DNA from: an uncultured Opitutaceae bacterium
Lineage (GTDB): Bacteria > Verrucomicrobiota > Verrucomicrobiia > Opitutales > Opitutaceae
Reading direction: 5' to 3'
Length of the DNA: 64,000 nt
Assembly: GCA_903929355.1 (NCBI GenBank)
Contig: CAIYUN010000072.1
Coordinates: 1 to 64,000 of the forward strand
Position 1 is the stretch's first letter. The number at the start of each line of letters is the position of its first letter. Below the pieces are notes generated by a model. It had not been told where the DNA came from and searched no databases. It saw only the letters and a program-made list of their open reading frames with translations. A program made the position numbers and the translations under genes. Shown here one piece after another: positions 1 to 64,000 of the stretch.

Positions 1-208
1 CCAGCGCGTTTTGCCGCGCCACCGCATCCTGCAGACCGTTCGCCGAGATCTGCGTCCCCACCCTCGTCAGCAGCGCCAGCGACAGCAGCAGCAGCACCAG
101 AAACGACAGCAAGGCAATGCTGATGAGAATCGCAAAGCCCCTACGGCCAAACGTCTTGCGAGATCCAGACCCGGGCAAGGGAAGCTGGGATGGTTGGGAT
201 CGTGTCAT
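1..208 (-). CDS. Verru_Chthon cassette protein A-like, 5' part only
   Basis: Only the first 69 codons lie in the window; the gene runs off the left edge. The translation starts MTRSQPSQ and has a basic stretch (RKTFGRRGF) followed by a long hydrophobic helix (AILISIALLSFLVLLLL), the layout of a type IV prepilin or PilX-like leader. There is no glutamate at position 5 after the G-F junction, unlike ordinary pseudopilins. It follows the C, B and D members of the cassette on the same strand, which suggests it is the large A member. A 124-nt gap separates it from the C gene. That gap holds a palindrome (atttcaactgaaat) and a weak -35/-10 pair (ttgaaa, aataat, 19-nt spacer on the minus strand), so it may have its own promoter. 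Family assignment rests on context and the leader. Confidence 0.6.
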   Translation of the reverse strand, partial: MTRSQPSQLPLPGSGSRKTFGRRGFAILISIALLSFLVLLLLSLALLTRVGTQISANGLQDAVARQNAL

Positions 209-333
209 GGAATTTCTTTGGGAGATGGCCTGCTGACCTCCAAAGTTGGCCTAAGAATTATTGTGACAGATGCAGGGATAATTTCAACTGAAATCCTCTG
301 CCGCCGGCCAACCTCGCCGGGGGGCGACAGCGC

Positions 334-1707
334 TCACATCGGCGAGGCCAACAGCTCGATCCGGCGGGTGTAAACCTGGGAGTGTTGCTCGGCGGTCTGC
401 CACCAGAAATTGGCCGGTGTCACCCCGATGGGTGCCGTCAGCTGCCCGCCCTCGATGAGATTGATGAGCCTCGCCCCCTCATCGTCCAGGATGCGCAGAA
501 ACACATCGCAGTAAGCCGGGGTGCAGGGCGTGTCGGGGGTCCCGGCCCCGCCACCTTTGCGGTAGGCAAAGGCATAGGTCATGCTGTTGGCGCTGCCGCT
601 GTAATTCGTCGGTGGCACGATGGCCGAAATTGGCTGATTATTGGGCCCAACGGTCCGGGAAAAGCCATCCTCGGTGGAGGCGGCAAACCCGCGGTTGGTG
701 TTGGAGACCGGAAACAACAGGACCGGCATCTGATTATGGCTGGTATCGTAGGCCAGGCCCCAGAAGCGCACGCCGAAATCAACGACATTGTTGCCCAGGA
801 CCTGTTGGATGTTGGGACGGCGGATGTTCCCCGGATCACCCAGCGAGGTGCCACCCGAAGTCGCCCCCGAAAACGAGGCCGTCGTCGCCGTATGCACCCC
901 CCCGGTGAACTGGTAGAAGAAATCGTAGCCGGCGCCAAAGGTGGACATGGTCTGGGACCTCGTAACATTCGTCACGTTGCTGTCGATCGCGGATGCGTAG
1001 GGACGGACGGTGGACCGAAACAGGTAATAGTGGTAGCCGCCGGTGGCGGTGAGCTGGATCCGGGCGATCTGGTAGCCAACCGCCCGGGGCACGGACTCAT
1101 TTTGCGCGTTGGGCGGTCCCACGACGGCGTTGGCCGGCAGGGCGTTGTCGGGCTGGGTGGTGAAAAACCGCAACCACACTCCCGCCTGCCCGAAACGATA
1201 ACTGGACGGGGCCGGGGCCGACGGGGAGTTCAGGCTGACCATATTGCCGCTCGTCAATGTTGCCGTGGCGCTGGTCGGCGGGGTGTAGGCGGGGATGTTC
1301 AGGGAGGATGAGGTGGTGCCGGACGAGGCCTGGCCCGGCTTGGCGACGCCGGCGCCGGCCGTCCAGCTCTCGATCGTGGCACCGGGGGCACCGGCCGCAC
1401 TGGTCAGCGTTATTCCAGCATCACCCGCCGCCGCCTGGTCGTCCTGGATCGTGGCGGCAAGCCAGACCCGGCCGTCGCGCTTCATGACCGCCCCGCGGAG
1501 ATCCTTGGTCAGCAGGTCAAAGATGAGCGCCGCCTGGTTCTCCGTCTCCAGCGCGCCCGTCTCCTTGGTCCAGACTCTGAGCACGTTGTCGGTGATTTGA
1601 ATCACCAGGGCCACCATGACGACCGTGATGCTCATCGCGACCAGCAGCTCCACCAGGGTAAAAGCAGCTGGACGGCGTAAAAAAGAGGCGGACGGGCGGG
1701 CGGGCAT
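334..1707 (-). CDS. Verru_Chthon cassette protein C-like pseudopilin
   Basis: The 457-aa protein begins with a prepilin leader, RRPAAFTLVELLVAMSI. Cleavage would fall before the Phe, with Ala instead of the usual Gly at -1 and Glu at +5 of the mature chain. A single N-terminal helix is followed by a long, Gly/Ser/Thr-rich globular region of about 420 residues, far longer than a GspG pseudopilin and in keeping with the large cassette members. Its ATG overlaps the TAA stop of the preceding B gene (TAATG), so translation is probably coupled. It should be processed by a prepilin peptidase and assembled in, or exported through, a type II secretion/type IV pilus-like system. The name follows the four-gene cassette described in Verrucomicrobium and Chthoniobacter; its function is unknown. 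Confidence 0.72.
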   Translation of the reverse strand: MPARPSASFLRRPAAFTLVELLVAMSITVVMVALVIQITDNVLRVWTKETGALETENQAALIFDLLTKDLRGAVMKRDGRVWLAATIQDDQAAAGDAGITLTSAAGAPGATIESWTAGAGVAKPGQASSGTTSSSLNIPAYTPPTSATATLTSGNMVSLNSPSAPAPSSYRFGQAGVWLRFFTTQPDNALPANAVVGPPNAQNESVPRAVGYQIARIQLTATGGYHYYLFRSTVRPYASAIDSNVTNVTRSQTMSTFGAGYDFFYQFTGGVHTATTASFSGATSGGTSLGDPGNIRRPNIQQVLGNNVVDFGVRFWGLAYDTSHNQMPVLLFPVSNTNRGFAASTEDGFSRTVGPNNQPISAIVPPTNYSGSANSMTYAFAYRKGGGAGTPDTPCTPAYCDVFLRILDDEGARLINLIEGGQLTAPIGVTPANFWWQTAEQHSQVYTRRIELLASPM

Positions 1708-2318
1708 TATCGGGCAACGGCGGCGTTGAAGACAAAGATGCGGCGCTGGGGGCGCGGCGTGGGCAAAAGGACGGTCGTCGGGAGCCCGGTGCCATCGGGC
1801 AGATAGGCCGGCCAGGTGAGGCGGACGGTGAACATCACGAAGCTGATGTTGGAGCTGGCGGGGGCGGCGTCCGTGGCCGATAGCACCGTGTTTGGCGTGT
1901 GCACCAGCATGGCCTCAAAGTATTTGGCGGCATGGTTGTTCACTCCGCCCCAAACCGGGTCGGCCGCCGTGCCGACCTGCTCCCCGGTCTTGTTGGCAAA
2001 CAAGAGGTTTGGATCGGAGACGGGTACCGTGTTGGGGTTGGTGCTGGCGGGATACAGCAGTGCCTGCACCCGGCTGTAGCCCAGGCTCTGCAGCTTGGAG
2101 TTGATCGCGCTGGAGATTCGGTTCGCCGTGTTGGTGTCAATGGTGTCATTCACCGAGTTGACGGTGGGCACCAGCAAACCGATCACGATGGAGATGGCGA
2201 CGGCGAAGATGCCGACCGCCACCACCACCTCGATGAGGGAGAAGCCGCGGCCAGTCGTCCCAGCCAGGGATCGGGGGCGCCACGCGCCGGTCCGTTCATT
2301 GAAAATCTGTGACATCAT
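1707..2318 (-). CDS. Verru_Chthon cassette protein B-like pseudopilin
   Basis: The 203-aa protein has a clear class III signal: GRGFSLIEVVVAVGIFAVAI, with Gly at -1, Phe at +1 and Glu at +5, followed by a hydrophobic helix. The leader is about 26 residues long. The rest is a short globular domain with no motif I recognise. Its start overlaps the end of the D gene by 23 bp and its stop overlaps the C start, so D, B and C form a tight translational unit. A second ATG directly follows the first (MMSQ), so the start could be three bases later. Position between D and C supports the B assignment; the leader alone would only say pseudopilin. Confidence 0.72.
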   Translation of the reverse strand: MMSQIFNERTGAWRPRSLAGTTGRGFSLIEVVVAVGIFAVAISIVIGLLVPTVNSVNDTIDTNTANRISSAINSKLQSLGYSRVQALLYPASTNPNTVPVSDPNLLFANKTGEQVGTAADPVWGGVNNHAAKYFEAMLVHTPNTVLSATDAAPASSNISFVMFTVRLTWPAYLPDGTGLPTTVLLPTPRPQRRIFVFNAAVAR

Positions 2319-3006
2319 TCAAAAAAGTTTCGACACCATATTGGCTCACCTGCAGCCCGCGCACATCGTGCGAATTGAGGAAACGCACCGGCTGCGTGTC
2401 GGTGGTGTCACCCGGCACATGGGACTGTCCGCTGGCCAGCACCAGGAGGAAACCGTTGGCCGCCGCCCCGTTCAAGGTGCCCAGTGGGGAGAACTCGACA
2501 TAATAATAGTTCGAGGTGGTGGTCACACCGTCCACCTTCAATGAACCGAGACTCAGGTTGGTCGAGTTGAGGGTCGGGGCCCCGGCGGGCCAGGCGGTCG
2601 CGCCGAGCGGCACGGGCACGAGCGGCGGAGTCGTCGGGACCACATAGGTGCCGGGAGGCAGGGTCACAATGTCACCTTTGGTGATCCAATTGCTGCTGCT
2701 GGTCGGGTCGGGCACCACCACCTGCACTTGGGTCAGGTAGCGGGTTTCGTCAGCGTTCGGCACCGTCGCGTAGATAAGGAGCCGGGCGTTCCCCTGGGTC
2801 AGGGCCGCCTCGGAGCGGGCAAAGTTCAGCAACCCGCCCACCGTGCCCTGCGCCGCCGCCAGCCCGCCGCCCCCTTTGTTCGTCAACGCCTGGCCAATCA
2901 GGCCGCCGAGCAGCGCGATGATGCTGATCACCACCAAGAGTTCGACCAGCGTGAAAGCCCGGCGTGCGCGCAATGGGCCCGGGGAGTTGGTGGCGGAGGC
3001 GGTCAT
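2296..3006 (-). CDS. Verru_Chthon cassette protein D-like pseudopilin
   Basis: This 236-aa protein starts with a prepilin leader, RARRAFTLVELLVVISIIALL. Again Ala replaces Gly at the -1 position and Glu is at +5. A glycine patch (NKGGGGL) follows the helix, then a region rich in beta-type sequence with repeated VVP and PPGTYVVP segments. It begins directly after the TAA of the upstream pseudopilin (TAAATG) and overlaps the downstream B gene by 23 bp. The order D-B-C-(A) on one strand is the main support for the cassette assignment. It is likely an inner-membrane-anchored pseudopilin processed by a prepilin peptidase. Substrate and assembly partner are not visible here. Confidence 0.72.
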   Translation of the reverse strand: MTASATNSPGPLRARRAFTLVELLVVISIIALLGGLIGQALTNKGGGGLAAAQGTVGGLLNFARSEAALTQGNARLLIYATVPNADETRYLTQVQVVVPDPTSSSNWITKGDIVTLPPGTYVVPTTPPLVPVPLGATAWPAGAPTLNSTNLSLGSLKVDGVTTTSNYYYVEFSPLGTLNGAAANGFLLVLASGQSHVPGDTTDTQPVRFLNSHDVRGLQVSQYGVETFLNDVTDFQ

Positions 3007-3711
3007 TTATTTCCAGCTAAAGACCGCGCTGCTCGCATCAATGGCGGCTCCCGAAGGGTTGCCCGGTCCGGGCGTATAAAAAATGACCCCAGCCCTGACG
3101 CCCTGAGTGGGGGTGAGGTTCACGTCGTTCACCGGATCAGGCGTGTATTTGCCCCCGCCCTTCGCGCTGAGCGTCGGGGCCGCCTGGGTCGCCCCGCCAT
3201 ACACCTTGTCGTCGCTCCTGATCCAGCCGTCCCCGTTGGAATCATACAGCACGGCGATCTGGGTGTTCCCGAACGCATCCTGCAGGCCGGTCGGGATCCC
3301 GTCGGTCAGAACCTGTTCGCTCTGGGCGATGGAATAGTAGCCCCGCCGCTTGGTGTTGCCCACCATGTCGGTCGCCGACGCGGTGGCCGGCAGCACCGTG
3401 CTGTCGAGTTCCACTCCGGTCAGGGCGATGGCAAATTTCTGCGGGTTGACGATGTTCGCCTCGCCCTGGGTGGCGGCGTAAGCCCCGTCAATTTGCGGAT
3501 AATAGGAGTAGTCGCTGTGGAAGGACTGCATCGCCACGGACCATTGGCCGAGTTGCGCCTTCACCGCCGCCTTGTGGGCGTGGTTCTGGACGGCTCCGAT
3601 GGTCGGAAAAATGATCGACGCCAGAATGCCGATGATGGCGATGACCGTCAGCAGCTCGATCAGGGTGAAAGCGCGGCGGCGGTGGGAGGTTTCAGGGGTT
3701 TTGGGAAGCAT
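3007..3711 (-). CDS. Type II secretion GspG-like pseudopilin
   Basis: I chose the ATG giving MLPKTPETSHRRRAFTLIELL (234 aa), 19 codons inside the longest ORF, because it places a short basic leader just before the prepilin motif. The motif has Glu at +5 and the helix TVIAIIGILASIIFP typical of major pseudopilins and of the N-methylation domain. After the helix come the GspG-like features: an amphipathic stretch (AAVKAQLGQWSVAMQSF) and a YPQIDG segment near the start of the globular domain. It overlaps the upstream pseudopilin by 20 bp and is followed at once by the D gene. It probably forms part of the same pilus-like assembly. The globular part is longer than classical GspG (about 140 aa). 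Confidence 0.75.
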   Translation of the reverse strand: MLPKTPETSHRRRAFTLIELLTVIAIIGILASIIFPTIGAVQNHAHKAAVKAQLGQWSVAMQSFHSDYSYYPQIDGAYAATQGEANIVNPQKFAIALTGVELDSTVLPATASATDMVGNTKRRGYYSIAQSEQVLTDGIPTGLQDAFGNTQIAVLYDSNGDGWIRSDDKVYGGATQAAPTLSAKGGGKYTPDPVNDVNLTPTQGVRAGVIFYTPGPGNPSGAAIDASSAVFSWK

Positions 3712-4315
3712 AAATGTTGTCCAAATTGAGCGGGTCTGAGGGGTTGATGTGGCCGCCCGGCGGGGCACCGCCGGTGAGACTGTCGTTCGACTTGCCGTCC
3801 ACTCCGGCGCTGTAAAGCAGGTAGGAGGGGTTGGTCCACGCCGCCCCGGTCACCCCTTGCGCCTTGTAAATATAGCGGTATTGGTTGCCCCAGGGATCCA
3901 AAATCTCACTGGTTCCGGCGGTGGTGTTCACCTGGGCCGAGTTGGTGATCTGGAATTTCGTCAGGTCCAGATAATTCTTGCCCCAGGTGGCGCTGGTGCC
4001 CAGCGACACCATGGTCGGCCCGACCTTGCCGGTGAGCGCGTCGCACAGGCCGCCCTTGGCGTTGCCCGGGTCGTCCTCGGTCTGCGGATAGTCGCCATAC
4101 TGGAGTTTGAATTCAGCCAGGGCCTGCGCCATACTCGACAGCTGGGCGTTCGCCTGCGCCTCCAAGGCCTTTTCCTGCACCCCCCGCATCACGCCCAAGG
4201 TGATCGCGCACAGGACGCCGATGATCGCCAGCACGGTGAGCAATTCGACCAGCGTGAAACCGGCCACGCGGTCGCGGCGGTCGGACGGAGGGGTGGATTG
4301 GGGGTTCAAACGCAT
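3692..4315 (-). CDS. Type II secretion GspG-like pseudopilin, first gene of cluster
   Basis: The 207-aa protein has the canonical leader DRVAGFTLVELLTVLAIIGVL, with Gly -1, Phe +1 and Glu +5. The following segment (AQANAQLSSMAQALAEFKLQYGDYPQTEDD) closely matches the GspG family, where a helix leads into a YGxYP motif. Further on it has DPWGNQYRYIYKAQG, similar to the DPWGxPY motif of major pseudopilins. It is the first gene of the minus-strand pseudopilin run, so any operon promoter should lie in the 114 bp between it and pheA. I see no secretin, ATPase or platform gene beside it; the PilB/GspE-like ATPase near 20 kb is the only such component in the window. Confidence 0.85.
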   Translation of the reverse strand: MRLNPQSTPPSDRRDRVAGFTLVELLTVLAIIGVLCAITLGVMRGVQEKALEAQANAQLSSMAQALAEFKLQYGDYPQTEDDPGNAKGGLCDALTGKVGPTMVSLGTSATWGKNYLDLTKFQITNSAQVNTTAGTSEILDPWGNQYRYIYKAQGVTGAAWTNPSYLLYSAGVDGKSNDSLTGGAPPGGHINPSDPLNLDNIYASQNP

Positions 4316-4429
4316 GGGGGAGGGGTTGGAAGAAGCATGCCCACCGTGGACACTTCAATGCAAAAGTGATGGGAAAAGCAAATTGCGGTTCCCCCAAAAC
4401 GCAAGCGCCACCGGCACCGGTCCGCCGGT

Positions 4430-5512
4430 TTAACCGGCCAGGGGGTAGCTGCCGAGCCACTTCACCAGCGGGCAGAATCTGTTCAGCTCCGCCAGCGCGG
4501 CCTGGGTCGCCGGGTCGTCATGGTGCCCCGACACGTCGATGAAAAAATAGTAGTCCCACGGGCGGCGCCGGCTCGGCCGCGACTCGATCTTGAGCAGGTT
4601 GATGCCCCGCCTTGCCAGCGGCCGGAGCATCCGCAGCAGCGCGCCTGGATGGGCGGCCGCCCCGTCACCCGGGGCGATCAGGTAGCTCGAGCCGTCCCGC
4701 CCCCCGCCCACCGGGCCGGCGGCCTGCTTGCCGAGCACGAGAAACCGGGTCGTGTTGTCCGCCTGGTCCTGGATGTTCCGCTCCAGCACCGGCACGCCAT
4801 GGAACTCCGCCGCCAGCTCGTTGGCCACCGCGGCGGCCCCCGGCTCGTCCCGCGCGATCTGCACCGCATGCGCCGTGCTCGGCGCGTCGAGCAGTTGCGC
4901 GTGGGGCAGCTGGCGTTGCAGCCAGCGCCGGCACTGCGCCAGCGCCTGGTCCTTCGAGTACACCCGCCGGATCTGCTCCAGCGGGGTCCGCGAGATCAGC
5001 GCGTAGGAGATCTCCAGACAGATCTGCGCCCCGATCTTCAGGTCGCTCTCGACAAACAGGTCGAGCGCATCGCGCACCGAGCCCTCGGTCGAATTCTCAA
5101 TCGGCACGACGCCGTGGTCCGCCTCCCCTTTCTCCACCGCCGTGAAGATGTCCGCAAAGGTCGTGAACGCGTGGTACCCCACGCTCGCGCCAAACTTCTT
5201 CCGCGCCGCCAGGTGGCTGTTGGTCGCCTCGGGGCCGAGGTAGGCGATCCGCAGCGGCTGCTCCAGCGCGATCGCCGCCGACATGATCTCGCGGTACACC
5301 GCCTGCAGCGCCGCCGGCTGGAGCGGCCCGCGGTTGAGTCCCGCGACTTTCCTCAGCACCGCGTCCTCGCGCTCGGGCACATAGATCGCCCCGCCCGCGT
5401 CGCGCTTGTGCCTGCCCACCTCGGCGCAAACCGCCAGCCGCTGGTTCAGCAGCGCGACGAGCTTGCCGTCGAGGACGTCGATTTTTTTCCGGAGCGGGAT
5501 GAGCGGGTCCAT
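4430..5512 (-). CDS. pheA: Bifunctional chorismate mutase / prephenate dehydratase
   Basis: The longest ORF runs 94 codons upstream into scpB; the real start is MDPLIPLRKKIDVLDGKL (360 aa). Residues 1-90 are an AroQ-type chorismate mutase (IDVLDGKLVALLNQRL, KRDAG). Residues about 93-275 are prephenate dehydratase, beginning AYLGPEATNSHLAARKKFG and containing the TTRFLVLG motif. The C-terminal ~80 residues form an ACT domain with the ESRPS-type phenylalanine-binding motif (LLKIESRPSRRRPWDYYFF). The enzyme converts chorismate through prephenate to phenylpyruvate and is expected to be feedback-inhibited by phenylalanine through the ACT domain. It starts 19 nt after scpB, so co-transcription is likely. 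Length and domain order match the usual P-protein. Confidence 0.96.
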   Translation of the reverse strand: MDPLIPLRKKIDVLDGKLVALLNQRLAVCAEVGRHKRDAGGAIYVPEREDAVLRKVAGLNRGPLQPAALQAVYREIMSAAIALEQPLRIAYLGPEATNSHLAARKKFGASVGYHAFTTFADIFTAVEKGEADHGVVPIENSTEGSVRDALDLFVESDLKIGAQICLEISYALISRTPLEQIRRVYSKDQALAQCRRWLQRQLPHAQLLDAPSTAHAVQIARDEPGAAAVANELAAEFHGVPVLERNIQDQADNTTRFLVLGKQAAGPVGGGRDGSSYLIAPGDGAAAHPGALLRMLRPLARRGINLLKIESRPSRRRPWDYYFFIDVSGHHDDPATQAALAELNRFCPLVKWLGSYPLAG

Positions 5513-5531
5513 GGGAGAAGTTGCAGCAAAA

Positions 5532-6452
5532 TCACCCGCCCGTCGGCCCATCCGCCGTGGCGGGGGTGTCCACCGGTGCCGCGGCCGGGCCTTCCTGGTT
5601 TCCCTCCCCGGACTCCAGGCTCCGGGCCTCGGGCGGTTCGTCGCTGGCCTCTGACTTCTGACCTCTGACCTCTGTTTCCGTCCGCCCGGCCAGCGGCAGC
5701 TCGTCCTGGGGCAGGCCCATGGCCGCGTCGCCGAGGCGGGTCGGATTGGCGGCGACGCGCAACCACTCGTCGATCTGCCGCGACGAGAGTACATCCGACG
5801 CCGGCAGTTCGTCGAGCGACCGGGCGCCGACCAGGGCCAGAAATTTCTCCGTGGTCGCGTACTGCAAGGGCCGGCCGGGCAGGTCGGCGCGGCCGGTGAT
5901 GTGAATGAGCTCCCGTTCCAGCAGCTTGGTGACGCCCCCTTCCGCCGACACGCCCCGGATCGCCTCGATCTCCGCGCGGGTGACCGGCTGGCGGTAGGCC
6001 ACCACGGCGAGGGTTTCCAGGGCCGGGGGCGAAAGCCGGAGCGGCGGCGGCTCGTTGCGCAGCAGTCGCACCCACCGCGCGAACCGCGGCCGCGTCACCA
6101 GCCGCCAGCCTTGCGCCGTCTCGGTGAGCAGATAAACGTCGTTGGCCGCCGCGACCTCCGCCGTGATCGCGTCCATCACCTCGCGGATTTGCGCCGCCGT
6201 CACCAGCGAGGGCACATCGTGGTAGAGCTCAGGATCGTCGCCGGCCGCCTCCGGCTCCGCCGGGTCCGGATCAGCCGGGCTTTCGCCCGGCACCACCCCC
6301 GCCTCCGCTGGCGGCGTCCCGGTTTCGCCCAACAGCAGGATGGCGGGCGTCTCATGGAAGCGGGTGAACACCGTCTGGAGGTCTTTGACCGACAGCGGCT
6401 GGCTGGTCGAAAAAAGCAGCGCCTTGATAACTTGGGGAAGGTTGAAAGCCAT
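5532..6452 (-). CDS. scpB: Segregation and condensation protein B
   Basis: ScpB forms the SMC-ScpAB condensin-like complex that organises and segregates the chromosome. I start at [21 protein letters not shown] (306 aa), 31 codons inside the track ORF, because that matches the family N-terminus. The two winged-helix regions are recognisable: [10 protein letters not shown]...[22 protein letters not shown], then [29 protein letters not shown] and [23 protein letters not shown]. Two parts are unusual. An acidic, Pro-rich insert of about 35 residues (near residues 30-70) interrupts the first domain. The C-terminal tail of about 70 residues ([18 protein letters not shown]) is low-complexity and is encoded partly by a short tandem repeat (tctgacc units). 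No scpA is adjacent in the window. Confidence 0.93.
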
Positions 6453-6595
6453 GCGGTGTGGCGGGCGAGTCATGGCCCGCGGGATGGTGCACGCAACCAA
6501 GAAAATGCCGGCCCACTCCGGCTTCCGCCTCCGTCTTTTCATCATTCATCCCTCCTCCGGCCTCCTTTCCCCCGGCCCACGCCGCATTCGCCTTG

Positions 6596-6627
6596 CCCGC
6601 GACGCCCCTGCCCGGTTTGGTCGCGGG
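6596..6627 (+). promoter_or_regulatory. Stem-loop in the ilvD leader
   Basis: An 8-bp perfect stem (cccgcgac / gtcgcggg) with a 16-nt loop ends 14 nt before the ilvD ATG. It lies in the 189-bp divergent region between scpB and ilvD, which should hold both promoters. The position could affect ilvD translation, but I see no leader peptide or T-box features, and such GC-rich stems arise easily in this genome. Confidence 0.3.
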
Positions 6628-6641
6628 ACCCTTCCTCCGCC

Positions 6642-8345
6642 ATGTCCTCCCCCGCCCAACCCAACCTGCGCCCCCATTCCTCGATCATCCACGACGGCCC
6701 CGACCGCGCGCCCGCCCGCTCGATGCTCCGCACCGTCGGCTTTGGCGACGCCGATTTCAAAAAGTCCGTGGTCGGGATCGCCTCCACCTGGAGCATGGTC
6801 ACGCCGTGCAACATGCACATCGACGGCCTCGCCCGCGAGGCGGAGGCCGGCGCCAATGCCGCCGGCGGCAAGGCCATCATCTTCGGCACCATCACGGTCT
6901 CCGACGGCATCAGCATGGGCACGCCCGGCATGCGCTACTCGCTGGTCTCCCGGGAGGTCATCGCCGACTCCATCGAGACCGTCGCCGGCGCCGAGGGCTT
7001 CGACGCGCTCGTCACCATCGGGGGCTGCGACAAAAACATGCCCGGCTGCGTCATGGCCATGGCCCGGCTCAACCGCCCGTCGGTCTTTGTCTATGGCGGC
7101 ACCATTCTTCCCGGCATCCATCCCGATTCCAAAAAGGAATGCGACATCGTGAGCGTCTTCGAGGCCGTCGGCCAGCACTCCGCGCACAAAATTGACGACT
7201 CCGCCCTGCGCAAAATCGAAACCTGCTCCATCCCCGGCCCCGGCTCCTGCGGCGGCATGTACACCGCCAACACCATGGCCTCCGCCATCGAGGCGCTCGG
7301 CCTGTCCCTGCCCAACTCCTCCGCCCAGATCGCCATCAGCGCCGAGAAAAAGGCGGACTGCCGCCAGGCCGGTGCGGCCGCCCTGGACTTGTTGGGGAAA
7401 AACATCCGGCCCCGCGACATCCTCACGAAAAAGGCGTTTGAGAATGCCATCACCGTGGTCATCGCGCTCGGCGGCTCGACCAACGCCGTTCTCCATCTTC
7501 TGGCCATTGCGCACACCGCCCGCGTCAAACTTTCCATCGATGACTTCACCCGCATCGGGAAAAAGGTCCCGGTGCTCGCCGACCTCAAGCCCTCCGGCAA
7601 ATACGGCATGGCCCACCTTTCGCGGATCGGCGGCCTGCCGCCGCTGATGAAAATGCTCCTCGATGCCGGCCTCCTCCACGGCGACTGCCTCACCGTCACC
7701 GGGCGAACCCTCGCGGAGAATCTCAAAAACGTCGCGCCCTACCCGGCCAATCAGGACGTGGTGCGTCCGCTCTCGGATCCCATCAAAGCCGACAGCCACC
7801 TGCGCATCCTTTATGGCAACCTCGCGCCCGACGGCGCGGTCGCCAAGGTCACCGGCAAGGAGGGGCTCAACTTTTCGGGCAAGGCGATCACCTTTGAGTC
7901 CGAGGAAACCGCGCTCAAGGCCATCCTCGAAGGCCGGGTGAAGCCCGGCCACGTGATGGTCATCCGCAACGAAGGCCCGCGCGGCGGCCCTGGCATGCGC
8001 GAGATGCTCAGCCCGACGAGCGCGATCATGGGCAAGGGTCTGGGGAAGACGGTTGCGCTCATCACCGATGGCCGGTTTAGCGGCGGCAGCCACGGTTTCG
8101 TGGTCGGCCACATCACGCCCGAGGCGGCAGTCGGCGGCCCGATCGCGCTCATCAAGAATGGCGACCCCATCATCATCGACGCGGTGAAAAACCAGCTCAC
8201 TCTTGACCTCCCCGCGAAGGAGATCGCCGCCCGCCAAAAGGCCTGGAAGCCCAAACCGCCCAAGGAAACCCGCGGCGTCCTCGCCAAATACGCCAGCCAT
8301 GTCACCAGCGCCTCGGAGGGTGCGGTGACGGACAAGAACCTGTGA
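6642..8345 (+). CDS. ilvD: Dihydroxy-acid dehydratase
   Basis: IlvD dehydrates 2,3-dihydroxyisovalerate and 2,3-dihydroxy-3-methylvalerate to the 2-oxoacids, a late step of valine, isoleucine and leucine synthesis. The start [14 protein letters not shown] gives 567 aa, the usual family length; the 247 extra codons of the track ORF are the antisense of scpB. The Fe-S ligands are visible in [16 protein letters not shown] and [14 protein letters not shown]. The C-terminal domain shows the conserved [19 protein letters not shown]. The spacing of three Cys motifs fits the IlvD/Edd family; the sequence reads as IlvD rather than 6-phosphogluconate dehydratase because it lacks Edd-specific extensions. 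It stands alone, without ilvC or leu genes, and is divergent from scpB. Confidence 0.96.
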
Positions 8346-8472
8346 CGAAGGCGCAAGCAGCACTCCGCTGACCCGCCGCTGTCGGCTTGCATCTTCTGCC
8401 TGAGTGGGGCCATCCTTGCCCGACTGGTTACCCGTTCCTGCGGCTTGCCCGCCCATTGCTTTTCAATTCCCC

Positions 8473-10584
8473 ATGAAAACACCCCGTCCCCTCCCCGCGC
8501 ACCGCCTTATGGCGCTGGCTTTGTTCGCCGCCGCCTTCGCCACTCTGCCGCTCCACGCCGCCGGCCCCGCGCCGTTGGTCGCCAAACCCGCCGTCAATGC
8601 CCCCGTGACCGTCACCGACAACGGCGCGACCTGGACGATGGACAACGGCATCGTCAAGGCGACCGTCCTGAAGAACAACGGCAACATGCAGTCCGTCATC
8701 TATCACGGGATTGGCATTCCCAACGCCCGCAGCGAATACTGGGAGACGGTGCCCACGGGTCAGATGACCGCGTCGCTGACGATTGACCCGGCGAAGAACG
8801 GCGGCGAACGCGGTGAGGTCGCGGTCAAAGGCGTGAACGGCCGCATGGACATTGAAGTCCGCTACACGCTGGAACGGGGCGTCAGCGGGTTTTACACCTA
8901 CGCCGAATACACCCACCAGGCCTCCTACCCCACCGCCGGTTTTGGCGAAAACCGCTTCATCCTCCAGATGAATCCCACCTTCAACTGGCTCTCGGTGGAC
9001 CAGGACCGCAACCAGCTCATGATTGCCGGCCAGGACCAGCGCTCCGGCACCGTCATCCACGCCAAGGAGCAAAGCATCCTCGCCGCCGGCAATTACCAGA
9101 ATTCCGTCGAGCACAAATACACCTACTGCGGCATCATGTACCGGCTTCCGGCCTACGGCTGGTCGAGCACCAAGGACCATATCGGCGTCTACTTCATCAA
9201 TCCCACCACCGAATACATCGGCGGCGGGGCGGAAAAGATGGATCTCGTCTGCCACATGGGCGCAACCCTGCTGGACTACTGGACCTCCGGCCACTATGCG
9301 GGCGGCGCCGGCTGCAACATCCCCCAGGGCCAGGATTGGAAGAAAGTCGTCGGGCCGATCTTCGTTTACTTCAACGCCCTGGAGAACCCCAAGGATCCCT
9401 CCCCGGCCGAGCTCGCCACGCTCGCCGCCACCCAGGGTAACCCCACCGTGCCGCCGACGTGGCACGACAATGCCTTCGCCCTGTGGAATGATGCCCTGGC
9501 CAAGTCAACGGAGGTTCGGGCGGCTTGGCCGTTTGCCTGGGTCAATGGCGTGGACTATCCGCACCGGGAGCAGCGGGGCAATGTCTCCGGCCAGGTCGTC
9601 CTGAACGACCCGCAGGCCGCCACCGGCAAACTGCCCAATCTCACCATCGGCCTGGCTCACCCCGACTACACCGGCACCGGCGGTGCCTTCGCCTCCCGCT
9701 CCGGCAACGGCAACCTCGTCACCTGGCAGCACGATGGCAACTACTACGAGTTCTGGAACCAGGGCGGCGAGGACGGCCGCTTCAAGATCACCAACGTCCG
9801 CCCTGGCAAATATACGCTCCACGCCTTTGCCGACGGCGTGCTGGGTGAATACGCCAGGACCGACATCACGGTCGCGGCCGGCCAGGACCTTGACTTGGGC
9901 AAGCTCGAATGGAAACCCGTCCGCCACGGCCGGCAGATTTGGGAAATCGGCTACACCAACCGCAACGGCGGTGAGTTTTACAAGGGTGACGAATACTGGC
10001 GCTGGGGCTGGAACATGCGCTACGCCCTTCTCTTCCCCAACGACATCACCTACACGGTCGGCCAGAGCGACTGGCACAAGGACTGGTTCTTCGAGGAAGT
10101 CCCGCATGCGACCAACCTCGGTTTCGTCAATCCCGCGGCCAAGGATCCTGCCCGCCAGCCTTTCGGTTGGGTCAACCTCCCCACCACCCAGGGTCAGGAT
10201 ATGTGGCCGGTCTGGGGTCGCGGCCGGGCCACCACCTGGACCATCAAATTCAACCTGGACCACGCCCCCAAAGGCGGCACTGCCACTCTCCGCGTCGCCT
10301 TGGGCGGTGCCGACGGCACCACCCTGTCCATTGGCGTCAATGGACAGAATGCGGGTGCAATCCGGCCCGTGTCCACCAATGCCCTGCGCTACAACACCGA
10401 CCGCGGCGTCTGGAAGGAATACGCCCAACCTTTCAACGCCTCGCTCCTCCAGGCCGGCGACAACGCGATGACGCTCACGGTGCCCGCCGGCGACCTCACG
10501 ACCGGGGTGTGTTACGATTATCTGCGCCTCGAGCTCGACGAGAATGCCCCGCCCGCCGGCGCGCCCGTCGCGCTGGCCGAGTAG
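8473..10584 (+). CDS. Rhamnogalacturonan lyase, PL4-type (copy 1)
   Basis: The chosen ATG gives a 703-aa protein with a Sec signal peptide (MKTPRPLPAHRLMALALFAAAFATLPLHAAG). The architecture is that of polysaccharide lyase family 4. It has an N-terminal beta-sandwich of the galactose-mutarotase type (about 40-330), a small fibronectin-like domain around 420-510 ([22 protein letters not shown]), and a C-terminal carbohydrate-binding-like domain ([31 protein letters not shown] ... [21 protein letters not shown]). Such enzymes cleave the rhamnose-galacturonate backbone of pectin rhamnogalacturonan I by beta-elimination, here probably in the periplasm or outside the cell. A paralogue follows 209 bp downstream on the same strand, which points to local duplication and plant-polysaccharide use. 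Confidence 0.88.
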   Translation: MKTPRPLPAHRLMALALFAAAFATLPLHAAGPAPLVAKPAVNAPVTVTDNGATWTMDNGIVKATVLKNNGNMQSVIYHGIGIPNARSEYWETVPTGQMTASLTIDPAKNGGERGEVAVKGVNGRMDIEVRYTLERGVSGFYTYAEYTHQASYPTAGFGENRFILQMNPTFNWLSVDQDRNQLMIAGQDQRSGTVIHAKEQSILAAGNYQNSVEHKYTYCGIMYRLPAYGWSSTKDHIGVYFINPTTEYIGGGAEKMDLVCHMGATLLDYWTSGHYAGGAGCNIPQGQDWKKVVGPIFVYFNALENPKDPSPAELATLAATQGNPTVPPTWHDNAFALWNDALAKSTEVRAAWPFAWVNGVDYPHREQRGNVSGQVVLNDPQAATGKLPNLTIGLAHPDYTGTGGAFASRSGNGNLVTWQHDGNYYEFWNQGGEDGRFKITNVRPGKYTLHAFADGVLGEYARTDITVAAGQDLDLGKLEWKPVRHGRQIWEIGYTNRNGGEFYKGDEYWRWGWNMRYALLFPNDITYTVGQSDWHKDWFFEEVPHATNLGFVNPAAKDPARQPFGWVNLPTTQGQDMWPVWGRGRATTWTIKFNLDHAPKGGTATLRVALGGADGTTLSIGVNGQNAGAIRPVSTNALRYNTDRGVWKEYAQPFNASLLQAGDNAMTLTVPAGDLTTGVCYDYLRLELDENAPPAGAPVALAE

Positions 10585-10793
10585 GTGGCGGACTGGCTGC
10601 GCCCATGAGGGCGCGACCGCCCCTGGTCGCATCTTATTTACGGGCCCGACCGCCCGGGCGCGTCGTCGGGAACCTGCCTTAAAAGGGGCGGTGCCGACCG
10701 GCATCGGGTCTTGCAACCTTTCCCGGAGGGGTTTGCCTTCAGCCTTGTCCGGCTCGTGCCCCACCCCTGCCCTTGGTTTCGTCCTTTTTTCCC

Positions 10794-13115
10794 ATGCATC
10801 CTCCCCGCTCCCTGCTCCTGCGGCAACTCGTCTTGCTCGCCTTGGTTTCGACCGCCGTGCTCGCACTCCGCGCCGCCGACGGTCCACCGGTCATCGCCCA
10901 ACCCGCGGGGGCCGCGCCGGTCACCGTCACCGAAGCCAATAACTTCTTCACCCTCGCCAACGGCATTGTCTCCGCCCGCATCAACAAGCGCACCGGCGAC
11001 CTCGAAGGAGTGACCTACAAAGGCGTGGACCGGGCGGGCCACGACCAGGGCGCCGTCGGCCCGTGGGAGCAGAACCCCTCGGCCGCCGCCCAAGTGGGGG
11101 GTCTCACCCAGACCATCACGATTGATCCCGCCAAGAACGGCGGCGAGCGCGCCGAGGTATCCGTCAAGGGCGTCACGGGCGGAAAGGTGGCCTTTGGCGC
11201 CTCGCCCGGTTCGACCGGCGGCACGTCGAACATGGACCTCGAGATCCGCTACGCGATGGGCCGCGGCGACAGCGGCGTCTACACCTACGCGATCTTCTCC
11301 CACCCCGCCGCCTACGGCCCGCTCAATCTCGGCGAGAGCCGTTTCATCCTGCGCGTCAACCAGTCCTTTGACTGGATCTCGGTGGACGCCGACCGGAACC
11401 TGCTCGCCGCCGGTCCGCGCAATTGGGGCACCGGCGTCGTCGTCCACGCCAAGGAGCAGCGCATCATGAGCCAGGGCCCCTACCAGAATTCCGTCGAGCA
11501 CAAGTACAGCTACAACGCCGTCCAGTATAAAATCCCCGCCTACGGCTGGTCCAGCACCACCGAGCATGTCGGTGTCTGGTTCATCAACCCGACCATCGAA
11601 TACCTCAGCGGTGGCGCGACGAAGCAGGAGCTCGTCACTCATTACGGTGACAATGACGACCCCGACCCCATTCTCCTCGATTACTGGCGGGGCACGCACT
11701 ACGGCGGCGGCGCCACGGTCAACGTGGCCGCCGGCGAGGCCTGGAGCAAGGTCGTCGGCCCGATTTTCGTCTACGTGAACTCGCTCGACAGTTTTCGGAC
11801 GCCCTCGGCGGCCGATCTCGCCACGTTCGCCGCCACCGCCGGCAACCCCACGATTCCCCCCGCCTGGACGGAGAACCAAACCGCGCTCTGGCAGGACGCG
11901 CTCGCGCAGGCGCGGAAGGAAACCTCCAAGTGGCCCTACGACTGGGTCAACGGGGTGGACTACCCGCACAAAAATGACCGTGCCCAAGTGACGGGTCAAA
12001 TCGTCCTCAACGACCCGCTCGCGCCCGTGCCTCTGAAGAAATTCACCAGCATCACCATCGGCCTCGCTTTCCCGGACGCCATCGGCGGCGGCGGGCGCGG
12101 CGCGGGTGCCCGCGGTGGCGGACGCGGCGCGGGCGCGGCGCCCGCTCCGGCTCCCGCCGCGGTGGCAGGTGCGGCCCCGGCCCGGGGCGGAGCCGCGCGG
12201 GGCGGACGCGGTGGCGGTGGCGGCGACTGGGTGCACGACGCCAAGCACTACCAGTTCTGGAACGACGGCGACGCCGACGGCAGGTTCACCCTCACCAACG
12301 TCCGCCCCGGCTCCTATACGCTGCACGCCTTTGCCGATGGCGTGCTGGGCGAGTTTGCCCAGGCCAACATCACGGTCGCGGCCGGCCAGAACCTGGATCT
12401 GGGCAAGATCGAATGGAAGCCCGTCCGCTATGGCAAACAGCTGTGGGATATCGGCTATCCCGACCGCACCGGCGGCAAGTTCTTCAAGGGTGACGGGGCC
12501 AACTACTGGCTCTGGGGCTGGAACCTGCGCTACGCGCTGTTGTATCCGAATGACCTCACCTACACAATCGGGCAGAGCGACTACCACAAGGATTGGTTTT
12601 TTGAGGAGGTGCCGCACGCGACAGCCGATCCCAAACTCTGGCTGAATCCCGCCGCCAAGGATCCCGCCAACCAGAAATTTGGCTGGGTCAAGGCCGAGTC
12701 CCGCGTCCAATACCCTGCCGTTGACGGCGCCGGCCCCTGGGCCATCTACGGCCGTGGCCGGGCGACGACCTGGACCATCAAGTTCAAGCTGGACCAGGCG
12801 CTGCAGGGCACTGCGGTGCTGCGCCTCGCGCTGGCCGGCGCCGATGGCGGCGGACTGACGGTGGGCGCCAACGGCCAGGCCATCGGTGCCATCCGGCCCA
12901 CGGCCACCAACGCCATCCGCTACAACACCGACAAAGGGGTCTGGCAGGAGCAGGACGTGCGGTTTGACGCCGCGGTGCTGAAAGCCGGCGACAATTCCAT
13001 CACACTCACCGTGCCGGCCGGCGACCTCCAAAGCGGTGTCGTGTGGGACTACCTGCGGCTGGAACTGGACGAAAGCCATCCCGCCGGCACCCCGCCCGTC
13101 GCCCTGTCCGAGTAG
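10794..13115 (+). CDS. Rhamnogalacturonan lyase, PL4-type (copy 2)
   Basis: The 773-aa protein starts [20 protein letters not shown] and has a Sec signal peptide ending near LRAADG. It matches copy 1 along its whole length, including [18 protein letters not shown], [10 protein letters not shown], YGWSST and [15 protein letters not shown] segments, so the two are paralogues. It carries two insertions. One of about 15 residues lies near residue 140. The other is a Gly/Ala/Arg/Pro-rich stretch of about 50 residues near residues 425-475 ([18 protein letters not shown]), just before the fibronectin-like domain, where copy 1 has a short ordinary loop. The insert may be a flexible linker. Family-based function: beta-elimination in the rhamnogalacturonan I backbone; the exact specificity of each copy cannot be read from sequence. 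Confidence 0.88.
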
Positions 13116-13140
13116 CAGCGCAGACTCTTGTCGGGCTCTC

Positions 13141-13352
13141 TTGTCCTCCGTGGCTTCAGCGAAGAAGGAAGCCTTGGCAATGGCCGTTGCTGCGCCCTTC
13201 GCCTACGACCGCCCCCTCGCAGCAGCCTGCTTTCAGGCGAGGCCATGCGCCGGCACCAACCCGGCCCGACCGAGCTTGCCCGCCGAGCTGCCGCTCGTCA
13301 GGGTGCCTTCGGGTCCACCGTGTCCTGTGAAGCCTTCGGCAAAGGAGGATTC
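13141..13352. repeat. Degenerate direct repeats in the 298-bp gap before pgi
   Basis: The gap between the second PL4 gene and pgi has no credible ORF. It contains two same-direction copies of a degenerate unit: tgtcctccgtggcttcagcg at 13142 and tgtcctgtgaagccttcggc at 13321, each followed by an aaggagga-like stretch. Related units occur near 49176 (inverted) and 63790. This looks like a decayed dispersed repeat family. Confidence 0.45.
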
Positions 13353-13413
13353 GCGGTTCACACCTCCGTTCCAACCAAGCACCAAGAATTCCGCCCCCCC
13401 TCCCCTCCCTCCC

Positions 13414-14994
13414 ATGATCTGGTCCCGCTTCAAATCCCACTTTTATCACTCCGTCCCGCTCGGCCTCTCACTGGATGTAAGTCGGGTGCCGTTTCCCGAC
13501 GAGTTCCTTGTCACCATGGCGCCGCGGATGGAGCAGGCGTTCGCCGCCATGGCCGCGCTGGAGAAAGGCGCCATCGCCAACCCCGACGAGCAGCGCATGG
13601 TCGGCCATTACTGGCTCCGCGCGCCCCAACTCGCGCCCACCCCCGAGCTCACGACCGAAATCACCTCGACGCTGGCCGCCATCAAGGCCTTCGCCGCCTC
13701 GGTCCACTCCGGCGCCGTCGCCGGACCGAAGGGGAAGTTCAAGTATCTGCTCGTGATCGGCATCGGCGGCTCCGCGCTCGGCCCGCAGTTTGTCGCCCAT
13801 GCGCTCGGCCAGCCGCGCAAGGACAAGCTGGCGGTGTCCTTCTTTGACAACACGGACCCCGACGGCTTCGATCAGGTCCTCGGCGCACTGCGCGGCCGGC
13901 TCGCGCAGACCCTCGTTGTCGTCATCTCCAAGTCGGGCGGCACCGCCGAGACCCGCAACGGCATGCTCGAGGCCGCCGCCGCCTTCAAGGCCGCCAAGCT
14001 CGACCCGGCGAGGCACTTTGTGGCCGTCACCGGCGTGGGCTCCAAGCTTGACGCCACCGCGACCGCCGAAGGCTGGCTCGCCCGCTTCCCGATGTGGGAC
14101 TGGGTCGGCGGCCGGACCAGCGAGCTCTGCGCCGTCGGCCTGCTGCCCGCCGCGCTCCAAGGTCTGGACATCCAGGCGCTCCTCGACGGGGCCGCCGCCA
14201 TGGACGAGGTCACCCGCCAGCCGAACATCGCCCACAATCCCGCCGGGCTCCTCGCGCTCATGTGGTATTTCGCGACCGACGGCCGCGGCGCCAAGGACAT
14301 GGTCGTGCTCCCCTACAAGGACCGCCTGCTCCTCTTCTCCCGTTACCTCCAGCAACTGGTGATGGAGTCGCTCGGCAAGGAGCTCGACCTCGCGGGCCGG
14401 GTCGTCAACCAGGGCATCGCCGTCTACGGCAACAAGGGCTCGACCGACCAGCACGCCTATGTGCAGCAGCTCCGCGAGGGCGTGAATAATTTCTTCGTCA
14501 CCTTCATCGAGGTCCTGCAGGACCGCGCGCCGAAAGGCCGGTTTGAGGTCGAGCCGGGCATCACCAGCGGCGACTACCTCCAGGGCTTCCTGCTCGGAAC
14601 GCGCGACGCGCTCACGGAGAAAGACCGCCACTCGGTCACCCTGACCCTGCCCGATGTCTCGCCCCGCTCGCTGGGCATGCTGATCGCGCTCTACGAGCGC
14701 GTGGTCGGGCTCTATGCCTCGCTCATCGGCATCAACGCCTACCACCAGCCGGGGGTCGAGGCTGGTAAAAAAGCCGCCGGCGGCGTGATTGCGCTGAAGC
14801 AAAAACTCACCGCCACCCTGGCCGCCGCGCCAGGCAAGTCGTTCACCGCCGAACAGCTCGCCGCCGCCGCCGGCGCGCCCGACCAGGCCGAGCTCACCTT
14901 CAAGATTCTGGAGCACCTCGCCGCGAACAAGGGCAGCGGGGTAAAAAAGCGCGTCAAGGCCCGCTGGTTCGACTCGACCTACCGGTTCGCCTGA
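13414..14994 (+). CDS. pgi: Glucose-6-phosphate isomerase
   Basis: Pgi interconverts glucose-6-phosphate and fructose-6-phosphate in glycolysis and gluconeogenesis. The ATG before [16 protein letters not shown] gives 526 aa; the upstream 126 codons of the track ORF are repeat-bearing intergenic sequence. The sugar isomerase (SIS) domains are evident: [33 protein letters not shown], and [18 protein letters not shown]. The second half has [25 protein letters not shown], which fits the conserved [15 protein letters not shown] of bacterial Pgi and includes the catalytic histidine region. It is a single gene with its own upstream region. A weak GC-rich hairpin follows the stop (ctgaccgcg / cgcgtcag). 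Confidence 0.95.
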
Positions 14995-15027
14995 CCGCGG
15001 CCCCCACCGTCGCGTCAGTGGCCCCGG

Positions 15028-15054
15028 GGTGGAACCGGTTGACCCAACCGGTGG
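15028..15054. repeat. Short copy of the ggttgacc palindromic repeat
   Basis: The sequence ggtggaaccggttgaccc followed by aaccggtgg is a shortened, hairpin-forming relative of the larger inverted repeats at 25802-25878 and 40147-40204. It lies between the convergent ends of pgi and the histidine kinase gene, so it could also act as a bidirectional terminator stem. Confidence 0.5.
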
Positions 15055-15130
15055 AATTCGTCGCCCACCAAGCCTGGCAGGCCTTTCTGATGTCGGGCGA
15101 TGGCCGACCCCAGTCCTTCCAACCCGGCTA

Positions 15131-17812
15131 TCACGCCACGCGCGCCTCCGCCCCGGTTTCGTTTGCCGCCCGAGGGAGGCTGAATTCAAAATGGGCCCCT
15201 CCTTCTGGCCGGTTCCACATGGTGATGGTGCCGCCATGGGCGGTCACGATGCCCCGGCAGATCGCCAGACCCAGCCCGGTGCTGCTTTCCCCCCCCGTGG
15301 GGCGGACCGAAGTCCGGCCGTATTCGGTGAACAGTTTCCTCTGTTCGCCTTCCGGCACCCCGGGGCCCCCGTCGTCCACCCAGATCATGATGAATTGGCC
15401 TTCGCGGCGCGCCCCCACGGTGATCGCGGTGTCGGGCGGCGAGAATTTGATGGCGTTCATCACCAGGTTCTCCAGCACCCGCTTCAACCGGATCTCGTCG
15501 CCGTCCAACTCCAGGCCGGAGGCCGGTTCCTCCAGCCGCAGCCGCAGGTTTTTCTTCGCCGCGATCGGCGCGAAAACCTGGTTGGCCCAGCGCAGCACCA
15601 GGGCGAGATCCAGCCGCTTGCGCTCAAGTTTCATGGTGTCGGCATCCAACGTCGTCACGTCCAGCAGGTCGTTGACGAGCGCGAGCATGGCCTCGACGCT
15701 GCCCGTCAGGTAATTCAGGGTCTCCACCTGTTTTTCGTTCACGGGGCCCAGCGTGCCGTCCCGAAGAAACTCCGCCAGCCCGCGCACCGCCGCCAGCGGG
15801 CTGCGCAGGTCGTGGGAGGTCACCGCGAGAATCCGATCCTTGGCGACATTGGCCCGGTGAATGTTCCAGTAGGCGGTCTCCAATTCCTCGGTCGCGTGTT
15901 TGCGCTGCGTGATGTCGCGCCCGATGGTGGAAAGGAACTCAATCTTTCCCTCCGGGGATTTGTGGGCCAGGATGACCTGGGAAATGGGGATCTCCAGCCC
16001 GCGCCGGCTGGACAAAATTGTTTCGCCGCTCCAGATCCCCTCGCGGACGGCGGTGGGAATCCCCTCGGTCACGACGAGGTTCTTGGCCGGGGTGGGGAGG
16101 AAATCGCTGATGGCCGACTTGGTGACATCCTCGTTCAGCCCAATCCCGAGCAGCTTGCGGCCGGCGCGGTTGATATACTGGAGCTGACCGCCTGGATCGC
16201 TGATTCCCACCAAGTCGGTCGTGGACTCAATGATGGCAATCAGGCGGTCGCGGGTACCCTCCGCCTTTTTGCGCAGGGTGGTGTCGGTGCGGATGGCCAC
16301 GAACTGGCGGGGCTTGCCCTGCGCGTCGAGAAACGGCACGATGGTGGTGTCCGCCCAGAAAAACGTCCCGTCCTTGGCCTTGTTTTTGATCTCACCCCGC
16401 CAGACTTTGCCCTCCAGGATGGTGGACCAAAGGCCGGTCATGAACGCCTTCGAGTGATGGCTGGAATTCAAGATGCGGTGGTTCTGACCCAGCAGCTCCT
16501 CGCGGGTGTACTTGGAGGCGGCGCAGAACTTGTCGTTGGCGGCAATGATGTTCCCCTGGGGGTCGGCGATGGTCACCAGCGAGTGCTCATCCAACGCGGC
16601 CTTCAAATCCACGATTTCCCGGAGGGAGTGCCGGAGCTGCAGCTCGGCCCCCTTGCTCTCGGTGACATCCGTGGAGGTCCCGAGCAGGCGGAGCACCTTG
16701 CCGGTGGCATCGGGCACCCGGAAGCCGCGGCTGGCCACCCAGCGCACGACCCCGTCGGGGCGCGCGATCCGAAACTCCACGTTCACCCTGGGCTCGCCCG
16801 CGATGAGCCGCGCAAAGGTGGCCTCCACCCGCGCCCGGTCCTCCGGCAGGATCGCCTCGGCCCAGGCCCGGGGCTGCGCATAGACTGTTGCCGCCGAACG
16901 ACCCCAGATCTCCTCAAAGGCCGGGCTGACATAGTAGGTCCGCTGCATGTCCGGCGAGGTCATCCAAAACACATCCGTGATGATCTCGGTGAATTGGCGG
17001 AACTTCTCCTCGCTTTCGCGCAAGGCTGCTTCCGCCTGTTTGCGCGCGGTGAGGTCGCGGAACGTCCAGATTCGCCCATAGTATTTTCCGTCCTTGCCAT
17101 ACACGGGGGCCGAATACCGGTCCAGCACGGTCCCATTCTTCAGCTCAAGCTCATCGCGGGAGATTTCATCCGGATGGGCGGACAGATAGGCTATCTTCTC
17201 GGTATACTGGTCGGGGGTTTTGACCGCGTTGGTGACCCAGGCCACCCGTTTCGTGTCATCTTCATCACTGGCTATCTCCGGGGGAAATCCCAGCAGGTCG
17301 GTCAGCCGCTGGTTTTGCAGGATTTTCCTACCCGCTTCGCTCACCACCAGGATGCCATCCAGCAGCGAGTTGGCTTGGGCCTCGAAAAACGCGTTCTTCC
17401 ACATCAACTCCTCGTCCGATCGTTTGCGCTCGGTGATGTCGCGCACCACTTTTGAGACGCCGACAATCCGACCAGTGGAATCCTTGATGGGTGAGGCCGT
17501 GATTGAAACTTCCACCAAGTGTCCATCCTGGTGCAGGCGCACCGTTTCAAAGGATTTGACCCTTTCCCCGCGTTGGATTCGTGCCAGAATCTCCCGCTCG
17601 TCCTCCTGGTGCTCGGTGGGGATCAACCGCATGATTGAGGTCCCCATCATCTCCCCGGCCGTGAAGCCAAACATATTTTCCGCCCCTTGGTTCCAACTCG
17701 TGATCAGGCCCGCGAGGTCCTTGCCGATGATGGCATCGTCGGAAGAATCCACGATGGCCGCCAGCCGGAAGCGGGCCTGTTCGCCGGTCAATGCCGGGGT
17801 GGGAGCGTCCAT
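15131..17812 (-). CDS. Multi-PAS sensor histidine kinase
   Basis: The likely start MDAPTPALTGEQARFRLAAI gives 893 aa; the track ORF runs 90 codons further into the IS element. Five PAS-type sensor units can be followed, at about residues 15-135, 140-255, 265-390, 400-515 and 525-645, most ending in a PAC-like DITERK/DLTARK/DVTESK motif. The kinase core has the H-box VTSHDLRSPLAAV (His about residue 667), N-box NLVMNAIKFSPP, G1 DDGGPGVPEG and G2 [11 protein letters not shown]. No transmembrane segment is evident, so it is probably cytosolic and could sense redox or small ligands. In the sequence before the IS insertion it would start 23 nt after the PilB/GspE-like gene, downstream of a lone response regulator that is a plausible partner. 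Confidence 0.9.
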   Translation of the reverse strand: MDAPTPALTGEQARFRLAAIVDSSDDAIIGKDLAGLITSWNQGAENMFGFTAGEMMGTSIMRLIPTEHQEDEREILARIQRGERVKSFETVRLHQDGHLVEVSITASPIKDSTGRIVGVSKVVRDITERKRSDEELMWKNAFFEAQANSLLDGILVVSEAGRKILQNQRLTDLLGFPPEIASDEDDTKRVAWVTNAVKTPDQYTEKIAYLSAHPDEISRDELELKNGTVLDRYSAPVYGKDGKYYGRIWTFRDLTARKQAEAALRESEEKFRQFTEIITDVFWMTSPDMQRTYYVSPAFEEIWGRSAATVYAQPRAWAEAILPEDRARVEATFARLIAGEPRVNVEFRIARPDGVVRWVASRGFRVPDATGKVLRLLGTSTDVTESKGAELQLRHSLREIVDLKAALDEHSLVTIADPQGNIIAANDKFCAASKYTREELLGQNHRILNSSHHSKAFMTGLWSTILEGKVWRGEIKNKAKDGTFFWADTTIVPFLDAQGKPRQFVAIRTDTTLRKKAEGTRDRLIAIIESTTDLVGISDPGGQLQYINRAGRKLLGIGLNEDVTKSAISDFLPTPAKNLVVTEGIPTAVREGIWSGETILSSRRGLEIPISQVILAHKSPEGKIEFLSTIGRDITQRKHATEELETAYWNIHRANVAKDRILAVTSHDLRSPLAAVRGLAEFLRDGTLGPVNEKQVETLNYLTGSVEAMLALVNDLLDVTTLDADTMKLERKRLDLALVLRWANQVFAPIAAKKNLRLRLEEPASGLELDGDEIRLKRVLENLVMNAIKFSPPDTAITVGARREGQFIMIWVDDGGPGVPEGEQRKLFTEYGRTSVRPTGGESSTGLGLAICRGIVTAHGGTITMWNRPEGGAHFEFSLPRAANETGAEARVA

Positions 17813-17839
17813 GGGATGAAGTTTCCGCCCGGGACCTAG

Positions 17840-17859
17840 CAGCCTGTCGGACTTGCCGC
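17840..17859. repeat. IS1182-type left terminal inverted repeat
   Basis: The 20-nt end CAGCCTGTCGGACTTGCCGC matches the inverted right end with one single-base indel. The preceding four bases are CTAG. Confidence 0.85.
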
Positions 17860-18000
17860 TGAAGTTGCAAACAGGGTTTTCCCGGAATCTCCCGCCTGGG
17901 CGGATTCCAACTCGAGTTGACGGTGGAAAGCTGTTTTGGGGGACGCTGGTCCGCTCGGCATCGGTCGCCGGGGGTTGAAACCCATGTTCCGCGCGGCGTT

Positions 18001-19398
18001 TTACCGCGCGGCGGCCAGTTTCGGCCCGGCACCGAGCGTGTGCAGGCGGCGGAGGTTGTAGGCCAGGCACACCAAGGTCCATTCCGTGGCGACCTTGATG
18101 GGACCGCGGAGCCGGAACTGCCGGAAGCCCATGGCCGCTTTGATGATGCCGAACACCGGCTCGACCGTCTGCTGCCGCAGTTTGTAGAGCGATTTGCCGA
18201 CGGTGGTTTTGAGGCGGTGCCGCATCACTTCGCTGGTGCTCGCGCCGGCGGCGGGCGCGGGAGGCTCGGGTTGCCTTTCCAGATCGGCCACGCTGCGGTG
18301 GTGGCTGGTTTTATCCAGCGGCGCATACACGGTGGTGCCCGTCGGCGTGCCGCCGGCGGTTTGTTCCACCTGCTGCACGGCGGCGGCGCTGTAGAAACCA
18401 TTGTCGGCGAGCACGGTGGCCACGGGGCCGGCCGCCGGTGCGATCGCAGCCACGGTTGGCCCCAGCTCCTGTTTGTCGTTGGGGGCCTGGCTCACGCGCT
18501 CGCCGACAATCAGACGGCTCTCTACCTCCACGGCGGCCTGCGCGTTGTAGCACTGGCCGAAGCCCCCGGCGGTTTTCATGATCCGGCTGTCCGGGTCGGT
18601 AAAGTTGTACTGGTCTTTGGGCTTGGGCGCGGGGCTGGGCGGCGTCGGACCCTTGCCGCGCACGGTCTCGCCCCGCGCCTGCCGGGCCTGCCGCGCGGCC
18701 ATTTTCTCCTCGTGCGCGGCCAGTTCCACCGCATACCGCGCGTGCGCGCGGGCCTCGATCTCGGCCCGCGCCTGGGCCAGCGCGGCCCGGCGCTCCTGAC
18801 GGCGCACGATCTCGGCGGGAATCGTCAGGCCGTCCTGCAGCGGGGTGGCGTCGGCCTGCTCGGCTTTGGCGACAAGCTGCTGCACTTCCACTTCGAGTTC
18901 GGTCAGCCGCTGGCCCATGCGGTCATAGCTCATGGCCGAGTGCTTGCTCGCGTTGGCCGCAATTTTGGTCCCGTCAACACTGACCGTGATCTGGCCGAAC
19001 TGGGCCAGCTTCAGGGCCTGGGCCAGTTGCAGCACCTCGACGAAGCTGGCCTGGAGCAGCGCCTGGTGCTCGCGCCGAAAGGTGCAGATCGTGTCATGGT
19101 CGGGATGGGTGTCGGCGGTGAGCAACCGCACCGCGACGTTGTCGTAGGTGGACTGCTCGATCCGCCGCGACCCAAAGGTGCCGGTCGCGTAGCTGTAGAC
19201 CAGCAACCCGAGCAACAGACCTGGCGGATACTGGGCACTGCCGGTGCCACGGTGATTGACCTTGGCCTGGCTCAGGTCGAGCGTCGCGACCGCATCCAGG
19301 ATGAAATGGGCGAGGTGGTCGGCGGGCACCCAATCGCGCAGATCGGGCGGAAGCAACAACGGGGTGTCACGGTCGATGGTTACGAAGTTTATGGCCAC
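18001..19398 (-). CDS. IS1182-family transposase
   Basis: The 465-aa protein begins MAINFVTIDRDTPLLLPPDLRDWVP and shows IS1182-type features: PPGLLLGLLVYSYATGTFGSRRIE near residue 60, DHDTICTFRR near 100, then ITVSVDGTKIAANASK, which carries the first catalytic Asp of the DDE set. The middle is a long Ala/Arg/Glu-rich coiled-coil-like region (about 180-250). It is followed by DPDSRIMKTAGGFGQCYNAQAAV and VLADNGFYSAAAV (second Asp), and a C-terminal RQQTVEPVFGIIKAAMGFRQFRLRG with the last acidic residue. It fills most of the IS and is on the same strand as the genes on either side, so read-through into the kinase gene is possible. Confidence 0.94.
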   Translation of the reverse strand: MAINFVTIDRDTPLLLPPDLRDWVPADHLAHFILDAVATLDLSQAKVNHRGTGSAQYPPGLLLGLLVYSYATGTFGSRRIEQSTYDNVAVRLLTADTHPDHDTICTFRREHQALLQASFVEVLQLAQALKLAQFGQITVSVDGTKIAANASKHSAMSYDRMGQRLTELEVEVQQLVAKAEQADATPLQDGLTIPAEIVRRQERRAALAQARAEIEARAHARYAVELAAHEEKMAARQARQARGETVRGKGPTPPSPAPKPKDQYNFTDPDSRIMKTAGGFGQCYNAQAAVEVESRLIVGERVSQAPNDKQELGPTVAAIAPAAGPVATVLADNGFYSAAAVQQVEQTAGGTPTGTTVYAPLDKTSHHRSVADLERQPEPPAPAAGASTSEVMRHRLKTTVGKSLYKLRQQTVEPVFGIIKAAMGFRQFRLRGPIKVATEWTLVCLAYNLRRLHTLGAGPKLAAAR

Positions 19399-19459
19399 AA
19401 ACTTGTTACAGCACTTATCATGCCAAGTCTGCGCCGCCGCGAAAGGTCAGGAAATCCTC

Positions 19460-19480
19460 GCGGCTAAGTCCGACAGGCTG
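19460..19480. repeat. IS1182-type right terminal inverted repeat
   Basis: The 21-nt end gcggctaagtccgacaggctg is the inverted partner of the left end, with one extra base. It is followed directly by CTAG, which matches the CTAG left of the element. Confidence 0.85.
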
Positions 19481-21178
19481 CTAGACGGTCCATTCGAACG
19501 GCGCGTTGGCCTCGAGTTCCTCGATGGTGGTCAGGCCCAGGAGGACCTTTTTCAGGCCATCGTAGCGCAGGGGCTGGTAACCGGCGCGCTTGGCGCTTGC
19601 AGTCAGCAGGTCAAGGTCGCCACCGCGCCCGATGATGCCGCGCATTTCCTCGGTGACAATGGCGAGCTCGTGAAAGGCGATACGGCCCTTGTAGCCTTTG
19701 TGGCGGCAGGCGTCGCAGCCTTTGCCGGTGTAAAACAGGGGCGTCTCGCCCTCGGCGTCGTCGAAATAACGTGCGACCATCTCCGGGGAGGGCACGTAAC
19801 TTTCCTTGCACCGCTCGCAAATGCGCGCGGCCAGGCGCTGGCCCAGCACGGCCAGGACGGAGGGAGCCACGGTGTGGGCCTCGACGCCGATCTCCATCAG
19901 GCGCGCGATCGCCTGGATGGCATTGTTGGTGTGCAACGTGGCAAAGACGAGGTGGCCGGTGAGGGCCGCCTCGCAGGCAATCCGCGCCGTCTCCAAATCC
20001 CGGATCTCGCCCACCAGGATGATGTCCGGGTCCTGGCGCAGGAGCGCCCGCAGGAGCATGCCGAATTTCAGGTCAATATGGTCGTCGGTCTGCGACTGCG
20101 TCAATCCCGGCAGCTCGATCTCAACGGGATCCTCGATGGTGGACACGTTCAGATCCCCGATGTTGGCCTGCGCGAGCGCGGCGTAGAGCGTGGTCGTCTT
20201 CCCCGATCCGGTGGGACCGGTGACAAAGACAATGCCGTTGGGCGCCTTGATCACGCGCTGCAGCGGCTTCAATATCGCCTGTGAGATCAGCATCCGATCC
20301 AAGGATAGAACGCCTTGCTTGCTCACCCCACCGAGGATGCGGATGACGCATTTTTCCCCCTTGATGGTCGGGATGAAGCTCACCCGGAAATCAACCTTGT
20401 TAAAGCCCAGCTTGAAGGTACAGCGTCCGTCCTGCGGATACCGGGTCTCGGAGATGTTGAGGTCGCACATGATCTTGACGCGGCTGATCAACGCCCGATG
20501 CAACACCTTGGGGAGAAGCAGCAGCTCCTCCAAGATTCCATCAATGCGCAACCGCACGCGCGTTTCGCCGGTCTGCGGCTCGATGTGGATGTCGCTCGCC
20601 CGCTCCCCGAGCGCGAGGCAGATCAGCGAATCGGCGAGCCGGATCAGCGACTTCGATTCGCAGAGCCGCTCCAGCTCCACTGGCGCGTGCTGCAGGGCGA
20701 TGACTTCGCCGGTGGCTTCCATCTCCTTGATGATGGCCGCGATGTCCTTGTCCGTGGAATAGCGGAGCTCGATCGCGCCGCGGATTTCGGTGGGGAGCGA
20801 GAACATCGGGCTGACCTTCAGACCCGTGATGCCCTCCAGACGCCGGACCATGGCCTTGTCCAACGGATCCGCCATGGCCAGGGTGATGACCCCGTCAATG
20901 ACATAGAGCGGCAGGACCTGGGCCTTGCGCACAATCTCCGCCGGAACCAGCGCGGTCGCCTCCGGACTGGCGATGGTGTTGACCGGGTCAATGTAAGCGA
21001 TGCCGAGTCGTTCGCTCCATAACCGGCAGGCGTCGGCATGCGGCACCAAGCCGGCCGTGATCACCGCCTCCACCAGCGCAAGATCATCGGCCCCATGGGC
21101 GTTCACCAAGCCTATCAGCTCGTTTTCCGCCAAATAGGGGTGCGCTTGACGGAGCAAATCGGCGTAGGTGGCGGGCAT
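19481..21178 (-). CDS. GspE/PilB-type secretion or pilus assembly ATPase
   Basis: I start at MPATYADLLRQAHPYLAENE (565 aa); the track start is a TTG 15 codons upstream that overlaps the stop of the 66-aa ORF. Residues 1-150 are an MshEN/GspE N-terminal domain. The ATPase domain shows Walker A GPTGSGKTTT (321-330), the Asp-box region STIEDPVEIELPGLTQSQ, Walker B DIILVGEIRD (386-394) and a His box TGHLVFATLHTNNA. A tetracysteine zinc site (C453, C456, C487, C490) is present as in PilB and GspE. The protein should power assembly of a pilus or type II pseudopilus at the inner membrane. No PilC/GspF or secretin gene is adjacent; the pseudopilins lie about 15 kb away. The TAG stop lies in the duplicated target site of the IS1182 element. 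Confidence 0.92.
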   Translation of the reverse strand: MPATYADLLRQAHPYLAENELIGLVNAHGADDLALVEAVITAGLVPHADACRLWSERLGIAYIDPVNTIASPEATALVPAEIVRKAQVLPLYVIDGVITLAMADPLDKAMVRRLEGITGLKVSPMFSLPTEIRGAIELRYSTDKDIAAIIKEMEATGEVIALQHAPVELERLCESKSLIRLADSLICLALGERASDIHIEPQTGETRVRLRIDGILEELLLLPKVLHRALISRVKIMCDLNISETRYPQDGRCTFKLGFNKVDFRVSFIPTIKGEKCVIRILGGVSKQGVLSLDRMLISQAILKPLQRVIKAPNGIVFVTGPTGSGKTTTLYAALAQANIGDLNVSTIEDPVEIELPGLTQSQTDDHIDLKFGMLLRALLRQDPDIILVGEIRDLETARIACEAALTGHLVFATLHTNNAIQAIARLMEIGVEAHTVAPSVLAVLGQRLAARICERCKESYVPSPEMVARYFDDAEGETPLFYTGKGCDACRHKGYKGRIAFHELAIVTEEMRGIIGRGGDLDLLTASAKRAGYQPLRYDGLKKVLLGLTTIEELEANAPFEWTV

Positions 21179-21219
21179 GGCAAAAGGGAATCGGAGGACA
21201 AGGTGTCGTCGCCCGACGC

Positions 21220-21420
21220 TCAACTTCGAGCGGCCCGGGCCAGCCTGCGGTGGCTCGCAAAGATTGACCCGATTTCCGCCTGATCCAGCAACTCCGCCCC
21301 GAGCGCGGACCGCTGGCGGTCAATCTCCGCCTCCCGGAGCAGTTGCTTGAGCGGGTAGCGCACCTCGCTCACCCGCGGTGGCGTGGGCGCTGCGCCGGGA
21401 GTTGAAGGGGGATTCGACAT
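21220..21420 (-). CDS. Small hypothetical protein between regulator and ATPase
   Basis: This 66-aa ORF sits between the response regulator and the ATPase on the same strand, 40 nt after the regulator stop. It ends 41 nt before the ATPase ATG, and its TGA overlaps an alternative TTG start of the ATPase. The product has a Pro-rich N-terminus and a charged, probably helical C-terminal half (YPLKQLLREAEIDRQRSALGAELLDQAEIG). No family is recognised. Tight placement and absence of any better ORF on this strand favour a real gene, but it is short. Confidence 0.5.
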   Translation of the reverse strand: MSNPPSTPGAAPTPPRVSEVRYPLKQLLREAEIDRQRSALGAELLDQAEIGSIFASHRRLARAARS

Positions 21421-21460
21421 CGAGGTTGGGTGGCGCGGTGGGATCGTCCGTGACGGAAAG

Positions 21461-21859
21461 TCAGGCGGGGTGGACGAGGTTTAGGCCGGCCCAAGTGTCG
21501 TGCAAAGTCTTCACCAGATCGGGGCGGGGCATGTCCTTGCGGATAAAATTGAGCGCCCCCGCGGCGGCGCATTTTTCGACAATTTCGCGCGAAGCGACAG
21601 CCGTCAGCATCACCACCTTCGCCAAGGGATCAAAGGCCAGCAATTTACCCAGAACGGACACGCCGTCCTCGCCGAGGAGATTGATGTCAAGCAGCACCAG
21701 ATCGGGCGCAAACTGCTGGTACATGAGCAGGGCGGCGGCCCCGTCCGCCGCCTCACGGATTTCGACCGCGCCAAGGCCGGTCACCACCAGCCGCAGGTAG
21801 ACCCGGATGTGGGGCTCGTCATCGACAATCAGGATTTTATGGGCAAAGGTGTCATTCAT
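21461..21859 (-). CDS. Single-domain response regulator (CheY-like)
   Basis: The start MNDTFAHKILIVDDEPHIRVYL gives 132 aa, a receiver domain alone. Visible are the acidic pair IVDDE, the phospho-acceptor in APDLVLLDINLLGEDG, the conserved Thr in VVMLTA and the Lys in NFIRKDMP. There is no output domain, so it must act through protein contacts, for example on the ATPase two genes downstream or as a phosphate relay. It heads the minus-strand run regulator, 66-aa ORF, PilB/GspE-like ATPase, [IS], multi-PAS kinase. Pairing with that kinase is inferred from position only. Confidence 0.9.
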   Translation of the reverse strand: MNDTFAHKILIVDDEPHIRVYLRLVVTGLGAVEIREAADGAAALLMYQQFAPDLVLLDINLLGEDGVSVLGKLLAFDPLAKVVMLTAVASREIVEKCAAAGALNFIRKDMPRPDLVKTLHDTWAGLNLVHPA

Positions 21860-22038
21860 GAGGTATGGACGGGTGGGAGCGGCGGAATCCATGAATCCAC
21901 GCCGTGAACAACCCTTCGTGTCCCATTATATGGGCCCACCGCCGCCATGGGGATGGGGTGTTACCCTGCCAAACCGGCGGACCTTCGTTGGGAAAACGGC
22001 CTGTTTCATCGGCCGGAGGGCGCATCTCAGCAGCGGTG

Positions 22039-22164
22039 TTAACTGGCGAGGGTAAAGTTTGGAGGGGCAATGAGCCGATTGAGGACACGGATCATTTTGC
22101 GCATGATGGCGATGATGCAGACCTTGGAGGGTTTGCTTTTCTCATTCCGCCGGATTGGACCAAC
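22039..22164 (-). pseudogene. C-terminal remnant of an IS110-family transposase
   Basis: A short reading frame, too small for the track, ends KSKPSKVCIIAIMRKMIRVL followed by NRLIAPPNFTLAS and a TAA stop. This resembles the conserved C-terminus of IS110/IS1111 transposases (KVALxAVMRKLLxxLNxLL). Nothing of the rest of the transposase is present; upstream lies the intact RNase gene. The 180 bp on the other side, up to the response regulator start, holds no gene I can support, apart from some possible IS-end sequence. Confidence 0.6.
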
Positions 22165-22182
22165 CCACTGGCTGATCCGCAT

Positions 22183-23664
22183 TCAAAGTCTCTCGAGGCC
22201 GATGAAATCAATGTAGCCGCGCTCGACATCGGTGCTGACCAGTTTCACGCGCAGCCGGTCGCCGACCTGCAGATCGGTCGGGCCGCTGTCCAGTTTGCCT
22301 TCGATCGGCGGTTCGGCCAGCCGCACAAAAATGCCCCGGTCGGTCGCGCCCGTCACCGTGGCGTCAAACTCCCGGCCAATGCTGCCCCGCAACAACAGGG
22401 CGGCGGCGGATTTGTCCACCTGCCGCTCGACCTTCTTGGCGGCGTCCTCCTGTTCGGTGCAGTGGCGTGCAAGCCAGGCCAGTTCGTCGTTGGCGTAGGG
22501 CGGGCGCTGTCCGGCCAGCGCGGCCTGCAGCAGGCGCTGGGTAATCACGTCGGGATAACGCCGGTTGGGCGCGGTGGAATGAGAGTAGTCCCGCACTGCG
22601 AGGCCGAAATGCCCGGCGACCGACGCCCCTGGCACCTCGAGCACATATTCGCCCGCCCCCAGCAGCTTGATCACACAAAGCGACAGCTCGGCGAAACCAG
22701 CCGGCGTCTTCGCCTTGGCCGAAAGTAAAAACCTTTCGAGCGCCCTGGGATCGGGATCCTTGGGCAATGCCGTCCCTCTCTCGTCCGCGAGCTCGACGAT
22801 CCGGTCCCAGTGTCTCGGCACCCGCACCACGCGCCGGATCGAAGGGAAATTCCGGGTGGCGAGAAACCTGGCCGTGACCCCGTTGGCCGCGACCATCAGA
22901 TCCTCGATCAGCCGCTTGGCGGTATTGGATGTGTCCACCGCCAGGCCCGTGAGGACGTCGTGGTCGAACACAGGACGGGTTTTCAGGGTTTCCAGCGAGA
23001 GCGCGCCGTGCTGATGGCGAATGTCCGCCAGTTGGTCGGCCACCCGATGCTGCAACTTGATGTTTTCAGCCAGGCCGGCAACCGCGTCCACCGCCGCCGG
23101 CACCGTTCCGGTGCCCTCGAGCCAGGCCGCCACACTGTTGTAGGCCAGCTTGGCGCGGTTGCGGACCGTCGCCCGGTAGATGTCGGAGGCGGTCAGGGAG
23201 CCATCGGCGCTGAAAACCATCTCGATCACCATCGCGAGTCGGTCCGCGTCGAAGTTGAGAGAGGTGAGGTTGGTAGAAAGCTTTTCCGGCAACATCGGAA
23301 AAATCCTTGCGGCGGTGTAGACCGAGGTCGTGTTGGCCCGGGCGTGGCGATCCAGCGCCGACCCCTGGGCAACCACCGTGGCGACATCGGCGATGGCGAC
23401 GAGGATCTTTGTCGCGCCCTTCGGCAAGGCCTCGGCCACGGAAAGCTGGTCGAGATCGAGCGAATCATCGTTGTCGATCGAGCACCACAACCGAGAACGC
23501 AAATCCCGGGTCGAAGCCTCGGCCCCCACGGCCGGGGCGCGGATCGCGTCGAGCTCTTTCATGGCGGCCGGATCAAACTCGGGCACCAGCCCTCGGGCGA
23601 GCATCGCGCGGGCGGCGAGGTTTTGGAGCAAGGCACGCGACGGGTTGGCGACAGGGGTGGTCAT
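22183..23664 (-). CDS. RNase II/RNase R-family exoribonuclease
   Basis: The 493-aa protein is built around an RNB domain. It has the metal-binding catalytic motif SIDNDDSLDLDQLS (near residue 65), VAIADVATVV, and later SHSTAPNRRYPDVITQRLL, typical of the RNase II/R core. The N-terminal cold-shock domains of E. coli RNase II/R are missing, since the catalytic motif lies only about 60 residues from the start. The last ~70 residues (IGREFDATVTGATDRGIFVRL) look like an S1-type RNA-binding domain. It should degrade single-stranded RNA 3' to 5'. This short domain order resembles a compact RNB subfamily seen in other phyla. It is a single gene, with a transposase remnant just downstream. Confidence 0.9.
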   Translation of the reverse strand: MTTPVANPSRALLQNLAARAMLARGLVPEFDPAAMKELDAIRAPAVGAEASTRDLRSRLWCSIDNDDSLDLDQLSVAEALPKGATKILVAIADVATVVAQGSALDRHARANTTSVYTAARIFPMLPEKLSTNLTSLNFDADRLAMVIEMVFSADGSLTASDIYRATVRNRAKLAYNSVAAWLEGTGTVPAAVDAVAGLAENIKLQHRVADQLADIRHQHGALSLETLKTRPVFDHDVLTGLAVDTSNTAKRLIEDLMVAANGVTARFLATRNFPSIRRVVRVPRHWDRIVELADERGTALPKDPDPRALERFLLSAKAKTPAGFAELSLCVIKLLGAGEYVLEVPGASVAGHFGLAVRDYSHSTAPNRRYPDVITQRLLQAALAGQRPPYANDELAWLARHCTEQEDAAKKVERQVDKSAAALLLRGSIGREFDATVTGATDRGIFVRLAEPPIEGKLDSGPTDLQVGDRLRVKLVSTDVERGYIDFIGLERL

Positions 23665-23799
23665 GGGGCCAAGCGGAACAGCTCAAAAACCACCCGTCAG
23701 CATGAAAACCATCGCTGGCTTAGGAAGAATCGTGCTGTCCGGGGTTGTCGAACCGGGCAGAGACTTGACTTTCTCCACCCCCACCGTTCGCTTGGGGCC

Positions 23800-23994
23800 A
23801 TGCTTTCCCGTCGCCACCTCCTGCCCGTCCTCGCCGCACTGGTGCTCGGCTCGTTATTGCCTGGTTGCGCCTCCGATGTCACCACCGAGAACAACACCAT
23901 CCCGTGGACCCGCCCGGCCTCATGGCAGGGAGGCATCCCCGGCATGGGTAGCGCCTTTGGCGGCAACAGCGGCGGCGGCAACGCCCTGCACTGA
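23800..23994 (+). CDS. Small predicted lipoprotein
   Basis: The 64-aa product starts MLSRRHLLPVLAALVLGSLLPGCASD, a lipoprotein signal with the lipobox-like LLPGC and Asp at +2 or +3. The mature part is only about 40 residues (TIPWTRPASWQGGIPG, then a Gly/Asn-rich end). It lies divergent from the RNase gene and 56 bp before rsmI. The start was placed by counting back from the stop in the track translation, which embeds it in a longer antisense ORF. No family is recognised; the signal and plausible start support a real gene. Confidence 0.65.
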   Translation: MLSRRHLLPVLAALVLGSLLPGCASDVTTENNTIPWTRPASWQGGIPGMGSAFGGNSGGGNALH

Positions 23995-24050
23995 ACGCGG
24001 CGCCACCTTGGCCGCCGTTTTTTGTTGGGCCCGGTGGCCGTCTGACCGCA

Positions 24051-24782
24051 ATGTCCGGTCGCGCCCCCATGACCGCCAACGCCTCCCTCACGCCGCAGCC
24101 CGGCACGCTCTACGTCGTGGCCACGCCCATCGGCAACCTGGCCGATTTGACGGAGCGCGCCCGGGCGATCCTCGGCGCGGTGGACCTCGTGGCCTGTGAG
24201 GATACCCGCACGACCGGGGGGCTGCTCACCCGGTTCGGGCTGCACCGCGAGCTCACCGCCTATCATGAGCACAACGAGCTCGAGGCCGCCACCCGGCTCG
24301 CCGACCTGGTCGCCGCCGGCAAGTCCGTCGCCCTGGTGAGCGACGCCGGCACGCCCACCCTCAGCGACCCCGGCTTCCGTCTCGTGCGCGCCTGCCGCCA
24401 GCGCGGGCTGCCGGTCGTGCCGGTGCCCGGCCCGAGTGCCCTCACGGCGGTGCTCAGTGCGAGCGGCCTGCCAACCAACGGTTTTCTCTTTGTCGGCTTT
24501 CTCCCGCCCAAATCCGCCGCCCGGCTCGCCTTCCTTGAGCAGCACCGCGACTTCCGTTACACTCTGGCGCTCTACGAAAGCTGCCACCGGATCGAAAAAT
24601 TCACCACCGAGATCGTGGAAAAGCTCGGCCCCGCCCGGGTCGTCTGCCTCGCCCGCGAGGTCACCAAGCTCCACGAGACCTTTCTCGTCGGCCCCGCCGC
24701 CGAGGTGCAGGCCCGGCTCGTGGCCGGGAGCCAGAAGGGGGAGTTCGTGGTGTTGATCGCACCGGGGGATTTCAAACTTTGA
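24051..24782 (+). CDS. rsmI: 16S rRNA (cytidine1402-2'-O)-methyltransferase
   Basis: RsmI methylates the 2'-hydroxyl of C1402 in the 16S rRNA decoding centre. The protein has the tetrapyrrole-methylase fold: GTLYVVATPIGNLADLTERA near the N-terminus, VACEDTRTTGGLL, VALVSDAGTPTLSDPGFRLV and VVPVPGPSALTAVLSASGLP. It has 243 aa with the track ATG, or 237 if the second ATG (MTANAS) is used; the C-terminal lysine-rich extension of some homologues is absent. The TGA stop is immediately followed by an inverted repeat (24783-24857) that may serve as a terminator. Confidence 0.95.
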   Translation: MSGRAPMTANASLTPQPGTLYVVATPIGNLADLTERARAILGAVDLVACEDTRTTGGLLTRFGLHRELTAYHEHNELEAATRLADLVAAGKSVALVSDAGTPTLSDPGFRLVRACRQRGLPVVPVPGPSALTAVLSASGLPTNGFLFVGFLPPKSAARLAFLEQHRDFRYTLALYESCHRIEKFTTEIVEKLGPARVVCLAREVTKLHETFLVGPAAEVQARLVAGSQKGEFVVLIAPGDFKL

Positions 24783-24857
24783 AACCACGGATGAACACGG
24801 ATGGACACGGATTGTCCGTCTGTTTTCATCCGTGTTTATCCGTATCCATCCGTGGTT
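24783..24857. repeat. Inverted repeat of cacggat units
   Basis: The left arm (aaccacggatgaacacggat and continuing) is mirrored by a right arm ending atccatccgtggtt. The arms consist of tandem 10-12-nt units containing cacggat. The pair could fold into a long imperfect hairpin after rsmI. The right arm covers the first codons of the longest Ppx/GppA ORF. A half copy recurs at 36251-36285. Confidence 0.75.
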
Positions 24858-25802
24858 AACCCTCCTGCCATCGCCGTCATCGATATCGGCTCCAACTCGA
24901 TCAAGCTGCTCGTCGCCGCCCGCGACGCGGGCGGGAATCTGCAGGCTCTGCTCCAGCAGACGTTGGATGTGCGCATCAGCGCCGGGCTCGGCCGGGAGCG
25001 ACCCCGGCTCGGCGAGGAGGGCATCGCCCGCGGCCTCGCCGCCATCCAGGAACTCATCGCCGCGGCCGGGTCCCATTCGCCTGCGCAGACCATCCTCGTC
25101 GCCACGAGCGCGGTGCGCGGCGCGGAGAACGGCGCCGATTTCTGCGCCCGGGTGCTGGCCACCACCGGCCAGGCGGTCAGGATTTTGGCGGGCGCCGAAG
25201 AGGCCAACCTCATCGGCCGCGGCCTGCTCTGCGACCCGGCCCTGGTGGATTTTCAGGATTTTTATGTTTTTGACCTCGGCGGCGGCAGCTTGGAATGTCT
25301 CACCTTCCGCCAACGCCGGATCGAGCAGGAGCTGAGCCTCGCGCTCGGCTGCGTGCGCCTCACCGAGCGTTTCATCCCCGACCCCGCCGCGCCGATCACG
25401 GCCGCCGCCACCACCGCGCTCGCGCTTCATGTGCGCGACGAGCTGAAGAAGTCCGGCTTCCGCTTCAACCTCGGCTCCGCCGGGGCCGTGTTCACCGGCG
25501 GCAGCATGACCAGCGTGCGCGCCATCAATGGCGCGATGCACGGGGTCGCCCTTGCCGACACACCGCCCGTCGTGTCCGCCGACACCCTCGCCGCGCTCGT
25601 CGAGGAGGTGCTTCCGCTCACCCTGGGACAGCGCCAAAATATTCCCGGCCTCCCCGCCGCGCGCGCCGACGTGTTTCCGGCCGCTCTCATCACGATGCTC
25701 ACCGTGGCCGAATACGGGCTCATCAGCCATTTTCATCACTCGCTCCACAACCTCCGCTGGGGCGTGGCCGCGGAGGCGATGAGGGAAGATCCCCACGTTT
25801 GA
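24852..25802 (+). CDS. Ppx/GppA-family phosphatase
   Basis: The protein belongs to the exopolyphosphatase / guanosine pentaphosphate phosphohydrolase family of the actin-like ATPase fold. It has the first phosphate loop AVIDIGSNSIKLLVAARD, the second FYVFDLGGGSLE and the expected ILVATSAVRGAENGADF and FTGGSM motifs. I prefer a GTG start (VVNPPAIAVIDIGSN, 316 aa) because the track ATG at 24801 adds 17 residues encoded inside the cacggat repeat; either start is possible. It comprises one Ppx/GppA unit without the C-terminal HD-like domain of long Ppx enzymes. It would hydrolyse inorganic polyphosphate or pppGpp; which one cannot be told. Confidence 0.88.
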   Translation: MVNPPAIAVIDIGSNSIKLLVAARDAGGNLQALLQQTLDVRISAGLGRERPRLGEEGIARGLAAIQELIAAAGSHSPAQTILVATSAVRGAENGADFCARVLATTGQAVRILAGAEEANLIGRGLLCDPALVDFQDFYVFDLGGGSLECLTFRQRRIEQELSLALGCVRLTERFIPDPAAPITAAATTALALHVRDELKKSGFRFNLGSAGAVFTGGSMTSVRAINGAMHGVALADTPPVVSADTLAALVEEVLPLTLGQRQNIPGLPAARADVFPAALITMLTVAEYGLISHFHHSLHNLRWGVAAEAMREDPHV

Positions 25803-25878
25803 GGTGGAGCGCGTTGACTCCAACGCGCTGGTTCGAGGGCCCGCCCGGAAAGCGCGTTGGGGTCAACGCGCTCCACCT
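25802..25878. repeat. Near-perfect 28-bp inverted repeat (ggttgacc family)
   Basis: The arms at 25802-25829 and 25851-25878 (starting aggtggagcgcgttga) match in 27 of 28 positions around a 21-nt spacer. It follows the Ppx/GppA stop and could terminate transcription. The right arm, reverse-complemented, is identical over 28 nt to a stretch inside the DEAD-box helicase gene at 46748. The remaining bases to 26010 hold no gene I can see. Confidence 0.9.
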
Positions 25879-26010
25879 TCTGGCTCCCTCACCCCGGCCG
25901 ACCACCACGTCACCAAGGCAACGCGGCGGGGCGCCACGCCTCCATTTTCTACCCGTTGCCCCGCTTTCCGTATACCGCCTTCCCTATTCCGCATTCCAAA
26001 TTCCAAAATC

Positions 26011-27039
26011 TCAGCCCCTGGGCTCGTGCTCGTGGAAGGTGGCCACGTCCGTCTGGCGGGTCTTCGCGGCGGCGGCGGCGGCCTTTTTGGTTTTGGCCGC
26101 GGCCCGGGCCAGTTTGCGCAGCGGCACCAGCTGGGCGGCAAAGTCCTTCGGGAGCGGTGCACGCAAATCCATTTTTTTTCGGGTGACCGGATGGGTGAAC
26201 ACCAGATGTTCCGCGTGCAGCATCACGCGGGTGGCCGGACGGGGGTCCTTCGGGTTGGGTTTCCAGCCGTAGATCACATCGCCGACCAGAATGTGGCCGA
26301 GCGATTTGAGGTGCACCCGGATCTGGTGGGTGCGGCCGGTGTGGATGGTGCAACGCACCAGCGCAGCGACGTGGCCGAACTTCTCCACGACCTCCCAGTC
26401 GGTGTGGGCATCGCGCCCGGGCTGCCCCTCCTCGGCCACGGCCATCTTGTGTCGCTGGCGTGGATTCCGCCCGATGGGCTTGCGGATGCTGCCGCTCAGG
26501 AGGCGGGGCACGCCGTCCACCAGCGCCAGATACTCCTTTTTCAGGGTGCGTCCGGAAAACTGCGCCGCGAGCCCGCGGTGCGCCGTGTCGGACTTTGCCA
26601 CCAAAATCAGGCCCGAAGTGTCGCGGTCGAGCCGGTGGACGATGCCGGGTCGCTGCACGCCGCCCACCCCGCTGAGCGAGCCCGCACAGTGCGCGAGCAG
26701 GGCGTGGACGAGTGTGTCCTCCCGCGTGCCCGCGCCCGGATGCACCACCATGCCGGCGGCCTTGTTCAGCGCGAGGAAGTGTTTGTCCTCGTAGATCACG
26801 TCGAGCGGGAGGTCCACCGCTTTCAGCTCCGAGGCCACTGTGGCGGGAAATTCATAAGTGACCACGTCACCCACATGGAGCGGGTGACTGCGGTCGACCA
26901 CCTTGCCGGCGACCCGCACCAACCCTGCGTCCAGCGCCCGGCGCCACGCCACCCGGCTGTGCTCCGGCAGCGCGGCGGCGAGCAGCTTGTCCACCCGCGT
27001 GCGGGGGGTGTCGGGGGGAACGGTGTAGGTTTCGGGCAT
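26011..27039 (-). CDS. Ribosomal large-subunit pseudouridine synthase, RluD type
   Basis: The start MPETYTVPPDTPRTRVDKLL gives 342 aa; the 21 extra codons of the track ORF are dropped. An S4 RNA-binding domain occupies about residues 14-70 (RVDKLLAAALPEHSRVAWRR ... VRVAGKVV). The catalytic region has GIVHRLDRDTSGLILVAKSD with the nucleophile Asp at about 140, and HTGRTHQIRVHLKSLGH later. The domain layout fits RluD, which modifies helix 69 of 23S rRNA, though RluC/RluA relatives are similar. The C-terminus has an unusual Lys/Ala-rich tail (AAAKTKKAAAAAAKTRQ) of about 35 residues that may help RNA binding. Confidence 0.92.
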   Translation of the reverse strand: MPETYTVPPDTPRTRVDKLLAAALPEHSRVAWRRALDAGLVRVAGKVVDRSHPLHVGDVVTYEFPATVASELKAVDLPLDVIYEDKHFLALNKAAGMVVHPGAGTREDTLVHALLAHCAGSLSGVGGVQRPGIVHRLDRDTSGLILVAKSDTAHRGLAAQFSGRTLKKEYLALVDGVPRLLSGSIRKPIGRNPRQRHKMAVAEEGQPGRDAHTDWEVVEKFGHVAALVRCTIHTGRTHQIRVHLKSLGHILVGDVIYGWKPNPKDPRPATRVMLHAEHLVFTHPVTRKKMDLRAPLPKDFAAQLVPLRKLARAAAKTKKAAAAAAKTRQTDVATFHEHEPRG

Positions 27040-27098
27040 GGGGCACCGCAAGCATGCGGCCTGCCGCCACAAGTGGCGATTGCAAAATCCGTCACATT

Positions 27099-30000
27099 TC
27101 AAGGTGCGGCTTCGCGCAACGCCAACGAGTGCTTCGTCCCTGCTGCGACCGCCACCACCCCCGCCAAGTCGGTCGGGACGTTGGTCTGACCGGCACCATT
27201 TTCACCCCATGCCACCACCGTACCATCCGCACTTACCGCGAGTGAATGTCCCGCTCCCGCCGCGATGCCGACTACGCTGATCAGTCCATCCGGCACCGCC
27301 GAAGGAGCCCCACCAATGCTCCAGGCCACGACTGTTCCATCCGCTCTCAACGCCAATGCATGACCCGCGCCGGCTGCAATCGCGACAACCTGACGCAAAC
27401 CCTCCGGACCAGCAGGTGAGGCCGGACGGCCGACGCCCCACTCCGCCACCGTGCCGTCCGACCGCAGGGCAAGCGAATGCATCCCTTTTGCCGCGATCGC
27501 CACCACGTCGCCCAAGGACAAGGGCAAGTTGGGACCTTGGGGCCCCCGGGCATAGTTTTCAGCCACCGATATATTCTCAACGATGCCATCTGTCCGGAGA
27601 AGAAGCGAATACCCGCTGGCTCCCTGGTACATCGTGCCTCCCGCGATCGCCAGTCCGCGGGACAGCTCTTGCAATCCTTTGATGGTGCGCACTCCACTGG
27701 AGCTTTGGACCGTTATCATCTGCGGCGGGTTTGATGGACCATGAGTTCCTCCCCAAGAAACAATAGTCCCGTCAGCCTTTAAAGCCAAAGAATGATAGCC
27801 ACCCGCAGCGATTGCCACCACGTCGTTCAAACCCGGCGGCACGATCGTTTGCCCGGCATCATTGCCACCCCAGGCCACCACCGTTCCGTCGGCCTTCAGG
27901 GCGAGGGAATGACGGTCGCCAGCCGCCACGGCCACCACTCCGGTCAAACCAGCCGGTAGGTTTGTCTGACCGTTGGTGTTGCCGCCCCAAGCAATTACCT
28001 CCGGTTTCGCCAGAGCGACGATTACAAATCCGCCCGCGCTGGCGGTCAGCCCGTTGCCATCCCTCACCTCGATCGAATAGTAGCCACCGTCCTGGAACTT
28101 GATCCCACCACGGGTCAGACTCGCCGTGGTGGCCCCATTGATATCGAACCCGTTCCTCTTCCATTGATACCGCAATGGAGCCTGACCGGTTGCCCGAACT
28201 CCAAGGCTGAGTGAGGCTCCCCTGTTGAGCACCGTCCGGGAAGGAAGTCCGACGATGATTCTCGGCGGCGGAATCACGGTCAAGGCGGCACTGGCGGTTG
28301 CGCGACCAGCGCCGTTGCTTACCACAACGGTGTAAGTGCCGCCATCAGCCGGCTGAACATTGCTCAGCAATAAATTGGCGGCCTGAGCGCCCTCAGCGGT
28401 CATACCCTCCGGAGGCGCCGGTTGCGATCCTCGAAACGGGCTCTGCTCAACGTTGTGAAGGGGATTCCCGTCCTTCAACCACTGGAAGACGAGGTTGTCC
28501 CCCTGGCCAGTCTGCACACTCAAGGCAACTTTCTGCTGTGGCATCACGGACTGGCTCTTTGGAGGCGTGGCAATGACGGGAAAAGTGTCCTGCGAGCCAT
28601 CACGCAACGCATAGGGTCCCGCCACGGCTAACACCGTCTTTGGGAGACTCAAAATCCCGCCGCTATATCCGGTCATGACGGTTCCATCTTCTGCTCTGAA
28701 GCCCCCTGGAATCCTTTCGACCACGTCATGCAGGCCGGCCGCAGTCTTGGCGGCATCGCCGCCCCACGCCACGACCTTGCCGTCTGCCCTGAGCGCCAGA
28801 GACCCAAAGTCTGTCGCCACGGCGACCACGTCATGCAGGCCAGTTGGAACAATCTCCTGGCCGTTGCCACCCGGGCCAAACGCGACGACACTCCCGTCCG
28901 CCCGCAAAGCTAGCGCGTTGCCGGAGTCGGCCGAGATGCCGATCACATCGTTGAAGTCAGTCACAGGGGTCTTAAAGTAGGAGGTGCCCTGTCCCCATGC
29001 GACCAGCGTGCCGTTGGCTTTCAATGCCAGCGCAAAGCTCCATTCCACCGCCACTGCCACAACATCACTCAAACCCGGCGGCACCTCAAGGACGTTGGGC
29101 AGGTTCCCACCCCAGGCCGTTACGGTTCCATCCGCTTTCAACGCGAACGAAGTTTCTGGGCCCGTGGCGATGGCGACGACGTCGCCCAAGGCGGCCGGCA
29201 CGTCGGACTGACTTCGATCATTGCCGCCCCATGCCGCCACCGTGCCGTCGGATTTCAGGGCTAGTATGCGCCAGCCGCCCGTAGCCGGGGAGGCGTTTGC
29301 CGACAGTGCCACCACGTTCCGTAGGTCGGTGGGCATCGGAGAACGATTGAATGCGCCGGGATTGAGATCCACCACTTGGTTGTGCGAAGCATCCAGGCCG
29401 GAAAACGACTGCAGCCGCACAAAGGCCACAGCACGGGTGACGATGCCCCTAGTGTCGGTCGCTTCCACCACATAGCTGCCGATGTCCTGAACGGCGGTTG
29501 CAGCCACCCCATAATTATCGGCCGTCGCGCCGGGAATGCGTCGGCCGTTTCGCTTCCACTGATACGTGAAGGGCGGATCTCCACTTGCCTTTGCTTGCAG
29601 AGAAAATGGCTCGCCAAGGCTCACCACCGGCCGGGAGGGCACACTCTCGATGGCGGTCGGCGCCCTGATCGTCAAAGTTGCCCTCTCGCTCATGACTGAA
29701 CCTAGGGAGTTCTGGACGACGACCCCATACTCCCCTGCCGCCGTCGCCGGGGGATTCGGCAAGGTCAACACCGACCCCGTAGCCCCGGGAATCGCCACCC
29801 GGTCCTTCTGCCATTGGTATTGCAGCGCCCCGCCGGACGCCGTCACCGCCATCGTAACCGCATGCCCTGCGGCCATGGCTTGGCTGACAGGTTGAACGGA
29901 AATGAGCGGCGGGGTGTCCTGCGAGCTATCGCGTAAAATCACCACCCGGTCTTTCCGCAGCACAACGTCCATCACATTGGTCAGGTCGGCTGGAGTCGCA

Positions 30001-33000
30001 AACTTTACACCAGCTTGGCCCCAGTCGTCGCTCCAAATCTTGAAGGTTCCGTCTGCTATCATCGCCAGCGATTGCCGATCGTTGGTGGCGACGGCCACCA
30101 CATTGTCCAGGTCGGACACGACTGCGGCCGATACGTTGAAGGAAAAACCGATGCGGAGCACCTTCCCGTCGCCCCTGAGCGCCAATGCGTGCTGATTCTC
30201 CACCACGAGGGAGGCCACATTCGCCACGTTGTCCGGTAGCTTCATCGGTCTAAGTCCGTCCCTCAAAGCCGTCACCGTCCCGTCCGCCTTCAAGGCCAGA
30301 GTGTATCGGCCCGATTGCTCAACCGCAATGACACCGCGCAAATGGGGGAGAACGGGAATATCCTCGTTCGGCAGTCTTTCCCATTCTGCCGCTCCGTCCG
30401 ATTTCAGGAGTATGACATGGCCGCCGCCACCGACCGCCGCCACCACATCGGAGGCCAGGGCGGATTCATTGCGCGGCCCATTGCGCGGGCTAAGCTCGGT
30501 CTCCCCCCACGTTAGCGCCGATCCGTCTTGGTTGAGCGCGCGCATCCAACCATCCCCGCCAGTCAATTCGGTGACCTTTTCCAGTTTGGTGAGCGGGCTA
30601 TTCGGATCAAATTCCCGACCTGTCCAGACGAGCACCTGCGTCTTTGGCGGTATAACGCGGACAAGACTGAGGTGCAGCGACGACAGGCCCTTCGCGTCGG
30701 TAATCTCCACCGAATAGATGCCCGTGTCCTTGACGGTGGCCGCCGGCACACTGTAGCTGTCTGTTGTCGCTCCGGAGAGCAGCCGGCCGTTGAGCTTCCA
30801 GCGGTAGTTCAGCGGCGACTGGCCCTCGGCCGTCACCTGCAAGCGGAGCGGTTGTCCGGCCGGCAATGATTGACGGGCGGGCGGCGCGGTAATGATCGCC
30901 GGCCGAGGACGCACGGTGAGCTGGAACGGCGCGCTGGTCGCCGAGCCACCGCCGTTGGTGGCGATCACAGTAAAGCTTCCGGAGTCGGCAGTTTGAGCGC
31001 CAGGGATCGTAAACACAGCATCGGTGGCCTGCTTGATCGCAACCCCATCTTTCTGCCATTGATAGGTGGCAAACCCCGGGTGTTCAGGAGCCGTTAACGT
31101 AACCGAATCCCACTCCAGGACCTCGATATCCTTCGTCTTGCCAACAAAGTTTGGCGGAAAGTCCTCCGAGCCATCGCGCAGAGCCAGCGCGTGGGATTCG
31201 CCCGCAGCCACAGCCACGACATGGTCAAGTTTCCCGGGCAAATAAGCCTTCGGTGGATTTGTGACACCCGGTCCACTCGCCATACTAACCCCTGGCTGCC
31301 AAGCCGCCAGGGATCCGTCCGACATACGCGCGAACGCTTGGTGTTGGCTGGTGGTCAGCCCCACCACACCGGTGATACCCTGTGGCATTGCCTGCGACAT
31401 TCCTTGTTGGTCAAGCGCCACCACCGTCCCATCAGCTTCCACCGCCATGGTTCCATTCGCCGTAATGGCTACGGCAACGTTTTGTCCGCCGGAATGGACC
31501 TTTGGCTCATTGACGCCCCAATTCACCACGGTGCCATCGGATTTCAGTGCCGCCAAACCGTAATGACCCGCCACCACGGCAATCGCCCCCTTCGCACTTT
31601 CGGGAGCAGCGCCTGCATAACCCCAGGACACCACCGAACCGTCAGATTTCAAGGCCACCCCGCTAAACCCTCCCGCCGCAATCGCCACCACGTCCCGCAA
31701 TCCAGCTGGAAATGCCAACTGGCCAAAACTGTTGTCGCCCCAACCCACGACGGTTCCGTCCGCGTTCAAAGCCAGCGAAAACCACTGGCCGGCCGCCACC
31801 GCCACGGCATCGGTGAGATTTGCCGGCACGTTTGACTCGCCCCCTTCATTGTTGCCCCAAGCCACGACCGTCCCGTCGACTTTCAGGGCCAATGAACGCT
31901 GATCGTCCGCCGCCAGCGCGACCACATTGTTTTCCAAGCCCTCCGGCAAGGTGGTTTCGCCGTGCCCATTCGTGCCCCAAGCGATCACGCGGGAGTTTGG
32001 ATAGGCGACATTTACGAAGCCCACGAATGTCCTCACAGTCACGCCGTTGGCGTCAGTCACCTCGGCGGTGTAGTAGCCAGCACTCTGCCAATTCGCCGCC
32101 CCATCGTGGTAGTCCGGCAAGGTCGCCCCAATCAGTTTCACCCCGTTTCGCATCCATTGGTAGCGCAAGGGGGCCTCGCCCGTGGCCTGGACATGGAGAT
32201 CGAACTTCCCACCCTTGTTGACGACGGTGCGCCGCGAAGGGGTCACGTTGAGCACGGGCGGCGCGGGCACAGTCAACACGGCCACCTCGCTCGTCACGCT
32301 CCCCGCCCCATTCGTGACCACCACCGTATAATTGCCTGCATCCCCTGGTTGTACCCGGGCCGCCGTCATGGTGTTCTTACTGGGCTTCGCCAGCGGCACG
32401 CCGTCCTTCTGCCACTGGTAGCTCACAAACCCGCCCGTGACGTCGACCCCAAAGCTCGCGTCTTGGTTCGCCAGCACCGTCCGGCTGGCCGGCTGCGTTG
32501 TGATGGTTGGCAGCACATCCAGGGCGCCATCGCGCAACGCCACCACATGGTTTTCACCGGCAGCGACCAGCAACACATGATCCAGCCCCGGCGGGATCGC
32601 CGTCTGACCGGTCTTGGCATTGCCCCAGGCCACTAACATGCCGTCGGCTTTCACCGCGAACGAGTAATCTTCCGCTGCCGCGATGGCGGTGGCTTTGCCG
32701 AGGTTCGCCGGCACGCTCGCCTGGGCGACACCATCGCCGCCCCACGCCACCACTTGGCCATTAGCCGTCAATGCCATCGAGTGCCGGGCTCCTGCTGCGA
32801 GCGACACGACTGCATCCAACCCGGGCGGAACTTTTCGGGGACCGGTAATGGCCGCATCATCCTGAATCAGTCCATCCGCCCGAAGGGCAAAGGAGTGCCT
32901 CGGACCGCCGGTCGCAATCAACGCCGATCGCACGCCGTCCAGCCGGCGTGAGGACTCATAATGAAAGGTGACGCGAGTGTCAAAAGAGCGCCACCATCCG

Positions 33001-34865
33001 ACGACTGTGCCATTCGCCTCCAAGGCCAGGATTTCGCTGCCTTGGGCGGCGATCGCCACCACCTCGCGCAACCCCCCAGCCATGGATTGTTGCGCGCCCG
33101 CGTCCTCACCCCAAAGCACCACCCTTCCGTCCGACTTTAAAGCGAGTGAATTGTTCGCCCCCGCCGCCACCGCCACGACGTCATCCAGGCCGGCGGGCAC
33201 CGTGGCCTGGCCAAACTGGTTGTCTCCCCACGCTACCACCGTGCCGTCTGCCTTCAATGCGAGCGAGTGCCCGCCGCCCGCCGCCACCGCAATCACCCCA
33301 TCCAGATTGGTCGGCGGCATCGTCCGGTCCATACTGAACGTACCCCACTCGACCACTTGAGCGCGCGGCCACGCAATGTTGACAAATGCCGTCGCCCGCG
33401 TCGTCAGGCTGTTATCGTCGGTGATTTCAACGGTGTAATAGCCGCTGTCTTTCCAGTCTGCTGCGGTCGTTGGCGTGAAGGCCGGCGTGGTGGCTCCGGC
33501 CACGGGCCGGCCGTTTTTCTTCCATTGGTAGCGCAATGCCGTCTGCCCTTCCGCCGACACTTGCAGGGTGAGCGACTGCCTGACGTTCAACACCGTGCGG
33601 GCTGGCGGCGCGCGCCGAATCACCGGAGGAACCAACACCGTAAGCGACACCGGCTCACTGGTGGCGGTGCCCAGATAATTACTAACCGTCACCGAGTAGC
33701 TCCCGGCGTCCTCGGGCCGCAGACTGGGTATGGTGAGCGCGGGTGCGGTGGCCCCTGCGATCGCCCCGCCGTTTTTCATCCATTGATAAGTCAGCATACC
33801 CTCGCGGGCCTCCACTTTTAACTCCGCCCTTTGGCCGACCCGGGCACGTTGGGACACTGGACCCGTGACAATTACCGGCGGGGAGTCGCGCGAGGCATCG
33901 CGCAAAGCGAGAGAATGGCTCCGACCGACTGATACCGCGACCACGGAATCCAATCCAACCGGCCCGCTCAGGCGACCCAGATCAGGGTAACCCCAACCGA
34001 CGAGGGTACCGTCGGCCTTCAACGCCAACGCACCATCAAAACCGGCGGAAAGAGCAAGAACGCCGGACAAATTGGGCGGCGTCAGGACTTGGTATCGGCC
34101 CCAGCTGACCACGCTGCCATCCGCCCTCAGCGCCAGGGATCCAGAATAGCCCGTGGCCAAATCCACCACATTCGCCAATGTCGGCGGGACCGGGCTTTGG
34201 CCGCTCGTATCGGCCGTACCCCAACCGACCACCGTCCCATCCCCCAGCAAGGCGAGCGTGTACAGGTAGCCTGCTTTCACCTTAATCACCTGACCAATTT
34301 GGGTCGGCACTATCCCCTCGCCTCCCGGACTACCACCCCATGCCACAACAGATCCATCGGCCTTAAGCGCCACCGAATGGTAAGAACCGGCCGAAATAGC
34401 GACCACATCGGACAATCCCGCCGGGACGCTGGACTGCCCGAATTGATTGTCTCCCCAAGCAACCACGGTGCCGTCGGCCCGCAGGGCAAGTGAATGATAT
34501 CCTCCCGCCGCCACGGCGACGACCTCGCGCAGATCCCCGGGAATTGCGTTCTGCCCGTTTTGGTTGCTGCCCCATGCCACCACGGTCCCATCGGCTTTCA
34601 ACGCAAGCGAATGATAATTCCCAGCGGACACCAATGTGGCATCGGTCAATCCCACCGGGATGTCAGTTAGCACCTTGCCGTCCGCATCCCAGTCTATGAC
34701 TTGGGCTCGACTGTAGGCAACGTTGACAAACGCCACCGTCCGCGTCACGAGCCCGCTGCCATCGGTCACCTCGACCGTGTAAACCCCGCCGTCCTGCGCC
34801 AAACCGAAGGGTTGCGATAGGTGGGGGTTGTTGCCCCTGCGATGGGTCGACCATCTCTTTTCCAT
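27099..34865 (-). CDS. Giant RCC1-repeat / Ig-like repeat protein (main frame)
   Basis: The 2588-codon frame is made of repeating macro-modules of roughly 400 residues. Each has five to seven RCC1-type units of about 42 residues (VVAVAAGxxHSLALKADGTVVAWG), ending near an ALRDGS segment. Two Ig-like domains follow, with the YQWxKDG core and DxGxYxVxVxN ending. Six RCC1 blocks and about forty RCC1 units can be counted by eye. RCC1 blocks should form beta-propellers linked by Ig pairs, making a long surface fibre or adhesin-like protein. The real N-terminus lies in another frame (34766-35047), so the ATG here, inside a YQW codon context, is probably not the natural start. No PEP-CTERM or other anchor is visible at the C-terminus. 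GC content appears lower than in neighbouring genes. Confidence 0.88.
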   Translation of the reverse strand: MEKRWSTHRRGNNPHLSQPFGLAQDGGVYTVEVTDGSGLVTRTVAFVNVAYSRAQVIDWDADGKVLTDIPVGLTDATLVSAGNYHSLALKADGTVVAWGSNQNGQNAIPGDLREVVAVAAGGYHSLALRADGTVVAWGDNQFGQSSVPAGLSDVVAISAGSYHSVALKADGSVVAWGGSPGGEGIVPTQIGQVIKVKAGYLYTLALLGDGTVVGWGTADTSGQSPVPPTLANVVDLATGYSGSLALRADGSVVSWGRYQVLTPPNLSGVLALSAGFDGALALKADGTLVGWGYPDLGRLSGPVGLDSVVAVSVGRSHSLALRDASRDSPPVIVTGPVSQRARVGQRAELKVEAREGMLTYQWMKNGGAIAGATAPALTIPSLRPEDAGSYSVTVSNYLGTATSEPVSLTVLVPPVIRRAPPARTVLNVRQSLTLQVSAEGQTALRYQWKKNGRPVAGATTPAFTPTTAADWKDSGYYTVEITDDNSLTTRATAFVNIAWPRAQVVEWGTFSMDRTMPPTNLDGVIAVAAGGGHSLALKADGTVVAWGDNQFGQATVPAGLDDVVAVAAGANNSLALKSDGRVVLWGEDAGAQQSMAGGLREVVAIAAQGSEILALEANGTVVGWWRSFDTRVTFHYESSRRLDGVRSALIATGGPRHSFALRADGLIQDDAAITGPRKVPPGLDAVVSLAAGARHSMALTANGQVVAWGGDGVAQASVPANLGKATAIAAAEDYSFAVKADGMLVAWGNAKTGQTAIPPGLDHVLLVAAGENHVVALRDGALDVLPTITTQPASRTVLANQDASFGVDVTGGFVSYQWQKDGVPLAKPSKNTMTAARVQPGDAGNYTVVVTNGAGSVTSEVAVLTVPAPPVLNVTPSRRTVVNKGGKFDLHVQATGEAPLRYQWMRNGVKLIGATLPDYHDGAANWQSAGYYTAEVTDANGVTVRTFVGFVNVAYPNSRVIAWGTNGHGETTLPEGLENNVVALAADDQRSLALKVDGTVVAWGNNEGGESNVPANLTDAVAVAAGQWFSLALNADGTVVGWGDNSFGQLAFPAGLRDVVAIAAGGFSGVALKSDGSVVSWGYAGAAPESAKGAIAVVAGHYGLAALKSDGTVVNWGVNEPKVHSGGQNVAVAITANGTMAVEADGTVVALDQQGMSQAMPQGITGVVGLTTSQHQAFARMSDGSLAAWQPGVSMASGPGVTNPPKAYLPGKLDHVVAVAAGESHALALRDGSEDFPPNFVGKTKDIEVLEWDSVTLTAPEHPGFATYQWQKDGVAIKQATDAVFTIPGAQTADSGSFTVIATNGGGSATSAPFQLTVRPRPAIITAPPARQSLPAGQPLRLQVTAEGQSPLNYRWKLNGRLLSGATTDSYSVPAATVKDTGIYSVEITDAKGLSSLHLSLVRVIPPKTQVLVWTGREFDPNSPLTKLEKVTELTGGDGWMRALNQDGSALTWGETELSPRNGPRNESALASDVVAAVGGGGHVILLKSDGAAEWERLPNEDIPVLPHLRGVIAVEQSGRYTLALKADGTVTALRDGLRPMKLPDNVANVASLVVENQHALALRGDGKVLRIGFSFNVSAAVVSDLDNVVAVATNDRQSLAMIADGTFKIWSDDWGQAGVKFATPADLTNVMDVVLRKDRVVILRDSSQDTPPLISVQPVSQAMAAGHAVTMAVTASGGALQYQWQKDRVAIPGATGSVLTLPNPPATAAGEYGVVVQNSLGSVMSERATLTIRAPTAIESVPSRPVVSLGEPFSLQAKASGDPPFTYQWKRNGRRIPGATADNYGVAATAVQDIGSYVVEATDTRGIVTRAVAFVRLQSFSGLDASHNQVVDLNPGAFNRSPMPTDLRNVVALSANASPATGGWRILALKSDGTVAAWGGNDRSQSDVPAALGDVVAIATGPETSFALKADGTVTAWGGNLPNVLEVPPGLSDVVAVAVEWSFALALKANGTLVAWGQGTSYFKTPVTDFNDVIGISADSGNALALRADGSVVAFGPGGNGQEIVPTGLHDVVAVATDFGSLALRADGKVVAWGGDAAKTAAGLHDVVERIPGGFRAEDGTVMTGYSGGILSLPKTVLAVAGPYALRDGSQDTFPVIATPPKSQSVMPQQKVALSVQTGQGDNLVFQWLKDGNPLHNVEQSPFRGSQPAPPEGMTAEGAQAANLLLSNVQPADGGTYTVVVSNGAGRATASAALTVIPPPRIIVGLPSRTVLNRGASLSLGVRATGQAPLRYQWKRNGFDINGATTASLTRGGIKFQDGGYYSIEVRDGNGLTASAGGFVIVALAKPEVIAWGGNTNGQTNLPAGLTGVVAVAAGDRHSLALKADGTVVAWGGNDAGQTIVPPGLNDVVAIAAGGYHSLALKADGTIVSWGGTHGPSNPPQMITVQSSSGVRTIKGLQELSRGLAIAGGTMYQGASGYSLLLRTDGIVENISVAENYARGPQGPNLPLSLGDVVAIAAKGMHSLALRSDGTVAEWGVGRPASPAGPEGLRQVVAIAAGAGHALALRADGTVVAWSIGGAPSAVPDGLISVVGIAAGAGHSLAVSADGTVVAWGENGAGQTNVPTDLAGVVAVAAGTKHSLALREAAP

Positions 34866-35047
34866 TGATAGGCCAAATTCGAGTCGCCCGTCGCCGTTAC
34901 ATCCAAGGTCATCGACTCACCCACCCTGACTACTGTACGCGAGGAAGGGGGCGTCACAATGACCGGCGCCGCCAGCAGGACCAGAGGCAGGAAAAAAACG
35001 CAACTGATCGCAAAAATCGCCGTCAGCAGCTTACGGTGAAATCGCAT
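34766..35047 (-). CDS. Signal peptide and first Ig domain of the giant protein, shifted frame
   Basis: This 93-codon frame starts MRFHRKLLTAIFAISCVFFL and continues PLVLLAAP, a clear Sec signal peptide. It then reads into the first Ig-like domain (PPSSRTVVRVGESMTLDVTA ... LAYQWKRDGRPIAGATTPTY) and goes out of frame. The missing second half of that Ig domain (LAQDGGVYTVEVTDGSG) continues in the main 2588-codon frame. The shift must lie between about 34799 and 34817. The natural gene would span 27099-35047. The break is either a sequencing error of one base or a true inactivating frameshift; no slippery heptamer with a pseudoknot is obvious. Confidence 0.8.
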   Translation of the reverse strand: MRFHRKLLTAIFAISCVFFLPLVLLAAPVIVTPPSSRTVVRVGESMTLDVTATGDSNLAYQWKRDGRPIAGATTPTYRNPSVWRRTAGFTRSR

Positions 35048-35160
35048 GGGGAGATTGGCAGGCGAGGGTTGGGGCCGGGCGAAGGGAGGAGAACGCCCTC
35101 AATATCGGCAGCGTAGAACAAGCTTCACCGCAGGGGAAGTCTTTCATTGTCCGAATTCAA

Positions 35161-36180
35161 TCAACGCAACTTCTTTACACCCCCAAGCACCGGCATCACA
35201 TGCGATTGGATCACGGTGCCGGGAGGAAGGGGAAAGCCACGGAGAAACTCGGGGGCGGGCAGCATTTTGCCGCCAGGGCGCTGAAGACGCAGCAGGCACA
35301 GCTGGCCGTCGCCCGTGGCGACGAGCAGGGCCTCGGGATCGGCGCCGAGGATTTCCCCGGGAACGCCTCCCCCGCCCGGCGGCATAGTGTCACGTAATAT
35401 GTGACACTGCCCGGCGGCGGTCGCACCCCCGAGTTTCACGGTTTGACCGGCGATTTCGACCGTGCAGCCGGGCCACGGGTGGAGGCCGTTGATCCGCGCG
35501 GCCAGCACGGCGGCCGGCGCGGTGAAATCGAGCGCACCGTCCTCCTTCTGCAGCTTGCGGCAGAAGGTGGCGGCGGCGGGATCCTGCGGCGTGAACGCCA
35601 GCGTGCCGGCGGCGAGCGCGGGGAGCGCGCGCGCCAGGAGCGGGACGCAGGCGGCGGCGAGCTTCGTCTCCACCGCCAGGGCGGTGTCCCGCGGGCCGAC
35701 CGCCACCCGCTCCACGCCGGCCACCGGGCCGGCGTCGAGCTCCCGCACGATGCGCATGAGTGTCACCCCGGTCTCAATCTCACCGTTGGCAATGGCGGAC
35801 TGGATCGGCGAGGCGCCACGATACTTCGGCAGCAACGAGGTGTGAAGGTTGAGCGTGCCGAGGCGCGGTGTGGCGATGAAGGCCTCGCGCAGGATGTGTC
35901 CGTAGGCCATGACGAGCACGACATCGGGCGCGAACCCGGCGAGCTGCGCGCGGACGTCGTCGGTGAGTTTTTCCGGCTGGAAGACGGGCAGCCCGCGCCC
36001 AATCGCCCAGGATTTGATCGCATTGGGCCGGACCTGCTGGCCGCGGCCCACCGGGCGATCGGGCTGGGTGAAGACGGCGACGACCTCTGCGGGCGCACCC
36101 ACCGAGTCCGCCAACCAGTCGAGCAGGGGCAGCGCGATGGCGTCGGAGCCGAGAAAAACGAGGCGAAGCGGGGACGGCAT
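35161..36180 (-). CDS. fmt: Methionyl-tRNA formyltransferase
   Basis: Fmt transfers a formyl group from 10-formyltetrahydrofolate to initiator Met-tRNA. The 339-aa protein shows RLVFLGSDAIALPLL at the N-terminus, then FTQPDRPVGRGQQVRPNAIK. The catalytic signature follows: LNLHTSLLPKYRGASPIQSAI, with the Asn-His pair and the SLLPxYRGAxP loop. The C-terminal domain begins after the linker near residue 205 and contains INGLHPWPGCTVEI. Length and domains match the family. It lies 113 bp upstream (in transcription order) of the giant gene, and no def gene is beside it. Confidence 0.96.
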   Translation of the reverse strand: MPSPLRLVFLGSDAIALPLLDWLADSVGAPAEVVAVFTQPDRPVGRGQQVRPNAIKSWAIGRGLPVFQPEKLTDDVRAQLAGFAPDVVLVMAYGHILREAFIATPRLGTLNLHTSLLPKYRGASPIQSAIANGEIETGVTLMRIVRELDAGPVAGVERVAVGPRDTALAVETKLAAACVPLLARALPALAAGTLAFTPQDPAAATFCRKLQKEDGALDFTAPAAVLAARINGLHPWPGCTVEIAGQTVKLGGATAAGQCHILRDTMPPGGGGVPGEILGADPEALLVATGDGQLCLLRLQRPGGKMLPAPEFLRGFPLPPGTVIQSHVMPVLGGVKKLR

Positions 36181-36204
36181 GAGAATGTTTTTACCGGAGT
36201 GGTT

Positions 36205-36431
36205 CTACAGGAGGGAACAGAGAAAACAGAGGTATCAGGAAAGGCAGTTGAAACCACGGATTGCACGGATGGACACGGATAAACCAGAGCTTTGAGTGTT
36301 TTGAGTTTCAACCCGAAGGGGATCGGCTCCACCGCAGATTAAACCACCCATTTTCCCCACCCGCGGTCTCGGGTTGATGGGTCGAAATTGAAGAGTGGAT
36401 CTCTCCTCCGTTCCCTCCGTTTCCTCCTGTA
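36205..36431. repeat. Inverted pair of gaggaaacagagg-type repeats
   Basis: The left copy reads tacaggagggaacagag (from about 36206) and the right copy is its approximate inverse (ccgttccctccgtttcctcc, 36408 on). A half copy of the cacggat repeat (36251-36285) lies between them. The pair fills the 260-bp gap between fmt and the mutarotase-like gene, where I see no ORF. A similar pair occurs at 47250-47394. Confidence 0.7.
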
Positions 36432-36440
36432 AAAAAATGC

Positions 36441-37358
36441 TTATTTCAGGGTTCCAAGCCAGCGGGCCACGGCCGGGGCGAGGTGGCGGTCGAAGGCGGC
36501 GTCGGTGTCGGGGCGCGGGAGACCGTCAAGGACGGTCCACCACTCGACATGCGTGGCGGTCCGGCCCGGGGCCAGTTTGCCGAGGACACCGAGCGTCTCC
36601 AGCTCCAGGACCTCACCGTTGGTGAAAGCCTCGCAACAACTGCCGCAGTCGGGATAGGTGGCACCCGCCACCGGTGCGGCATATTTCACAAAGGTTGCCC
36701 CCTCCAGCCAGCAGGCGGACCAGCCCGGATAGTGGGTGATCCCAAGTTTTTGCGCCGACTTCGCCTTCGCCACGTCAATGCCGACAAAATTGCGGCCAAA
36801 CTTCCAGACGGGCAGCGAGAGGTCGGTAAAGGTCCACGGCACCAGCGCATAGGTGGGCAGCAGGTCGCCCTTGGCATGGTCACCCTTGGGCGGGAGCGGC
36901 AGCACGCCGTAACCGCCGGGGCGCAGCATGGTGAGCGCCCACGGTGCGACCTCGACCGGCCAGAGGCCGCGGTTGGTGAGGGTGTGGCTGACCCGCACGG
37001 TGCGCTCGCCCTGCAGCTCGATTTTCATGCCTTTTTGCAGGCCGGTCTTTGCCTCGACCGGCGGGGTGAGCGCGACCCCGCGCGGCAGGATTTTCACGGC
37101 CGACGGCTCGTCGTCAGGCTGGTAGCTGCGGACGATGTGCTCGGGCGAGTGCCAGAGCCGGTGGCCCCCGCGCAAATAATGGCCGTGGTAACGCGGCGCG
37201 TCGGCGGGCAGTTCCAGGAACAGGTTGCCGGCCCGGCCGGCGCGCGAGCGCAGCGAGATGACGCGCGGCCCGACGGAGGTCGTCACGATCAACTCCAGTT
37301 GCTTGGTGGCGAGCGCGAGCGCGTCGCCGCCGCGATAATCAGTCCTCGATGGTTTCAT
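36441..37358 (-). CDS. Mutarotase-like (DUF4380-type) hypothetical protein
   Basis: The start MKPSRTDYRGGDALALATKQ gives 305 aa and overlaps the end of der by 20 bp; an ATG five codons upstream (MLHPTMKP) is also possible. The sequence looks like a galactose-mutarotase-type beta-sandwich: LELIVTTSVGPRVISL near the N-terminus, HGHYLRGGHRLWHSPEH, then GLWPVEVAPWALTML and FVKYAAPVAGATYPDCG. Such proteins bind sugars or act on sugar anomers, but the substrate is not evident. There is no signal peptide. A cluster of cysteines (DCGSCCEAF) near residue 245 is unusual. The family call is by general resemblance and should be seen as tentative. Confidence 0.65.
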   Translation of the reverse strand: MKPSRTDYRGGDALALATKQLELIVTTSVGPRVISLRSRAGRAGNLFLELPADAPRYHGHYLRGGHRLWHSPEHIVRSYQPDDEPSAVKILPRGVALTPPVEAKTGLQKGMKIELQGERTVRVSHTLTNRGLWPVEVAPWALTMLRPGGYGVLPLPPKGDHAKGDLLPTYALVPWTFTDLSLPVWKFGRNFVGIDVAKAKSAQKLGITHYPGWSACWLEGATFVKYAAPVAGATYPDCGSCCEAFTNGEVLELETLGVLGKLAPGRTATHVEWWTVLDGLPRPDTDAAFDRHLAPAVARWLGTLK

Positions 37359-38835
37359 GGTGGGGTGAAGCATCGCCGGCCTCCTCCTGCGCGCGCCACT
37401 TCGCGGAGTGGGCCTCCGCGCGGGCGGCTTTGCCGGTGAAGGGGGTGCCGGGCTCATGGCGTTCCTTGCCGACCAGGTCGAAATAAACGGGGCAGCCGTT
37501 CAGCCCGAACTCCTCGACGATGCCGGACTCGAGGTAACGGCGGTATTGTTCGGTGAGCTTCTCCTCGCGGTTGCAAAACACCTTGATGCGAAATGGTCGG
37601 TTCCCGGTCTGGGTGGCGTAATAGGCCCGGAAACGACGGCCGCCGATGGCGGGCGGTGGATTGCGGTCCGCCAGATAACCGATAATTTTGTTCAACCGCG
37701 CCGTCGGCAGCTTCATATCCAGCTGGCGGTTGAGTTTCACGGCGGCGTTGAGCATCCGGTCCACCTCGTAGCCGTTCATGGCCGAGACAAACACCAGCGG
37801 CGCGCCCGGGGTGAAATAGAGGCGCTCGAACAGGGCATGCTCGTATTTCTCCCGGTAGTCGCGCTCGTTCTTGTAGGGCTCGAAGCCGCCGTCGGCCTTG
37901 AACGCCGCGCGCACGAGATCCCACTTGTTGACGACCACCACGACGGGCTTGCGCTCCTTGATGGCCTCGCCGGCGATGGCCTTGTCCTGCTGCGTCACGC
38001 CCTCGATGCCGTCGAGCACGAGAAACACGACGTCCGTCTTCTTGATCGCGTCCAGCGAGCGCAGGCGGGAAAAATACTCGACCGGCGAGGCGAGCTTGGT
38101 GGAGGCCTTGAGGCCGGCGGTGTCGATCAGCTTGAAGGGATAAAGGTTGCCGTCGCGCCCACGGAAGTCGAACGGCAGCTCGACCGAGTCGCGCGTGGTG
38201 CCCGGCGTCGGGCTGACGATGAGGCGGTCGCTCTGCAGCAGGCGGTTGCTCAGGGAGGACTTGCCGACATTGGGACGGCCGATGAAGCACACGCACAGCG
38301 GGTCGGCGGCGGTCTTGGCGGCCTCCTCGGCGGGCGGCGGGCCCAGTTTCTCCAGGATCGCGACCCGGAGCTCGGTCTCACCGGTGCCGTGCTCGGCGGA
38401 CACCCGGAGCGGCTCGCCCAGGCCGAGGCGGTAGGCCGCGGCGAGGTCCACCTTGGTGTCGTCGAAATCGGCCTTGTTGACCACCAGCCGCACGGGCTTC
38501 TTTGACCGGCGGAGCATGACGGCGATCTTTTCGTCGAGCGCGGTCATGCCGTCGAGGCCGTCCACGACGAAGAGGATGAGCGCGGCGGTGGCGATGGCGA
38601 AATCCACCTGGGTCTCCGACGCGGCGGTGAGCGCGGCGGGAGTGTCCACGCCCTTGTAGCCGATCCCGCCGGTGTCGAGCAGGGTGTAGGCCCCGTCGGC
38701 GATCTCGGCGGAGATGACGTCGCGGGTGATGCCCGGCTGGTCATGGACGATGGAAATGCGCTTCCGGGCCAGCCGGTTGAAGAGGCGGCTTTTGCCGACG
38801 TTGGGTCGGCCGACGATGGCGACGGTGCGGTTCAT
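37339..38835 (-). CDS. der: Ribosome-associated GTPase Der (EngA)
   Basis: Der is a tandem-GTPase needed for 50S ribosomal subunit maturation. The 498-aa protein has a first G domain starting TVAIVGRPNVGKSRLFNRLA with DTGG and NKAD motifs. The second starts at about residue 185 (CFIGRPNVGKSSLSNRLL) with DTAGLK and NKWD. A KH-like C-terminal domain (AYYATQTGNRPFRIKVFCN) follows. The last 30 residues are a charged tail. The gene is preceded by a ggctgaag-type repeat and overlaps the next gene by 20 bp, so the two may be co-transcribed. Confidence 0.97.
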   Translation of the reverse strand: MNRTVAIVGRPNVGKSRLFNRLARKRISIVHDQPGITRDVISAEIADGAYTLLDTGGIGYKGVDTPAALTAASETQVDFAIATAALILFVVDGLDGMTALDEKIAVMLRRSKKPVRLVVNKADFDDTKVDLAAAYRLGLGEPLRVSAEHGTGETELRVAILEKLGPPPAEEAAKTAADPLCVCFIGRPNVGKSSLSNRLLQSDRLIVSPTPGTTRDSVELPFDFRGRDGNLYPFKLIDTAGLKASTKLASPVEYFSRLRSLDAIKKTDVVFLVLDGIEGVTQQDKAIAGEAIKERKPVVVVVNKWDLVRAAFKADGGFEPYKNERDYREKYEHALFERLYFTPGAPLVFVSAMNGYEVDRMLNAAVKLNRQLDMKLPTARLNKIIGYLADRNPPPAIGGRRFRAYYATQTGNRPFRIKVFCNREEKLTEQYRRYLESGIVEEFGLNGCPVYFDLVGKERHEPGTPFTGKAARAEAHSAKWRAQEEAGDASPHHETIED

Positions 38836-38838
38836 GGG

Positions 38839-38947
38839 AAAAGGCTGAAGGGCTGAAGAACAGAAAGGCTGAAGGTTGAAAGCTGAAACACAAACGCCGA
38901 AAACCGCCAGGAGGCAGAATATCAGCCTTTCAGCTCTTCAGCCTTTC
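38839..38947. repeat. Inverted repeat of ggctgaag units
   Basis: The left arm (aaaggctgaagggctgaaga ...) and the right arm (atcagcctttcagctcttca ...) are inverted relatives made of 8-9-nt ggctgaag units. It separates der from the aminotransferase. The right arm encodes the last codons and the TGA stop of the aminotransferase (ERLKS). Confidence 0.75.
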
Positions 38948-40126
38948 GCTTCGTGGCGAAGCGACAAACCGCTCGATCCGATCGCAGGCCACAATCAGCT
39001 GCTCGTAACTGGTGGCAAAGCAGGCGCGGACATGGCCTCGGCCGTTCTCGCCAAACGCGAGGCCGGGCACTACGGCGACCTTTTCCTTTTCAAGCAGGCC
39101 GACGGCAAACTCCTTCTCGGTGAGTCCGGTCACGGCCACCGTGGGGAAGGCATAGAACGAACCGCGGGGCGAATGGCAGGTGAGGCCGATCTCGTTGAAC
39201 CGGCGCACGATCAGATCGCGACGGCGGTGGTATTGCTCGCGCATCTTGAGCACGCTGTCCCAGCCGCGCAGCAGGGCCTCGAGGGCGGCCTCCTGGGCGA
39301 TGATCGAGGCACAGAGCATGGAGTATTGATGGACCTTCATCATGGCGTCGATGAGCGGCGCCGGGCCGCAAGCGTAGCCAATGCGCCAGCCGGTCCTCGC
39401 AAAGGCCTTGGAGAAGCCATGCAGGAAGATGGTCCGCTCAGCCATGCCCGGCAGGCTGGCGATGCTGGTGTGCGTGCCGTCAAAGGTGAGCTCCGAGTAA
39501 ATCTCGTCGGTGAGCACGAGCAGATCCTTTTCGCGACAGAACTCCGCGATCTTGGCCAACTGCTCCCGGGTGCAGGTGCCGCCGGTCGGGTTGCACGGCA
39601 GGTTGAGCATGAGCATCCGCGCACCCGGCTCCCACGCGGCGCGCAGGGCCTCGGCCGTGAGGGCAAAGTTATCCGCCGCGTAGGTCGGCACCGCAATGGC
39701 GTGGCCGTGGGCCAGCGCCACGCTTGGCGAGTAGGAGACGTAGCACGGCTGGTGAAACATCACCTTGTCACCGGGGTTGACGAAAGCACGACACGCGAGG
39801 TCGAGCGCCTCGCTCACGCCGACGGTGACAATGACCTGGTCCTCGGGGCGGTAGCTCACGCCAAAATGCTCCTCCACATAGGTGGAGATGGCGCGGCGCA
39901 GCTCGATGAGACCGAGGTTGGAGGTATAGTAGGTTTTCCCCTTTTCGAGGGCGTAAATGGCGGCCTCGCGGATGTGCCAGGGCGTGACGAAGTCAGGCTC
40001 GCCCACGCCCAGGGAGATCACGTCCTGGCCCTTGAGCTTGGCGACGAGCTCAAAGAAATCGCGGATGCCGCTCTTGGGCAGCGCGGCCACATGGCCCGCC
40101 ACCCAGCGTTTCGGGTCGTTGCTCAT
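38930..40126 (-). CDS. Class I/II PLP-dependent aminotransferase
   Basis: The start MSNDPKRWVAGHVAALPKSG gives 398 aa; the track ORF's 22 extra codons are translated repeat. The fold-type I markers are present: VISLGVGEPDFVTPWHIREA, YTSNLGLIELRRAIS, NLPCNPTGG, LTDEIYSELTFDG and the PLP lysine in IFLHGFSKAFARTGWRIGY. The arginine that binds substrate carboxylate is probably in the C-terminal domain (HVRACFATS). It resembles AspC/alanine/aromatic aminotransferases of the MalY/PatA-like group, but amino-acid specificity cannot be fixed. It lies just downstream of an Lrp/AsnC regulator on the same strand. A palindromic repeat separates the two, and the C-terminus lies in another repeat. Confidence 0.9.
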   Translation of the reverse strand: MSNDPKRWVAGHVAALPKSGIRDFFELVAKLKGQDVISLGVGEPDFVTPWHIREAAIYALEKGKTYYTSNLGLIELRRAISTYVEEHFGVSYRPEDQVIVTVGVSEALDLACRAFVNPGDKVMFHQPCYVSYSPSVALAHGHAIAVPTYAADNFALTAEALRAAWEPGARMLMLNLPCNPTGGTCTREQLAKIAEFCREKDLLVLTDEIYSELTFDGTHTSIASLPGMAERTIFLHGFSKAFARTGWRIGYACGPAPLIDAMMKVHQYSMLCASIIAQEAALEALLRGWDSVLKMREQYHRRRDLIVRRFNEIGLTCHSPRGSFYAFPTVAVTGLTEKEFAVGLLEKEKVAVVPGLAFGENGRGHVRACFATSYEQLIVACDRIERFVASPRSERLKS

Positions 40127-40146
40127 TTTGGTGAAATTGGCTGGTT

Positions 40147-40204
40147 GGTGGAGCGGGTTGACCTCAACCCGCTTCAAGCCGGTTGGGGTCAACCGGCTCC
40201 ACCT
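40147..40204. repeat. Inverted repeat of the ggttgacc family
   Basis: The left arm (ggtggagcgggttgacctca ...) and right arm (agccggttggggtcaaccgg ...) are each about 27-28 nt with a 3-nt spacer. They are imperfect inverted relatives of the 25802 element. It occupies the gap between the Lrp/AsnC gene and the aminotransferase. Confidence 0.85.
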
Positions 40205-40693
40205 TCAGGGGGCGACGGTAAGCCGTGTGGTGGGCGCGTCGCCGCCGTCGAGCAGGAAGCCCTGCTCCTTGTAGCAACGCAGCATGAAATGGGTGGAGGT
40301 CGAGAGGACGCCCTCAACGCTGGAGAGCTTCTCCGACACGAACGCCGCCACCTTTTGCAGGGACGGCCCCTTGACGAAGACGAGCAGGTCGTAGCCGCCG
40401 GACATGAGGTAGCAGGACTCGACCTCGTCGAAGCGCGCGATGCGCTCGGCGAAGCGGTTGAACCCGCCCCCGCGCTCGGGCGTGACCTTGACCTCGATGA
40501 CCGCGCGCACGGCGGCGGCGGCGGCGGCCTCGTGGGAGAGATCGAGCACCGGGCGCCAGCCGAGGAAGATTTTATCTTTCTTCAACTGCTCCAGATGCTG
40601 TTCAACCTGGGCGACCGACAGCCCCGCGACCGACGCCATTTGCGCGGACGTGAGACTCCCGCCTTCGAGGAGCAGCTTGAGCACTGGGTTCAT
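40205..40693 (-). CDS. Lrp/AsnC-family transcriptional regulator
   Basis: The start MNPVLKLLLEGGSLTSAQMA gives 162 aa. An N-terminal winged helix-turn-helix (about 1-50: LTSAQMASVAGLSVAQVEQHLEQLKKD) is followed by a RAM ligand-binding domain (about 65-150: VRAVIEVKVTPERGGGFNRFAERIARFDEVESCYLMSGGYDLLVFVKG). Such proteins form oligomers and respond to amino acids. It is encoded 78 nt upstream of the aminotransferase start, with a hairpin repeat between. A regulator-target relation is plausible but inferred. The helix-turn-helix is shorter than in E. coli Lrp. Confidence 0.85.
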   Translation of the reverse strand: MNPVLKLLLEGGSLTSAQMASVAGLSVAQVEQHLEQLKKDKIFLGWRPVLDLSHEAAAAAAVRAVIEVKVTPERGGGFNRFAERIARFDEVESCYLMSGGYDLLVFVKGPSLQKVAAFVSEKLSSVEGVLSTSTHFMLRCYKEQGFLLDGGDAPTTRLTVAP

Positions 40694-40720
40694 AGGGACC
40701 GAGATTAAACCCGAAACTTG

Positions 40721-40835
40721 AACCACTAATCCACACTAATTTTCACTGATAAGGATCCGGACCTCCATTCACCGGCTGTGGCAGCCGGCATCCAATGATT
40801 GGAAATTAGTGTTCATTAGTGTCCATTAGTGGTTT
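40721..40835. repeat. Inverted repeat of attagtg units between divergent genes
   Basis: The left arm (aaccactaatccacactaat ...) and right arm (ending attagtgtccattagtggtt) are inverted, built of tandem units containing attagtg. Between them lies a small hairpin (ccggctg / cagccgg). The element covers nearly all of the space between the divergent Lrp/AsnC and ffh genes, so it overlaps their promoters. A related element is at 45076-45151. Confidence 0.8.
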
Positions 40836-40848
40836 CAACTCCGGCTCC

Positions 40849-42201
40849 ATGTTCGAGTCCCTCACCGACAAACTTTCCTCCGCCCTGCGCCACCTCCGCG
40901 GGGTGGGCCAGCTCTCCGAGGCCAACATGGCCGAGGCGCTCCAGGAGGTGCGCACGGCCCTCCTCGCCGCCGATGTGCATTTCAAGGTCGCCCGCGAGTT
41001 CGTCGAGCGCGTCCAGGCCCAGTGCGTCGGCCAGGCGGTCCTCAAGGGCGTCGCCCCCGGCCAGCAGGTCGTCAAGATCATCCATGACGAGCTCGTCCGC
41101 CTCCTCGGCGAGGGCGCGACCGGGCTCTCCGCCGCCCGTCCGCTGCGCATCCTGCTCGTCGGCCTCCACGGCTCGGGCAAGACCACCTCCACCGCCAAGC
41201 TCGGCAAGCTCCTCAAAAAGCGCGGCTACACCACGCCCTTTGTTGTCGGGTGCGACGTTTACCGTCCCGCCGCCATCGACCAGCTGGAGATTCTCGCCCA
41301 GCAGGAGGCGCTGGGTTTTTACGCGGATCGCGTCTCGAAGGACGTGCCGGCCATCGGCGCCGCCGGGCTCGCCGCCGCCCAGGCCGCCAACGCCGACGCC
41401 ATCCTCTTCGACACCGCCGGCCGCCTCCAGATCGACCAGGGCTTGATCGAGGAGGTGAAACGGCTCAGCGCCCGCATCTCGCCCGACGAAATCCTGCTGG
41501 TCGCCGACGGCGCGCTCGGGCAGGAGGCCGTCAACGTGGCGAAGGCGTTCCACGAAGCGCTCGCCCTCACCGGGCTCATCCTCACCAAGCTGGACGGAGA
41601 CGCACGCGGGGGCGCGGCGCTCTCCATCAAGAGCATCACCGGCGTGCCGATCAAATTCGTGGGCACCGGGGAGAAGACGGGCGACTTTGACACCTTTCAC
41701 CCCGACCGCCTGGCCTCGCGCATCCTCGGCATGGGCGATGTGGTCTCGCTGGTGGAGAAGGCGCAGGAGCACATGGATGAGAAGGAGGCGGAGCGCATGG
41801 CGGAGAAAATGCGCAAGGCCGACTTCAACCTGGAGGACTTCCTCGCGCAGATGCGGCAGATGAAAAAACTTGGCTCCATCCAAAGCATCATGGGCATGAT
41901 GCCCGGCATGAGCGGGATGCAGATCCCGGACGGAGCCGAGGCGCAAATGGGCCGCACCGAGGCGATCATCCTCTCGATGACCCCCCAGGAACGCCGCAAA
42001 CCCGACCTGCTCAACGGCAGTCGCCGCAAACGCATTGCCGACGGCTCCGGCACCAAGATCGTCGAGGTCAACCAGCTGATGAAACAGTTCCAGCAGATGC
42101 AGCAGATGATGAAGATGATGAAAGGCGGCGGCAGCGGCATGAAGAAGATGATGCGCCAGATGGAGGCGATGAAGGGCAAGGGCGGGTTTCCGGGGCTGTG
42201 A
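40849..42201 (+). CDS. ffh: Signal recognition particle protein Ffh
   Basis: Ffh binds 4.5S RNA and targets nascent membrane proteins to FtsY. The start [20 protein letters not shown] gives 450 aa; the 10 codons before it in the track come from the attagtg repeat. The N domain is residues about 1-90, followed by the G domain with [35 protein letters not shown] and [14 protein letters not shown]. The methionine-rich M domain begins near 330 ([20 protein letters not shown]) and ends [20 protein letters not shown], including the RNA-binding [12 protein letters not shown] motif. The Gly residue of the P-loop is preceded by LH rather than the common LQ, a mild variant. Confidence 0.97.
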
Positions 42202-42232
42202 GACGAGAGGCTTCCTTGATTCACGAAGAACA

Positions 42233-42970
42233 ATGAGCTTCACCGAAGACCGCGCGCTCTGGTTGCACCAACATTACCTTTGGCTGGAGACGAACCTCCC
42301 GAAGAGGGCATCGAGGCCAGCCTACGAGATCATCCTGCCCGCCGACGCGCATTTTCCTATGCGAAACACCCGCGATCACGCGTTTGCGACCGCCATCTTT
42401 GCACGCATCAAGGAGCTCATGGGTATGGCGGACTGGCCGTGCGAACTCCATTCCAACCAGACTGCACAAGCAACCCTGCAGAAGGCATTGGCGGAGTCCA
42501 ACCCATGGGGTGGCTTTCAGCCGGGGCCCGGCGCTGCAGGGCTCTTTTCAAGTGGGGACAAAGTGATCATCCGTTATGGAGAAGAGTTGTTGCAGAATCC
42601 GGTCGCATTGGTGGCGGTGCTGACGCATGAGCTTTGCCACTACCTAAACGCCTGTATCCTGACAGAACCTCCGGCCACTTGGAAAGAACTGGAGCCGTTG
42701 ACCGACCTTGCGGCCGTGGTGGAAGGATACGGTGTCTTTCTCTGCAATGCCGCCTTCAGTTTCAGCCAGTTCACCCGGCATGACCGCCAAGGCTGGCGAT
42801 CGCAAAGTCTGGGGTATCTCAATGAAGCAGAGTTGGGGTATGCGCTGGGCATTTTCTGTGTCCACCGGCACATAGATCCCGACCTCATTGGAAGGCATCT
42901 GAAACTCAATCCTCAGGAAGTGTTTTATGACTCCATCGGCTACATCGAGGAACTTGAGCAGGCGAAGTGA
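42233..42970 (+). CDS. Unknown protein with an HExxH motif
   Basis: The 245-aa protein begins MSFTEDRALWLHQHYLWLET and starts 31 nt after ffh. No family is recognised. The central part has VAVLTHELCHYLNACILTEP; HELCH fits HExxH, the zinc-binding motif of many metallopeptidases, set in a hydrophobic helix as expected. A possible third ligand region is LTDLAAVVEGYGVFL about 35 residues later, where a Glu would act as in gluzincins; this is inference. There is no signal peptide, so the product is probably cytosolic. Base composition is more AT-rich than in ffh and the glycosylase gene around it, which could mark an acquired gene. It could be a peptidase or a degenerate zincin-fold protein. Confidence 0.75.
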   Translation: MSFTEDRALWLHQHYLWLETNLPKRASRPAYEIILPADAHFPMRNTRDHAFATAIFARIKELMGMADWPCELHSNQTAQATLQKALAESNPWGGFQPGPGAAGLFSSGDKVIIRYGEELLQNPVALVAVLTHELCHYLNACILTEPPATWKELEPLTDLAAVVEGYGVFLCNAAFSFSQFTRHDRQGWRSQSLGYLNEAELGYALGIFCVHRHIDPDLIGRHLKLNPQEVFYDSIGYIEELEQAK

Positions 42971-42987
42971 CGCATTGAATCCTGCCC

Positions 42988-43617
42988 ATGCCAATTACGG
43001 TACGCCTTACCCCCAAGAAACTCCGCCGCGCTGAAGCCCACCTTCGCGCCGCCGACCCTGTCATGGCGGATCTCATCGCGCGGCACGGACCATGCCGGCT
43101 GGGCAAGCGTGAGGGCTCGCCGTTTGAATCGTTGGCGGGAGCGATCATCGGCCAGCAGCTCTCCACCAAGGCGGCCGCCACCATCCGGGGCCGCGTGGCC
43201 GCGCTGGCGGGACCAAGGTTTGAACCGGCCGCGATCTTGGCGCGGAGCGTGGAGGAGCTGCGGACGGCGGGGCTGTCGGGTGCGAAGACCCGTTATATTC
43301 GCGAGCTGTCTGAAAAGGTGGTGGCGGGCGAGTTCTCGTTCGAGACGGTGGCCGGCCTCGACGACGAGGCCGCGATCACCGCGTTGACGGAGCTGTCCGG
43401 CATCGGCCGCTGGACGGCGGAAATGTTTCTGCTCTTCCATCTCCAGCGGGCGGACGTACTCGCACTCGGCGATGGCGGCCTGCAACGCGCCGCCCAGCAG
43501 CTTTACGCGCGCCGACGAAACCAAGCTGATGTGCTCGCCAAGGCCGGCGAACCGTGGCGGCCGTATCGCTCGGTGGCGTCCTGGTACCTGTGGCGGTCGC
43601 TCGACAACGAGGGGTGA
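42988..43617 (+). CDS. DNA-3-methyladenine glycosylase II-like (AlkA family)
   Basis: The 209-aa protein matches the helix-hairpin-helix glycosylase superfamily. It has FESLAGAIIGQQLSTKAAAT near residue 45, the HhH region ITALTELSGIGRWTAEMFLL, and LALGDGGLQRAAQQ with the catalytic Asp in GDGGLQ, as in AlkA/MAG (GDLGLRRA). It should remove alkylated purines such as 3-methyladenine from DNA in base-excision repair. The length matches the short MAG-type enzymes without the AlkA N-terminal domain. It starts 17 nt after the HExxH gene and could be co-transcribed with ffh and that gene. Confidence 0.9.
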   Translation: MPITVRLTPKKLRRAEAHLRAADPVMADLIARHGPCRLGKREGSPFESLAGAIIGQQLSTKAAATIRGRVAALAGPRFEPAAILARSVEELRTAGLSGAKTRYIRELSEKVVAGEFSFETVAGLDDEAAITALTELSGIGRWTAEMFLLFHLQRADVLALGDGGLQRAAQQLYARRRNQADVLAKAGEPWRPYRSVASWYLWRSLDNEG

Positions 43618-43636
43618 GATTCGCCTGCGGCATGCT

Positions 43637-43748
43637 GGTGGTGACGCATTTTGAAATGCCACCACAACGGTGGGGGCGGCTCTCCGAGCCGTCCGCGGAC
43701 GCCACGGAGTGGCGTCCCTACCCAAGGACGGCAAAATGCGTCACGACC
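43637..43748. repeat. MITE-like element with 17-bp terminal inverted repeats
   Basis: Inverted ends ggtggtgacgcattttg (43637-43653) and caaaatgcgtcacgacc (43732-43748) match at 16 of 17 positions. Inside are two further palindromes (gcggctctccgagccgtcc and gacgccacggagtggcgtcc). The 112-bp element lies between the glycosylase and oxidoreductase genes. No ORF fits, and no clear target duplication was seen. Confidence 0.7.
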
Positions 43749-43768
43749 GGCTTGCACGGTCGGTTTTT
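43745..43768 (+). terminator. Candidate intrinsic terminator after the glycosylase gene
   Basis: A short stem (gaccg / cggtc) with a 7-nt loop is followed by ggttttt. It overlaps the end of the MITE-like element by four bases. The stem is only 5 bp, so termination strength is uncertain. It would close the ffh, HExxH, glycosylase run. Confidence 0.4.
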
Positions 43769-43842
43769 CCGGTTATCAATCGGCTCAGGATGAGTTCGAC
43801 GCGGGGTGAGGGCACCCCGCCCACATTATTCCCCGCCTCCCC

Positions 43843-44973
43843 ATGAACCCCACCCTGCTCCCCACGGTTTCCCGCCGCGAATTTGTCCGCCACGCCGCCC
43901 TGGCCGGCGCCGCCCTGGCGCTGCCCCGTCTCTCCCGGGCCGCCGACGCACCTCCGCCGGGCCGCAAGCTCGGCATCGCGCTCGCCGGCCTCGGCGGTTA
44001 CGCCACCGGCCAGCTCCTGCCCGCCTTGCAGCAAACCCAGAATTGCAAACTGGTCGGAGTCGTCACCCGCGATCCCGCCGGCAAGGGCAAACGCTGGGCC
44101 CAGGGGGCCGGCGCCGGTTTTCCCGAGAAAAACATCTACACCCTGGAGACGATGCACCAGATGGCGGACAACCCCGACATCGACATTGTCTACGTGGTCA
44201 CGCCCAACGGCCTCCACGCCGAATATGCCATCCTCGCCGCCATGGCCGGCAAGCACGTCATCTCCGAAAAGCCCATGGCCTGCACGGTCGCCGAGTGCGA
44301 CGCCATGATCCGCGCCTGCGAGTCCATGAAACGGACGCTCTCCATCGGCTACCGCCTGCATTACGACCCCTACAATCTCAAGCTCATGAGCCTGGGGCAG
44401 GACCCGGACTTCGGCCCCTTCACCAGCATGCACGGCGACGACAGCTGGTTCATGGGCAACGAGCAGTGGCGCATGCAGCACAAGCTTTCCGGCGGCGGCC
44501 CCCTCATGGACGTGGGCATCTATGTCGTCCACGGCGCCATCATGGCCGCCCACGCCTACCCCATCGCCATCACCGCCATCGAGCGCCCCAAGGCCCGGCC
44601 GGACTTTTTCAAGACCGTGGAGGAGGGCATCGAGTGGACCATGGAGTTTCCCGGCGGCGTCACGGCAAAATGCACCTCGAGCTACAATGAAAACTTCAAC
44701 CGCTTCCATGCCGAGGGGCCCAAAGGCTGGGTGGACATGCCCTCGGCCTTCGGCTACAACGGCCTGCAGATGAACACGAGCAAAGGCCCGGTCATTTTCC
44801 CGACGGTCAATCAGCAGGCGCTGCACATGGACGCCATCGCCCGGGCGATCCTCGACGGCGCCCCCTCGCCGGTCCCGGGCGACATCGGCCGGCACGACAT
44901 GGTCATCATCGAGGCGATCTATAAGTCCGCGCAGCTCGGCGGGAAGCGGGTGGAGCTGGATTACACGGTGTGA
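43843..44973 (+). CDS. Tat-exported Gfo/Idh/MocA-family oxidoreductase
   Basis: The 376-aa protein begins with a twin-arginine leader (SRREFVRHAALAGAALALPR) and probably a cleavage site after RAADA, so it should fold with its NAD(P) cofactor before export. The Rossmann domain starts KLGIALAGLGGYATGQLLPAL. It carries the motif VVTPNGLHAEYAILAAMAGKHVISEKPMA, where the EKP lysine is the usual catalytic residue. The C-terminal half forms the GFO/IDH substrate-binding fold (SGGGPLMDVGIYVVHGA). It resembles glucose-fructose oxidoreductase-type periplasmic proteins. The sugar substrate is unknown. It is monocistronic, with repeats on both sides. Confidence 0.92.
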   Translation: MNPTLLPTVSRREFVRHAALAGAALALPRLSRAADAPPPGRKLGIALAGLGGYATGQLLPALQQTQNCKLVGVVTRDPAGKGKRWAQGAGAGFPEKNIYTLETMHQMADNPDIDIVYVVTPNGLHAEYAILAAMAGKHVISEKPMACTVAECDAMIRACESMKRTLSIGYRLHYDPYNLKLMSLGQDPDFGPFTSMHGDDSWFMGNEQWRMQHKLSGGGPLMDVGIYVVHGAIMAAHAYPIAITAIERPKARPDFFKTVEEGIEWTMEFPGGVTAKCTSSYNENFNRFHAEGPKGWVDMPSAFGYNGLQMNTSKGPVIFPTVNQQALHMDAIARAILDGAPSPVPGDIGRHDMVIIEAIYKSAQLGGKRVELDYTV

Positions 44974-45075
44974 CCTGCGGGCAGGACAAACAGGATTTGA
45001 ACAGAAGATAACGAAGGAAACGAAGCGACCGGATTGGTCGGTCTGGAAGGAGAAACTTTTCCAGAGGTCTGATAT

Positions 45076-45151
45076 GAACCACCAATGGATACTGATGAAC
45101 AGTAATTCTGGGGATCAGATTAGTGCAAATTAGTGCAGATTAGTGGTTCCA
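45076..45151. repeat. Inverted repeat of attagtg units
   Basis: The left arm (gaaccaccaatggatactga ...) is degenerate and the right arm (cagattagtgcaaattagtg ...) clear, ending attagtggttcca. It is a relative of the 40721 element. The 273-bp gap between the oxidoreductase and helicase genes also holds an aacgaaggaaacgaag-type stretch near 45009 and no credible ORF. Confidence 0.7.
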
Positions 45152-45246
45152 GGTTTTGGTTTGGCACGTCGTGAACAGGCACTGGCTGCAATCGATCAAG
45201 CCAAATGCGGGCTCGCTGCGCGACCGAAGGGGGTCCATCGTGCCGC

Positions 45247-47232
45247 ATGGAAAAACTGCCGTTCGCCGCCCTTGGTCTCTCGCCCGATGCCCTCAAGGCC
45301 GTGGCCAAGATGGGATTTGAGGAGGCCTCCCCCATCCAAACCGCCGTCATCCCCGCGATTCTCGCGGGGCGCGATGTCGTTGGCCAGTCCTCGACCGGCT
45401 CGGGCAAGACTGCCGCCTTCGCGCTCCCGGCCATCGAACGCGTGGACCCCAAGCTCCGCGCGGTGCAGGTGCTCATCCTCTGCCCCACCCGCGAGTTGGC
45501 GGTGCAGGTCGCCGAGGAGGTCGGCAAGCTCTCGTTCTTCAAGCGCGGCCTGCAGGCGGTGCCGATCTACGGCGGACAGAGCTACGAGCGGCAGTTCCGC
45601 GCCCTGGCGGCCGGCGCCCAGATCGTGATCGGCACCCCGGGCCGGGTGATGGACCACATGGACCGCGGCACCCTGCGGCTCGACGCGCTCAAGCTGGTGG
45701 TCCTCGACGAGACCGACCGCATGCTCGACATGGGCTTCCGTGACGACATCGAGAAAATCCTCAAGGCCGTGCCCGCGACCCGGCAGTTGCTGTTTTTCTC
45801 GGCCACGATCCCGCGTCTGATCCAGGACCTGATCAGCCGCTACTCGAAGGACCCGGCCTGGATCAAGATCGAGTCGGTCGCACAAAACGCGCCGCAGGTG
45901 GATCAGGTCTATTTCGAGGTGGACCGCCGATCCAAGATCGAGGCGCTCACCCGGCTCATTGACGTGCACGACTTCCGCTACGGTCTCATCTTCTGCAGCA
46001 CCAAGATCATGGTGGACGAGCTCGACGAGCACCTGCACGCGCGCGGCTACGCGACGGACCGGCTGCACGGCGACCTCTCCCAAATGCAACGTGACCGCGT
46101 GATGGACAAATTCCGCCGGCGCGGGTTCGAGTTTCTCGTGGCGACGGACGTCGCGGCGCGCGGACTCGATGTGGACGACCTGGAGGTGGTGTTCAACTTC
46201 GACCTCCCCAACGACGCCGAGGACTACACCCATCGCATCGGTCGCACGGGCCGCGCGGGGAAGTCGGGCCGGGCGTTCACCTTTGTCTCCGGGCAGGAGA
46301 TCTACAAGCTCCAGAGCATGGTGCGCTGGGCGCGGCTGAACATCCGCCGCGAGCGCATCCCGTCGCTGGACGAGGTGGACGAGGCGCGCGCCAACGTGTT
46401 TTTCGACAAGATCCGCGCCACGCTGGAGGCGAAGGAGTTCAAGCCGCACGACCGGATGATCGACCGGCTGCTCGACCAGGGACATGCCAGCACGGACATC
46501 TGCTCGGCGTTGATTCACCTGCTGCAAGGCGGCACGGGCGCCCCGGCGCCCGCGGCGGGCAAACGACCAAAGCCCGCCATCGCCGACGCGGACGCGCGCC
46601 CGAAGGCGCGCTATGGTGGTCCCCTGCCCCACGCCGCCATCCCCAAGCCCGCGATGCAGCCGGTGCCCGCCAAGCCCGCCGTTGCGGTCACTGCCGCCTC
46701 CCCGGAGCCCAAGAAAATCAAGCCCTTCATTCATGCGGCTCCGAAAAAGGTGGAGCGCGTTGACCCCAACGCGCTGGGCGGAACCATCACCACCCCACCC
46801 GCCGACGCCAAGGCGATGGCCCGGCCAGCCCCGCCAGCCGAGGCACCCGCCCATCCGACACCCACCACCCCTTCCTCGCCGCGCCAGAGCGCAGCGACGG
46901 CGGGAGCCCTTCCTCCCTCCGCCACGCCCACCGCGCCGCCGCCGCGCAAATCCAAATACGAGCGCCAGCCGCGCACCGGCCGCGAGCCGGGCATGACCAC
47001 CATCCGCCTGAATGTCGGCCGGGCCCAGCTCGTCACACCGGGCGACATCGTGGGGAAAATCTCCGGGATCACCCGGCTGCCCGCCGGCGTCGTGGGCGCG
47101 ATCGACATCCACGAGGACCACACCTTCGCCGATGTCGCCTCGGCTGACGCAGCCTTTATCGTGAAAAAGCTTGAAGGCATCCCCCTCAAGGACGTGACGC
47201 TCGCCCCGACCCTGGCGGGAAAGGCGGAATGA
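45247..47232 (+). CDS. DEAD-box RNA helicase with DbpA-type RNA-binding domain
   Basis: The start MEKLPFAALGLSPDALKAVA gives 661 aa. The helicase core (about 1-370) has the Q motif region EASPIQTAVIPA, motif I SSTGSGKTAAF, motif II LDETDRMLDMGF, motif III SAT and motif VI HRIGRTGRAG. Motif II reads DETD instead of DEAD. A long Pro/Ala/Lys-rich linker (about 425-575) contains residues encoded by a dispersed palindromic repeat (KVERVDPNALG). The C-terminal ~80 residues (TTIRLNVGRAQLVTPGDIVG ... ) match the DbpA/CsdA RNA-binding domain. It is likely involved in ribosome assembly, cold response or RNA decay. Confidence 0.92.
   Translation: MEKLPFAALGLSPDALKAVAKMGFEEASPIQTAVIPAILAGRDVVGQSSTGSGKTAAFALPAIERVDPKLRAVQVLILCPTRELAVQVAEEVGKLSFFKRGLQAVPIYGGQSYERQFRALAAGAQIVIGTPGRVMDHMDRGTLRLDALKLVVLDETDRMLDMGFRDDIEKILKAVPATRQLLFFSATIPRLIQDLISRYSKDPAWIKIESVAQNAPQVDQVYFEVDRRSKIEALTRLIDVHDFRYGLIFCSTKIMVDELDEHLHARGYATDRLHGDLSQMQRDRVMDKFRRRGFEFLVATDVAARGLDVDDLEVVFNFDLPNDAEDYTHRIGRTGRAGKSGRAFTFVSGQEIYKLQSMVRWARLNIRRERIPSLDEVDEARANVFFDKIRATLEAKEFKPHDRMIDRLLDQGHASTDICSALIHLLQGGTGAPAPAAGKRPKPAIADADARPKARYGGPLPHAAIPKPAMQPVPAKPAVAVTAASPEPKKIKPFIHAAPKKVERVDPNALGGTITTPPADAKAMARPAPPAEAPAHPTPTTPSSPRQSAATAGALPPSATPTAPPPRKSKYERQPRTGREPGMTTIRLNVGRAQLVTPGDIVGKISGITRLPAGVVGAIDIHEDHTFADVASADAAFIVKKLEGIPLKDVTLAPTLAGKAE
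46748..46775. repeat. Dispersed-repeat arm inside the helicase gene
   Basis: These 28 bp (starting aggtggagcgcgttga) equal the reverse complement of the right arm of the intergenic palindrome at 25851-25878 with no mismatch. In the helicase frame they encode KVERVDPNAL in the linker. Only one arm of the palindrome is present. Confidence 0.85.
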
Positions 47233-47249
47233 GGACGGGATCGGAGTTT

Positions 47250-47394
47250 TTACAGGAGGGAACAGAGCGAACAGAGTGGAAATCAGGGAGCCGGAGAATT
47301 GCCGCTGAGCGGAAGGCCTATCACCTTTCATCTTCTCTCCTTTTTGATTCGGCCTGGGTCCCTCACCTCTGTTCCCTCCGTTGCCTCCTGTTCA
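47250..47394. repeat. Inverted pair of gaggaaacagagg-type repeats
   Basis: The left copy (ttacaggagggaacagagcg ...) and right copy (cctctgttccctccgttgcc ...) are inverted around about 85 bp. The right copy ends near the upstream edge of the nuclease-family gene's long ORF. The pattern repeats that at 36205-36431. Confidence 0.7.
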
Positions 47395-47527
47395 AAATCT
47401 GTGACCGTCGTCTTTCCCGGGCGGCCGCGTGACTCGAGGGAGGCTCCTCCGCTGCTTTGGTGCGCTGGGGCAATCCTGGCTGGATGCGGGGTTGCCTATT
47501 CGGTCCGCCCCCTGCATGTTTCCGGCC

Positions 47528-48043
47528 ATGAACAACGATGTTGTCCTGGTCACCGTCAAAGGCGTCATGCCCACGCCCAACGGCTGTGCCGTGTTCCTCG
47601 GCCACGACGACAAGACGATCGTCATCTATGTGGATCATTCCGTGGGCAACGCCATCCAGATGACCCTGGCCGGGGTCAAGAAGGAGCGTCCGCTGACCCA
47701 TGATCTCATCGGGCACATCCTGCTCGGCCTCGGTGCGCGGCTCGACCACATCGTCATCAACGATGTGACCAACGGCACGTTCTTCGCCCGCATCCTCCTC
47801 CGCATGGACAACGAGCTCGGCACCAAGGTGGTCGAGATTGACGCGCGCCCCAGCGACTCAACCGTGCTGGCGCTCCAGCAGCAACGACCCATCTATGTGG
47901 CGCGCAAGGTGCTCGACTCCGTCGAGGACATGACCGAAATCCTGGAGCGGGTGCTCAAGCAGCAGGCCGACGAGGCCGCCAAACCCAAGCCCGAACCCGG
48001 CGAGGACTCGCCGCCCGAGGAGGATGAGGAGGATCCGAAGTGA
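47528..48043 (+). CDS. Bifunctional nuclease family (DUF151) protein
   Basis: The start MNNDVVLVTVKGVMPTPNGC gives 171 aa; an ATG four codons earlier (MFPAMNND) is also possible. The core matches the DUF151/bifunctional nuclease fold: GCAVFLGHDDKTIVIYVDHSVG, then RPLTHDLIGHILLGLGARLDHIVINDV and ARPSDSTVLALQQQRPIYVARKVL. Proteins of this family were reported with RNase and DNase activities; physiological role is uncertain. The C-terminal 30 residues are an acidic, Lys/Pro-rich tail (PKPEPGEDSPPEEDEEDPK). Its TGA overlaps the GTG start of the dihydrouridine synthase gene (gtga), so the two are translationally coupled. Confidence 0.88.
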   Translation: MNNDVVLVTVKGVMPTPNGCAVFLGHDDKTIVIYVDHSVGNAIQMTLAGVKKERPLTHDLIGHILLGLGARLDHIVINDVTNGTFFARILLRMDNELGTKVVEIDARPSDSTVLALQQQRPIYVARKVLDSVEDMTEILERVLKQQADEAAKPKPEPGEDSPPEEDEEDPK

Positions 48044-49167
48044 GGGAAGACGGCGGGGGGACAATCGCTGGCGCCGGGAAACAAGGTTCGCCCAGGAACC
48101 TGCCCGCACCCGCGATCCCGGGGCGGCCGCTCACCGCGCTCGCGCCCATGCAGGATGTCACCGACCTGGCCTTCATGCGGGTCATCGCGCATTACGGCGC
48201 GCCGGATTATTTTTTCACCGAGTTTTTCCGCGTCCATGCCACCTCGCAGCCGGAGCGGCACATCCTGCGCTCGATTGATGAAAACGACACCGGCCGGCCG
48301 GTGTTCGCCCAGCTGATCGGCGAGGATCTCGGGCACCTCGGGCGCACCGCCACCGAGCTGCTCCGCCATCCCGTCGCCGGGATTGACCTCAACCTCGGCT
48401 GTCCCGCGCCCAAGGTTTACAAGAAGAACGTCGGCGGCGGCCTCCTCCGCGACCCCGCCCGCGTCGGCGAGATCCTGGCCACCCTGCGCGCCGCCGTGCC
48501 CGGCTGCTTCACGGTGAAGATGCGGATCGGTTTCGAGGACACCGCCCACTTCGACCGCCTGCTCGACCTGGTCAACGAACACCGGGTCGACCTGCTGAGC
48601 GTGCATGGCCGCACCGTGAAGGAGATGTACCGCAGCGAGGTGCATTACGATTTCATCGCCCGCGCGGTCGCCCGGGCACGCTGTCCGGTCCTGGCCAACG
48701 GCAACATCACCTCCGCCCCCCGCGCGACCGCCGTGCTCGCCACCACCGGCGCCGCCGGGGTGATGGTGGGCCGCCACGCCATCCGCAACCCCTTTATCTT
48801 CCGCCAGTGCCGCGAGCAGTTCGGGGGTGCCCCCGAGATTTTCCGCCCCACGCTCGCCGATGTGCGCGACTACGTCGAACGCCTCTATCGGGCGACGCAG
48901 ACGCCCGAGTTGCCGGAGCGCGCCCACGTGAACAAAATGAAGAAATACCTCAACTTTGTCGGCCAGAGCGTGGATCCCGCCGGGGCGTTCCTCCACGACA
49001 TGCGCCGCACCGAGACCGAGGCTGGGCTGTTCGAAGTCTGTGACCGCCACCTGCTGGCCGAGCCGGGGCGCGAGTTTTCCCCCGAGCCCTATCCGGGCGT
49101 CATCGCGCGACCGAACTGCGAGACGCCCGACGGCGCCAGTTGCTCGCTGGACACCATCACGGCCTGA
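48040..49167 (+). CDS. tRNA-dihydrouridine synthase
   Basis: The GTG at 48040 overlaps the upstream stop and gives 375 aa. This flavoenzyme reduces uridine in the D-loop of tRNA. Visible are LTALAPMQDVTDLAFMRVI near residue 30, the catalytic Cys in GIDLNLGCPAPKVYKKNVGGGLL, HGRTVKEMY, and the FMN phosphate site ANGNITSAPRA and GVMVGRHAIRNPFIF. These fit the Dus family; subgroup (DusA, B or C) is not clear, though the sequence lacks DusA-type features. The C-terminal region is longer than in DusB, with an Arg/Glu-rich end. Co-transcription with the upstream gene is likely. Confidence 0.93.
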   Translation: MREDGGGTIAGAGKQGSPRNLPAPAIPGRPLTALAPMQDVTDLAFMRVIAHYGAPDYFFTEFFRVHATSQPERHILRSIDENDTGRPVFAQLIGEDLGHLGRTATELLRHPVAGIDLNLGCPAPKVYKKNVGGGLLRDPARVGEILATLRAAVPGCFTVKMRIGFEDTAHFDRLLDLVNEHRVDLLSVHGRTVKEMYRSEVHYDFIARAVARARCPVLANGNITSAPRATAVLATTGAAGVMVGRHAIRNPFIFRQCREQFGGAPEIFRPTLADVRDYVERLYRATQTPELPERAHVNKMKKYLNFVGQSVDPAGAFLHDMRRTETEAGLFEVCDRHLLAEPGREFSPEPYPGVIARPNCETPDGASCSLDTITA

Positions 49168-49175
49168 GGGATCCG

Positions 49176-49347
49176 CCTACGCCAGGCTACGGCGCGCCAA
49201 CGCGCTGCCGCCCTCCGTCCAATCCTGATTGGCCTCAAAGAAGCACCAATTCGTTGTTGGCTCCGGCGAAGATCTCCCGCGCGCCTATCGGCGCGATGCA
49301 GGCTCCCGTCCTCCCTACTGATTCTTGTGCCTTTTTGTGGCGATCCT
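49176..49347. repeat. Repeat cluster: attggcc ... gccttttgtgg and cgcgcctatcggcgcg types
   Basis: The 244-bp gap between the convergent Dus and accA genes holds gattggcctcaaagaagcac at 49227, gcgcgcctatcggcgcgatg near 49280 and gtgcctttttgtggcgatcc at 49327, in the same order as in 63579-63828. A gccgaagcc-type inverted unit is at about 49174. No ORF is credible. Confidence 0.6.
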
Positions 49348-49411
49348 CCGTTCCTCTGCCGGGAATCTCGTTTCATTCACAGGTTTCGCGGATAGGTTCT
49401 TGCTTCAGCCT

Positions 49412-50383
49412 TCAGCTTTCCGCGTAGACGCCCAGCCGGCGATAGCGGGCGTAGCGCGTTTCCACCAATTGCTCGGCCGGAAGCGCACGCAGGTCGTTGA
49501 GATGCTTCTGGAGCGTGTAGCGGAGCGCCGCAGCCGCCTGCGCCGGATCGTGGTGCGCCCCGCCGGCCGGCTCGGGGATCACCTCGTCCACCACGCCCAG
49601 TTTTTCCAGCTCGGCGGCGGTCAGTTTCAGCGCGGCGGCCGCCTTCGGGCCGGCGGCGGCGTCTTTCCACAAGATGGCCGCGCAGCCCTCCGGTGAAATG
49701 ACCGAGTAATAGCTGTTCTCCAGAATCAGCACCCGATCGGTCACCCCGATGCCCAGCGCACCGCCCGAACCGCCCTCGCCGATGACAACCGAAATCGAGG
49801 GCACGCGCAGCCCGGCCATCTCGCGCAGGTTGACTGCGATGGCCTCCGAGACATGCCTCGCCTCCGACTCGATGCCGGGATAGGCACCGGGAGTGTCAAT
49901 GAAGGCCAGCACGGGCAGGCCGAACTTCTCCGCCATTTTCATCAGCCGGAGGGCCTTCCGGTAACCCTCGGGCTGGGCCATGCCGAAGTTGCGGGCAATC
50001 TTCTCCTTGGTCTCGCGCCCCTTCTGCTGGGCGATGATCATGACGGCCGCGCCGTCAAAAAAGGCGGTGCCCCCCACCAGCGCGCGGTCGTCGCCAAACT
50101 GGCGGTCGCCGTGCAGCTCCTGGAACCCCTCGCAAATCTGCGCCACATAATCGAGGGCGTAGGGCCGCTTGGGATGCCGGGCGATCTGAACCCGCTGCCA
50201 GGCGGTGAGGCCGGCGTAAATCCCCCGCCGGAGCTCCTCCAAGGACCGCTCGAGCGGTTCGGTTTGCGCGGAGAGGTTGGTGTTGGTCTCGAGCGCCTGC
50301 TGGCGCAACTGGTCGATCTGGGCGCTCAAGTCGCGCAAGGGCTTCTCGAAATCCAGCGTGTAGGCGGGTTTTTCCATCGCCAT
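49412..50383 (-). CDS. accA: Acetyl-CoA carboxylase carboxyltransferase subunit alpha
   Basis: AccA, with AccD, transfers the carboxyl group from biotin to acetyl-CoA, giving malonyl-CoA for fatty-acid synthesis. The protein (323 aa from the first ATG; the track starts one codon earlier at a TTG) begins MAMEKPAYTLDFEKPLRDLS. It has the alpha-subunit N-terminal coiled region, then RQFGDDRALVGGTAFF, FIDTPGAYPGIESEARHVSE and GEGGSGGALGIGV, typical of the crotonase-like carboxyltransferase domain. The region AYARYRRLGVYAES ends the chain. It starts 27 nt after the acyltransferase gene, so it is probably transcribed with the olsB-like and plsC-like genes. Confidence 0.96.
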   Translation of the reverse strand: MAMEKPAYTLDFEKPLRDLSAQIDQLRQQALETNTNLSAQTEPLERSLEELRRGIYAGLTAWQRVQIARHPKRPYALDYVAQICEGFQELHGDRQFGDDRALVGGTAFFDGAAVMIIAQQKGRETKEKIARNFGMAQPEGYRKALRLMKMAEKFGLPVLAFIDTPGAYPGIESEARHVSEAIAVNLREMAGLRVPSISVVIGEGGSGGALGIGVTDRVLILENSYYSVISPEGCAAILWKDAAAGPKAAAALKLTAAELEKLGVVDEVIPEPAGGAHHDPAQAAAALRYTLQKHLNDLRALPAEQLVETRYARYRRLGVYAES

Positions 50384-50410
50384 CAAGGTAGGGGGGCGCC
50401 CGGGCGGCTG

Positions 50411-51343
50411 TCAACGGGCCCGGTGGGCCGAAACAGTGGCGCGGTCCGATGGCCGGCGCCACGCCGCCGGGCACCGGCCCGCCGTAAGCTCGGCACGCGC
50501 CAGGGTGTCGTCGGGTCCGGGCGTCACCCGGCCGAGGGCGCACACCTGGGCGTGGAGGCGCCGTGCCAGCATTTTCCGGTCGGGGCCGGGCGGTTGCGGG
50601 ATGCCGTAGCGGACGCGGGCGCGAATTCGGCGCTTCGAGAGAAAATTCCAGAAATGCCCGGGAAAACCGGCGTCGCCCCACCAGCAGACTTCCTGCGTGG
50701 CGTCGCCGTCGTCCGCTTCAACCGCAAATTCGATCCACGCGGGGGTGACGGACCATCCCCGCCGGACGGCGGGAGCAAACAGCGACGAATGGAAGGGAAG
50801 CACGGTGCGGCCGTCGGAGCTCGTGCCCTCGGGAAAAAAGGCGACCACCGCACCGGCCGCGACCACGCGGGGAAATTCCCCGATCACCCGCCGCACATCC
50901 CGACGGCGCGCACGATGGACGAACACGGTGCCGGCGCAGCGGGTCACCCAGCCGACGACCGGCCAGCCGCGGAGTTCGCTCTTGGCGACAAAGACGAGCG
51001 GTTGCGCGGCGCCGAGCACCAGGATGTCAACGTAGCTGAGGTGGTTGCTCACCAGCACACCGGCCCGGGGCGGTTGGCCCTGCCCCGCGACCTCGATCCC
51101 GAGGATACTCAGATACCGTCGCGCCCAACGTTGGGCCCAGCGGGCCCGGGCCAAAGTCGGGTTGGCCGGACAGACCAGGCATACCCGCAGGAAAAAATCC
51201 CCGAACGACGTGAGCACGCAGACGAGGAACACGGCGAGCCGAACCGGCGCCCGCCACCAGGTCCCCAGGCAGCCGGGGAACCTGATCGCGCCCGCCGCGG
51301 CCGGCGCACCGGGCGTGATCGCGACCTCGGTCGAAGAACTCAT
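50411..51343 (-). CDS. 1-acyl-glycerol-3-phosphate acyltransferase family (PlsC/OlsA-like)
   Basis: The start MSSSTEVAITPGAPAAAGAI gives 310 aa and overlaps the upstream stop (ATGA), so it is coupled to the olsB-like gene. The PlsC signature is clear: VLVSNHLSYVDILVLG (HX4D variant: NHLSYVD), VGWVTRCAGTVFVHRARR, FFPEGTSSDG and TPAWIEF. A hydrophobic segment (residues about 30-55) anchors it in the membrane. By analogy with OlsA it would O-acylate lyso-ornithine lipid, or it may be a plain phosphatidic-acid-forming PlsC. Gene order olsB-like then plsC-like favours the former but does not prove it. The C-terminus is Arg/Ala-rich and long. Confidence 0.85.
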   Translation of the reverse strand: MSSSTEVAITPGAPAAAGAIRFPGCLGTWWRAPVRLAVFLVCVLTSFGDFFLRVCLVCPANPTLARARWAQRWARRYLSILGIEVAGQGQPPRAGVLVSNHLSYVDILVLGAAQPLVFVAKSELRGWPVVGWVTRCAGTVFVHRARRRDVRRVIGEFPRVVAAGAVVAFFPEGTSSDGRTVLPFHSSLFAPAVRRGWSVTPAWIEFAVEADDGDATQEVCWWGDAGFPGHFWNFLSKRRIRARVRYGIPQPPGPDRKMLARRLHAQVCALGRVTPGPDDTLARAELTAGRCPAAWRRPSDRATVSAHRAR

Positions 51344-52110
51344 GTGCGGAGAAATCTCTCCAGTGTCTGCGGGTGCAGCCCGGCCAGATCGAGCACGGTG
51401 AGAAAGTCGATCGTGCCAAACTCGCGGTCGAGGACGGGCGGGGCGCAGATCTTTGCGCCCAGCGCGAGATAGGCGGCCAGCAGGCCTGGGATCTTGGGCG
51501 CGACGGGCGCAACCCGGTCGAGGGGACAGGCCAGCGCGGGCCAGGGCAGCGTGCGGAGCTCCGGCGGGGCGAGGTGACGGCGGGCGAGCACGGCAAACGC
51601 CGCCGCCCCCACCGCCGGGTCCCGGGTGGTGAGCGAACTGCACCCGATGAGCCAGCGCCCCCGGCGCGCCCGGGTGTGGCGCGCCACGGCCTGCCACAGC
51701 AGGCCCAGCACACCCCGGCTGCGGTGATCCCGGTGGATGCACGCGCGACCCAGCTCGATCATTTCATCCCGGAGTGGCTCGAACGGCGCGAGGTCAAACT
51801 CCTGCGCGCAGTAATAACCGAGATGCGCGGCCGCCTGCGCGCCGGTTTGCAGCCGATAGGTCCCGATGGTCTCACCGGTGTCGGCCCGCTCCGCCAGGAG
51901 GTGGTCACAAACCGTGTCAAACACATCGGCATCGAGGCCGGAGGCGTGGGATTCATCGAGACCCCGGCCGAGCTCAAGATTGAACACGGCAAAGCGCAGG
52001 GCCTGGGCGGCACGGACATCGTCGGTGCTTTCCGCCAGGCGCACGGTGTACCCGGTGGTGGCGAGAGTTTGGCCGGAAGAGAAGAGGGAAGGAGACTGCA
52101 GGTTGGTCAT
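51340..52110 (-). CDS. OlsB/hemolysin-like N-acyltransferase (GNAT fold)
   Basis: The 256-aa protein matches ornithine/amino-acid N-acyltransferases. It has VRLAESTDDVRAAQALRFAVF at the start, ELGRGLDESHASGLDADVFD, CDHLLAERADTGETIGTYRL and then ELGRACIHRDHRSRGVLGLLW, followed by LIGCSSL. The GNAT-like acyl-CoA/ACP site is in RGVLGL. Such enzymes make the lyso form of ornithine or glycine aminolipids from acyl-ACP. It heads the lipid operon with a PlsC-like gene overlapping by 4 bp, the OlsB-OlsA arrangement. Amino-acid donor cannot be told. No membrane segment is evident. Confidence 0.82.
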   Translation of the reverse strand: MTNLQSPSLFSSGQTLATTGYTVRLAESTDDVRAAQALRFAVFNLELGRGLDESHASGLDADVFDTVCDHLLAERADTGETIGTYRLQTGAQAAAHLGYYCAQEFDLAPFEPLRDEMIELGRACIHRDHRSRGVLGLLWQAVARHTRARRGRWLIGCSSLTTRDPAVGAAAFAVLARRHLAPPELRTLPWPALACPLDRVAPVAPKIPGLLAAYLALGAKICAPPVLDREFGTIDFLTVLDLAGLHPQTLERFLRT

Positions 52111-52232
52111 GGCAATGATTCCGCCCAGTGATACCGGTCGGATGTTACAACCACGCTGGGATTGGGCGAAAATTGGGTGAATTGTGCCCGGTGGAGCGGA
52201 CGGCCTTCACCACTTGCCCCCCTGAAAATCAG

Positions 52233-52266
52233 ACGCCGGCGGCGGACGAAGTCCGACCGCCGGCGT
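52233..52266 (-). terminator. Long GC-rich hairpin after the PEP-CTERM gene
   Basis: The segment acgccggcggcggac, gaa, gtccgaccgccggcgt forms an almost perfect stem of about 15 bp with a 3-nt loop and one unpaired base at most. It lies 24 nt after the stop of the minus-strand PEP-CTERM gene. There is no long U-tract on that strand, so it may be Rho-assisted or a mRNA-protecting stem. Confidence 0.6.
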
Positions 52267-52289
52267 TGAATGGCAAACCCGCAAAATTA

Positions 52290-53906
52290 TCAGGCCCGCC
52301 GCCCGTTCCGGCGGCGGATCCAGCCGGCGCCGCCCAGCACCATCAAGCCAAAGATTCCGGCGTAGGTCGAGGGCTCGGGAATGGCGGAAGCCTGGGGCAC
52401 AAAGGAGACCCCGCGCAGGACCTGCCCGTTTTGCGCCGCCTCCAGCAGGCTGAACGCTTCACCCAACGCTTGGGTGGAAGTGGAGTCGGCGAGTGTGTCG
52501 GTGATGTCATACAAGCCATTCGGGTCCGCGCCCTGGTCGGCCAGGGTGCTGACCGTGGAGGCGATGCCGTAGATGGTCACCGTGCCATCGCCGTTGACCT
52601 TGCCGGTGATGTTGCGGAGGCCGTCATTCGCCGGAGCCGGACCGGTGTAGCCATTCACCGTGTAGGCCACGCCCAGGCTGAGACCGGTCTGCAGGGTGTA
52701 GGCGAGTTTCCAAGTGCCATTGGAGAAAATCCACTTCTGCAGACCCGAGTTGGGATCGTTGCCGTTGGTGAGATCCGCCGCGATTCCATCCCCTTCATCC
52801 GCGACATAAAGGGTGTTGGCGTTGGCAAACCACAGGCCAAACGGGTTGGATGCCGGATTGGTCGGGCTCACCGCCGTCTTGGCCGAAGTGAGGTTGAATC
52901 CGGGCAGAACGTTGATGGTGGTGGCCGCGGCATTGGCCGCGGTGGGGACGCCCAGCGCGCCGTTCACATACCCGCCGCCACTCGGGTTGACCTGATAAAC
53001 CGTGTCGATGCCGTTCCCCCCGCTGCCCTTGGAGACATAAAGGGTGTTGTTGAACAAGGTCAGCCCGCGAAAATTGTCATCCTTGCCGCTCTTGTCCGCC
53101 GTGAGGCCGACGCCCGACTGCGCCACCGAGAATCCATATTCAAAGCCGGTGGAACTGCCCGGAGTCCCCTGCTGCAACCCGACCACGGTGGCCTCGCCCG
53201 TGGCACCTTGGGCGATCATCTGCACCCCCGTGTTGTTCACCACATTGACCGGCTCGGTGCCCGAACCGTTGCCGCCGTTGCCCACCATGTAATAGTTGCC
53301 GTTGTCGAGCACGGCCGCGCGGCCGTTGTTGCCGGTGTAGGTGTTGTTCGGGGAAATCGTCAGAGTTCCATTGAAGTTCAACTGGGCCACCGAGCGTTGA
53401 TACGTCTGGGCCACCGGATTGGTCGGGTCCACATGGTTGGGCGTGTTGGAGTTCGAGACATCCAAAGTGTTCACCGGAGCGATATAATCCATGAAAGTCA
53501 CGGCCGTGCCGTCGGCCGAAACATTCAGCGCGATCTCCGATTTCGAAGGAAAGCTTGTGACCAGATTGACGCCCTCGTTCGCGGCCATTTGGGTGATATT
53601 GAGGCTTTGCACGGTGCTGCCGGTGGTCGTGATTTCGTTAATGATGATCGGCGAGGTCACCCCAAAGCTGGCATCCACGGAGTCATTGCTGAACACATTG
53701 GGATAAGTGCCATTGGCGATGGCGAGCCCGCCGCTGGCTCCAGGCAGCGGTTGGCCAACGATCACGGTGGACGCCGTGCCTTGGTAGATGCTGCCGCTCA
53801 CCAGCAGATCGCCGGCGGTGAAGGCACTTTGGGCCACGGCGTGGCCGGCCGCGACCAGCGCGAGCGCACCGGCCAGAAAGAGTCGGGATTGGCTGGATGA
53901 TTTCAT
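52290..53906 (-). CDS. PEP-CTERM secreted protein, beta-propeller-like
   Basis: The start MKSSSQSRLFLAGALALVAA gives 538 aa with a Sec signal peptide (to about GHAVAQS). The C-terminus is a PEP-CTERM sorting signal: AIPEPSTYAGIFGLMVLGGA followed by a transmembrane helix and Arg-rich WIRRRNGRRA. It should be recognised by an exosortase and be released or anchored at the cell surface. The body is rich in Gly, Asn, Thr and Val; GLTLFNNTLYVSKGSGGNGIDTVYQVN and NPFGLWFANANTLYVADEGDG look like NHL/propeller blades. No exosortase is in the window. It sits 32 bp after another PEP-CTERM gene on the same strand, and a hairpin follows. Confidence 0.9.
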   Translation of the reverse strand: MKSSSQSRLFLAGALALVAAGHAVAQSAFTAGDLLVSGSIYQGTASTVIVGQPLPGASGGLAIANGTYPNVFSNDSVDASFGVTSPIIINEITTTGSTVQSLNITQMAANEGVNLVTSFPSKSEIALNVSADGTAVTFMDYIAPVNTLDVSNSNTPNHVDPTNPVAQTYQRSVAQLNFNGTLTISPNNTYTGNNGRAAVLDNGNYYMVGNGGNGSGTEPVNVVNNTGVQMIAQGATGEATVVGLQQGTPGSSTGFEYGFSVAQSGVGLTADKSGKDDNFRGLTLFNNTLYVSKGSGGNGIDTVYQVNPSGGGYVNGALGVPTAANAAATTINVLPGFNLTSAKTAVSPTNPASNPFGLWFANANTLYVADEGDGIAADLTNGNDPNSGLQKWIFSNGTWKLAYTLQTGLSLGVAYTVNGYTGPAPANDGLRNITGKVNGDGTVTIYGIASTVSTLADQGADPNGLYDITDTLADSTSTQALGEAFSLLEAAQNGQVLRGVSFVPQASAIPEPSTYAGIFGLMVLGGAGWIRRRNGRRA

Positions 53907-53938
53907 GGAAGGAGGCTGGAAGCAGTTGCGCCGGTGAT

Positions 53939-55951
53939 TCAATGGGCCGACAGCGGGGTGAGGGAGTTCCGCCGACGGCGGAACCACGTGGTCCCGGTCA
54001 GGACCAGCAGACCAAAGATACCGGCATAGGTCCCGGGCTCCGGGATCGCATTCACCTGCAGGTCATACCCGTTGCCCCCAAGGGACAGGTAAGAACCGTT
54101 CAGGGACGAATCGGTGACGAGATTGAAGGAAGCCAGATTCCAGCTCGTCGTCGAAGTAACGCTGCCGGTGACGCTGAGCAGGGTAAAGGTGCCGAGTGTC
54201 GCCGTGCCATTAAAATTGAGCAGATTGATCGTCACCTGTCCGCTGGACGGCCCGGTGAGGGTGAGACCGGTGCCGCTGAGGGTGAGCTGGTCCGCCGTCG
54301 AATTCCCCAGCCGGAAATTCAGCGCGCTGCCGCCATTGAGTGTGAGATTGCTGCCGATGGTCAGCGTGCCCGGCGTGGCACCACCGGGAGCGATCGCGCC
54401 GCCGCTGGCAACCGTAACCGCCCCATTCACCGTGCCGGTTCCCCCCAGTGTGCCGGTGCTGTTGACCGCGACCACGCTGGCGGCCGAGGTGCTGCCGTTA
54501 ACCCGCAGGGTGCCGCCGTTGATGATCGTGGCGCCGGTGTAGGTGTTGGCCCCGGCCAGGGTGACGGTGCCCGGCCCGGCCATGGTCAGCACCACCCCGC
54601 TGCCGGCGAGCTTCGCGCTGATCGTGCCGGATTGGACGGTGTAGCTCGTGCCGGTGAGGGTGCCGGAGCCACCGGTGCTCTGAATCGTGCCGCCAGCGAG
54701 CGTCACCGCACCCACGGTCTGGCTCGTGGTCGTGAAGTCGAGGATGCCGCCGCTCACCGTGACCGCGCCGGTGGCACCACCGATCGTGCCGGTGCCAGTC
54801 AAGGCCAGCACACCGCCGCTAACGGTCGTGCCGCCGGTGTAGGTGTTCGCTGCGCTGAGCGTCGTTGTGCCGGTGCCGGCGCGCACCAGCGCGACGGTTC
54901 CAGCCCCATTGCTGATAACCTGGGCATAGGCGGAGGTGGCCGTGGCGGAGCCATTGATGGTCAGCGTGCTGATGGTTCCGGAAGCACTGTTGGTGATGCT
55001 GCCTCCGCCCAGGCCGGACATGAGGGAACCAATCGTTTGATTCTGCCCGTTGAGATTGAGCAGTGAGCCGTTGCCCGCAGCAAAGCCCATGATCAGGTCG
55101 GTGCCGGTGGGCAGGGCATTGCTCACGCTCAAGGTAACCGCCCCGGTGCTGCCGTTGTTGATCAAGGTTTGGCCGGTGTAGGTGTTCTGGGCATTGAGAA
55201 AGACCGTGCCCTTGCCGCCACCCGCGATGCTGTTCTCGATGATCACGCCCGAGGTTCCGCTGATCACCCCGTTCACCACCAGTGAAGCCCACGTGGTGGT
55301 GGACGTGCCCAACAAGGTGTTGACCCCTGAATTGTTTGCGATGGTGGCGCTGATGGTGGCGGCCACCGGAGAAATTGCGGTGGTGGCGGCCTTGAAGACA
55401 AACCCGGCCGCGCCCCCGGTATTGGAGGTGCTGGTGGTGTTGATGATGACCGGCGTCGACATGATCGAGGCGGTGGACACATATGCCAGCAAGGCGTCGC
55501 TGGCCGTCAAGGTGGTGCCCCCAAAAACCAGATTAGTCCCCCCACTCACTGAAGACAGGGTGAGGGTGGTAGCCGCAGCGTCGTTGAGGGACAGGGTGAG
55601 GGTCACCCCGGTTCCCAAGGTGACCGCTCCCGTGCCCAGGGCGACCCCGGAAGCCACACTCAAGGTGTAGCCCGTGGTGTTGAACACGAGCGAACCGGCC
55701 AGCTGGCTTGCGCTCAAAGTTATCGTTCCACCGGCGGCACCCGCAAAAACATCCGCACTCGACGCCGTCGAGGAGACCAAGGTGCCGGTGCTGTCCGCCG
55801 CCGTGTTGAAACTGGTCGCGCCCCAGGTGCCCGCGCCGCCCACGCCACCACCGACGCCGGCCGGATCCCAATAAATCTGCGCCCGCAGGTTGACCACCCC
55901 GGCGAGGCCGGCGACGAGGGCGAACTGGAAAAGGTGTTGGAGAAGTTTCAT
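53939..55951 (-). CDS. Autotransporter-associated beta-strand repeat protein with PEP-CTERM
   Basis: The 670-aa protein begins MKLLQHLFQFALVAGLAGVV, a signal peptide ending near LRAQIYWD. Most of the chain consists of PATR-type beta repeats: NTYTGGTTVSGGVLALTGTG and ANTYTGATIINGGTLRVNG, which form a right-handed beta-helix. The C-terminus (AIPEPGTYAGIFGLLVLTGT then Arg-rich FRRRRNS) is a PEP-CTERM signal. There is no autotransporter beta-barrel, so sorting is through exosortase. It is followed 32 bp later by the propeller-like PEP-CTERM gene, suggesting co-transcription. The role is unknown; a surface or extracellular-matrix protein is likely. Confidence 0.92.
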   Translation of the reverse strand: MKLLQHLFQFALVAGLAGVVNLRAQIYWDPAGVGGGVGGAGTWGATSFNTAADSTGTLVSSTASSADVFAGAAGGTITLSASQLAGSLVFNTTGYTLSVASGVALGTGAVTLGTGVTLTLSLNDAAATTLTLSSVSGGTNLVFGGTTLTASDALLAYVSTASIMSTPVIINTTSTSNTGGAAGFVFKAATTAISPVAATISATIANNSGVNTLLGTSTTTWASLVVNGVISGTSGVIIENSIAGGGKGTVFLNAQNTYTGQTLINNGSTGAVTLSVSNALPTGTDLIMGFAAGNGSLLNLNGQNQTIGSLMSGLGGGSITNSASGTISTLTINGSATATSAYAQVISNGAGTVALVRAGTGTTTLSAANTYTGGTTVSGGVLALTGTGTIGGATGAVTVSGGILDFTTTSQTVGAVTLAGGTIQSTGGSGTLTGTSYTVQSGTISAKLAGSGVVLTMAGPGTVTLAGANTYTGATIINGGTLRVNGSTSAASVVAVNSTGTLGGTGTVNGAVTVASGGAIAPGGATPGTLTIGSNLTLNGGSALNFRLGNSTADQLTLSGTGLTLTGPSSGQVTINLLNFNGTATLGTFTLLSVTGSVTSTTSWNLASFNLVTDSSLNGSYLSLGGNGYDLQVNAIPEPGTYAGIFGLLVLTGTTWFRRRRNSLTPLSAH

Positions 55952-56273
55952 GGAAGCGGGACGGAGGAAAGTTGCTGGCGGAGAAAGATCCTTGGCGCCG
56001 GACGGCGCGGGCGTGGTGCCGGCACCGGATGAGAAAAAATTGCGGCACCGCGCCGGTCAAACCGCGGGGGTGACGATTCCTCAACGATCGCGTTACAACT
56101 GCGACAAACGCGTTACAGCCGCGTGTCAGGCCGTGCCTTTGCGTGAAATCCGGCCGCGGCGCCCACCCCTTCGAGCGCGTATGACTTTTTGGGATACAGT
56201 CGGGGTGGCCCCACCGCCCCAAAGCCAGCCTCCAGCCTCCGCCTTCTGGCCTCTGGCGCACCCGGCGGCGCGC
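55952..56273. other. Intergenic region between PEP-CTERM and kinase genes
   Basis: This 322-bp stretch should hold the promoter of the PEP-CTERM pair. No ORF on either strand is convincing. Near the right end (56224-56260) is a Pro-rich-looking short tandem stretch, cagcctccagcctccgcctt, comparable with the repeat in the scpB tail. No operator is recognised. Confidence 0.5.
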
Positions 56274-58439
<2,166 letters not shown>

Positions 58440-58575
58440 CGTCCGGGCCTTCCGCCAGTTGAGCCAGGCGCGGTGAAGATTGTGTAACGATGACCGGCCC
58501 CGCCACCCTGAACCGGGGCCGCGACGCCCTCGTCGCGTTGCCTGCGATCCCCGGCATCAACCCATGCTCCGTCGC

Positions 58576-60630
58576 TCAACCCAAGGCCGACCCAACCCCC
58601 GCCTGTTCCAAAAACGGACGGCAGACCTCGCTCAGCCGCTCAAAGGTGAACGGTTTGGCCAGCAGCGGCACGCCCCAGCCCGCAATGTCCTGCTCCAGCA
58701 GGGTGCCCCCGGGATAGCCGGTCACAAAGACAAACCTCCGCGCCAGATCTGGGCGCGACTCCCGCGCGCGCAGGTAGAGCTCCGTGCCATTCATCACGGG
58801 CATGCGGATATCGGACAGCACCAGGTCGTAATCCGCCACCGCCAGGGCCGCGAGCCCATCGGCACCGTTGTGGGCCAGCGTGATGCGGCACGCCCCCTGC
58901 CGGCGGAGCAGCTCCTGCAGCAGGACGCGGACAATCTCCTCGTCCTCGACAATCAGCACCCGGGCCCGGGCCCGGGTCTCGGTGGCGGTCCGGACCGGCC
59001 CGGATTGGGATCCGGGGGACTCCTCCAGGAGGAGCGATTGCTCCGGCGCGGCGTCCAGCGGGAGAGTGACGGTGAACCGCGCCCCCTGGCCGGGGACGCT
59101 TTCGGCGGTGATATCGCCATCGTGCTGGCGCACGAGGCTCTGGCAGATGCTCAGCCCCAACCCCGTCCCCTTGTCCGGGTCCTTGGTGGTGAAAAAGGGG
59201 TCAAACACCCGACCCAGGTGCTCGGGGGCGATACCGGGGCCATTGTCGGCCACGATGATGCGCCCAGCGGCGCCGTACGGCTCGACCGCGATCACCACGC
59301 GCGGCTCCGGCCGGGCGCCCACGGCTTGGAGTGCGTTGAGCACGAGGTTCATCACGATCTGCTTGAGCTGGGCGGCGTCAGCCCGCACCGGCACCGGGGC
59401 CGACGGCAAAGAGGCGCGCAACTCACAGCGCGACTCACGCAACTGGAAGCTGAGCATCACCAACGACTCCTCCACCACCGCCCGCAGATCCGTCCGCTGG
59501 AACTGGCCGCGCGCGGGCTTGGCCAGCTGGAGGAGCTGGCGGATGATGCCGGCGGCCTCGAGCGCGCTCTGCCGGATACTGGCGGCAAAGTGGGTGGGAG
59601 CCTCGCCCGTTTGGGTCATGAGCAGGTCGGCGAACCCGAGCACGGGGGTGAGCTTGTTGTTCAGCTCGTGCGCGATCCCGCCCACCAGTGTGTCGAGCAG
59701 GTTCTGCTTCTCCTGCCGTGCCATCATCTGCTCCATCGCGCGCTGCCCTGTCACGTCGTCAAGGCAGGCGCACACCTGGCCGGTCTCGGGAATCCAGCCG
59801 GTGGTAACCCGGAAACGTCGCGGGCCGCGGCCGGGCACTTGGAGCAGGAATTCCCGGCTGGTCGCGCCGTCCGCGTCCACCCCGTCGCGCTCGTGCCGCT
59901 TGAGCATCTGGAGAAAGGCCCCGCGCTCAGCCTCGCTCACCCGGGCGACGAGCGCTGCGGTGGCGGCCTCGTACTCCCCGAGGTTGAGCAGCTCGGCGAG
60001 CCGGCGGTTGCAGGCCTGGATGTTCCCCGCGGGGTCAAGCATCGCCACGCCGAGGGCGTTGCTCTCGAAGAGGCCTTGGTAGAGCCCCCGCGACTGGCGC
60101 AGCGCGTGATTGGTGCGGAACAGCTCCAGGTTCTGGTGGTGGAGCTCGTCGTGCTGGTGGACCAACCGCTCCATCTGCCCCGCCATGAGTCGCGATTGCA
60201 AATTTACCAGCGCCTCGGTGCTGATGAGGCCGAGCAGGCTGCCGGTGTCGTCCACGAGCACGACATCGTCGTAAAACGCATCCCCCCGGCGGGCAAACGC
60301 CCGGGCCAGCAGCTCGTGCGGGGTGGTGCTGGCACGCACGACGACGGGATTCTCCACCAGCGCGGTGTGGGCGGTGCTGTTGCTGTAGAGGGCAAAGCCG
60401 AAGCGCGAACCAAGGATGAAGCCGATGTGGCTGCGGGCGCACAGCCCGAGCACCCGCCCGTCGCGCAGCACGGCGAAGTAGTCCACCTTGAGCTGACGGA
60501 ATCCTTGGTGAATCTCTTCCAACGTGGCCAGGTGGTCCACCGCGTGGCCGTGCTGCACGAGCTCCTTCAGGCCGGGGGTGTCCGACGCGGGTGCAGGTAA
60601 ATCGAGCAGGTCGTGGGCGGCTTCTGGCAT
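58576..60630 (-). CDS. Hybrid histidine kinase with CBS-like sensor, PAS and receiver
   Basis: The 684-aa product shares the N-terminal module of its neighbour: DYFAVLRDGRVLGLCARSHI, SRFGFALYSN and FYDDVVLVDDTGSLLGLIST (residues about 50-150). A PAS domain follows (about 185-300: LFESNALGVAMLDPAGNIQA). The kinase core has the H-box LVGGIAHELNNKLTPVLGF (His 321), N-box NLVLNALQAV, VADNGPGI and GTGLGLSICQSLV. A single receiver (about 555-675) has LIVEDEEIV, the phospho-acceptor in VLSDIRMPVMNG and Lys in LAKPF. The HELNNxLTPVLG box is that of NtrB-like kinases. No membrane segment is present. It lies 136 bp upstream of the other kinase; both may be transcribed together after the solute-binding protein gene. 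Confidence 0.9.
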   Translation of the reverse strand: MPEAAHDLLDLPAPASDTPGLKELVQHGHAVDHLATLEEIHQGFRQLKVDYFAVLRDGRVLGLCARSHIGFILGSRFGFALYSNSTAHTALVENPVVVRASTTPHELLARAFARRGDAFYDDVVLVDDTGSLLGLISTEALVNLQSRLMAGQMERLVHQHDELHHQNLELFRTNHALRQSRGLYQGLFESNALGVAMLDPAGNIQACNRRLAELLNLGEYEAATAALVARVSEAERGAFLQMLKRHERDGVDADGATSREFLLQVPGRGPRRFRVTTGWIPETGQVCACLDDVTGQRAMEQMMARQEKQNLLDTLVGGIAHELNNKLTPVLGFADLLMTQTGEAPTHFAASIRQSALEAAGIIRQLLQLAKPARGQFQRTDLRAVVEESLVMLSFQLRESRCELRASLPSAPVPVRADAAQLKQIVMNLVLNALQAVGARPEPRVVIAVEPYGAAGRIIVADNGPGIAPEHLGRVFDPFFTTKDPDKGTGLGLSICQSLVRQHDGDITAESVPGQGARFTVTLPLDAAPEQSLLLEESPGSQSGPVRTATETRARARVLIVEDEEIVRVLLQELLRRQGACRITLAHNGADGLAALAVADYDLVLSDIRMPVMNGTELYLRARESRPDLARRFVFVTGYPGGTLLEQDIAGWGVPLLAKPFTFERLSEVCRPFLEQAGVGSALG

Positions 60631-60781
60631 GGACCATCAGCACAATCCCTCCGGCGGCCCGTTGGCAAACCGCCCGGGTTAAGAACAGGTGAATACTGGC
60701 AGAGGAGGAACGGAGCCGGGGTCAGGAGCCAGAGGGACCGGCAAATTCACTCTTTTGAAGGACCGGGTGATTCCGTTGGAA

Positions 60782-62389
60782 TCACCTCGTCCGCGCCAGC
60801 TCCGCCGCGTGGCGGTATTGGGCCCGGAAGGCCGTGCCAAGTTCGGTTGCGAGACGGATTTCGTCAGCCGGGTCCTTTGAGGTCAGCGCGGCATGGATGC
60901 GACCGTTGGCCGCGGCGTAGTCCACTGCCGACAGGTCCTGCAGCGCCGCCAGCGCCGCCGGGGGGCGGCCGGCGGCGAGGATCGCCCGCCACGCCTCCGT
61001 GAGTTCGGGGTGCGGGTCGATGTCCATCACGCGGATGATGAAGCTGAGCTCCCGATACACCCCACCCGTCCACGCGGCGCGATAAACCAGCGGGCTGGCC
61101 GCCGCGTAGGGGTTCTCCTCCGGGTCGCTGCGCCGCGGCCCCAGTGCGGCGTCCGTGTAAAAGTCACGCCGGATCGGCAGCCGGCGCAACGCGTATTGCT
61201 CCGGGCCGCCGGGGGTGCCGGGGCGGACGTTCCATATCTCCTGCCCCTCCGGAGAGAGCGCAAACTCGATGAACGCCAGCGCCACCGTGCGGTGGGGCGC
61301 GCCGCGCAGGAGCCCAATGGGGTCGGCCGAGCACACCGTGCCCCCAACGGGTGAGACGTAGCCCACGCGGTCGCTCCCGGCGCGGCGCGTCACCGCCTCG
61401 GCCTGCTGGCGTCCGTAGGAGTCGATGCACATGCCCGCCGCGCAGTCCCCCGCCGCGACATCGATCGGGACCTTTTGCGCCGAGTCCGTGAAGTAGCGCG
61501 CGTTGGCCGAGATGAGTTGGAGCATCCGCAGCCCCGCCACCCAGCCCTCGCCGACCGCCCGGGTCTCGGTGATCTTGTCGGCCGGGCCCGCCGCTCCGGC
61601 CGGAGTCAAGGCCGTGAGCCGCGCCTGCATCTGCTGCTGGATGAGGTTTTCGAAGGCCTTGGCGATGGAGCCGCTCTTCGTCGGGTCCGCCAGCGCCACG
61701 CCGCCGAGGTAGCGCGCGTCTGCGAGGTCCGCCCATTGCGCCGGTGGCGAGGGCAGCCCGCGCCGCGCAACCTCGTCGCGGTTGAACACGATGCCAAACG
61801 CGCTCAACGCGCATCCAACCCAGCGGCCCGACGGATCCCAATAGTCCTCGCCGGCATACGCCGGCGGGATGACCGCGGCGGTGAACCATTCCGGATGCGC
61901 ATGAAGCATGCCGCAGTCCACCAGGCGGCCCGCCGCCGCCTGCGCCTTGAAGTCAAACGCGCCGCCACCAAAGAACAGGTCGAGGCCGCAGCCCGCGTCG
62001 GACGCGAGAAACGCCGCCCGCGCCGCTGCGGCGGGCGTGCCGACAGGCGCCTTGGGGTTAATGAAGCCGGCCTGCACCTCCGCGCTCCACGTCTGGCCGG
62101 GCCGGCTGATCCACAGGTTTTTGAACGCGTTGTTGTAGGCCCCCTCCAGGTAGCGGGCGATCTCACTGGTCCCGCCGAGAGAGCGCCAGTCCACCGCAAC
62201 GGTGCGGCCGGTTCGTGCCCGGTACCAGCGCGCGAACGCCAGCCCGTATTCGTGGCGGATGGCCTCGTTGTGGGGCGAGATGATGACGACCGTGTCGTCC
62301 GCCGCCGCACCCGCCTCGCGCGCCGGCCGCAACCAGAACGGCAGGGCGAGGGTCGCGGCGAGCAGAAATAGGATGAGGACGCGTTTCAT
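60782..62389 (-). CDS. Extracellular solute-binding protein, iron/spermidine-type
   Basis: The 535-aa protein begins MKRVLILFLLAATLALPFWL, a signal peptide or N-terminal anchor. The chain follows the family-1 binding-protein pattern: DTVVIISPHNEAIRHEYGLAFARWY, LDLFFGGGAFDFKAQAAAGRL and the LADPTKSGSIAKAFENLI region, then DRVGYVSPVGGTVCSADPIGLLRGAPH and AFIEFALSPEGQEIW. It is much longer than ordinary Fe3+-binding proteins (about 340 aa), having a C-terminal extension of roughly 130 residues of helical character. It is encoded 31 nt after an ABC ATPase gene. Ligand is unknown; iron, thiamine-like or organophosphate substrates occur in this family. Confidence 0.85.
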   Translation of the reverse strand: MKRVLILFLLAATLALPFWLRPAREAGAAADDTVVIISPHNEAIRHEYGLAFARWYRARTGRTVAVDWRSLGGTSEIARYLEGAYNNAFKNLWISRPGQTWSAEVQAGFINPKAPVGTPAAAARAAFLASDAGCGLDLFFGGGAFDFKAQAAAGRLVDCGMLHAHPEWFTAAVIPPAYAGEDYWDPSGRWVGCALSAFGIVFNRDEVARRGLPSPPAQWADLADARYLGGVALADPTKSGSIAKAFENLIQQQMQARLTALTPAGAAGPADKITETRAVGEGWVAGLRMLQLISANARYFTDSAQKVPIDVAAGDCAAGMCIDSYGRQQAEAVTRRAGSDRVGYVSPVGGTVCSADPIGLLRGAPHRTVALAFIEFALSPEGQEIWNVRPGTPGGPEQYALRRLPIRRDFYTDAALGPRRSDPEENPYAAASPLVYRAAWTGGVYRELSFIIRVMDIDPHPELTEAWRAILAAGRPPAALAALQDLSAVDYAAANGRIHAALTSKDPADEIRLATELGTAFRAQYRHAAELARTR

Positions 62390-62420
62390 GTCCGAAATCG
62401 TTCTCGTTCTCCTACGCTTA

Positions 62421-63491
62421 CTACCCCAACAGCACCACTACATCCTCCGGATCCGCCGCCGCGAAAAGCTCCGCTCCGTCCGGCGCGGCTGCGAGTCGCG
62501 GGTTGAGCTCGTAGATCTTCAACGTCAGGCCGGAGACGGCGAACTCATGCTGCGCCATCTCGCCGAGATAGACCGTGCCGCCGATCCGTCCGCGCAGGGC
62601 GTTGCCCGCGGGCGGCGCACGGTGGAGGGTCCAGCACTCGGGGCGCACCGACAGCATCACGGCCGCGCCGGCGGCCGGGTGCGCGGTCGGGTCACCCATG
62701 ATCCCCTCGAACCGGCCGGCGGGCGTCTCCACGAAAACTCGTCCGCCCGCCCCGCTGATCCACTTTCCCGGGAGCAAATTCGTCTCGCCGATGAACTCGG
62801 CGACCGCCCGGCTGACCGGCCGCCGGTAGACCTCGCGGGGGGTGCCGACCTGGAGGATGCGGCCGGCTTCGAGCACGGCCATGCGATCGGCGATGGCGAG
62901 GGCCTCCTTCTGGTCGTGCGTGACATAGACCGTGGTGAGTTTGGATTCCACGCATACCCGGCGGATTTCCGCCCGCAACTCCTGGCGCAACTGCGCGTCC
63001 AGATTCGACAACGGCTCGTCGAGCAACAGACAGCGCGGGCGCACGATGAGCGCACGCGCCAGCGCCACCCGCTGCTGTTGACCGCCCGAAAGCTGGTTCG
63101 GCCGGCGCGCACCCAGCTCACCCATCCGCACCGCGGCCAGCGCCGCGGCCACGCGGGCGGCGATCTCGGCCTTGGGCACGCGCCGCTCGACGAGGCCGAA
63201 GGCGACATTCTCCGCCACCGTGAGGTGCGGCCACAGGGCGTAGCTTTGGAACATCATCCCCGTGTTGCGCCGGTGCGGGGGGACAGCCGTCACGTCCTCG
63301 TCGCCGAACAGGATTTTGCCGGAATCCGGGACACAAAAACCTGCGAGACTGCGGAGGAGCGTGGTCTTGCCGCAACCGCTCGGGCCGAGCAGGAAAAACA
63401 ACTCGCCCGGCCGGATGGCGAGGTCGAGCCCGTCCAGCGCGACGGTGGCGCCGAACCGCTTGGTGAGTTGCTGGATTTGGATGCCGATCAT
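62421..63491 (-). CDS. ABC transporter ATP-binding protein, FbpC/PotA-type
   Basis: The 356-aa protein starts MIGIQIQQLTKRFGATVALD. It has Walker A LLGPSGCGKTTLLRSL, the Q-loop MMFQSYALWPHL, signature LSGGQQQRVALARAL, Walker B CLLLDEPLSNLDAQLR and the switch His in VYVTHDQKEAL. A C-terminal TOBE-like region (about 240-350) follows, as in importers for iron, spermidine/putrescine and molybdate. It is the first gene of a minus-strand group with the solute-binding protein. No permease gene is in the group or elsewhere in the window, so the transporter is incomplete here. Its upstream region holds repeats, not an obvious promoter. Confidence 0.94.
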   Translation of the reverse strand: MIGIQIQQLTKRFGATVALDGLDLAIRPGELFFLLGPSGCGKTTLLRSLAGFCVPDSGKILFGDEDVTAVPPHRRNTGMMFQSYALWPHLTVAENVAFGLVERRVPKAEIAARVAAALAAVRMGELGARRPNQLSGGQQQRVALARALIVRPRCLLLDEPLSNLDAQLRQELRAEIRRVCVESKLTTVYVTHDQKEALAIADRMAVLEAGRILQVGTPREVYRRPVSRAVAEFIGETNLLPGKWISGAGGRVFVETPAGRFEGIMGDPTAHPAAGAAVMLSVRPECWTLHRAPPAGNALRGRIGGTVYLGEMAQHEFAVSGLTLKIYELNPRLAAAPDGAELFAAADPEDVVVLLG

Positions 63492-63578
63492 GCCACGCGC
63501 AGGCTGCGCTCAGGCAAGTTTGGGGGCGTGGGAAGTCAAAGGGAATGCGCCTACTCGCTCTCGTCCGTCCGGCACCGC

Positions 63579-63828
63579 CCAATCCGGATTGGCCACAAAG
63601 AAGCACAAAAAACGCCTCTCGCTCCGGCGATCATCTTCCGCACGCCTATAGGTGCGACGCAGGGTTCACCACTTTCGAGCAAGTATCCAGACGGCGCGCC
63701 CGGCGTGTACGCCCCACCTCAAACTATCGCCCGCGCGCCTGTAGGCGCGACGCCGGGCCAGCCTAAACGCAGGATTTTTGCCTGCCGCGCCGAAGCCTTG
63801 GCGAAGGCGGGTGCCTTTTTGTGGCCAA
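63579..63828. repeat. Repeat cluster: attggcc ... cttttgtgg and gcgcctataggcgc types
   Basis: The 430-bp gap between the ABC ATPase and the last gene has no credible ORF. It contains aatccggattggccacaaag at 63581, cgcctataggtgcgacgcag at about 63642, cgcgcgcctgtaggcgcgac near 63732 (an inverted hexamer pair) and gtgcctttttgtggcc at 63811. The order matches that at 49176-49347. Confidence 0.65.
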
Positions 63829-63921
63829 ATCTCCGACTTCCGGCCAGCTTCCGGCCTGCTCTCAGAAATCACCTTGCCAGCATGACCTCGTTTGGTTCCT
63901 GCTTCGCCCCTCCTTCACCCC

Positions 63922-64000
63922 ATGAAAATCATCACCCCTGCCCGTCTGCGTTGCCTCGGCCTGCTTTTTACGCTCGCCATTCCCGCCGGCTCCATCCGTG
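63922..64000 (+). CDS. Start of an exported protein, cut by window edge
   Basis: The ATG at 63922 begins MKIITPARLRCLGLLFTLAI and PAGSIR, a probable Sec signal peptide. Only 26 codons are in the window. Nothing can be said of the mature protein. No clear Shine-Dalgarno is seen just upstream (tccttcacccc). Confidence 0.55.
   Translation, partial: MKIITPARLRCLGLLFTLAIPAGSIR

Follow-up and report, generated by a model that had tools for sequence, protein, structure and literature searches.

An IS1182-family element at the stop codon of a PilB-like ATPase gene in a probably permuted signalling cluster of an uncultured Opitutaceae bacterium

The window analysed here is a stretch of 64,000 nucleotides (64 kb) from the genome of an uncultured Opitutaceae bacterium, and the locus of interest lies on its minus strand (Table 1). 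A stand-alone response regulator gene and a conserved small ORF are situated upstream of the gene for a PilB/GspE/MshE-like ATPase, which is followed by an IS1182-family element and a histidine kinase gene. The kinase has a PAS-HisKA-HATPase architecture, in which five PAS domains provide the input instead of a REC domain. Its reading frame also extends open into the element, over positions 17813-18082, to an ATG at 18082 that would give a product of 983 aa. Elsewhere in the window, two adjacent genes (8404-10584 and 10773-13115) encode products ~53% identical to each other and probably arose when a polysaccharide-lyase-like gene (function assigned by eye) was duplicated in tandem, and a 2588-aa ORF at 27099-34865 appears by eye to contain RCC1-type and Ig-like repeats.

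Table 1. Coordinates of the features at the locus, numbered along the window.
Feature	Position	Strand	Remarks
Lineage-specific insert between pgi and the lipoprotein-rsmI-ppx block	15000..23800	.	approximate bounds
Five-PAS histidine kinase	15131..17812	-	893 aa; catalytic core of relatives' cluster type
CTAG target duplication, kinase side	17836..17839	.	duplication shown on sibling elements
IS1182-family element	17840..19480	-	1,641 bp, intact; single copy in genome
Terminal inverted repeat, kinase end	17840..17854	+	CAGCCTGTCGGACTT
IS1182 transposase	18001..19398	-	465 aa; putative DDE residues present
Terminal inverted repeat, ATPase end	19466..19480	-	CAGCCTGTCGGACTT
CTAG target duplication, ATPase side	19481..19484	.	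ATPase last base + TAG stop
PilB/GspE/MshE-like ATPase (MshEN + T2SSE)	19481..21178	-	natural C-terminus intact
Conserved small ORF of cluster	21220..21420	-	66 aa
Stand-alone response regulator	21461..21859	-	receiver domain only
RNase II-type RNB exonuclease gene	22183-23664		inside pgi-rsmI lineage-specific block

Both termini of the element read CAGCCTGTCGGACTT in inverted orientation and match at 15 of 15 positions. The transposase scores 322 bits against the IS1182 profile NF033551, above the cut-off of 270 bits, and its residues D142, D332 and E413, invariant among the nine transposases compared, are consistent with a DDE triad, a putative assignment made from the alignment. Plasmid-borne copies and those of related genomes have the same ends, and unrelated elements carry identical ends; together with the perfect terminal repeats and the intact transposase, this means that the element is not a product of chance. 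When viral contigs were scanned for the terminal repeat, CTAG preceded 10 of the 80 matches having four upstream bases, and the other matches look like chance 15-mers. The element thus resembles the ISAzo1-like and other IS1182-family members with these ends in the profile of its transposase, the acidic residues of catalysis, the terminal repeats and the duplication of CTAG, and differs from them in its transposase, which is only ~46-58% identical to the closest full-length copies found. A second copy is absent from the one genome to which the window belongs (n = 1). The insertion is real, correctly bounded and ordinary, a jumping gene of a common kind; the first-pass annotation had placed it at 17836-19484, a range that takes in the element proper (17840-19480) and both flanking CTAG copies.

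Some members of the IS1182 family aim at palindromic sequences, and one member of the family, IS1272, replaces an inverted-repeat target without duplicating it (PMC5678879). The target at the window locus, CTAG, is likewise a palindrome, but the subgroup to which this element belongs instead duplicates it exactly. The tetramers proposed earlier to bound the element are present on both sides, and they also stand at both ends of sibling elements in L163, L164, L165 and L167 and around copies on plasmids whose terminal repeat is identical or almost so (rechecked in L327, L328, L330 and L331). When the flanks of two plasmid-borne siblings were joined with one CTAG and queried against sister Pseudomonas plasmids, the joined sequences matched at 100% over 324 bp in the best 8 records of each; at 99% identity or above, the two queries had 78 and 105 matching records. 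These single-CTAG empty sites show that the subgroup duplicates CTAG exactly and without loss, so that the duplication claimed for the window element is upheld through two sibling insertions rather than through the window site itself. Our literature search found no account of CTAG targeting by IS1182. Because CTAG bounds every complete sibling checked, the flanks alone are no proof of one simple insertion in the window.

CTAG is scarce in the 64 kb, with six occurrences observed against ~39 expected from trinucleotides; the four that do not flank the element lie within 0.8 kb of one another, inside the 27099-34865 ORF. At eight sibling sites no ORF of at least 100 aa terminates, and we therefore reject the idea that this IS1182 group habitually lands at stop codons. 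The position at the ATPase stop most plausibly reflects chance among the few CTAG sites available, and is tolerated because the duplication restores the TAG.

The ATPase stop codon is the minus-strand CTA at 19481-19483, and the protein terminus (...FEWxx, then stop) coincides with that of its relatives, for which reason truncation of the ATPase by the element is rejected. The stop had been said to survive within the duplicated target, as it does, and the flanks, once joined with a single CTAG, read GTC TAG GTCCCGGGCGGAAACTTCATCCC ATG, which reproduces the 23-nt gap that had been predicted between the ATPase stop and the kinase ATG. No second copy of the ATPase was found in the same genome.

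Gene order was compared across 80 loci with a related ATPase (L023-L042, L103-L162). The usual order is a REC-kinase of ~380 aa, a regulator, the small ORF and the ATPase, often then an Hpt ORF; the REC domain was found in a relative's cluster kinase. A kinase match lies upstream of the ATPase in 72 of the 80 loci, with the regulator in between for most, and two of the eight exceptions (L041, L158) are interrupted by contig ends. The congeners G004 and G005 are among the loci with the kinase upstream. The window keeps the relatives' succession of regulator, small ORF and ATPase, and shares with them the type of its kinase core; it differs in having the kinase downstream of the ATPase, five PAS domains for REC, another chromosomal site, and no Hpt beside the ATPase, where the transposase and the kinase come next on that strand, before pgi. 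The kinase core is about 44% identical to cluster-type kinases (~40-48%), as against ~29-37% to most other kinases, and in a core tree it falls near the base of the cluster-kinase clade, with moderate support and on a long branch. No other cluster-type, native kinase was found in its own genome.

In none of the relatives examined does an orthologous kinase follow the ATPase directly. The nearest parallel is G155 (L128, 4864-8037), in which a 1057-aa multidomain kinase begins 94 nt past a lone regulator-ATPase pair; a kinase after the ATPase has thus arisen at least once elsewhere, with a different multidomain kinase, the core of which is not of cluster type. The order before insertion was therefore probably unusual, the kinase standing on the opposite side of the operon in nearly all relatives. 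A search of 252 genomes of the family, 388 of the phylum and the named genome collection yielded no close relative with this cluster; no genome with the cluster but lacking the element turned up, and no collection searched contained an empty site of the window locus. A literature search for a paper on the cluster of REC-kinase, regulator, small ORF and PilB-like ATPase found none. In three loci (L038 7409-9271, L311 6811-8664 and L312 6624-8495) the ATPase seems, by eye, to carry the small ORF as an N-terminal fusion, suggesting joint action of the two proteins.

On the chromosome, pgi and rsmI lie 9.06 kb apart in the window compared with ~0.4-1.5 kb in G005, G007, G008 and G011, and because the two genes are near neighbours in relatives, the kinase, element, ATPase, small ORF, regulator and RNB exonuclease gene form a lineage-specific block. 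Whereas pgi is 80-84% identical to its congeneric counterparts, the ATPase reaches only 53%, and its tree places it outside the congeners' and family clade on a long branch; long branches weaken the tree placement of both ATPase and kinase. The closest ATPases (59-60%) belong to another family of the same order (G371, G288 and G339), where regulator and ATPase occur without an adjacent kinase in the cluster. On these sequence grounds the cluster is likely foreign to the genus, with horizontal transfer suggested rather than proven. Taken together, the kinase position, the outlying ATPase and the pgi-rsmI spacing suggest that the element struck a cluster that was already rearranged and lineage-specific. 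Upstream of the regulator, a short piece at 22029-22115 recurs with 79% identity at six further genomic positions, several of which lie at contig ends; it is probably an old mobile-element remnant, and its identification as a piece of IS110 is not established.

We consider it probable that the IS1182 element transposed a single time into a permuted cluster that had formed beforehand, using the CTAG that overlaps the stop of the ATPase. An intact element would have transposed once into the CTAG spanning the stop codon, and duplication of the tetramer would have left the reading frames of ATPase and kinase both complete. Before that event, regulator, small ORF, ATPase, a 23-nt gap and the five-PAS kinase would have followed one another on one strand, as an atypical form of the family-wide phosphorelay-ATPase operon in which the kinase had moved downstream and PAS domains had replaced the REC input; this form probably came to lie between pgi and rsmI through horizontal gain or through rearrangement. 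Because the element has the same orientation as the kinase, co-transcription of the kinase would likely be lowered or altered, and transcription of the transposase may read through into it, given that a search of the element yielded no minus-strand terminator-like site. More tentatively, the arrangement may represent a phosphorelay re-wired to serve a pilus-type ATPase, in which a horizontally acquired regulator-ATPase pair and a multi-PAS kinase with a cluster-type core, in permuted order, replaced the native REC-kinase operon, and whose halves the element now parts.

The main rival to one simple insertion, which we regard as unlikely, is that recombination between two IS1182 copies (a deletion, or a duplication followed by loss) created the junction and so brought ATPase and kinase together for the first time. 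Recombination followed by loss of one copy would yield identical CTAG flanks, which are uninformative when every complete sibling is bounded in this way, and the upstream kinase of relatives fits genes that were once apart. Against this, the genome holds a single copy, so that no partner for recombination exists today and a lost one must be supposed; the process would also require two independent CTAG sites, the first at the stop of the ATPase and the second 23 nt ahead of the kinase start codon, with only four more in 64 kb. Slightly less likely still is the proposal that regulator, ATPase and kinase stand in the original operon order, merely split by the element, as the shared strand and rebuilt gap would allow and as the kinase that follows the regulator-ATPase pair in G155 might seem to parallel. 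That kinase, however, has a core of another type, the nearest ATPases have no kinase in their cluster, and the order runs counter to that of most loci, the congeners included. The first-pass annotation's single operon of regulator, ATPase and kinase thus stands insofar as the same types of gene are clustered family-wide, and fails as the family's usual order, given the upstream kinase and the Hpt ORF that often follows the ATPase. Non-adjacency of ATPase and kinase in relatives, which that annotation had named as contrary evidence, does occur in a general sense, but the cluster of those relatives is of another version, and their arrangement thus does not decide the order before insertion here.

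The least probable of the readings, and to our minds a doubtful one, is that the element now drives the kinase, from an internal promoter or by read-through, and that the arrangement has been maintained for that reason. Transposase and kinase are co-directional and 188 nt apart, the kinase frame is open into the element, and the element showed no terminator-like site on the minus strand; no minus-strand promoter match was found there either, and one insertion carries no sign of selection.

The locus offers a clean case in which a CTAG rule lets an insertion sequence land precisely at a gene boundary without damage to the genes. Of greater interest is the permuted cluster: across the lineages of the conserved cluster the kinase has been lost, replaced or moved, and the comparison could be used to test how a pilus-type ATPase and two-component signalling are coupled.
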